Shown: piece by piece, positions 1 to 36,418 of the stretch
Numbering within the stretch: position 1 is the first letter of the stretch
Layout of the letters: each line of letters begins with the position of its first letter
Assembly: GCA_012031875.1 (NCBI GenBank)
Contig: JAAUSZ010000017.1
Span: 1 to 36,418 of the forward strand
Direction: 5' to 3'
Origin: Desulfobacula sp.
GTDB lineage: Bacteria; Desulfobacterota; Desulfobacteria; Desulfobacterales; Desulfobacteraceae
Length of the DNA: 36,418 nt
Program-made: the position numbers and the translations under genes
The notes under the pieces: model-generated
Databases searched by the model: none
Told to the model about the DNA's origin: nothing
The model's input: only the letters and a program-made list of their open reading frames with translations

Positions 1-913
1 TGCAACCAAATCAACGGTTCTATCACCGCCCAAGCAAACTGGTGGTCGTTCCCCTTATCAGTACAGCCTGAATGGTGGCGCATTTGGAAACGCTGCTACG
101 TTCAACAACTTAGCAGCAGGCACTTACAGCCTTCGCGTTCGAGATGCTAATGGTTGTGAAGATACAGAAAGTGTGAGTTTAGCAGGAGGTTCTAATCCAA
201 CTTTAAGCTCAACTACTACTCCACCAAGTTGCAACCAAACCAACGGTTCTATCACCGCCCAAGCAACTGGTGGTCGTTCCCCTTATCAGTACAGCCTGAA
301 TGGTGGCGCATTTGGAAATACGGCTACGTTCAACAACTTAGCAGCAGGCACTTACAGCCTTCGCGTTCGAGATGCTAATGGTTGTGAAGATACAGAAAGT
401 GTAAGTTTGTCAGGAGGTTCTAATCCAACTTTAAGCTCAACTACTACTCCACCAAGTTGCAACCAAACCAACGGTTCTATCACTGCCCAAGCAACTGGTG
501 GTCGTTCCCCTTATCAGTACAGCTTGAATGGTGGCGCATTTGGAAACACTGCTACGTTCAACAACTTAGCAGCAGGCACTTACAGCCTTCGCGTTCGAGA
601 TGCTAATGGTTGTGAAGATACAGAAAGTGTAAGTTTAGCAGGAGGTTCTAATCCAACTTTAAGCTCAACTACTACTCAACCAAGTTGCAACCAAACCAAC
701 GGTTCTATCACCGCTCGAGCAACTGGCGGTCGTTCCCCTTATCAGTACAGCTTGAATGGTGGCGCATTTGGAAACGCTGCTACGTTCAACAACTTAGCAG
801 CAGGCACTTATAGCCTTCGCGTTCGAGATGCTAATGGTTGTGAAGCGAATCAAAATGTCATTTTAGATAATAGCAGTGATAATTTAACAGTCATCCTTGC
901 AGGAGTAGTGCAA
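1..913 (+). repeat. Tandem 228-bp repeats encoding SprB modules
   Basis: Copies begin at about 1, 230, 458 and 686 with a 228-bp period (76 codons). The copies differ by only a few substitutions, such as CAACCA versus CCACCA and Gln versus Arg codons. The first has one extra A. After 913 the module continues only at protein level. The near identity points to recent duplication or gene conversion, and the true copy number may be collapsed in the assembly, because the array runs off the window edge. Confidence 0.9.
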
Positions 914-1969
914 CCAACTTGTGCAGGAAATGATGGTAGAATCACAGTACAAACTACGGGTGGAGAAGCTCCGTTAGCGTTTTCACTTAATGGAACGAAT
1001 TTTTCTAATACTGCCGTTTTCTCAGGATTGGCGCCTGGCAATTACAACATTTTTGTACGTGATGCTAAAGGTTGTCAAGCTTCTGCTAGTGTGGATTTGA
1101 ATGATCCTAAAGCCGGACTTATGAATGCAGCAATCAGTGTAGAAAGTAATTTGACGCAATGTATTGGACAATCGTTGAATATTTCTGGCAATTTACCACA
1201 AGGTACCTCTGGGCAATGGACTGCGATTCCTTCATTTGGTGTACAATTTGCAAACGCTAGTAGTAGAAATACCAACATTACTACCAGTCAATCAGGAACT
1301 TATACCATTAGCTGGACACTTTCTACTGGAATATGCCAGAATTACAGCAAGGCGCAATTTACTTTAACTGTGCCTCCTAAACCTGAAGCGGAAAACGATA
1401 GCGTACAAGATGTGAATAACGATATTGTGGTGCGTATTTTGGATAACGATATTACGTCAGAGCTAGTTGCTGTATCCATAATCGAAAATCCAAATTCGGG
1501 GACAGTGCAGGTGCGAAGCGATAACACAGTCCTGTATGCACCAAATCAAGGTGCTTCTGGCAACGACCGATTTACTTATCAAATATGCCTTACTACTTGC
1601 CCTGCGGTTTGCGATATTGCTACGGTTGATTTAGCGGTGGGAGATGGTGTGTGCGATTTGGACAACGTTGACGACCGCATTATTTTTCCAGAGGGTATTA
1701 CGCCAAACGGCGACGGTTTTAATGATTTTCTTAAATTCGTTATTGTAGATGAAATAGGCTGTCCAACGAATTATGCCAAGAGCGATATTTCTATTTATAA
1801 CCGCTGGAATGATAAAGTGTATCATCAAGAACCTTATCAAAATGCTTGGAACGGAACATCAAACGATGGGAAGGAACTACCACCTGGTACTTATTATTAT
1901 GCGCTCAGGGTAAGAAGAACAAATAAAAAGGATTATGTTCGTTTTGGGCATATCACTATTTTTAGATAA
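1..1969 (+). CDS. SprB-repeat adhesin-like protein, T9SS type B sorted (5' truncated by window)
   Basis: The C-terminal part of a very large cell-surface protein. The frame is open from base 2, but the first repeat has one extra A near base 37 (compare the later copies), so the start codon lies outside the window and the GTG at 173 is not a real start. It holds four nearly identical 76-residue SprB-type repeats (core YSLNGGAFGN, then LAAGTYSLRVRDANGCE) and a fifth, divergent copy. An Ig-like region follows (about residues 330-490 counted from base 173), including a segment with NDSVQDVNNDIVVRILDND typical of bacterial Ig/cadherin-like folds. The last 94 residues begin FPEGITPNGDGFNDF and match the gliding-motility-associated C-terminal domain, the type B signal of T9SS. 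SprB proteins are surface adhesins used in gliding by Flavobacterium relatives. Function as an adhesin is inferred from the family. Confidence 0.85.
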   Translation, partial: ATKSTVLSPPKQTGGRSPYQYSLNGGAFGNAATFNNLAAGTYSLRVRDANGCEDTESVSLAGGSNPTLSSTTTPPSCNQTNGSITAQATGGRSPYQYSLNGGAFGNTATFNNLAAGTYSLRVRDANGCEDTESVSLSGGSNPTLSSTTTPPSCNQTNGSITAQATGGRSPYQYSLNGGAFGNTATFNNLAAGTYSLRVRDANGCEDTESVSLAGGSNPTLSSTTTQPSCNQTNGSITARATGGRSPYQYSLNGGAFGNAATFNNLAAGTYSLRVRDANGCEANQNVILDNSSDNLTVILAGVVQPTCAGNDGRITVQTTGGEAPLAFSLNGTNFSNTAVFSGLAPGNYNIFVRDAKGCQASASVDLNDPKAGLMNAAISVESNLTQCIGQSLNISGNLPQGTSGQWTAIPSFGVQFANASSRNTNITTSQSGTYTISWTLSTGICQNYSKAQFTLTVPPKPEAENDSVQDVNNDIVVRILDNDITSELVAVSIIENPNSGTVQVRSDNTVLYAPNQGASGNDRFTYQICLTTCPAVCDIATVDLAVGDGVCDLDNVDDRIIFPEGITPNGDGFNDFLKFVIVDEIGCPTNYAKSDISIYNRWNDKVYHQEPYQNAWNGTSNDGKELPPGTYYYALRVRRTNKKDYVRFGHITIFR

Positions 1970-2023
1970 TGAATAGTCTATAAAACTTATTGTTCCTTCA
2001 CTAGCACATCAAATTACTACAAA

Positions 2024-2068
2024 AAAATAACCTCTGTTAAATTTAAAATTTAGCAGAGGTTATTTTTT
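2024..2068. terminator. Bidirectional terminator hairpin
   Basis: Perfect 13-bp arms (AAAATAACCTCTG at 2024-2036 and its complement at 2054-2066) with a 17-nt AT loop and a T-run on each strand. It lies between two convergent genes and can end both transcripts. Confidence 0.85.
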
Positions 2069-2102
2069 AGGCATCATCTTTCTTTAGCTGCATCGCTTAA
2101 CT

Positions 2103-3643
2103 TTAAGGATTGATGAAAAGGCGAACATTACTTCCACTCACCAGTGTGGTGTTGGGTAACAAAGTGATGCTAATATTAGACGAAATTTCGTAAGATTGTC
2201 CACTTTGCGTATTTCCTGTAATTCGGATGTCGCAGCTCTCATTGGTGATGCCTATTGGTATTGGATTGTTTAAGACCACAGGACAAGTATTGACTTGATA
2301 ACGTTTTGCATATACGCCCTGATAACTGCCATCTTGTACATAACTTTGCCAAGTCACCACAAAATCGCCATCGCTATCCAAAGCTACACTAGGTATTTGC
2401 TGGACAGAAGTAGTATAAGTGTTAATCTTAAACTCACTACTTTGTGCTACCCCCAAGTTGTTGTAAATTCTGGCATATACCCCGTAGTCGTCATTATCCT
2501 GACCATAACTTTGCCAAAACGACCTACAAAATCGCCACTATTATCCAAGTCAATATTAGGATTTGATTGCGAAAAAGACGTTGTAGCGTTAACTCTAAAT
2601 TCAGCACCTTGAGTTGCACCAGTGTTGCTGTATCGTTGTGCATACACACCGTACTCGCTACCATCTTGATAGTAGCTTTGCCAAGCCACTACAAAATCGC
2701 CATCACTATCCATAGACACACTTGGGCTACCTTGTAACAATAAGGTATTGGAGTTGACCCGAAATTCGCTGTTCACGGCTGAACCCATCTTGTTAAATCG
2801 TTGAGCATACACGCCATAGTCACTACCATCTTGAGCCGAACTTTGCCAAGCCACTACAAAATCACCGTCGTCATCCATCGCTACGGCTGACGTATTCTGA
2901 AAACCTGCGTCAGTAGTATTCACTTGAAAATCCACATCTTGAGCCACTCCAGTACGGTCGTAACGACGAGCAAAAATACCAAGACCATCAGCATCTATAC
3001 CTGTCCAAACTACTACAAAATCCCCGTCACTATCCATTGCCACACTTGGCGAGTCTTGAGAACCTGTTGTCACAGCGTTAACCTTAAATTCACCACCCAA
3101 AGGCACTCCAGCATTGTTATAGCGTTGCGCATATATCCCGTCGTAGCTGCCGTCGGCGCTCTGCCAAACCACCACAAAATCACCATCGCTATCCATTGCT
3201 ACTTTGGGGTTGATTTGCAGTCCACTGGTGGTGGTGTTTACCTTAAATTCACTCCCTTGAGCCGCTCCAGTATTGTTGTAGCGTTGTGCAAAAATACCAA
3301 AACCATCTCCATCTTGAGAGCCACCACTTTCCCAAACCACTACAAAGTCACCATCACTGTCTATCGCTACACTAGGAACTTGTTGGTTGTTGGTGGTCGT
3401 AGCATTTACTTTAAATTCATTGCCTTGAATTAGCGTTTGCGCGCCAAGATGTGCATTTGAATAGAGTATAGCTGTACTCAAGGTAGCCGCGTAACCCAAT
3501 CGTACTAATTGTTTCTCGTAGCGCAACAAACAACGTAAATTGGGCGACTGCTGAATTGATTTCGCCAATTCCAAACGGGTTGCTAATTTCCTGTACTTTT
3601 GGTACAGGAATCGGCCACGACTTGTGTTTACACTAAATTTCAT
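2103..3643 (-). CDS. Secreted seven-repeat protein (DGDFVVVW repeats), frameshifted
   Basis: Function unknown. The N-terminus is basic and has a hydrophobic stretch (about residues 48-66), suggesting export. Seven repeats of about 53 residues follow, each with the pattern VN.TT...Q..P.VAMDSDGDFVVVWQS...DG..GIYAQRYN. They probably form beta-sheet or beta-propeller blades; acidic DSDGD motifs could bind calcium (inference). The C-terminal 60 residues (ESCDIRITGNTQSGQSYE...) resemble the beta-rich C-terminal stack domain seen on Bacteroidota surface proteins. The frame breaks near 2521, in repeat 6, where one base is missing. Restoring it joins the 398- and 117-residue pieces into about 513 residues with a complete seventh repeat. 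Start is ATG at 3643; no clear Shine-Dalgarno, as usual in Bacteroidota. Confidence 0.75.
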
Positions 3644-3925
3644 ATCAATTAATTTTATACGGTTTGACTGTTACAAGGTTAGTTGTACGCACTTGTAGCA
3701 GATGAAATAGAAGTATTGCACTGCACCTGAACGGACTTTTGGAAAAATACAAATCTTGGCATGAACTAAGACGACATGAGTTCAAACTTGATTGGACTTT
3801 TATTCAAAAATCATAAATCGCTCTACACATATAACCCTACTTGATTATTGTTACCAAAGTCAAACAAAAATATTTTTGATAAGAGGAGAGAAGAGAGGAA
3901 TAAATTTATAAGTTATTGACTAGTA
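3644..3925. other. Non-coding AT-rich upstream region
   Basis: Upstream of the minus-strand repeat protein. I see no ORF of substance and no clear TAnnTTTG promoter. It continues into the IS-like remnant. Confidence 0.4.
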
Positions 3926-4110
3926 TGGTGCTACCCAAAAATTGGACAGGTAATTAAGGTGAAAGATAATTAACTTTACACTTAAAATTAATTTCACAAG
4001 AATGAAAAAAACGAGATGATGTCACAGTTCAAAATTCAAAAGTAAAGTGGCAATTCGAAGCCATAAAATCTAAACTTTACCTCTCAGCTCTAAAAGCCGC
4101 TTTCAAATAA
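3926..4110 (+). mobile_element. Decayed IS3-family left end with orfA remnant
   Basis: The segment starts with TGGTGCTACCCAAAAATTGG followed by ACAG, which resembles the terminal inverted repeats of Bacteroidota IS3-type elements. It continues to an ATG at 4002 and a broken reading frame. Reading across one or two frameshifts gives MKKTR, MMSQFKIQK and then WQFEAIKSKLYLSALKAAFK. This follows the helix-turn-helix start of IS3 OrfA transposases (SQFK..KVA.EAIK..LTLSEL...F). The frame ends at 4110. No orfB or right end is visible before mreD, so this is a fragment. The match was made by eye, so confidence is moderate. Confidence 0.45.
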
Positions 4111-4121
4111 CTTTATCTCAT

Positions 4122-4143
4122 GCAGCCGCCAGAAGAGGGCTGC
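4122..4143. other. Small GC-rich hairpin downstream of mreD
   Basis: GCAGCC and GGCTGC arms flank a short loop about 40 bases past the mreD stop codon. It may be a terminator for the mre genes, or the end of the adjoining IS remnant. There is no strong T-run. Confidence 0.3.
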
Positions 4144-4184
4144 GCAATGTACTTACTAACAAATAACTGGCTGGATAATACAAG

Positions 4185-4706
4185 TTAATCCAACCTTCCA
4201 AAGATAGTTTGTTGTACCAAGATAATTAAGCCGGAAGCCAGAAAGCTAGAAATACTATGTTTTAAAATTTCCGCCCAATAAGCGTAAGTAAAAAATTCGA
4301 CCGAAAAGTAGAAAAATAAATGGATGAAAAGTAAGATACTCGTGTAGCGAATGAACCAAGCAAGACCCATTCTAGCTCGAGTTGGACTAAAATTAATGTT
4401 GTATCCTCCTTTTGGAGAAAGCCATCGAATGACACTGGCGCGAATGAAGGCAGTGAAAGTGGAAGCTGCTGCATGAATACCTAGCGAATCGTAAAAAAAG
4501 TCAACGGTCAATCCAACAACGAATCCCAATAAAATAACCAAACCTTTGGGCGTGCGCAAGGGAAGTAAAAAGATAAACAGTGGGTAAATCAAAAAATGAA
4601 AAGACCGCCAGTAACCTTCACCAATACGCACGTATTGTAGCACTAGCACTTGAAGCAGTACCAGCAAAACAAAGCGAACAATATTGGTCATAATAATACT
4701 ATTCAT
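4185..4706 (-). CDS. mreD: Rod-shape-determining protein MreD
   Basis: Integral membrane partner of MreC and MreB in the elongasome, which directs lateral wall synthesis. The 173-residue protein has about five hydrophobic segments. It begins MNSIIMTNIVRFVLLVLLQV and has the family's pattern of short loops (FLLPLRTPKGLVILLGFVVGLTVDFFYDSLGIHAAAS). MreD is poorly conserved; identity rests on this PxxxxxLLGFxxGLxxDxFxxxxGxHA-like segment and on its position directly after mreC, with an 8-bp gene overlap that implies translational coupling. Confidence 0.85.
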   Translation of the reverse strand: MNSIIMTNIVRFVLLVLLQVLVLQYVRIGEGYWRSFHFLIYPLFIFLLPLRTPKGLVILLGFVVGLTVDFFYDSLGIHAAASTFTAFIRASVIRWLSPKGGYNINFSPTRARMGLAWFIRYTSILLFIHLFFYFSVEFFTYAYWAEILKHSISSFLASGLIILVQQTIFGRLD

Positions 4707-5526
4707 CGGGTATTTCGCTTTCTAGATGACGGATTTCTTCTTTTTTTAGAAAATTGACGACGTAAACATACCGAATTTTAGATAAGTCTTCAAACAGTTC
4801 TACATCTATTTCATAAGCATAACTTCCCAACTCCTGACGAAAAGTATCCACGATTCCGATAGGAATACCTGTTGGAAAGATAGTAGAATAGCCTGTAGTA
4901 TGAATAGTATCTCCTACTAAAATATCTGCATGAAGTGGAATATCTTTAAGTAGCATCTTTTTAGGGTTTTTTCCACGCCAAACCAAAGGACCAAAATAGC
5001 CACTCCGCCTAATGGCAGCATTTACTTGAGCATTGCGATGCAAAATAGACATTACCTGCGCATAATTATCCGTCACCCGAAGTACGATTCCTACTGCTCC
5101 TTTTGACGTAATGACTCCCATGTGTTCTGAAATGCCATGTTTTTTCCCTCGATTGATAGTCAAATAGTTGTTGTTCTTATTAATAGAGTTATTAATAACA
5201 CGCGCAGATACGTACTTGTAAACTTGTGAAGTATCTTGAGGTAAGGAATCTTTAGGTTGAAAGGTGGGTTGCTGATACCTTTCTAACTCGGTGCGAAGCC
5301 GTGCATTTTCACTATTTAAACTATCTGCCCAAACTCCAATGTAGAAAAAACGCTTTACATCCCCTAGCACTTCATAGGTAGAGCCAACTATACGGTTAGC
5401 GGAACTGAACAAAATCAACTGTTGCTGGTCATTGAATAGCACTACAAAATAAAATGCAATACTTTCGAGCAGCAAAAGCAGCAAGATGTTGCCGAACCGT
5501 CCAAAAAGTATTATGAAGAAGCGCAT
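4699..5526 (-). CDS. mreC: Rod-shape-determining protein MreC
   Basis: Periplasmic scaffold of the elongasome. The protein has 275 residues, within the usual range. One N-terminal membrane helix (about residues 8-32, GRFGNILLLLLLESIAFYFV) is followed by a coiled-coil linker (about 70-90, NSENARLRTELERY) and the two beta-barrel domains, with the conserved NRGKKHGISEHMGVIT, GAVGIVLRV and GDTIHTTGYSTIFPTGIPIG segments. It starts at ATG 5526 and overlaps mreD by 8 bp. It lies 187 bp after mreB, so all three are probably transcribed together. No frameshift is seen. Confidence 0.93.
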   Translation of the reverse strand: MRFFIILFGRFGNILLLLLLESIAFYFVVLFNDQQQLILFSSANRIVGSTYEVLGDVKRFFYIGVWADSLNSENARLRTELERYQQPTFQPKDSLPQDTSQVYKYVSARVINNSINKNNNYLTINRGKKHGISEHMGVITSKGAVGIVLRVTDNYAQVMSILHRNAQVNAAIRRSGYFGPLVWRGKNPKKMLLKDIPLHADILVGDTIHTTGYSTIFPTGIPIGIVDTFRQELGSYAYEIDVELFEDLSKIRYVYVVNFLKKEEIRHLESEIPDE

Positions 5527-5643
5527 GATGGCAACTGTGTTCTAAGGAATGAATAATAGGCGTATGCAAACCATGTAAATCAACCCTGAAAGTCTGGCAA
5601 ATCATTTGAGCCTTACGATGACCGGGAGTTTAAATTTAGTTTA

Positions 5644-5681
5644 GCAATAGAAGCATTATGCTAACGATGATACTTTCTATT
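5644..5681 (-). other. Hairpin between mreB and mreC
   Basis: Arms GCAATAGAA (5644-5652) and TTCTATTGC (5673-5681) enclose a 20-nt loop in the mreB-mreC gap. No T-run follows, so it may modulate readthrough or mRNA stability and is not clearly a terminator. Confidence 0.3.
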
Positions 5682-5712
5682 GCCCAATTAAATTTTTAGT
5701 TTCCTTGTATTT

Positions 5713-6744
5713 CTAAACATTTTTCCTGTCAATCAAAAAAGAAAATCGGTCTGTATTTTTCAAAGCGATACCCGTTCCCCTGACTACTGCACGAAGTGGG
5801 TCATCCGCTACATGTACAGTAAGGCGAGTGCGTTGAGCGATACGCTTATCTAGTCCCCTCAACAAAGCGCCACCTCCTGTAAGGTAAATCCCCGTTTTGT
5901 AAATATCTGCTGCCAATTCAGGTGGCGTAGCCTCCAAGGCTTTCAGTACTGCATCTTCTACTTTAGAAATGGACTTATCTAAACAGCCCGCTATTTCTGA
6001 ATAATTTACAGTAATTTGCTTGGGGATACCTGTCATTAAATCACGCCCGTTCACTGCAATATCATCTGGTGGATTATCTAATTCCGTGAGTGCAGAACCT
6101 ACCTCAATTTTTATTTTCTCCGCCGTTCTTTCTCCAATTAAAATATTGTGTTGATGGCGCATGTAAGTCATAATATCACTTGTAAACTCATCACCAGCTA
6201 TACGAATGGATTGGTCACAAACAATACCTGATAAAGCAATCACCGCAATTTCAGTAGTACCACCTCCTATATCAATCACCATATTACCTACGGGTTCTTC
6301 TACATCTAGCCCGATACCCAGTGCTGCGGCAAGGGGTTCATATATTAGATAGGTTTCTTTTGAATCCACATGGTCAGCAGATTCAAACACCGCTCTTTTT
6401 TCCACTTCCGTGATGCCAGAAGGAATGCAGATTACCATTTTCAAATGGGAAAAAAGTCGTCTCCTTTTTCCAATCATTTGAATCATTCCTTTAATCATGT
6501 TTTCGGCCGCCGTAAAATCTGCAATCACGCCATCTTTAAGGGGACGCACGGTTTTTATACTTTCGTGGGTTTTTTCGTGCATTTGCATCGCTTTGTGTCC
6601 CACAGCTATGGTCTGCCCTGTTTTTCTGTCAATCGCCACAATAGATGGTTCGTCCACTACTATTTTGCCGTCTTGTATAATCAAAGTGTTAGCAGTTCCC
6701 AAGTCAATAGCCAGTTCCTGCGTAAATAAGCTAAAAAATTTCAT
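5713..6744 (-). CDS. mreB: Rod-shape-determining actin homologue MreB
   Basis: Bacterial actin that forms membrane-bound filaments and positions the wall synthesis machinery. Full length (343 residues). The actin-fold nucleotide motifs are visible: phosphate 1 DLGTANTLI (about residues 16-24), phosphate 2 NMVIDIGGGTTEIAVI (about 163-178) and the adenosine motif YLTGGGALLRGLDKRI (about 288-303). The N-terminal MKFFSLFTQELAIDLG is typical of Bacteroidota MreB. Start is ATG at 6744, with mreC and mreD following on the same strand. The unusually AT-rich 600-bp upstream region probably holds the operon promoter. Confidence 0.97.
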   Translation of the reverse strand: MKFFSLFTQELAIDLGTANTLIIQDGKIVVDEPSIVAIDRKTGQTIAVGHKAMQMHEKTHESIKTVRPLKDGVIADFTAAENMIKGMIQMIGKRRRLFSHLKMVICIPSGITEVEKRAVFESADHVDSKETYLIYEPLAAALGIGLDVEEPVGNMVIDIGGGTTEIAVIALSGIVCDQSIRIAGDEFTSDIMTYMRHQHNILIGERTAEKIKIEVGSALTELDNPPDDIAVNGRDLMTGIPKQITVNYSEIAGCLDKSISKVEDAVLKALEATPPELAADIYKTGIYLTGGGALLRGLDKRIAQRTRLTVHVADDPLRAVVRGTGIALKNTDRFSFLIDRKNV

Positions 6745-7282
6745 GCAATAAAAAAATTGCTCAAAGTTAAAAAATGAGGCAGTAACATAACGTGCTTCGA
6801 TTCATTCAATTCTTTATTTGGTTATTTTTTTTGTTCAAAATTATCTTTTGACCTATTTCGTAATTAATAGCCATTAATTGATTTTTTTATTTATGATTAC
6901 TGTTATTATGTATTCATTTTTTGTAGTTTATTTTTTATTATGTTGTTTAAAATGGATATTTCGTCTAAAGATTATATTTTATTTTGAATACTTATTAACG
7001 ATTTTTTGAAAAAAATATTAGTCAGAGCCGCAGCATAAAGTTACACAAGCAGAATGAATAATTTATAATTACGTTGCTTAAAACTTTGTCGCAAAGGAAA
7101 AGATTTTTTAAAACAAAAAAACAATGATAATCAAGAATTGCCCAATAAAAAGGGAATAGAGACTAATTTTTAGATCAAAACACCGTAATTAAGATTTACA
7201 GGTTGTGGGAGGAAGAAGTTGCTTAGGAGTGTCCGCCATTTAGATATTTGTAGATTGCATTGAGTATTTTGCAGGCAAGCCA
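6745..7282. other. Long AT-rich intergenic region upstream of mreB
   Basis: About 540 bases with no credible ORF. On the minus strand a TAACTTTG box (6769-6762), resembling the Bacteroidota -7 element TAnnTTTG, lies 18 bases before mreB, but the matching -33 TTG is not clear. Long A/T runs occur throughout. I see no RNA gene. Confidence 0.35.
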
Positions 7283-7334
7283 TTTATGCCTAAATTTGTG
7301 GAAGTGGTATGTTGTTCACAAATTTAGGCATAAA
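7283..7334 (-). terminator. 18-bp perfect inverted repeat after the protease gene
   Basis: TTTATGCCTAAATTTGTG at 7283-7300 is repeated in exact reverse complement at 7317-7334 around a 16-nt loop. It lies 26 bases past the stop codon of the minus-strand metalloprotease, so it probably ends that transcript. No long T-run follows it on that strand. Confidence 0.6.
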
Positions 7335-7359
7335 AGACATAAGCAACCCCATGATAAGG

Positions 7360-8828
7360 CTATTCCAACACGATTTTTCTTACAAATTGTTGATTGGCAA
7401 TAACTACCCTCAATAAATAAATACCAGAGGAATGGTTTTCGATTGGTATTTGCAGGGTGTTATTGAAGCTGCGCCCGTACTCGTTCCGCATCACTAATTG
7501 ACCTGTGATGTCATATAGTTCTACACGCAAATCATCTCTAATTATATCTTTTAATTCAATTTGCAAATAACCAGGAACGGCTAACAACGTTGGTGTGACT
7601 GTCACTTGGCGCTCATCCAAATTAATAGTAGCTGTTGCATCCAGCACCGTTGTAAATGAATTTCTTGATGAAAAAGTATTACAAGTGGAGTAATTATTGT
7701 AAGGCAAAATACGCCAATAGTATCTTCTATTTGAAGGTAATTCTTTAATTGTCAAATTAGTAGCAGTAATAATAGTATCCAATTCTAGTACGCTGAAGGT
7801 CGGAAGTCGGCTCACTTGAAGAATATAATTCGTCGCATTTGTGACGGGTAGCCACTCAAAAAAGATATTTTGAAAACCAACGCTTTGGTTATTCTCTGGC
7901 AGCGTTAGCGTGATTGGCGCATTTGCTTCAATAGGTGCGTCCGAGATAGTACGATTGATTAACCCCACTTTTTGACTAAAAATATTGGCACGCATCGCCT
8001 GAATTTGTTCAAGCGAAAAACGAGACTGGCAATTGTCGTCAGAATATCCCATAATGAATGAGCCATCAGAAGTAAAGCTCATGCCATTAGGGTCTATTTG
8101 CTGAATAGAACTTCTTTGCATTCCAGTACAGTTCCATCTATTACTTAAATAATCAGGTTGAGTATCACAGAATCTATCTCCTGCCTCTTCGCAATTGCTC
8201 TTATCTAATAATTCCACCAGAATAGAGTCGTTACCTCTTTTAACATATTTAGGTGCAGGTAATTTAAAATCATAATCTGAACTTTCTTCCCAACCTCGAA
8301 AAGTATGTGGCAGAGAAAGTGCATGTCCTAGTTCATGTGACCAAGTTCGTTCTCCAGAATTAGAGCAGCTATTCTGTACTACTACTGCAATTGAATTGAT
8401 ATTTGCATAACCACAAGCATTGGCAGCATTACTTACGAAGTAGCAATTCATCGTATTTACCACGTTATTTCTACTGCGCATCTCTGCTCCTGTAGTAAAA
8501 TTATCATGATTATACCATGCAGTGCGTTTTATGTATCGAATGTCTTTGATAAAAAACTGAATATTAGAACTTGCAAAGTCGTCATTTACTACACAAAGTG
8601 CGTCCAACAAATCACGGATGACAAAAAATCCTTGTCCTTCATCCGTACCCAGTAAATGAATAGTCATTGGTATATAAACCAATTCATTATTCCCTTTCTC
8701 ATAAAGATGAGGCTGTTCTTGATAGGTTCTAAGCCATTTATTGTCCTCATCGGGTGTGGCACAATAGTTTTTTGGGCGTAAATACATGTGGATAGTGCTA
8801 ATAATAGGATGCTCAACCAAATTTTCAT
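7360..8828 (-). CDS. Secreted M43-type (pappalysin-like) metalloprotease, T9SS type A; frameshifted near start
   Basis: Zinc endopeptidase of the cytophagalysin/pappalysin family, likely extracellular. The true start is ATG at 8828 in another frame, giving MKIWLSILLLALSTCIYAQK, a clear signal peptide. One A is missing from the run near 8770 (CCCAAAAAAC), after which the frame continues NYCATPDEDNKW. Corrected length is about 489 residues. The zinc site HELGHALSLPH (H165, E166, H169, H175 in corrected numbering) is followed by FCDTQPDY and by SFTSDGSFIMGYSDDNC, which has the Met-turn seen in this clan. A fibronectin-III-like module follows at about 300-390. The last 75 residues (LRVELYDITGQLVMRNEYG ... 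GIYLLRVVIANQQFVRKIVLE) are a type A T9SS sorting domain. The gene stands alone and a hairpin follows it. Confidence 0.9.
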
Positions 8829-9125
8829 ATAATAATTATGATTTTATCAACATTCAAGGATAATTATGAAATCACACAGAAACTACAAATAAACGCGATT
8901 TTTCCCAAATAGATTGAATAAAAATTTGATTTTTAAGTAAAAATATAAAAATTTTTAACCGTTATTCATAACGTGATATTCTTCTGGGAATGTGTAATAA
9001 ATAAAATATCATTTTACTTTTACAACTCATCTATCATCAAATAACAACTCGCAATTCATTACTCCTGATTTACATCTCATCATCTATCGCTGTTCTTTTT
9101 AATATGGTTTAATCGTCTGACCATT
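8829..9125. other. AT-rich gap between hisA fragment and protease
   Basis: Just under 300 bases, very AT-rich. I see no ORF, RNA gene or clear promoter box. Confidence 0.4.
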
Positions 9126-9540
9126 TTAGAAAGCGTGGTAACTTTCGATATCCGATAAGGTGATTTTTCCCTCATAAATAGCTTTACCGACAATAGCCCC
9201 AAAACATTGCATTTCGGCAAGCCGAACAACATCGCTCATAGAAGAAACGCCGCCACTAGCAATCAATAATAGAGAGGGAATAGAACTCCTGATTTCTTGA
9301 TATAACTCCAACGAAGTGCCTTGCAGCATACCATCTTTAGCAATGTCGGTACAAATAGCATATCGCACTCCTTTTGAAACATAATCTTGTAGAAAAGAAG
9401 TTAACTCCAACTCGCTTTGTTCTTGCCAGCCATTAATTGCCACTTTTTTGTTTGCTGCGTCTGCACCAAGTATGATACGTTCCGCTCCATAGCTATCTAG
9501 CCAACTCAAAAAAGTAGAGGGTGCTGCATACAAACAAATT
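9126..9540 (-). pseudogene. hisA: hisA 3' fragment (ProFAR isomerase), first half missing
   Basis: HisA interconverts ProFAR and PRFAR in histidine synthesis as a single (beta/alpha)8 barrel of about 240 residues. Only the C-terminal 135 or so residues are here: PSTFLSWLDSYGAERIILGADA, then VAINGWQE, YAICTDIAKDGMLQG with the second catalytic Asp, and LLLIASGGVSSMSDV. The homologous frame can be followed upstream only to about 9540, where a TAA stop interrupts it. The missing 100-plus residues (the first catalytic Asp and the first phosphate loop) are not in any frame of the 106 bases before the next gene. The fragment could not be active alone. It is either a genuine deletion or an assembly join; two hairpins lie exactly at the break. 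Confidence 0.85.
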
Positions 9541-9559
9541 TAAAGTATTTTTGCTAGTG

Positions 9560-9640
9560 GACGCACCAAGTTGAGCCTGTTTCATGGCTTGCTTGGTGCG
9601 TCTAAATTAGCACGTCAAATTCTTCAGACCTTTCGACGTG
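9560..9640. repeat. Two adjacent inverted repeats at the hisA break
   Basis: GACGCACCAAG (9560-9570) pairs perfectly with 9592-9602 around a 21-nt loop. CACGTC (9611-9616) pairs with 9635-9640. They fill the space between the SIMPL-like gene and the broken hisA. They could be terminators for the SIMPL-like gene, although neither has a T-run, or scars of a rearrangement. Confidence 0.55.
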
Positions 9641-9646
9641 AATGGC

Positions 9647-10339
9647 TTACAACAATTCATACATGAACTTCATGGATTTGCCGTAATAGATTTTAAAACT
9701 GTTGTAATTGATGGAAAAACCGATACTCGCGCCGTAAGATTCTGCATAACCGTAGAAATTAGCAGTATTGCCATCTTCTACGATACCAACAATTTTTCCA
9801 TGTTTTACGCCTGCTGCTTTACTCAACTTAGTGATTTGTTGTTCTGCTTTTGTTGTTAATTTAGCCAAGACTTTACTTTCAAAATCGAAGTTGGTATCTG
9901 GTTCTATCGTGACGATGTTCCCCGTGACATAATCTAGTGAACCTAGTTTTTCGTAGAACTTCAAAAATTCACTTTTGCTTTTTAATGTTACTAAGAAACC
10001 GTTGCTGAACTCTCGGTAGCTAGGACTAGTTGCATACAAATCTGTGCGGTAAGGCGTAAACTGTAATTTGTTTGCCTTCAGTAGTACTTCTAGTTCTTGT
10101 CTTTTTTGTTGGATTAGGCTGGTACGGGCTTTTTCAATAGCTCGTGTATCTGGTGCTACTTCCTGGTTTTCATAGAATCCAGCTTCGTACAATTCTGTGG
10201 AAATGGTTAATTGATACAAAATTGCTTTCACAGGGACTTCAACCGTATCAGAAACGGTTATTTCTAGGTGTTTGCTTTGTGCAAAAAATACATTTGGCAG
10301 CGTCAACAATAATACAAATAAGCACAATTTAGTTGTCAT
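9647..10339 (-). CDS. Exported SIMPL/DUF541-like protein
   Basis: A 230-residue protein with a signal peptide (MTTKLCLFVLLLTLPNVFFA, cleaved near AQS). The mature part begins KHLEITVSDTVEVPVKAILYQLTI and contains a long helix rich in Lys, Glu and Gln (about 65-95), then IVTIEPDTNFDFESKVLAKLTTKAEQQ. This arrangement recalls the SIMPL (DUF541) family, whose members are envelope proteins of mostly unknown role. The match is by pattern only, and a different Bacteroidota periplasmic family is possible. ATG at 10339. It is followed by hairpins and the broken hisA. Confidence 0.6.
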   Translation of the reverse strand: MTTKLCLFVLLLTLPNVFFAQSKHLEITVSDTVEVPVKAILYQLTISTELYEAGFYENQEVAPDTRAIEKARTSLIQQKRQELEVLLKANKLQFTPYRTDLYATSPSYREFSNGFLVTLKSKSEFLKFYEKLGSLDYVTGNIVTIEPDTNFDFESKVLAKLTTKAEQQITKLSKAAGVKHGKIVGIVEDGNTANFYGYAESYGASIGFSINYNSFKIYYGKSMKFMYELL

Positions 10340-10522
10340 AATAAAACTATTGATTCAGTTAATAATGACTTTTAGACGAAAAATAGTTGTAAATGTTTCG
10401 CGTCCAATAAATTGACTTTTACACACTTTCTTTAAATTTACTGAAAAAAGATAACGCATTCGTAAATACAGCGTGTAATCTGTAACGCTCAAGTGATATT
10501 TCCGATATCGAAACCAAACTAT

Positions 10523-11290
10523 TTACTTTAAAAAAATCAAAATTGCTCCCAACGCGGTCAATATCAGGACCATGCGGCGATAATATTTTTCTTTGATGAT
10601 TTTTACTAAATAAACACCTACCCAAAGCCCTAATGCAATAAAAGGTAATGCCACCAGATTAATAGCAAGTGACTGCCAAGTAATTGTTTTCCAAACCACT
10701 ACATGAAAAGGCACTTTAAATACATTGACTAAAAAAACAACCATGCGGAAGTGCCGATGAATTGCTCTTTGGAGTATTTCATTGCTAGGAAATAAAATAT
10801 TAGCGAACGCGCCTCCCACGTTTCCAACCATCGTGGTGAAGCCCACAAAAAGTCCAGCAACGACTGAGAACCAAGTTCTATTCGGAACTGTAGCATCTTT
10901 TTTCTGCTCCAACCAAAGCAAAATCAAGATACTGCTTAAAATAATTCCTGCTAAAGCATATTTGAAGCCTGCTTCTGGCATATCTTTTCCTATCCAAACA
11001 GCAAGTAAAATGCCAAGCACAATCCATACGGCGAGCTTGCGTAAATGATACCATTTAGCAGCCCGATTGTAGTACCATACAGAAAAAATATCTCCTACAA
11101 GAAGCATTGGAAGTACAATTCCGGTGGATGCTTTACTGCCTAAAATGATTGCCATAATAGGGACTGCAAAAATATCAACACCTTTTACGCCTCCTTTTGC
11201 AAGTGCGAAAATGAAGGCGCAACAACAAACTACTCCCCACTGAAAAGGCGTGAGTGCGTAAGCATTTAACGCAGAAGTAAAATCAGACAT
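10523..11290 (-). CDS. TSUP/TauE family membrane permease, with internal compensated frameshift
   Basis: Putative anion or organosulfur exporter of the TauE/SafE (TSUP) family, inner membrane. The N-terminal half has the family's FALAKGGVKGVDIFAVPIMA loop and there are about eight hydrophobic segments. I prefer ATG at 11290 (MSDFTSALNAY) over the upstream TTG at 11311. Between 10800 and 10733 the protein reads ILFPSNEILQRAIHRHFRMV, which is foreign to the family. Removing one T near 10800 and adding one T near 10733 gives IYFLAMKYSKEQFIGTSAW, then LFFLVNVFKVPFH, the expected family sequence. This is a pair of compensating homopolymer errors, so the true protein is intact. Substrate cannot be told from sequence. 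Confidence 0.8.
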   Translation of the reverse strand: MSDFTSALNAYALTPFQWGVVCCCAFIFALAKGGVKGVDIFAVPIMAIILGSKASTGIVLPMLLVGDIFSVWYYNRAAKWYHLRKLAVWIVLGILLAVWIGKDMPEAGFKYALAGIILSSILILLWLEQKKDATVPNRTWFSVVAGLFVGFTTMVGNVGGAFANILFPSNEILQRAIHRHFRMVVFLVNVFKVPFHVVVWKTITWQSLAINLVALPFIALGLWVGVYLVKIIKEKYYRRMVLILTALGAILIFLK

Positions 11291-11439
11291 GAGCGATAAT
11301 ATTATTCGCAACGAAGGTAGGAAATTTATTGTGGCATTAACTAAAGGTACAAAATTACTGGCTCATTTATAAATAATATGAGTAGTAGATTATGAACTAA
11401 TCATGTAATGATGAATAGATTGTAAAAAATCTGCTTTAT

Positions 11440-13473
11440 TTATGCTTCATTTCTAAGGGTTTTAGTTGCAATACTTGGATCTATCGCTTTTGCTTGCTCA
11501 AACATAGACTGGGCTTTAGCTGCATCCCCGAGTTGTCCATAAGCTGCTCCCAAATTATAAAGAATGCCAGCTTGGTTAGGTGCTATTTTAGCGGCTTGTT
11601 CTAATACGTTGATGGCATCTGTCACTCTGTTGCTTATGCCATAGGCAATACCTAAAAGTCGCAGTATCTCTGGATTGTTAGGCGCAAACTGATTACCAGC
11701 TTCCAGATAAGCAATGGACTTGACTACATCATTTTGTTGTTCTCCATAATATTGCCCAGCGTCCCTGTAAGTGATGGTCAAGTTGCTACGGGCTTCCTCA
11801 TAGCCTCCATCTAATGCCAAGGCTTGTTGATAAGCATTGACAGATTCATCATATAATTTTAAATAATTATTCGTATTGCCCAATAACAGATAAGCATTTT
11901 TATAAGTTGGGTGAATTTTGATGGCTTCTAGCAAATGTCCTTTGGCTTCCAAGAACATATTGCGCTGTGTGATGGCATCTTTTTCTTTAACAGCTTGCTC
12001 CAAAAGAACGCCAGCCGTGCCGTTTCGCAATTTTGCACTTTGGTGAGAAACATTAATATCAGTAGTAAAGAGCGTAAAATTATCTTTCCAAACTGTGTTG
12101 CGCGTGATAGTTTTGAAACTAAACAGCACAATAAGAACGCCAAATACGACAGTAATGACTGGGTGTAGTTCGTTAGTTTTGTTTTTCGTTAGCCATTGGC
12201 TGCCTCTCCAGAGCAACACGGATACTAAAAAGCAAAACCCAACAGAAGGCATAAATAAAAAGCGTTCCCCCATATTTGTTCCAATCGGGAATACAACATT
12301 GGAGACAATAGAAAGTGTCATTAAATAAAGTAAAATAGCATAACTTAAAAAGTCTTTCTTTGGCAATCTAATCAACGCAAAAATCGTCATACTCACATAT
12401 CCTATTGCACTGATTAACACGCTTATATCGCTCCAATTCATCATAGCCACGTGTCTCGGATAATAGTCGTGGGTGAGCGGATGAGGGAAAAATAGTAGTT
12501 GAATATACTTACCGAGTGTAAACATCACCGTAGCCGACCACTCTTCAAAACTAAATTTTTGCCATTCATTCCCGACTAATTTAAGGAATGGATTATTCAT
12601 CAACTCTAGTGCAGGCTCGTCAAACTCTGCTTTAATAATGGAAAAACGAATTATAAGAAAAACCAAACTAGCCATCCCTAATGTCAATAAAGGAGGTAAG
12701 AATCTACTGAATTGTTTACTGCGAAATATAAAGAAACTAAGTGGTGCCACTCCTAAAAACGTAATAGCATTTTCTTTGGAAAATAAGCCTACTAAAAAGA
12801 GCAGAAACACAGGAATTAATAGCAACCCTTTCTTTTCGTCAGTTGCCCGAAAAGCAAAATACAGCGCACCAATGCTACCTAGCAAAGTCATAATTTCATC
12901 CAAACCCTTGATGTTGGCAACGGCTTCTACATGAATAGGGTGGGTGGTAAAAAGTAGGGTAGTGGCAAAAGCTAAAAATCGGGCTTGTTTTTGCTCTACC
13001 AGTGGCTGAAGCATAATCGAAAATAGCAAATAGAGTACCACGCAAGTTAAGGCAAACCAAAGCACATTCATCAGATGGAAAAAAATAGGATTATCCCCAA
13101 AAAATTCCCAATACACTGCAAACAAAATCAAAGTGAATGGACGATAACGACCACCTGCTACGAGGTTAGCTTTCCCTTCTTCCTTAAAAAAACCAAAAAA
13201 TGTATCGTACTTCAGGATGCCAGGAATACCTTCTATACCTTTTTGGGTGAACATATTTTCTTGAATTACAATAGCATCGTCTTGAGTATATTCGTGACCT
13301 ATGGTGTTTGCATAGAGCAGCAAAGCAGTGAGTGCAGTAAAAAGGATGTGGTAAGTTTTGTTCATCCACCAAGGCGTATGGGTGCTGGTGAGTATTGGTG
13401 CAGCAACTACTGGTTGTGGAACTACGACTTTTTGCCGAGCTGGTTTATTTTTTGAAGGATGCTGTTTTGCCAT
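11440..13473 (-). CDS. GT-C membrane glycosyltransferase with C-terminal TPR repeats (TMTC-like)
   Basis: A 677-residue polytopic membrane protein. The N-terminal half has about ten transmembrane helices. Its first extracytoplasmic loop contains the GT-C acidic pair (YTQDDAIVIQENMF), and HPIHVEAVANIKGLDEIMTLLGS is a motif shared with TMTC-type O-mannosyltransferases. The C-terminal third (from about 500) holds at least four TPR units (for example AYLLLGNTNNYLKLYDESVNAYQQALALD). Lipid-linked sugar transfer to exported proteins is the family inference; the substrate is unknown. Start is taken as ATG 13473 (MAKQHPSKNKPARQK), not the TTG at 13479. A good Bacteroidota promoter lies just upstream. 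Confidence 0.8.
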   Translation of the reverse strand: MAKQHPSKNKPARQKVVVPQPVVAAPILTSTHTPWWMNKTYHILFTALTALLLYANTIGHEYTQDDAIVIQENMFTQKGIEGIPGILKYDTFFGFFKEEGKANLVAGGRYRPFTLILFAVYWEFFGDNPIFFHLMNVLWFALTCVVLYLLFSIMLQPLVEQKQARFLAFATTLLFTTHPIHVEAVANIKGLDEIMTLLGSIGALYFAFRATDEKKGLLLIPVFLLFLVGLFSKENAITFLGVAPLSFFIFRSKQFSRFLPPLLTLGMASLVFLIIRFSIIKAEFDEPALELMNNPFLKLVGNEWQKFSFEEWSATVMFTLGKYIQLLFFPHPLTHDYYPRHVAMMNWSDISVLISAIGYVSMTIFALIRLPKKDFLSYAILLYLMTLSIVSNVVFPIGTNMGERFLFMPSVGFCFLVSVLLWRGSQWLTKNKTNELHPVITVVFGVLIVLFSFKTITRNTVWKDNFTLFTTDINVSHQSAKLRNGTAGVLLEQAVKEKDAITQRNMFLEAKGHLLEAIKIHPTYKNAYLLLGNTNNYLKLYDESVNAYQQALALDGGYEEARSNLTITYRDAGQYYGEQQNDVVKSIAYLEAGNQFAPNNPEILRLLGIAYGISNRVTDAINVLEQAAKIAPNQAGILYNLGAAYGQLGDAAKAQSMFEQAKAIDPSIATKTLRNEA

Positions 13474-13496
13474 ATCCAATCATATTTGATTGGATG

Positions 13497-13526
13497 CAAA
13501 GATAGGGAAAACATTTTAATTCCCAA
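13497..13526 (-). promoter_or_regulatory. Bacteroidota-type promoter for the TPR glycosyltransferase
   Basis: On the minus strand, TTG is followed after 19 bases by TATCTTTG (13504-13497), matching the Bacteroidota -33/-7 pattern TTG-N19-TAnnTTTG. The -7 box is 24 bases before the ATG. A small palindrome (CCAATCA / TGATTGG) sits between the box and the start codon and could affect translation. Confidence 0.6.
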
Positions 13527-13532
13527 TTGTTC

Positions 13533-13572
13533 CAAAAAAGGAAAGGAGCAGTAAAGCTATACTACTCCTTTC
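13533..13572 (-). terminator. Rho-independent terminator of the RRM gene
   Basis: Arms 13541-13552 (GAAAGGAGCAGT) and 13561-13572 pair with one mismatch. On the minus strand the hairpin is followed by a run of six T (13539-13534). It lies 20 bases after the RRM stop codon and just before the next gene's promoter. Its AT-rich context looks like the Bacteroidota side. Confidence 0.8.
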
Positions 13573-13592
13573 TTGATGCTCAAATTATTGGA

Positions 13593-14003
13593 TTATGACC
13601 AACGATCATCGTCCTTATCTTTACTCCATTTGTCATCGAAATCGCGCTTGCCGCCCTTATTTCTTTTGAAATCGTCGTCACGGAAACCACCACCGCCGCC
13701 GGTTTTACCGCCGCCGCCGCCATAACCGCCTCTCCCACCGCTTCTCCCGCCGCTATTTTCAGTGCGGGGACGGGCTTCGTTCACATTCAGGGCTCTACCT
13801 TTCAGTTCTTTGCCGTTGAGGCCTTCGATGGCAGCCTGGCCTTCTGCTTTGGAAGCCATTTCTGCGAATCCGAAACCTTTTGGCCGGCCGCTGTCCCTGT
13901 CTTTTAAAATGGTGACGGATTCAACCTGGCCGAAGGCTTCCAGTGCCTGCCGCAGGTCATCTTCTGTAACCTCGTATGACAAATTCCCTAAATAGAGCTT
14001 CAT
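13593..14003 (-). CDS. RRM-domain RNA-binding protein with Gly-rich tail (likely chimeric)
   Basis: A small single-RRM protein of 136 residues, related to the bacterial Rbp family that binds single-stranded RNA. The start is ATG at 14003 (MKLYLGNLSYEVTEDDLRQA) with GGAGAAAAGG just upstream; the longer frame to 14105 has no support. RNP2 (LYLGNL, residues 3-8) and RNP1 (KGFGFAEM, about 44-51) are intact. After NEARPR comes a Gly/Arg-rich segment (about 86-107), then an acidic/basic tail ending KDKDDDRWS. The RRM half uses G+C-rich codons and resembles deltaproteobacterial versions, whereas the tail, stop and terminator look AT-richer and Bacteroidota-like. I suspect the contig join lies inside the Gly-rich stretch, so the protein may not exist in this form. 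Confidence 0.85.
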   Translation of the reverse strand: MKLYLGNLSYEVTEDDLRQALEAFGQVESVTILKDRDSGRPKGFGFAEMASKAEGQAAIEGLNGKELKGRALNVNEARPRTENSGGRSGGRGGYGGGGGKTGGGGGFRDDDFKRNKGGKRDFDDKWSKDKDDDRWS

Positions 14004-14486
14004 CCTTTTCTCCTTTGAAATAAATAATAGATTTTCACATACAACATAATCAATTCCGGGATTTTCGGTCTGCCATGAAAAAAGAACGGATCTGACAGCT
14101 ATCAAAGGCTATCCAAAAACAATGGCAGAGGGCAACATTATTTTCAAACTAAATGCCGGGTTTAATAGTATAGTAAAAAAGACCGGTGGTAAACCGGAAA
14201 TTCCGGGTTTGACCATATTTTTGAGGCGGGTCTTTGAAGGCCGGGCCGGCATAGTCGGCATCCCTGGCCTAAAACCCTTCCGATGAAAGGTTATGCCGAA
14301 AGTTTTTTCCCCTTTATGGGCATACTGTCCGGGTTTGTCCGATCCCGGTGGGTTTGATCTTGCCTCCCGGGTAAACATACCGGTGAATTTTTTGTTGCCA
14401 AGGGTCTGGAGATGATTTTCCCATTAACCTGTTGAAGGGTTTATGATATAGCTCATGGATAGGATTTCTAATGAGACGGCAAAACT
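14004..14486. other. Intergenic region between divergent RRM and epd genes
   Basis: About 480 bases with the start regions of both divergent genes. It holds several CCGG-rich imperfect inverted repeats near 14180-14210. A minus-strand frame of 89 codons (14378-14109) has no recognisable family and poor composition, so I do not call it. No RNA gene recognised. Confidence 0.4.
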
Positions 14487-15503
14487 ATGAAAATTAATAT
14501 TGCAATCAATGGATATGGAAGGATCGGCCGCTGTGTAGCCAGGGCCTTATATGAATCCCCGCATTTTTATGACCGGATCAGGCTCTGCGCGGTCAATGAA
14601 ACCGCGGACCCTAAGGCGGTCTATCATTTGACCAAATATGATTCCACCCATGGCCGGTTTCCCTTTGAGGTGAAAAATAAGAATTCGGCGTTGATCATCG
14701 GCGCGGACACCATTAAACTCTTCCAGGAAAAAAATATTGTCAACCTTCCCTGGAAGGACCTGAAGATTGATGTGGTCCTTGACTGTACAGGGGTTTATAA
14801 GAACAGGGAATCCGCGGAGCTGCATCTTCTGTCTGGGGCCAAAAAGGTGATTTATTCACAACCGGCCGCGGACGAAGTGGATGCCACCATTGTCTATGGT
14901 GTGAATCATCAGATACTGAAAAGGGAACATGCGGTGATCTCAAATGCGTCCTGTACCACCAATTGCGTCATCCCGGTCATCCATGTCCTGGATCAGGCTC
15001 TGGGTATTGAATGCGGGTCCATCACCACCATTCACTCGGCCATGCATGACCAGCCGGTCATTGACGCGTATAACCCGGATTTGAGAAAAACACGGTCCGC
15101 CCTTCAATCCATTATCCCTGTGAACACGGCCCTTGAAAAAGGGATTTCAAAGATCCTGCCTTCCATGGCCGGCCGGTTTGAAACCTTGGCCATCCGGGTT
15201 CCCACCACCAATGTGTCCATCATGGACATCGCCCTGGTGGTGAAGACGGATACGGATGCGGAAATGGTCAACAGGGTTCTGGAACTGGCGTCGATGGATG
15301 AATTGAAAGATATCCTCGGGGTCAGTGATGAATATCTGGTGTCCTGCGATTTCAACCATGACCCGAGATCTTCCGTCATTGACCTCCACCAGACCCGGGT
15401 GAGCCGGAAACGGCTGGTAAAGGTCCAGGCCTGGTTTGACAATGAATGGGGGTATTCCAACCGGATGCTGGATACCACCATAGCCGCGGTTGAGGCATCC
15501 TGA
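14487..15503 (+). CDS. epd: Erythrose-4-phosphate / glyceraldehyde-3-phosphate dehydrogenase (Epd type)
   Basis: NAD-dependent aldehyde dehydrogenase of the GAPDH fold, 338 residues. The Rossmann motif INGYGRIGR (7-15), catalytic Cys156 in SNASCTTNC and His183 in TTIHSAMHDQ are intact. The stretches HSAMHDQPVIDAYNPDLRKTRSA and VSCDFNHDPRSSVIDLHQTRVS match E. coli Epd more closely than glycolytic GapA, as I recall these sequences. Epd makes 4-phosphoerythronate for pyridoxal phosphate synthesis, but related enzymes also act as GAPDH, so the substrate is uncertain. The ATG at 14487 has only a weak ribosome site. It is convergent with cooC, two bases apart, so it is not part of the acs operon. 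Confidence 0.85.
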   Translation: MKINIAINGYGRIGRCVARALYESPHFYDRIRLCAVNETADPKAVYHLTKYDSTHGRFPFEVKNKNSALIIGADTIKLFQEKNIVNLPWKDLKIDVVLDCTGVYKNRESAELHLLSGAKKVIYSQPAADEVDATIVYGVNHQILKREHAVISNASCTTNCVIPVIHVLDQALGIECGSITTIHSAMHDQPVIDAYNPDLRKTRSALQSIIPVNTALEKGISKILPSMAGRFETLAIRVPTTNVSIMDIALVVKTDTDAEMVNRVLELASMDELKDILGVSDEYLVSCDFNHDPRSSVIDLHQTRVSRKRLVKVQAWFDNEWGYSNRMLDTTIAAVEAS

Positions 15504-15505
15504 CC

Positions 15506-16287
15506 TTATTTGGCCAGGGCCAGCAGCTTTTGGGTAATCTCCTTTAATTCTCCGGGAATCCGGCTGATATCCTCAAAGGGGCGTTTCCCGTTTCTGTCCG
15601 CGGTCACAATTTCATCCATTTCCGGGATAAACCCCAGGATAGTATAATCAGGCATGCTTTCCCGGATCATGACCTTGTCTGCCTCGGTTCTGACCCGGTT
15701 GCCGATCACTACAATGTTTTTGATCCCGATATCTTGGCCGAGCCGCCGGATTTTATCCGCGGCCACCCGGCTTCTCTGCCCCGGGTTGACCACCACGATG
15801 AGGGCATCCACAGATCCGGAGGTGGCCCTTCCCAGGTGTTCGATTCCGGCTTCCATGTCCATGACCACCACCTCATTTCGGGCCAGCACCAGATGGTTCA
15901 TCAGGGCTTTCAGCATGGTGGCTTCCGGACAGATGCACCCTGAGCCGCCTTTTTTCACGGTTCCCATGACCAGGAGTTTTACCCCGTCTTTTTCAATGGA
16001 AAACCGGTCCGGGATATCATCCACCTTGGGGTTAAGGTGAAAAACCCTCCGGTGGTGCCGGGTTTTGCGCCTGTCCTTTCATAAATCAACTGAGAAAGCT
16101 CGGACACCGGGGTGATGGGTGTGGATTCATCAATGCCAAGCCCTGCAGCCAGATTGGCCACCGGGTCCGCATCAATGGCGATGACTTTTTTATCTTTGTT
16201 CAGGGCGGCAATGGAGCGGGCAATCAGAGATGTAATCGTTGTCTTGCCTACCCCGCCCTTGCCGCCGACTGCCAGTTTTAAACTCAC
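15506..16287 (-). CDS. cooC: CODH nickel-insertion ATPase CooC, frameshifted
   Basis: MinD/ParA-like ATPase that loads Ni into the C-cluster of CO dehydrogenase. The N-terminus has the deviant Walker A motif GGKGGVGKTT (8-17) and IDADPVANLA. The C-terminal piece carries the CxC motif GCICPEATM that dimeric CooC uses to hold metal, the switch segment VVMDMEAGIEHLGR and VVVNPGQRS. The frame breaks near 16034: one A is missing in TTAACCCC, and restoring it gives ...GGFFTLNPKVDDIPDRF. Corrected length is about 260 residues. As the last gene of the acs cluster its partner is presumably AcsA. It lies 47 bases after the 97-aa gene. Confidence 0.92.
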
Positions 16288-16333
16288 AATAGAACTCCCC
16301 GTATCTTAAATGGTTCGCCTGTTCTTCCGGGCA

Positions 16334-16627
16334 TCAGGATATTTTTTCCTGGACCCGGCCTTTGTCATCCATTAAAAACACATCATACCCATTCTTTTCG
16401 GCAAGGGTCATCAGGTCTTCCCGGATAACGGCCTGGGCCTCGTACTTATTGTTCATGATGTCTTTGGGCATGACCAGAAAGCACTGCTCTGCCATCTTTT
16501 TTGTTTTAAAGGCCGGGATGAAGGTCACCCCTGTTTTTTTATCGGTATATCCCACAAATTGCTCTCCGGCCGTTTCCGGATTCTGGATAATGATATAATA
16601 CCAGGTGTCTGTTATCTGATTGCTCAA
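16334..16627 (-). CDS. Uncharacterised 97-aa protein between acsE and cooC
   Basis: I do not recognise the family. The 97-residue acidic-basic soluble protein starts at TTG 16627, ten bases after a strong AGGAGG; no ATG fits. It reads MSNQITDTWYYIIIQNPETA, then FVGYTDKKTGVTFIPAFKTKKMAEQCFLVMP, and ends VFLMDDKGRVQEKIS. There is no signal peptide, membrane helix or metal-binding Cys cluster (one Cys only). The pattern of aromatic-rich strands and amphipathic helices suggests a small alpha/beta fold, somewhat like SseB-type domains, but that is a guess. It lies downstream of the acsE terminator, so it may be transcribed separately with cooC. Its position suggests a role in CODH/ACS maturation or control. 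Confidence 0.75.
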   Translation of the reverse strand: MSNQITDTWYYIIIQNPETAGEQFVGYTDKKTGVTFIPAFKTKKMAEQCFLVMPKDIMNNKYEAQAVIREDLMTLAEKNGYDVFLMDDKGRVQEKIS

Positions 16628-16714
16628 TTTGCACTACCCTCCTCAGAAGTTATCTTCGAACCAATATAAGATCTTTTTATACAAAAGAAAGGCAAAAATC
16701 CGTCGCGGGAATAA

Positions 16715-16750
16715 AAAAACCCCCGGCCATACGAGGGCTCAGGGGTTTTT
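16715..16750 (-). terminator. Terminator of the acsD-A-B-C-E operon
   Basis: AAAAACCCC (16715-16723) and GGGGTTTTT (16742-16750) pair, with further GC pairing inside the loop. On the minus strand the hairpin ends in a T-run. It lies 41 bases after the acsE stop and separates acsE from the 97-aa gene and cooC. Confidence 0.85.
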
Positions 16751-16790
16751 CATGTGCGTAACGCGTAAGAAATATTACATCAAAGGCCCA

Positions 16791-17696
16791 TCAAATCTCC
16801 AGCCACGAATCTGAATAAAGGGTTTCACCCATGATGACCTTATAGGTTTTGAAATAATCCTGTAATTCTTTGCTGAGGCTTGAGATATTGGGTTCATTGC
16901 CGTCCATCATGCCATAGATGAGATCGACAATATCCTGGCGCTGACCCTTGGCAATGGCTGTGAGCTGCTTGTCCAGAGGATCTGAAATAACGGATTTCAT
17001 GCCGTATTTTTCCAGCATCACCATATAGGTCTGGTTCAGGATGCCGCGCAGGTGCTCAGGCGGACCATTGGAAATATTAGAAAGGCCGCAGGTGGATTTG
17101 GCGCCCGGCGCAATCTCTTCCAGCATCATCTGGAAATTCATGAGGCTGATGGATTGCTGCTGCTGAATATTGACCGGGGTGACAATGCCGTCCACCCAGA
17201 TTCTTTCATTGGCAATCCCGGCTTCATTGGCAAAATAAATGAGTTCAACAGCCAGGGCCGCTCTTTCATTTTCATCCCTGGGAAGTCCCTCGGGTCCCCA
17301 CATGAGGGCAACAAAATCCGCATCATACTGGGCTGCCAGGGGAACCATTTTTTCATATCTTTCCGGCCTTGCCATGATGGAATTGATGATATGGGGTTTT
17401 GAGGCCGGTTTGATGACCTTAAGCCCGGCTTCAATGGCATCGATATTGGATGTATCCAGAAGCAGGGGCATCCCCGGAACAGCCTCCTGAACGACATTCA
17501 CCACCCAGGGCATTAATTCCGTACCGAATTTTTTTGCCGGACCAAGGTTGATGTCGATATAATCCATGCCCAGTTCTTTTTGACGAACCACTTCTTCCTG
17601 AATGGGTTTAGGATTACGTTTGGCTGGATCCGGCTCTTTGAATTCCTTTCCAATGACCCTGGAAATGACGTTCAGACTTTCACCAAATAGTATCAT
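16791..17696 (-). CDS. acsE: Methyl-THF:corrinoid iron-sulfur protein methyltransferase AcsE
   Basis: Moves the methyl group between methyl-tetrahydrofolate and the cobalt of the AcsCD corrinoid protein. It is a TIM-barrel pterin-binding enzyme related to the MetH folate domain. At 301 residues it is somewhat longer than the Moorella enzyme (about 262). Family segments visible: ILFGESLNVISRVIGKEF at the start, MDYIDINLGPAKKFG, PLLLDTSNIDAIEAGLKV and STCGLSNISNGPPEHLR, with the Asn of the pterin site in GLSNISNG. Start ATG 17696 follows AAGGAAGAGAAC. It is separated from acsC by a GC-rich hairpin and followed by the operon terminator. Confidence 0.95.
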   Translation of the reverse strand: MILFGESLNVISRVIGKEFKEPDPAKRNPKPIQEEVVRQKELGMDYIDINLGPAKKFGTELMPWVVNVVQEAVPGMPLLLDTSNIDAIEAGLKVIKPASKPHIINSIMARPERYEKMVPLAAQYDADFVALMWGPEGLPRDENERAALAVELIYFANEAGIANERIWVDGIVTPVNIQQQQSISLMNFQMMLEEIAPGAKSTCGLSNISNGPPEHLRGILNQTYMVMLEKYGMKSVISDPLDKQLTAIAKGQRQDIVDLIYGMMDGNEPNISSLSKELQDYFKTYKVIMGETLYSDSWLEI

Positions 17697-17733
17697 GTTC
17701 TCTTCCTTTTATAATTATATGTTACATGGCTTT

Positions 17734-17751
17734 GCCGGGGCCCGCCCCGGC
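17734..17751 (-). other. GC-rich hairpin between acsC and acsE
   Basis: GCCGGGGC (17734-17741) and GCCCCGGC (17744-17751) form a perfect 8-bp stem with a 2-nt spacer directly after the acsC stop. There is no clean T-run, so it more likely protects or processes the acsC 3' end than stops transcription. Confidence 0.65.
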
Positions 17752-17760
17752 TTTCAAAAA

Positions 17761-19101
17761 TTAGCGCGATTTCAGGAATGCAGGAATGTGAGCCGCTTCT
17801 CTGGGTCCCACCGTAATGGTCCAGCCCGGAAGCTCTTCTTCCACATCGCCGGCTATCGCGGCTGCATAACCCGGGATAATCAGTTCCTTATGTTTGACCT
17901 TGTCCATGATGCCGCTCTTTTTGACAAAGGCGCCCACATCGTCACCGCCGAATTTGCCGGCAGCCCAGGCTGTAAGAACGGAAAGGCCTTCAGAATCCTT
18001 CACCAGGAGCCAGGCCGGAATCTTGCTGGCCTCGATTTCACCGGACACAATAAAATAGGTCAGGGCGAAATTGGTGGTAACCAGAACCGGTGAGTTCTCA
18101 TTGGGATTGCCGATTTCAAAGATACCTTCAACCACGGTCATGGGCCTCTGGGGATCGGTAAAGATGTTCAGCCGTTCCAGGAGGAGGGGGAAGAGGGATT
18201 CCGTGCTGAAGTCGGACATGACCACAATTCCGCCGTATTTGGCCACAAACATGCCGGCGATGAGGGTTTCCATATCCAGGTTGGAGGCCATTTCACAGGG
18301 GAAGGTGATGGTCGGAAAGCCCAGGGCCTTGTTCCCTGCCTTCAACGCGGCGCGGCGGATGGCCACCTGGTCCTCAAGGGCCTGTTTGATTTCCCTTGAA
18401 CCCGGATCAATGACCAGATCTTTCAGGCCCATGCCCGTGAGTTTGGTGGTCAGGGGGATGAGGGCGTCCACAGAGGCTGCCTTTACCACCAGGGGAAGAT
18501 CACTTTCTTTGGCCAGTGCGCCCATAGCATCCACATTGGCTGCGGTTGCCCCGCAGAGGAGCGGACGTTTGAATCCGGCGGCTTCGATACCGGCCTTCAT
18601 GACATCAACATTTTCCGTCATGAGCACCAGGTTGAATTCGGATTCTTTGGCAATCTTGCCTGCAACGGCTGCAAAGGCGGCGGCGCCGTTTCCGGCATCC
18701 TTTACCACCAGCAGTTCAGGTCTCAGATTCAACCCCACGCGTTCATACTGGAAGGCATTATAAATTTTCAGGGTCTTGTCCAGTTTTGCCGCATCCATGT
18801 CTGAAGAGACGGTGGCGGCAAGGATAGTGGGGTTGAAAAATGTTTTTTCATGTCTGTAAAGAACGGTTTCACCGCCAGTTGTGGTCTGGCGCACGCCTTT
18901 ACCCAGTTTGACGGGGCGGATGGGGGGAGCGGAAGCTTCCGCCAGTTGAGCCTTTGCTTCTTCGGAAACATAGGGGCAACTGTCCAGCTCAGCCTTGCCC
19001 GATGCAAGATTCATTGCAAAGGCAAGGCAGGTCGGAACTCCGCACTCCTTACAGTTTGTTTTGGGGAGGAGTTTGAATATCTGTATACCGGTTAATGCCA
19101 T
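17761..19101 (-). CDS. acsC: Corrinoid iron-sulfur protein large subunit AcsC
   Basis: Gamma subunit of the corrinoid protein that carries the methyl group on cobalt to acetyl-CoA synthase. 446 residues, as usual. The N-terminal 4Fe-4S domain has Cys17, Cys20, Cys25 and Cys42 (TNCKECGVPTC ... SCPYV), the same spacing as in Moorella. A central TIM barrel (about 100-320) and C-terminal B12-binding domain (about 330-446) follow, ending in GPREAAHIPAFLKSR. It starts at ATG 19101 after AAGGAG. A long hairpin separates it from acsB, suggesting differential expression of the two within one transcript. No frameshift is seen. Confidence 0.95.
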   Translation of the reverse strand: MALTGIQIFKLLPKTNCKECGVPTCLAFAMNLASGKAELDSCPYVSEEAKAQLAEASAPPIRPVKLGKGVRQTTTGGETVLYRHEKTFFNPTILAATVSSDMDAAKLDKTLKIYNAFQYERVGLNLRPELLVVKDAGNGAAAFAAVAGKIAKESEFNLVLMTENVDVMKAGIEAAGFKRPLLCGATAANVDAMGALAKESDLPLVVKAASVDALIPLTTKLTGMGLKDLVIDPGSREIKQALEDQVAIRRAALKAGNKALGFPTITFPCEMASNLDMETLIAGMFVAKYGGIVVMSDFSTESLFPLLLERLNIFTDPQRPMTVVEGIFEIGNPNENSPVLVTTNFALTYFIVSGEIEASKIPAWLLVKDSEGLSVLTAWAAGKFGGDDVGAFVKKSGIMDKVKHKELIIPGYAAAIAGDVEEELPGWTITVGPREAAHIPAFLKSR

Positions 19102-19138
19102 TTTTTTCTCCTTAAGTTTTTAAAAAACCTTATGGTAG

Positions 19139-19180
19139 AGGCCCGGCAGCCTTAATCTGGTGTGATACAGCGCCGGGCCT
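19139..19180 (-). other. Stem-loop between acsB and acsC
   Basis: AGGCCCGGC (19139-19147) pairs perfectly with GCCGGGCCT (19172-19180). No T-run follows in the operon direction, so partial termination, processing or 3'-end protection of acsB mRNA are the likely roles. Confidence 0.65.
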
Positions 19181-19206
19181 TTCTATTGAGTTAATATCCG
19201 ATCCGG

Positions 19207-21419
19207 TTAACCTACAATGGGATCCATTGAAAGTGCAGGATGGCCTTTTTCCTGGAGGAAGGGAAGAATTTCTTCTTCGGTGATTCCAACGGTTTCATCG
19301 GCAATCTTGTCAAACAGATCCGGTATGCCCATGGCTTTGCCGCGGGCCACGATTCTGTCTTTCAATTCTTCTTTGAGCATCTTGGGCATCCAGACCATTC
19401 TCAAAAGGCCGCCATCCCCAAGAATAAATTTACCCTGGGTGATATTGTGTTTGGAATGGCCCACAAATCCCGGGGAGGAGGCCCCGCCGCCCATGACGCC
19501 GGCCAGGGTCGTAAACTTCATGCCGCAGGGGGTATCCCTGTATAATCACGGCCGACAGTCATCACCCCGTTGCAGGCCGGCAGCATGGCCGCGATACATT
19601 CGCAGCAGCCGCAGGTGGTCATGGGGTCAACAACCATGGAATACAGGTTATACCGTTGGATGGCGCCCCTGGAGGCTTTATTGACAAACTCATTCACCCC
19701 TTTCCACTGGCCCAGTTTCGGATCAAGGCATTCGCCTTTGATAATGGGCTGGTTGGGTCCGGTGGGATTGATTTCAAAGGCGGCCTTGCAGTCCATCCAG
19801 TTGTAGGCGCCGCAAAGTCCGGTTCTTTCCGGGCTGACGGTGCAGACATGGCTGGGGGCGAAGGACTGGCACAGGGTGCAGGAATAATAGGTTTCAACAT
19901 CATCATCCGTCATCTTGTCCACGCGTGCATCACGGGTCTGATAGTTGGCCCGGGCCGTTTCCGTCATCTTGTCCACATCTTCTTTGTTGGTATAAAGGGT
20001 GACCTGGACCTTGTCCACGATCTTGGTAAAATCCTGGTGGAATTTGGCATGGAGAACCACACCGATGTCCTTGAGGGTAAAGCCTTTTTCAATGGCGGCC
20101 TTGCTGATACGGATCCAGGAAATATCCCTTTGTCCGATATGCATGATGCCCTGGATATAATTGACCAGGTGGTGGATCTGGCGTTCCATGATGGGTTCAA
20201 AGTCTTCCTGGAATTCACGGCCCGCGATCTGGACGAAGATACCCAGGTTAAAACTGCCGCCTTCTTTGATGCCGGACAGATCCGGACCAATGATGGTGAC
20301 CTTGCCGTCTTCAACCGCGTTCATGTCGGCCATCTTAACCAGCTCGGTGCACTGGGTCTTTCCACCGCCGCACTGGGCATAGAGGTCTGCCCCGCGGACA
20401 CGTTCACCTTCATACGCGGGACCAAAGGCGCAGGGAATTTCAATATTGGCCACCTGGACCTTGAGACCCCTGACTTCAACAGACTTTTGAACCATGTCGG
20501 CATGGGCCACCGGGGCCACAACATGCTCATAGGTACAGATCCCCGTGGGCAGGATTTCAGGAATCGGTGTGTCGGCAATGGTGGGGAAGCCCCAGTTGAC
20601 GCAACCGGCCGCGGCCACGCCCCATTCGGTGCCGACATCGCCCAGGGCGTTGACAAAGGCAAATACCCGGTCTTTATTGTATTTCAGGATGGTTTTATAA
20701 TCACCCGGCTTTACACCGCCAAAGGCCATGGCTGCCCTGTTGGCAAAGCCAAGGGCGAATACGGCCGAGGAGATATCCGGCCCAAAGGGCACGATACGGG
20801 TGTTCCAGCCGACCTGCATACCTGCATCCAGGCACTGCTGGATCAGGGTTTTGCCGTTGTGGTTGGCAGCGCAGAAAATATAAAGAGACCGTTTCTGGTA
20901 ATCTTCCACGATCATCTTGGCAATTTCCTTGTTGGGCGCGGCGCCGACCATGGCGGCAAACCCGGGAGCGGAACCATCCACAAATTCAACCCCGCGTTTT
21001 CTCAGGATGGTGTCATCGGCCGCACCCACCCAGAGTTTACCGTTTTCAATATCCGGGTCTTCCTGGGCAATATAGAAATCAGGTTCATTCAGATATCTCA
21101 GGGCTTCTTTGACCTCATAGGATATAATGCCGGCCATACCGGCGTCCAATAGGGGTCCCAGGTACGGGAGCCAGTTTTTCAGTTTAAGGTGAGGGGGAAG
21201 CAGACCCCGGGCAAAGGCCATGGGTTTTTTAAGATCTTCCAGGGTTTCACATTTAAGACCGGTTAAAGAATAGATAACCGGCAGAAAGTATGCTGTGTTC
21301 GGGAATCCGATTTTTGTTGCGGCATCATAGGTCTGGAGCGCTTTTTCAAGTTCACCTTCAACCTGGGCGACTACTTTGTATCCACCCTGAATGGCAGCAA
21401 ATGCGATAAGTTTTGACAT
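19207..21419 (-). CDS. acsB: Acetyl-CoA synthase AcsB (ACS alpha subunit), frameshifted
   Basis: Joins CO, a methyl group and CoA into acetyl-CoA at the Ni-Ni-Fe4S4 A-cluster. All six A-cluster Cys ligands are visible: C514, C517, C526, C536 (CTLCQSF ... ERTGLC) and C603, C605 (CGC in TTCGCCECIAAM), a constant +8 offset from Moorella AcsB as I recall its numbering. The frame breaks near 19525, where one G is missing from CTGCGGCATG. Restoring it turns PPAA-stop into PPAGMKFTTLAGVMGGG and gives about 737 residues, the full family length, ending LPFLQEKGHPALSMDPIVG. Start ATG 21419 follows GAAGGAGG. It is a bacterial-type single-chain ACS with its own N-terminal CODH-docking domain. Confidence 0.95.
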
Positions 21420-21490
21420 ATTCTCTTCCTCCTTCGTTGAGGATTTAATTATTAGATTCTGTTAACATCCTGTTTTCCTCAGGACTCTTA

Positions 21491-23508
21491 TTATCCTTCC
21501 AGGGCCTGGCGATCCGCCATATCCATGAGAACTCTTTCCCTTGCCTTGTCAATGCCCAGGGCCTTTCTCTTTTTGTCGATATGGTCGATCATGAGCCATG
21601 CATGCTTGATGGGATCAGGTTCAACATCCCATTTTCCGCCATAGATCCCTTCCAGTTCCTTGGAAATATAATCATGGAAGACCGGGGCGCCGGATGTGGG
21701 CAGGGTTCCGCCGAATACGGTGTAGACACCGGAGGTGACAAAGTATTGGCCGATGGAGATGGCTTTTTCGCTCATCCATTCCGGTGCGCTGCCGGCTGCA
21801 GGGATATCGCACAGGTCGTTTCCGAGTCCGCCTGCCCGGATGACTTCCGTGGCAGCCAGAAGGATTCTGGAATTGTCCACGCAGGAGCCCAGGTGAAGAA
21901 CCGGGGGAATACCCACGGTTTCACAGACTTCGGCCAGACCCGGCCCACAGTATACCTGGGCGGCTTCCGGGGTCAGAAGGCCGTGGATGGCGGCGGTGAT
22001 GCCGTCGCAACCCGTGGTGAGAACCAGAACGTCATTTTTGATGAGTTCCTTGATGACCTTGATATGCATTTCATTGTGTCTGGATCTGGCGTTATTACAT
22101 CCGACAACCCCTGCCAGGCCGCGGATACGGCCGTTGATGATATTGTCGTTCAGGGTGTAATAACTGCCTCTGAAGGTTCCGCCCAGGTGGTATTTGATGG
22201 ATTCAACCCCAAAGCCGGCAATCTGGGTGGCTTTATACTGGGGAATCATGACATCCGCGCCACGGTTCTGGAAATTGTCAACGGCCATTTTAACGATGCG
22301 GGTGGCGTCTTCAAGGGCATAGTGCTCGTTGAATTCAATATGGATGACATTGTCCTGTTCCATTCTGGCAATGGGATGGGTGGTGATCAGATGGGTGTGG
22401 AAACATTTGGCCACATTGGCCAGGTTCTGCATAACACACTGGATATCCACCACCATGGCGTCGCAGGCCCCGGTGATAATGGCCAGTTCCTGCTGCAGGA
22501 AGTTACCGGCCGTGGGGATGCCGTGTCTCTGGAGCATTTCATTGGCCGTACAGCAGATGCCGCCGAGCTGGATGCCTTTGGCGCCCTTTGATTTGGCATA
22601 GTCCAGCATTTCCTGGGACTGGGCCACAGCCACAATGACTTCTGAAAGAACGGGCTCATGACCATGAACAATGATATTGACATGGTCTTTTTTCATGATC
22701 CCGAGGTTGGCTTCGGACTGGAGGGGATAGGGGGTGCCGAAGAGGATGTCCTGGAGATCCGTGGCCAGCATGGAGCCGCCCCAGCCGTCCGCCAGGGAGC
22801 AACGGGTGCATTGTTTGATCAGGTTCTTGTAATCCTGGTCCACACCCATATGGGTCCGGTGCATGATCTCAACAATTTCCCGGTCGATATTTCTGGGGAG
22901 AACCCCTTCTTTTACCCATTTGTCATAGAGGGGTTTGGGTGCGCGTTTCAGATAGAGCAGCTCGCCGGAGGATTTGCCCCATTCGTTCAGGGCCACTTCC
23001 GCCACTTCAAGGGCGATTTCATCAATATCCCGGTCTTTTGTTTCTCCATCCACTTCAACGGTGGTGGCCACATTCAGATGGGGGGCTACGGCCAGAAGTT
23101 TCTGGGTGTCCTTGATCTGATAGGCAGAGGTTTCTTTTTGGCCGCGGACATGAACACTTCGGCCACACAGCGGCCGTGGTCGGAATGGGCAGCCGCACCG
23201 GCAGCCACCATCCTGGCGAAGTTCCGGGCGGCAATGGTATTGGCCGTGGCGCCGCAAAGGCCCTTTCTGGTGTCTTCACCCTGGATCCCGTCTTTGGGAA
23301 GCGGGAGCCTGCAGGGTCCCATTGCACAGTTTTTACAGCAGATGCCCTGGATCCCTATATTACAGGGTTTCATGGCCACTGCCCGGTCGAAAATGGTTTC
23401 AACGCCGAGTTTCTGCGCCCTTGCAATCATTTCCTGGGTTGAGATTTCATATGATGCTTCTATCGGGTCAGCAAGTTTTGGTGCTTTTGCTTTTTTCTCT
23501 TCTTCCAT
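21491..23508 (-). CDS. acsA: Carbon monoxide dehydrogenase catalytic subunit AcsA/CooS, frameshifted
   Basis: Reduces CO2 to CO (and back) at the Ni-Fe-S C-cluster and passes CO by tunnel to AcsB. Cys49, Cys57, Cys58, Cys61 and Cys66 (PCNIGIQGICCKNCAMGPC) provide the B and D clusters. C-cluster segments such as IQLGGICCTANEML, VVDIQCVMQNL, HLGSCVDNSR and GCDGITAAIHG are present further on. The frame breaks near 23137 in a run of A: five are seen where six are needed. Restoring one gives VFMSAAKKKETSAYQIKDTQKLL and a full 672 residues. Start ATG 23508 with AGGAGG upstream. It sits between acsD and acsB with about 70-base gaps on each side. Confidence 0.96.
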
Positions 23509-23580
23509 TAGAGGTTCCTCCTCTTGATTATATATATGAATTGTTGTGCAGCAGATATTGCTGCATCAACTTTGCTGCCA

Positions 23581-25134
23581 TTAGCGGATTCGTTTGTGAA
23601 TCCGGTCCAGATTTTCAAGGATTCTGTCCAGCATGGTGCTTTGTATCATTGCCGCGGTCATGCTGATTGTTGCTTTTTGTTTGATGTCGGCTCCGGTTGC
23701 ATGCTGTGAGCGTTCGGCGGCCCGTTTGTCCCTGATGGCCTGTTCCTCGGCTTCCCGTTTGGCAACCGCGTCTTTCTCGGCTTTTTTCTCAGCATCGGCC
23801 TTGGCCTTGGCGTCGGCCTCTGCTTTGGCCTTGGCATCAGCTTCTGCCTTGGCTTTGGCAGCCGCGTCAGCCTTTGCCCTGGTTTCAGCATCGGCTTTGG
23901 CTTTCGCATCGGCATCCGCCTTTGCCTTTGCTTCGAGAGCCGGGTCTACGGCCGGAGCAGCCGGGGCTGCGGCTTTGGCAGCAGGAGCAGGTTCAGCTTT
24001 GGGGGCTGCGGCTTTGGCAGCCGGAGCAGCGGCCTTGGGGGCCTCTTTTGCTGCCGGGGCAGCGGCCTTGGCCGGGGCTGCTTTTTTCTCTTCTTCAATG
24101 GTCAGGTCCGGGGCCTTGGCCATGGCGGCAAAATCAATGTCCACATCATCCATCCGTTTTTTGATGGGCGCCACATCCTTGGCGGAACCGCCGGCATAGG
24201 CAAGATCAATGAACGCTTTGGCAAGCTTGATGGATTCGGGATGGCGCATGATCAGGATGCTGGAACCGGCCACTAGGTAAGACACCGCGCCCACGGCTTC
24301 CATGAGGATGGCCCGCCGTTCGGGATCACCCAGTTCCGGAGCGTCTGCAACGGTCTGTTTGGCTTCCTTGCATTTCCAGACCTCATTGCCCAGGTTGTTG
24401 ATCATGGGGTTCTGAAGCTTGTCGTCGCCCTGGGTCATGGCAGCCATGGTCAGCCTTTCCATGACGGAATAGGAATATTCAAGACCATAGCCCAGACCGC
24501 CGGTGGTGGGGTCCACAATGACCTTGTCCAGGGAAACGCCCAGATTTTCAAGAAGGATGTTGACCTGCTTGGCCAGGTTGACATCAATGGGAGAAGAGGA
24601 AATAACGGTATGCCCGTATCCCATGGCAGCCGCACCGATTCCCTTATAGTTTTTCTCTTCCACCGGGCCCACGATGAGATTTTCACCCTGGCAGGCTTCA
24701 CAGACTTTTTTAAGGACCTCTCCGTCCTTGGCAGGGACTCCGCAACCCCAGACAATGAGGGGCACCTTGATGGCGCCCAGCACTTTTTGGACGGTGGCCG
24801 CGGCTGAATCCGGGCCGGCGTCCTTGTCATTGGGGTCCGTGCTTTTAAGCTGAAGAACAATGGCCTGGGCCCCATATTCTTCCACACATTTTTTAGCCCA
24901 GGCAGCCGGGTCTGAATACACATCCTTAAAAGGCGCCTTGGCTGCTTCTGCCCAGTCTTCCGGAACGAGGTCCCAGATTTCCATGGCAATGATGGGCTTA
25001 TGGGGCATTTTCCCTTCAAACTGATAAAACGGGTAACTGGTTTGGCCGCCGACGGTAACGGCTTTATCACCTTTTCCAATGGTGATGCCCTTGATACTGC
25101 CGGCATAGGTTTCTTTGGTTATTTCAAATCCCAC
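23581..25134 (-). CDS. acsD: Corrinoid iron-sulfur protein small subunit AcsD with long Ala/Lys tail
   Basis: Delta subunit of the corrinoid protein, partner of AcsC in methyl transfer. The first 345 residues match the family (about 320 usual): the N-terminal GFEITKETYAGSIKGITIG, then PHKPIIAMEIWDLVP, VIVDPTTGGLGYGLEY and AVGAVSYLVAGSSILIMRHPES. Unusually, it continues for 170 residues. First come Ala/Pro/Lys repeats (about 351-398), then a charged, coiled-coil-like stretch of KADA/KAEA units (about 400-475) like the TolA linker, then a terminal helix (about 476-517, ending ILENLDRIHKRIR). Start is GTG at 25134, four bases after a perfect AGGAGGT. First gene of the acs operon. The tail is in frame and runs to a stop, so it does not look like an indel artefact. 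Its role is unknown. Confidence 0.92.
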   Translation of the reverse strand: MGFEITKETYAGSIKGITIGKGDKAVTVGGQTSYPFYQFEGKMPHKPIIAMEIWDLVPEDWAEAAKAPFKDVYSDPAAWAKKCVEEYGAQAIVLQLKSTDPNDKDAGPDSAAATVQKVLGAIKVPLIVWGCGVPAKDGEVLKKVCEACQGENLIVGPVEEKNYKGIGAAAMGYGHTVISSSPIDVNLAKQVNILLENLGVSLDKVIVDPTTGGLGYGLEYSYSVMERLTMAAMTQGDDKLQNPMINNLGNEVWKCKEAKQTVADAPELGDPERRAILMEAVGAVSYLVAGSSILIMRHPESIKLAKAFIDLAYAGGSAKDVAPIKKRMDDVDIDFAAMAKAPDLTIEEEKKAAPAKAAAPAAKEAPKAAAPAAKAAAPKAEPAPAAKAAAPAAPAVDPALEAKAKADADAKAKADAETRAKADAAAKAKAEADAKAKAEADAKAKADAEKKAEKDAVAKREAEEQAIRDKRAAERSQHATGADIKQKATISMTAAMIQSTMLDRILENLDRIHKRIR

Positions 25135-25136
25135 TT

Positions 25137-25427
25137 TTACCTCCTACGATTATTAAAGATAGTTATGAGTTGGGGGGGGTTAAGATTAAACTGACCGGAC
25201 ACCATGAGAAAAGGGCCCACATGAAATGGAATCGCTAAATCAAACTCAGTCAACACTAAATTGAAATATCCATCCATATATGAGCCCTTATCATGTCTTG
25301 ATTCATCAATAACAAAGTATGACTTATAATTTGTATGGTTTTTTGTCAATAGATGAGTGAATTTAATGGTCTCGGCCTCTTGGTGATTAAAACCCTTATA
25401 TAATAAGGTATCTTGCAATATAGCCAT
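25137..25427 (-). CDS. Possible 96-aa leader ORF upstream of acsD
   Basis: Not recognised. An ATG at 25427, with only a weak ACGGA upstream, opens a 96-codon frame of visibly AT-rich composition in a G+C-richer neighbourhood. Its TAA stop lies inside the acsD ribosome binding site (AGGTAAAAGTG), three bases before the acsD GTG, an arrangement that could couple the two. The protein has mixed polar and aromatic residues (FVIDESRHDKGSYMDGYFNL, then FHVGPFLMVSGQFNLNPPQL), no signal peptide and no known motif. It may be a real small gene, a fragment of a larger one, or chance. Confidence 0.4.
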   Translation of the reverse strand: MAILQDTLLYKGFNHQEAETIKFTHLLTKNHTNYKSYFVIDESRHDKGSYMDGYFNLVLTEFDLAIPFHVGPFLMVSGQFNLNPPQLITIFNNRRR

Positions 25428-25617
25428 TCCGTGTTGGTCCGGGTGAATGAAATTTAATTAATAAATTGGAAACGGACCGGCGAAAAATATTGATTTTTTG
25501 CTTTATATTTAATAGGTAGGGTAGGAAGTCAGAATTTTAAGATCAGGAGTTTATATTGGTTTCATTATTATCTTTTTAACGGCTCTGTTATGAGTCCAAA
25601 GCAATAAAGGAGACACC
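25428..25617. promoter_or_regulatory. Divergent control region between acs operon and fhs
   Basis: AT-rich region from which the acs operon (-) and fhs (+) are read in opposite directions, a natural site for shared control. No -35/-10 pair or operator convinced me. The fhs ribosome site AAAGGAG is at 25607-25613. Confidence 0.4.
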
Positions 25618-27393
25618 ATGGCACTAGATCCAACCAAACACAAAGATTGGGAAATTGCACAAGATGCGGAAAAAACAATGCTGAAAATTTATGAAATCGG
25701 CGAAAAGCTGGGATTGACACAGGAAGAACTGCTGCCCCAGGGCCATTATATTGCCAAGATCGATTTCAGAAAAGTATTGGAACGCCTGAAGGACAAACCC
25801 AACGGGAAATATATCGATGTGACGGCCATTACCCCGACTCCCCTGGGAGAAGGAAAGTCCACCTCCAGCATGGGTCTGGTCCAGGGTCTGGGCAAACTCG
25901 GCAAAAAAGTCTGCGCGGCCATCCGTCAGCCTTCCGGCGGACCCACCATGAATATCAAGGGATCGGCCGCCGGCGGCGGTCTTGCCCAGTGCATCCCCTT
26001 GACCCCGTTCTCACTGGGGTTCACCGGCGACATCAACGCCATCATGAATGCCCACAACCTTGCCATGGTTGCCTTGACTTCCCGTCTCCAGCATGAAAGA
26101 AACTATACGGACGAACAACTGGAAAGACTGTCCGGAATGAAGAGAATCGATATCGATCCCACCCGGGTGGAAATGGGCTGGATCATGGATTTCTGCTGCC
26201 AGTCCTTAAGAAACATCATCATCGGGATTGACGGCGTAAACGGCAAGACCGACGGCTATATGATGAAATCCAAATTCGGCATTGCCGTATCTTCAGAAGT
26301 CATGGCCATCCTGGCCGTTGCCAAAGACCTGAAAGACATGCGGGAAAGAATGGGCAAGATTGTTGTGGCCTATACCAAGACAGGCAAACCCGTCACCACC
26401 GAAGACCTCCAGGTGGCCGGCGCCATGACGGCCTGGATGGTGGACGCGCTCAACCCGTCTTTGATCCAGACCCTGGAAGGACAGCCGGTGATTGTTCATG
26501 CCGGTCCCTTTGCCAATATTGCCATCGGCCAGAGTTCCATCATTGCCGACCGGATCGGGCTTAAACTGGCCGATTACCATGTAACGGAATCCGGATTTGG
26601 CGCAGACATCGGCTTTGAAAAATTCTGGAACCTGAAATGCCGTTATTCCGGCCTGAAACCGGACTGTGCGGTTGTTGTGGCCACCATCCGGGCTCTGAAA
26701 TGCCATGGCGGCGCGCCGGTTCCCGTTCCCGGAAAAGCCATGCCCAAAGAATACTTGACGGAAAGCGTGGAATGGGTTGAAAAGGGCTGCGGAAACCTTA
26801 TCCATCATATCAGAAACGTCCGTAAAGCCGGTATCTCCCCCGTTGTCTGCATCAATGCCTTCTATACCGACACAGACAAAGAAATCGCAAAAGTCCGCGA
26901 GCTTTGTGAAAAAGAAGGCGCACGGGTTGCCCTTTCCCGTCATTGGGAAAAAGGCGGTGACGGCGCCATTGAATTTGCACAAGCCGTTATCGAAGCCTGT
27001 GAAGAAAAAACCGAATTCAAATTCCTTTATGAGCTGGATATGCCCATCAAGGAAAGAATCGAACTCATTGCCAAGGAAGTTTACGGCGCAGACGGTGTTG
27101 ATTATTCTGCCGAATCCAACAAGGCCATTGAACGGATCCAGGCAGACCCGAAACTGGCCGGCCTTGGCATGTGCATGGTGAAAACCCATTTGTCCCTCTC
27201 GGACAATCCGAGCCTGAAAGGCGTGCCCAAGGGCTGGAGACTCACCATCCGAGAAGTTCTCACCTATGGCGGGGCAGGCTTTATCGTTCCTGTGGCAGGC
27301 GCTATTTCCCTCATGCCCGGAACCAGCTCAAATCCGGCGTTCAAGAGGGTGGATGTTGATGTTGAAACCGGTAAGGTCCAGGGTGTGTTCTAA
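25618..27393 (+). CDS. fhs: Formate-tetrahydrofolate ligase
   Basis: First folate step of the methyl branch: formate + ATP + THF to 10-formyl-THF (reversible, so it can also make ATP from formyl-THF during acetate oxidation). 591 residues, longer than the Moorella enzyme (559). The P-loop [11 protein letters not shown] (72-82) and [22 protein letters not shown] are clear, as are [18 protein letters not shown] and the C-terminal [15 protein letters not shown]. Start ATG 25618 with AAAGGAGACACC. It is divergent from acsD and convergent with folD, with a shared strong terminator after it. No frameshift is seen. Confidence 0.97.
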
Positions 27394-27432
27394 AGCGGAA
27401 GTGCTTTAAGCATCATCCGTGCCCTAGATAAG

Positions 27433-27474
27433 AAAACGGCGCTTGGTCCGAACAGAGGATCAAGCGCCGTTTTT
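27433..27474. terminator. Bidirectional terminator between fhs and folD
   Basis: Perfect 13-bp arms AAAACGGCGCTTG (27433-27445) and the complement (27461-27473) with A/T tails on both sides. It ends fhs on the plus strand and the fchA-folD transcript on the minus strand. Confidence 0.93.
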
Positions 27475-27495
27475 ATGTGAATCCGTGTCTTTTGT

Positions 27496-28353
27496 TTAAG
27501 CGTTCTGCATCTCACAGGCCAGAAGGGTGTGTTTGCACAGCACCGATGTGGTCACGGACCCGACCCCGGCCGGTACGGGAGAGATTTTTTCGACAATGGG
27601 TTCCGCCTGGGCAAAATCAACATCCCCGCAATATTTGCCGGGATTGTCCGGATCAGCATTGATGCCGACATCAATGACAATCTGGCCCGGTTTCACAAAG
27701 TCGGCCGTGACCATCTTTGCCCGGCCCACGGCAGCCACCAGAATCTCGGCGTCCTTGCATACATCCGGCAGATTCTGGGTTCTGGAGTGGCAGATGGTGA
27801 CGGTGCCGTGTTCCCTCAGCAGCAGCATGGCCATGGGTTTGCCCACCACCAGGGACCGGCCCAGAACCACGCATTTCCGCCCTTTGATGGGAATATTATA
27901 GAAATGAAGCATTTCCATGCACGCGGTGGGCGTACAGGGCGGGAATCCTGTGGGGTCATCGGTAAACACCTTTGCCGCGCCGCCGATGGTAAGGCAGTCC
28001 ACATCCTTTTCCACGGGAATCAGGGTTCTGATTTTCCTTTCATCCAGGGTTTTGGGAAGCGGGGAAAACATCAAAATACCGTTGACATCTTTTTTTGCCC
28101 CGATTTCTTTAACCGCCTTTTCAAAAGAGGCCTGGTCTATGGTTTCAGGGAATTCAAAAACTTCTGAGTCCATTCCGACGCCCTGGCAGGTTTTTTTTGC
28201 CCCGCCTTCGTAAAACAGATCATCGGGCCGGGCGCCCACCCGGATAATGCCGAGCTTGGGGGTGATCCCCCGGGTTTTCAGTTTTTCAACCCTGTTGATA
28301 AGCTCAGCCTTGATGGCGTCCGCCACTGGTTTTCCTTTTAGGATTTCTGCCAT
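27496..28353 (-). CDS. folD: Methylene-THF dehydrogenase FolD, probably lacking cyclohydrolase activity
   Basis: NAD(P)-dependent interconversion of methylene-THF and methenyl-THF. 285 residues. The cofactor domain has [18 protein letters not shown] and [12 protein letters not shown], and [14 protein letters not shown] is intact. In the active site, however, Tyr48 is followed by EGGAKKTC: the Lys four residues after the Tyr (E. coli K54, human K56), needed for the cyclohydrolase step, is Ala52. The usual LVQLPLP is LMFSPLP, so the active-site Gln is also gone. A dedicated cyclohydrolase, fchA, ends 11 bases upstream, which fits a monofunctional dehydrogenase. Start ATG 28353 after AAGGAG. Confidence 0.93.
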
Positions 28354-28364
28354 TTTGGGTCTCC

Positions 28365-28996
28365 TTATTTTGTCAATTTCGAAAGCACGAGGTTAAAGGT
28401 TGCATCTGCGATTTTAGTGCCGTCGGCCAGGAGCTGATTCATTTCCTCCCGGGTTTTTTTGACAAAATCCTGGTCTTTGATGGTGTTTACATTGATGATG
28501 ACGTTAAGGCTTCCTGAAAGCAGGGCCGCCTTCATAAAGGCCACGCCGCAGCCCACGTCGGAGATGGCGATCATGGTGCCGATCTGGCCCATTCTTTCAT
28601 GGATCTTGATGCCGGCATAGGCTTTACGCATGATTTCCATGGGGACGGAGCAGGCGGTTTTGCAGCAGTCTTCCATGGTTTTAGCCTTGTAGGCGATTTC
28701 CTCGGGGGTGTTTTTGGGCAGCCCATAGGCCTTGGAAAGAGGTTCAAATACCTCTGCATCCTTATCTACCAGGGCTTCAAGTTCCTTGATGATGTTTGCA
28801 CCCTTATCGATAAGCTCTTTTACTTCTCCTTCAACATCTGCATATTTTTTTTCCCAACCGTCAGATTCCCGACCATGTTGGAAAGGGCCATACCAATCGC
28901 ACCGCCCATGGCAGCAGCACCGCCGCCGCCGGGGACCGGTTCTTTTGAAGCCAGGACAGTGTTGAAATCTTTACATGATTTATCCAGCATTGACAT
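28365..28996 (-). CDS. fchA: Methenyl-THF cyclohydrolase (cyclodeaminase family) FchA, frameshifted
   Basis: Hydrolyses methenyl-THF to 10-formyl-THF, the step FolD here seems unable to do. The N-terminal half, in another frame, reads [20 protein letters not shown], then [20 protein letters not shown], with the Gly-rich motif of the FTCD cyclodeaminase fold. The frame breaks near 28848, where eight A are found and nine are needed ([12 protein letters not shown]). The second half reads [16 protein letters not shown] ... [11 protein letters not shown]-like segments. Corrected length is about 210 residues, normal for the family. Start ATG 28996 with AAAGGAG upstream. First gene of an fchA-folD operon. 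Confidence 0.92.
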
Positions 28997-29287
28997 CTTA
29001 GGGGTCTCCTTTTTATTTAGTTGACGATAATTTAGCCTTTAATCCAAAACACCTATAGCGAACCCCTTTTTATCTGTCAAATCAAATTTGTCGGATTAAA
29101 AGTTTATTTTCCCCGCCCACGGCCTCTTTTTTGATCCGCTTTGCCATGATTGTCTCCGTATCTTTGGTTTTCTATTTTCACCAATCAAAGTATAGAAAAT
29201 TAATTTTTATAATGTTAGTATTATCCGCTAAATTCAAATTTTTTCTTCGAATTCATCATCCACATAAACCGTAAAACGGAGGAATCC
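28997..29287. other. Divergent intergenic region with a 21-codon mini-ORF
   Basis: Separates fchA (-) from the CoA ligase (+). On the minus strand an ATG at 29147, six bases after GGAG, opens a 21-codon frame (MAKRIKKEAVGGENKLLIRQ plus one residue). Its basic composition and good ribosome site suggest a leader peptide or the start of a lost gene, but chance cannot be excluded. The rest is AT-rich and probably holds both promoters. Confidence 0.35.
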
Positions 29288-31413
29288 ATGGACAGACTGG
29301 ATGCAATTTTTTCACCGGAGACCATTGCCGTCATCGGGGCATCAAACCAGAAGGGAAAAGTGGGACATGACATTTTTGCCAATATCTTATCCGGGGGGTA
29401 CACCGGGACCCTTTATCCCGTGAATCCAAAAGCAAAATCCATCTTGAGCGTAAAATGCTATACCGCCATCGGCAATATTCCTGATCCCATTGACCTGGCC
29501 ATGATCATCCTTCCTCCCAAAGCAGCCATGGACGCGGTGAAGGAATCCATTACCAAGGGCGTGAAAGGCATCGTCATTGTTTCAGCCGGGTTCAAGGAAG
29601 TGGGCGGAGAGGGCGCCAGGATTGAAAAAGAAATCAAGGCCCTGTGCGCGGCGGCCAAAGTAAGGCTGGTGGGCCCCAATTGCCTTGGGGTCATCAACCC
29701 GTCTCCCAAGGTCTCCCTGAACGCCAGCTTCTCTTCCCGGATGCCGGCGGCCGGGAATGTATCCTTTATTTCCCAGAGCGGGGCCCTGTGTACGGCAGTA
29801 TTGGATTATGCCGCGGACAAGGGATTTGGTTTTTCAAAATTCATTTCCATCGGCAACAAGGCGGATGTGGATGAGCTGGATCTCTTGAGATATTACCACA
29901 ACGACCCGGATACCGATGTGGTCATGATCTATATGGAAGAGTTGAGCCGGGGCGCGGAAGAATTTATCACGGAAGTCCGGGAGATGACCTCGGGGACCCA
30001 TCCCACCCATGTCATCGCCATTAAATCCGGGTCTTCCGATGCCGGGGCCAGGGCCGCGGCCTCCCATACCGGGGCCCTGGCAGGCTCCGATGCCCTGTAT
30101 GACGCCATTTTCAATATGTCCGGCATCCTTAGGTGCGCTACCGTAAACCAGTTGTTTGATTATGCCCAGGCCTTCGCTGCCAATAAATACCCCACCGGGG
30201 ACCGGGTCGCCATCATCACCAATGCGGGCGGTCCCGGTATTATCGCCACGGACATGAGTGAGCAGTCGGGCCTGAGGCTGGCCAAATTTTCCGATGAGAC
30301 CACCCGGGAGCTTAAAAAATACCTGCCGGCCACTGCCAATTTTCATAACCCCGTGGATGTCATCGGGGATGCGGCCCGGGACCGGTATGAAAACACCCTG
30401 GCCACGGTATTGAGCGACCGGGGAGTGGATGCGGCCCTGATCATCCTGACCCCCCAGTCCATGACCGATGCCATCGGCACGGCCGAGGCCATTGTCCGCA
30501 TTGCCAAAAACACCATCAAGCCCATTGTCTGCGCCTTCATGGGGTGGTGGACGTGTCCGACGGGGTAAAGCTCCTTCAGAAACACCGGGTTCCGGTTTAT
30601 CAGTTCCCGGAAAGTGCGGCCCGGTCCCTGGGCGCCTTGAGACAGGGAATGAAATGGCTGTTCCGAAAAATCCTGCCCCAGTTTGACCTGACCTATGATA
30701 CGGCAAGGGCCCATAAGATCATCGAAGACAGCCTGGCCGCGGGGAAGACCGTTCTGGGGGAGCTGGACGGAAGCGAGCTGCTCCAGTGCTACGGATTTAG
30801 AACCCTTCCCATGGCCCTGGCGAAAAATAAGATTGAGGCCTGCGACCTGGCGGCAAAGATCGGGTATCCCGTGGCCATGAAGATTGCCTCCCCGGACATT
30901 CTTCACAAGACCGACGCCGGGGGCGTCATGGTGGGCATAGAAGATAAAGCCGGCATTGAGTCAGGCTTTGATGCCATGATGGAAAAGGCCCGGGCCTTTA
31001 ACCCGGATGCAAAAATCGAAGGCATCCTGATCCAGAAAATGGCGCCCAGGGGAAAAGAAGTGATCCTGGGGTTATCCCGGGACCCGGTCTTTGGCCATGC
31101 CGTCATGTTCGGGCTGGGCGGCATCTTTGTGGAAGTTTACAAGGACGTGGTCTTCCGCCTGTCCCCCATGGGCAGGAATGTGGCTCGGAGGATGGTGAGA
31201 AGCATCAAGGGGTATCCGATTCTAAAAGGGCTCAGGGGGGAGAAACCCGCGGATATCGAAAGTCTTGAAAAACATATCGTATCCCTGAAAGCCATGGCAG
31301 ACCACCATCCCATGATCAAGGAGCTGGATATCAACCCCTTGTTCGTCCATGAGGAAGGCCAGGGCGCAACCGTGGCCGATATTATTATCCGGCTGGAAAA
31401 AGGGGAGGGCTGA
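29288..31413 (+). CDS. acd: ADP-forming acetate/acyl-CoA ligase (fused alpha-beta), frameshifted
   Basis: Converts acyl-CoA + ADP + Pi to acid + CoA + ATP, or the reverse. The alpha part has a CoA-binding Rossmann domain (IAVIGASNQKGKVGHDIF, about 13-30), a succinyl-CoA-ligase-like domain (FISQSGALCTAVLDY) and the phospho-acceptor His260 in SHTGALAGSD. The beta part is an ATP-grasp domain (LLQCYGFRT, then VAMKIASPDILHKTDAGGV). The frame breaks near 30540: ATGGGGTGGTGG should be ATGGGGGTGGTGG, giving CAFMGVVDVSDGVKLL and about 708 residues. Start ATG 29288 with GGAGG. Beside Wood-Ljungdahl genes it may conserve energy from acetyl-CoA or activate acetate; substrate specificity is not readable from sequence. 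Confidence 0.9.
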
Positions 31414-31982
31414 TCATTAGCCTTTACCCTTATATTTCAAAGGTCTCTGAAGCTGTTCAGGCCTTGCCGGGCAAGGAAAAGACCAGGGCCTTGAGCCGTC
31501 TGGCAAGGGAATGTGCGGCCGCGTCAGCCCTTGAGTCAAATTTGGCCGTCAGCAGATTTGAAACCGATGCATCCGGCGTGCCCCTGCCTTCCAACGGCGT
31601 CTTCTGGTCCCTCAGCCATAAGCCGGAAGCCGTGGCCGGTGTCGCCTCAACAAAGGCGGTGGGCATTGATATCGAAAAGCTCAAGCCCGTTTCCCATGCT
31701 TTGTTCAGACGGGTCGTGGATGAAACCGAAGCCCTCTGTTTTCCGGGCCGGGACAGAGTGCTTGTTTTTTTCAGGGTGTTTACGGCCAAGGAAGCCGTAC
31801 TGAAAAGGGCAGGGGTTGGGCTGCAGGGCCTGTCAAGGGCAAAAATCCATGATGTCCGGGATGACAGGACCCTTTTGGTCCGGTATCTGGATAAAAATTA
31901 CCCGGTTGAACATTTTTATTTTGACGGCTGCCTTGCTTCTGTGACAAAAGATAAGGTGGATATTGAATGGCGTTTCAAATAA
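31413..31982 (+). CDS. 4'-phosphopantetheinyl transferase (Sfp family), start uncertain
   Basis: Transfers phosphopantetheine from CoA to carrier proteins. The signature VGIDIEKLKP and FTAKEAVLKRAG (magnesium and CoA-binding Asp and Glu) identifies the family; at about 170-190 residues it is short of the 220-plus of Sfp. The first listed start is TTG at 31464, but the frame is open upstream and reads ISLYPYISKVSEAVQALPG, which looks like real protein. No ATG or GTG exists there, so I place the start at the ATC/ATT codons near 31413-31416, about seven bases after GGGGAGG and overlapping the previous stop. A miscalled base at the start codon is possible. Confidence 0.8.
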   Translation: MISLYPYISKVSEAVQALPGKEKTRALSRLARECAAASALESNLAVSRFETDASGVPLPSNGVFWSLSHKPEAVAGVASTKAVGIDIEKLKPVSHALFRRVVDETEALCFPGRDRVLVFFRVFTAKEAVLKRAGVGLQGLSRAKIHDVRDDRTLLVRYLDKNYPVEHFYFDGCLASVTKDKVDIEWRFK

Positions 31983-32007
31983 GACCATGATTCAAGGAGA
32001 AATAAAA

Positions 32008-32305
32008 ATGGCCGAGGGAAAAGGGTTTGTCATGAGTGAGGCCGCGGCGGACGGCCCGTTGCCTAAAGTGGATTTTTCAAGTTTTATTTTATCCTTATAT
32101 TCATCCGGGCTGGTCCAACTGGGTAAGGTTGAGGACCCCATCACCGGGAAAAAGTCCAAGGATCTCAAGCTTGCAAAGCATACCATAGACATGATTGCCA
32201 TGCTCGAAGAAAAAACAAAGGGGAATCTGGCCGAGGATGAAAAAAAATCTTCTCAAGGCCCTTTTAAGTGAAATCAGGATCGCCTTTGTCGAGGCCAAGG
32301 CTTGA
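32008..32305 (+). CDS. DUF1844 family protein, frameshifted at 3' end
   Basis: Small soluble protein of unknown function, common in Desulfobacterota and relatives. The core VDFSSFILSLYSSGLVQLGK, then AKHTIDMIAMLEEKTKGNL is the family signature. ATG at 32008 follows TTCAAGGAG. After EDE one A too many (eight in the run at about 32239) shifts the frame to an early stop; with seven the protein continues KNLLKALLSEIRIAFVEAKA, the conserved family C-terminus, and stops with TGA at 32303-32305. This overlaps the TTG start of ispE (TTGA), so the two genes are likely translationally coupled. Confidence 0.85.
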
Positions 32306-33177
32306 TCCTGAAGGCTGCATCCTTTGCAAAGATCAATCTGTTCCTCTATATCACATCCAAAAGAGAGGACGGGTATCATACCCTTTGTTCTCTCATGACG
32401 CCCATTGATCTTTGCGATGACCTTTATCTGGATTTTAATGCGGAAAGCATCCGTGTCTCCTGCGCCCATCCCCGGGTCCCGGAAGATGAGTCCAATCTTG
32501 CCCATAAGGCAGCCACCCTGTTCCATGGCGCTTTGAAAAAAAAGGAGACGGGAATAAAGGCGTTTCCATTGAGATCATCAAGCGGATCCGCCCGGCGGGG
32601 GACTGGGGGGGGCAGCAGCAACGCGGCCACTGTTTTGACCGCGTTGAACGATTACCACCATGAACCGTTTTCAAAATCTGAATTAATGAACATGGGGCTT
32701 AGCCTGGGCGCGGATGTTCCTTTTTTTATGTTTAACGGGCCGGCCCTTGTCCGGGGCATGGGTGAAAAACTTGAAAAAGCGCCGGATCTTCTTCCCTATC
32801 ACCTTATTCTGTGCGATCCGGGAGTCGCTGCCGAGACCGCGGCAGTATACAAAAGATATGATTTTGAATTGACATCAAACCAAAAATATACTATGAATGC
32901 TGGTTTAAATGTGCTGCTGAAGGGGCGGATGTTTGATGCAGGGGCATGGATGCACAACGATCTTGAAGGGCCGGCGTGCAGGCTTTACCCTGAAATCAGG
33001 GAAACAAAAGAAGAGATGGAGTTGTTGCTGCACACAAAGGTGCGGATGACAGGAAGCGGCTCATCTCTTTTTGCACTTTTTCAAGCCCGCAGGGATGCAC
33101 AAAAGGGCTGTGACATCCTCCTGGAAAAATGGGGCCGGAGCAACAGAAAGATTTTTCTTTCCTCATTTGGCGGATAA
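32302..33177 (+). CDS. ispE: 4-(cytidine-diphospho)-2-C-methyl-D-erythritol kinase IspE, with scrambled ATP loop
   Basis: GHMP kinase of the MEP isoprenoid pathway. Start TTG at 32302 overlaps the DUF1844 stop. The N-terminal SFAKINLFLYITSKREDGYH has the catalytic Lys, and the C-terminal VRMTGSGSSLFALF is the third GHMP motif. Between 32560 and 32612 the protein reads KAFPLRSSSGSARRGTGGGSSN. In the alternative frame the DNA gives GVSIEIIKRI, the expected lead-in to PPGAGLGGGSSNAA, so two or more indels scramble the ATP-binding loop. The natural enzyme is presumably intact. About 290 residues. Confidence 0.88.
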   Translation: MILKAASFAKINLFLYITSKREDGYHTLCSLMTPIDLCDDLYLDFNAESIRVSCAHPRVPEDESNLAHKAATLFHGALKKKETGIKAFPLRSSSGSARRGTGGGSSNAATVLTALNDYHHEPFSKSELMNMGLSLGADVPFFMFNGPALVRGMGEKLEKAPDLLPYHLILCDPGVAAETAAVYKRYDFELTSNQKYTMNAGLNVLLKGRMFDAGAWMHNDLEGPACRLYPEIRETKEEMELLLHTKVRMTGSGSSLFALFQARRDAQKGCDILLEKWGRSNRKIFLSSFGG

Positions 33178-33193
33178 GGTGAGTTTATTGTAC

Positions 33194-33268
33194 TGGGGCG
33201 TCGTCAAGCGGTAAGACACAGGGTTTTGATCCCTGCATCCAGAGGTTCGAATCCTCTCGCCCCAGCCA
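33194..33268 (+). tRNA. tRNA-Gln (anticodon TTG)
   Basis: The acceptor stem TGGGGCG (33194-33200) pairs with CGCCCCA (33258-33264), followed by discriminator G and an encoded CCA (33266-33268). The anticodon loop reads TTTTGAT with TTG at its centre; the T-arm AGAGGTTCGAATCCTCT is standard. It sits between ispE and prs, a common arrangement in Desulfobacterota as I recall it. Confidence 0.96.
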
Positions 33269-33298
33269 TATATTTATATTTTAATAAGAGAATTTTTT

Positions 33299-34237
33299 AT
33301 GAACGGCTTGTCCATCTTTGCGGGAAATTCAAATCTTCCTCTTGCGAGCAAGATTTCCGAATATCTTTCAAAACCTTTGGGAAGGATGAAAGTCAACCGG
33401 TTCAGCGACGGAGAAATCCAGGTTGAGATTCATGAGAATGTCCGGCGGCAGGAGATTTATGTGATCCAGGCCACGAGTTATCCGGTGAACGACAACCTTG
33501 TGGAACTGCTGCTTCTGATTGATGCGTTCAAACGGTCGTCGGCCAGTAAAATCACGGCAGTGATTCCGTATTTCGGATATTCACGCCAGGATAAGAAAGT
33601 GTCTCCCAGGGTTCCCATCAGCGCCAAACTGGTGGCGGATCTTCTCGAGTGTACCGGGGTTCACCGGGTCATCACCATGGATCTGCATGCCGGACAAATT
33701 CAGGGATTTTTTAACTGTCCGGTGGACAACCTGTATTCAGCGCCGGTGATCATCGATAATATCAAGACCCGTTTTTCAGAGGATCTGGTGGTGGTGTCCC
33801 CGGATGCAGGCGGTGTGGAGCGGGCCAGGGCCTATGCCAAACGGCTCAACGCCGGCCTTGCCATTGTGGATAAGCGAAGGAGTGCGCCGAACCAGGCAAA
33901 GGCCATGGCCATCATTGGCGATGTCCAGGACAAGATCGCCATCATCATTGATGATATGGTGGATACGGCCGGAACATTGACGGAGGCCTCCGGCGTTATT
34001 GTGGAAAACGGGGCAAAAGCCGTTCATGCTTACTGCACGCACCCTGTATTGTCAGGCCCGGCCATTGACAGAATAAACCAATCAGCCCTGAGTTCCCTTG
34101 TTGCTACGGACACGATCCCTCTTTCTGAAGAAGCAAAAAAGTGCGACAAGATCAGGACGCTTTCCATTGCCAAGCTGGTGGGTGAAGCGATTATGCGCAG
34201 TTACAGGGGTGATTCGGTAAATTCTCTGTTTGTATAA
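33299..34237 (+). CDS. prs: Ribose-phosphate pyrophosphokinase
   Basis: Makes PRPP from ribose 5-phosphate and ATP for nucleotide, histidine and tryptophan synthesis. 312 residues, full family length. Clear motifs: FSDGEIQVEIHENVR (about 34-48), YFGYSRQDKK, the metal/ATP loop DLHAGQIQGFF (about 129-139), VVVSPDAGGVERARAYA and the PRPP loop IIIDDMVDTAGTL (about 219-231). ATG 33299 with only a weak upstream purine stretch. It begins 31 bases after the tRNA. Confidence 0.97.
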   Translation: MNGLSIFAGNSNLPLASKISEYLSKPLGRMKVNRFSDGEIQVEIHENVRRQEIYVIQATSYPVNDNLVELLLLIDAFKRSSASKITAVIPYFGYSRQDKKVSPRVPISAKLVADLLECTGVHRVITMDLHAGQIQGFFNCPVDNLYSAPVIIDNIKTRFSEDLVVVSPDAGGVERARAYAKRLNAGLAIVDKRRSAPNQAKAMAIIGDVQDKIAIIIDDMVDTAGTLTEASGVIVENGAKAVHAYCTHPVLSGPAIDRINQSALSSLVATDTIPLSEEAKKCDKIRTLSIAKLVGEAIMRSYRGDSVNSLFV

Positions 34238-34299
34238 AGAAATAAAATAGGATCTAATAGCCTTCTGCATGGATAGGTGCAGATACGGAGGAAAAAACT

Positions 34300-34944
34300 T
34301 TGGAATTCATTGAGTTAAACGCAAAACAAAGAGAAACGACCGGTAAGGGTGCTGCAAGGCAATTGAGAGCGAAAAAGGCCATTCCCGCCATTGTCTATGG
34401 CGGAAAAAAAGAACCGACAATGCTGGCCCTTGATACGGTTGAATTTGATAATATTATCCGGAAACACGGGTCCATGGGGCTTTTTTTCAATCTCCGGATC
34501 AGCGGCGCTGCTGAAAAAACCGTGATGCTCAAGGATATGCATATGGATACCTTTGGGCTGAACTATCTGCATGTGGATTTGCAGGAAATCGATATGGACA
34601 AGAAGATCACGGTCAGTGTCCAGGTTGAAGTCGTGGGCAAGAGCAAAGGGGTCAAGGAAGGCGGCCTTCTCCAGATCATCCGGCGCGAGCTGGATGTGGT
34701 CTGCAAGCCCATGGACACACCGGATACCATTCAAATTGATATTTCCGATCTGGATATCGGTGATGCCGTGCATGTCAATGACATTGACCTGGGCGAACAC
34801 ATCCATATCCCCCATGATGTGAATTTTACGGTTCTCACCATTGTTCCGCCGTCAACAGATGCCGGGGAAAGGACTGAAGAGGGTGAGGAGCCGGAGGAAA
34901 AAGCACCGGCAGCCCCTGCTTCCAAAAAAGCATCTGAAGAATAA
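34300..34944 (+). CDS. rplY: 50S ribosomal protein L25 (CTC form)
   Basis: Binds 5S rRNA. This is the long general-stress CTC form: an N-terminal L25 domain (ELNAKQRETTGKGAARQLRA ... PAIVYGG) plus a C-terminal TL5/CTC beta domain (VSVQVEVVGKSKGVKEGGLL, then RELDVVCKP). An acidic, Ala/Pro/Glu tail of about 35 residues ends ASKKASEE. 214 residues. Start is TTG at 34300, eight bases after CGGAGG; no ATG is available. Followed by pth 11 bases later, the usual prs-rplY-pth order. Confidence 0.95.
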   Translation: MEFIELNAKQRETTGKGAARQLRAKKAIPAIVYGGKKEPTMLALDTVEFDNIIRKHGSMGLFFNLRISGAAEKTVMLKDMHMDTFGLNYLHVDLQEIDMDKKITVSVQVEVVGKSKGVKEGGLLQIIRRELDVVCKPMDTPDTIQIDISDLDIGDAVHVNDIDLGEHIHIPHDVNFTVLTIVPPSTDAGERTEEGEEPEEKAPAAPASKKASEE

Positions 34945-34955
34945 TTCCCTTGTAG

Positions 34956-35552
34956 ATGCCGGAATCGAAATATAAACTGATTGCGGGTCTGGGCAATCCT
35001 GGAAAGGATTATGCCCGGACCCGCCATAATATCGGTTTTCTGGCCCTGGACGCCCTGGCCTCAAAATCCTGCCTGACCTTTGATAAAACCCGTTTTGAAT
35101 CCGAATATACAAAAGCAAGGCTCCGGGGGAAAGAGGTGTTTCTCGTCAAACCCCTGACCTATATGAACCGGAGCGGGCTTTCCATCCATAAATTCGCCTC
35201 CTATTACAAAATTGAGATCCAGGATATCATCATTGTCCATGATGATATGGATCTTGAATTCGGGAAAATAAAAATTGTGAAAAGCCGGGGGCATGGGGGC
35301 CATAACGGAGTCCGGTCCATCATGGATGCCTTTGGCAACAATGACTATATCCGGGTGAGGGTGGGGGTGGGCCATCCCTCATCCGGAAGAGACATCACAG
35401 GCCATGTTCTGGGCGGGTTTTCCCCCGATGAAATATGCGTTCTTGACAGGACCACGGAAACCGCCGCGAAGGCCTGCCTGCATATCCTTGAAATGGGTGT
35501 GATTTCCGCCATGAACATCTTCAATCAAAGCCCCGGACCCCTGGGAGCGTAA
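34956..35552 (+). CDS. pth: Peptidyl-tRNA hydrolase
   Basis: Recycles peptidyl-tRNA released from stalled ribosomes. 198 residues. The conserved start is KLIAGLGNPGKDYARTRHNIGF with the catalytic His24 and Asn14. KPLTYMNRSG and HDDMDLEFGKIKI (with the assisting Asp) are present, and SRGHGGHNGVRSI completes the site. ATG at 34956 overlaps no gene; the ribosome site is weak and the gene is probably coupled to rplY. Confidence 0.96.
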   Translation: MPESKYKLIAGLGNPGKDYARTRHNIGFLALDALASKSCLTFDKTRFESEYTKARLRGKEVFLVKPLTYMNRSGLSIHKFASYYKIEIQDIIIVHDDMDLEFGKIKIVKSRGHGGHNGVRSIMDAFGNNDYIRVRVGVGHPSSGRDITGHVLGGFSPDEICVLDRTTETAAKACLHILEMGVISAMNIFNQSPGPLGA

Positions 35553-35638
35553 ACTATTTTATTGACAAGGTTGTTCAAATATGGTTCCCTGCACAAGAAT
35601 GGGCTAATTGTTTCTATAAAGAAAAGGCGGGCTATCAA

Positions 35639-36172
35639 ATGGGTGAAAAATCCAAAAGAATCAGAGTAAAACAGGGGACATCAACCAAAAAGGAATTTTC
35701 AAAAGGGGATGTGGCTGTGTACCCGGCTCACGGTGTAGGGTATATCGAGTCCATCGAGAGCAAGGAAATTAACGGCGACACGTTGAATTTCTACATGATG
35801 AAAATCGTGGAAAACGGGATGGTGATCATGATTCCGACATCAAACGTGGAATCGGTCGGGTTAAGGGAACTCATCCCTGAAACAGAGGTTCCGGAAGTCT
35901 ACAAGGTGATGAAGGAAAAAGCCCAGGGCTCCGACAACCAGACCTGGAACAGGCGCTACAGGGAGTATATGGATAAGATCAAAACAGGCTCCATCTACGA
36001 TGTGGCCGAGGTTTTCAGGGATCTTTTCCAGTTGAAGCTTGAAAAAGACCTGTCCTTTGGTGAGCGCAAGCTCCTTGATACCGCGCAGAATTTACTGGTT
36101 CAGGAGCTGTCCATGGCCAAGGATGTGGATGAAAAATCCATGATGCAGGAGATCGAAAGCCTTTTTATTTAA
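35639..36172 (+). CDS. carD: CarD/CdnL-type RNA polymerase-binding regulator
   Basis: Binds the RNA polymerase beta subunit and stabilises open complexes at rRNA and other promoters. 177 residues. The N-terminal Tudor-like RNAP interaction domain is seen as FSKGDVAVYPAHGVGYIESIE. The helical C-terminal DNA-binding part follows (YREYMDKIKTGSIYDVAEVF, then RDLFQLKLEKDLSFGERKLLDTAQNLLVQEL-like sequence). ATG 35639 lies 86 bases after pth and a clear terminator follows it. Confidence 0.93.
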   Translation: MGEKSKRIRVKQGTSTKKEFSKGDVAVYPAHGVGYIESIESKEINGDTLNFYMMKIVENGMVIMIPTSNVESVGLRELIPETEVPEVYKVMKEKAQGSDNQTWNRRYREYMDKIKTGSIYDVAEVFRDLFQLKLEKDLSFGERKLLDTAQNLLVQELSMAKDVDEKSMMQEIESLFI

Positions 36173-36197
36173 TTTTAATTGTTCCAAACCAAGGTTT

Positions 36198-36240
36198 AAA
36201 CCGGCGGGTACTGGTATTGAAGAATCCGCCGGTTTTTTTT
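36198..36240 (+). terminator. Terminator after carD
   Basis: AAACCGGCGG (36198-36207) pairs with CCGCCGGTTT (36226-36235) and is followed by a run of T, a strong intrinsic terminator ending the carD transcript. Confidence 0.92.
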
Positions 36241-36244
36241 ATTT

Positions 36245-36418
36245 ATGAAACTCCGTATTCCCATATCCGCCGATCAGCACAACAAGAGGATAGATGCCGT
36301 CCTCTGCGCCCATGACAGGGCGCTGTCCCGGAGCAGGGCGGCCGCGCTGATGGAAGCCGGTGAAATCCTTGTCAACAATAAAACAAAAAAGCCCGGATAC
36401 CGGGTTAAGCCGGGGGAC
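36245..36418 (+). CDS. RluA-family pseudouridine synthase, N-terminal S4 domain (cut by window end)
   Basis: The frame from ATG 36245 to the window end gives 58 residues starting MKLRIPISADQHNKRIDAVL, then SRSRAAALMEAGEILVNN, and ends YRVKPGD. This is an S4 RNA-binding domain like the one that opens RluC/RluD-type 23S rRNA pseudouridine synthases. The catalytic domain lies outside the window, so the subfamily cannot be named. The start is only a few bases after the carD terminator and lacks a strong ribosome site. Confidence 0.8.
   Translation, partial: MKLRIPISADQHNKRIDAVLCAHDRALSRSRAAALMEAGEILVNNKTKKPGYRVKPGD

Follow-up and report, generated by a model that had tools for sequence, protein, structure and literature searches.

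A Desulfobacula draft-genome contig as a very probable chimeric assembly of two phyla, joined in the glycine codons of an RRM gene

Does a contig that changes its composition inside a single open reading frame (ORF) hold one genome, a genome with an acquired segment, or two genomes brought together by an assembler? The question is raised by the window analysed here, the entire 36,418-bp contig C96 of a draft genome of Desulfobacula sp. (G000; 4.95 Mb, 357 contigs, 87.4% complete, 6.0% contamination). A sequence-only reading of this DNA had placed a chimeric join inside a glycine-rich RRM gene and preferred it to a transfer of about 13 kb. I arrive at the same preference, on the strength of a native continuation of the gene on another contig (C81), a foreign left side and a duplicate mreB. 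With a rough probability of 96%, the contig is a metagenome misassembly, in which a Saprospirales-like piece was set on sulfate-reducer-type (Desulfobacterota) DNA inside a run of glycine codons. The features are collected in Table 1.

Table 1. Features of the window on both sides of the join
Feature	Position	Strand	Basis
Foreign segment, Saprospirales-like (Bacteroidota), GC 38.7%	1-13706		0/9 ORFs match same-genus loci; one gene traced to a lineage; tetranucleotides
Protein with SprB repeats and a CHU_C type IX secretion domain	173-1969	+	Pfam
mreD, mreC, mreB of the foreign genome	4185-6744	-	Pfam, NCBIfam
Protein with Por_Secre_tail; Peptidase_M43 match just above cut-off	7360-8820	-	Pfam
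679-aa protein, TPR repeats at C-terminus, adjoins the join	11440-13479	-	Pfam
Terminator-like 13-pair hairpin and T run, just 3' of the chimeric ORF, foreign side	13541-13572	-	Consensus scan
Foreign 3' tail of the chimeric RRM ORF (residues ~100-136)	13593-13706	-	36/114 ungapped identity to G016
Join, in low-complexity glycine codons (GGC/GGT); native bases end at ~13707	13693-13724		Alignment with G016 and G015; exact words common with Saprospirales RRM genes
Native 5' part of the RRM gene (RRM domain and start of Gly tail)	13707-14003	-	Identity to G016, G015, G020
gap (GAPDH), host	14487-15503	+	94% aa identity to G016 and G015
CODH/acetyl-CoA synthase gene cluster, host	16791-25134	-	Pfam; collinear with G016
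FTHFS to ispE, tRNA-Gln, prs, rplY, pth block, host	25618-36172	+	Collinear with G016:C18 except 27496-28676

In composition the two sides are clearly set apart, as had been claimed from the AT-rich DNA on the left and the G+C-richer DNA on the right. The GC content is 38.7% over positions 1-13700 versus 51.4% over 13725-36418, and the GC3 ranges are separate, at 0.30-0.38 in the left ORFs (9 of 9 measured) and 0.53-0.70 in the right ORFs (14 of 14 measured). Fitted with one change point, the GC content is best split at 13642 (log-likelihood gain 282). A comparison of tetranucleotide profiles, proposed by the sequence-only reading together with one of best-match taxonomy, also finds the sides to differ, the Z-scores correlating at 0.58 inside the left side and 0.64 inside the right, and at 0.16-0.28 from one side to the other. 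Each half of the left side was also compared with other loci, giving 0.60 and 0.71 for the Saprospirales locus L107, 0.26-0.52 for three other Saprospirales loci, and 0.05 and 0.13 for C81. As the fit to those three loci is weak, and as one right piece correlates at 0.45 with a Saprospirales locus (L051), I regard the tetranucleotide measure as supportive, not decisive.

The RRM ORF (13593-14003, reverse strand) encodes 136 amino acids, with an RRM_1 domain (PF00076; Pfam) at residues 3-72, a glycine-rich run at about residues 83-106 and, after it, a tail rich in K, D, R and W. The protein shows 96% amino acid identity to its counterparts in the same-genus genome G016 (residues 1-108) and in G015 (residues 1-104), and 99% to that of G020 over the first 84 residues. 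When the gene is aligned, ungapped, with that of G016, 274 of 297 bases are identical over 14003-13707 and 36 of 114 over 13706-13593, a drop at 13707 that amounts to more than compositional drift. The two halves of the gene do differ, then, and the break does lie exactly at its GGC-rich stretch, both of which had been claimed; the switch can now be set at about 13707, more sharply than the interval 13575-13760 given before. The last native bases of the gene on this contig are GGCGGCGGCGGCGGT, and in G016 the gene continues with more glycine-rich repeats, with GGQGGGRGR at the end of its product. The native half is typical of bacterial glycine-rich RRM proteins (PF00076; NF058537), and the match to the NCBIfam family NF058537, at 103.9 bits (cut-off 100), spans residues 3-80, within the native half only. 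The window ORF differs from these proteins in its last ~37 residues, which come from another gene. The consensus scan that found the hairpin behind the chimeric ORF returned 3 hairpins in the region, where shuffled sequences gave 1.6 on average (sd 1.1).

For the gene content, I compared 28 ORFs, picked among the 104 listed for the window: 9 to the left of the RRM gene, and 19 from the RRM gene rightward. On the right, 18 of the 19 (RRM gene to 36172) are matched in the fetched stretch of contig C18 of G016 with their order kept, 17 of them at 74-99% amino acid identity. The acs operon reported on this side is present (CODH/ACS genes by Pfam), and core genes are found on each side of the switch, as had been noted, with mreBCD on the left and prs, rplY, pth and ispE on the right. 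The exceptions to the agreement with G016 are FolD (27496-28353), which shares 36% identity with the gene next to FTHFS in G016 and has an orientation opposite to FTHFS, and a short ORF (28365-28676) without a match. The ORF adjoining FolD in 27496-28676 matches only the C-terminal half of FchA. Judged by these comparisons, the genes in 27496-28676 would be a point of local variation inside the genus. Frame shifts relative to single ORFs of G016 occur in five places on the right side (~16.0, ~19.53, ~23.1, ~30.54 and ~36.24 kb), affecting a 276-aa ORF, acsB, CODH, a 730-aa acyl-CoA-synthetase-like ORF and, as a weaker case, a 344-aa ORF at the contig end; these may be assembly or sequencing indels.

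Where, then, is the rest of the native RRM gene? A search of the draft genome with the G016 stretch from the RRM gene onward leads to contig C81 (13,736 bp), in which the match to the G016 RRM tail reaches the final base (13693-13736). On the reverse complement, the end of C81 reads in frame GGGRGGQGGGRGR followed by a stop, which is the native 3' tail of the gene. C81 aligns to G016:C18 in three main collinear pieces (10,341 bases at 95%, 1,245 at 88% and 833 at 93%), with ~176, ~618 and ~495 bases between the pieces unaligned, and just after the RRM gene there is ~1.1 kb in G016 versus 176 bases in C81. Since C81 ends in the native 3' tail and is mostly collinear with G016, it is the real continuation of the gene. 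The chromosome was thus broken in the glycine-rich tail in this assembly, with one side ending up as C81 and the other fused to foreign DNA. From the native part of the window to C81 the gap is ~56 bases of glycine-rich DNA in G016 numbering, a figure that is approximate owing to the repeat. Contig C54 of G015 likewise begins in the glycine-rich stretch.

To the left of the join, none of the nine ORFs is matched in the same-genus loci L042-L045 at the cut-off used (E ≤ 1e-5). These loci comprise the neighbourhood only, and two left proteins were therefore additionally searched in whole genomes. For these searches, the Saprospirales order is the order of G038, a Saprospiraceae genome, of which 198 genomes were sampled. 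The 679-aa protein is found at E ≤ 1e-60 in 123 of these 198 genomes and in 1 of 37 host relatives (G035, same order, 39% identity). Its best identity is 58% (G148), and in the family to which G148 belongs, 27 of 398 genomes have a match at E ≤ 1e-200. The named loci among its matches number six: two from Saprospiraceae, two from Lewinellaceae, one from Saprospirales and one from a Bacteroidota draft. By their matches, the right side goes with the same-genus genome G016 and the 679-aa protein with Saprospirales; this gene (11440-13479) is the sole one on the left traced to a lineage. The other eight left ORFs compared have no match in eight Saprospirales loci surrounding relatives of the 679-aa gene, so the left gene order is not conserved there. 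The Bacteroidota type IX secretion (T9SS) signals described from the letters were recovered by Pfam as Por_Secre_tail, CHU_C and SprB domains. At 9126-9533 (reverse strand), the ORF codes for no more than the C-terminal half of a HisA-like protein, and upstream there is no open continuation in the same frame; a frame break on the foreign side is likely.

The mreB on the left is at most 50% identical to the mreB of 24 of 25 host relatives, and G015 (56% complete) is without mreB. A second mreB of the draft genome lies on contig C247. It shares 92-93% identity with the mreB genes of G009, G013, G012 and G006 and 47% with the left copy; by these identities, the gene on C247 is the host-type one. 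What distinguishes a chimeric metagenome contig is therefore seen here in two respects, sides of different lineages (with one gene, the 679-aa one, traced on the left) and a native continuation elsewhere in the same assembly (G000:C81).

Alternatively, the left side may be the product of a real transfer, in which inserted Saprospirales-like DNA, 13.7 kb or more of it, split the RRM gene and C81 carries the remnant of that gene beyond the insertion. A contig ending in the RRM 3' tail would be expected in that case as well, and the fusion in the RRM ORF is in frame. However, such a segment would hold the housekeeping genes mreBCD though the host has its own mreB, its composition is unlike that of the host, and in G016 the RRM gene is uninterrupted and adjoins GAPDH. 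It would also have entered at the very repeat where the assembly of G015 breaks. Nor does the left side have the make-up of a horizontally acquired island, as the nine ORFs compared there, up to the contig end, show neither a host match nor a mobility family, no integrase or transposase being found among them by Pfam. Duplicated housekeeping genes, nine ORFs free of mobility families and a repeat at the join together make a real insertion unlikely, and I would grant it only a very slim chance. That some cells of the population truly carry such an insertion from another phylum at the RRM glycine codons, 13.7 kb or longer and with mreB, mreC and mreD, seems less likely still. Least credible of all, to the point of being negligible, is one genome with an ordinary compositional boundary and an intact, native RRM gene with a species-specific tail: the ORF is open across the join and RRM tails vary inside the genus (G020 versus G016), but the native tail sits on C81, whose collinearity with G016 speaks against its being a contaminant, the gene adjoining the join matches another phylum, and the two mreB genes come from two lineages.

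For the preferred chimeric assembly, the following course can be envisaged. An assembler leaving the Desulfobacterota-type chromosome would enter the GGC-rich glycine codons of the RRM gene, a stretch that would be common, word for word, with a glycine-rich gene of a co-occurring Saprospirales-like bacterium, and it would exit into the genome of the latter, so that the native half would stay behind as C81, starting in the same glycine-rich tail. While the switch point, the foreign character of the left side and the continuation on C81 are shown, I infer that a short word common to both genomes served as the bridge in the assembly graph and that the underlying data were metagenomic. RRM genes of Saprospirales, searched in 14 genomes (29 matches in 13, the partner genome itself not among them), carry long GGC/GGT runs. 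The longest exact words that they have in common with the join region measure 20 bases at 13711-13730 (L136), 18 at 13707-13724 (L140), 17 at 13708-13724 (L142) and 21 at 13681-13701 (L143), and all of these fall in the glycine-rich part of RRM genes of relatives, not of the actual partner. The 21-base word codes for GGGGGFR, as in the foreign tail, and lies on the foreign side of the switch. Of 56 stretches of 130 bases sampled in the window, the one at the join has a longest word of 21 bases; none of the 55 others exceeds 15, and the median over all 56 is 12. With words of up to 21 bases at the join versus up to 15 in the control stretches, a walk of the graph through a shared word is plausible.

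That the bridge connects two RRM genes, as the sequence-only reading had it, holds in part. The join is glycine-rich and its words recur in RRM genes of Saprospirales, but the foreign tail is without a matching relative in the 198 genomes of that order. The 35-aa tail gave no match at E ≤ 0.1 in any of these 198, in a search that had no positive control, and in 27 of the closest Saprospirales genomes, where the positive control (G000) scored 2.7e-16, five had chance-level matches (E 0.23-2.89), with no glycine-rich or RRM-like protein with such a tail among the ORFs overlapping them. None of the RRM protein tails in 28 of the 29 Saprospirales loci (L161 was left out) equals that of the window, and none of eight Saprospirales loci has an RRM gene beside the 679-aa gene when queried with the window RRM protein. 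A charged tail with W does end some RRM proteins of the order, such as DNDRWE in the closest genome (G148), RDNNRW in G284 and DYDSWDE in G289. The left partner was probably an RRM gene too.

Chimeric contigs arising from shared k-mers have been described for closely related species (PMC7299287). The present contig is like the inter-genome chimeric contigs of short-read metagenomes set out in that source in that it holds two genomes, with the switch probably inside a common stretch; here the native continuation that was broken off survives as a contig of its own. It differs from them in that the species described there are closely related, whereas the sides of C96 belong to different phyla and the stretch is the glycine-codon run of an RNA-binding protein gene. 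The breaks at C81 and at G015:C54, together with the join on C96, suggest that the glycine-codon runs of RRM genes can act in assembly both as contig breaks and as bridges across phyla.

As an assembly mistake, C96 would be an artefact and not new biology. It is a matter of data quality all the same, as a draft genome that represents its species carries about 13.7 kb from another phylum, and because this DNA is foreign, its T9SS-type proteins and mreBCD should not be credited to the genus. In the draft genome, Por_Secre_tail has one match, on C96; among 25 relatives, it is found above the cut-off in G013 and below the cut-off in G027. The match in G013 (L126; G013:C213:901-1107) may mean that Bacteroidota DNA is present in one more genome of this genus.
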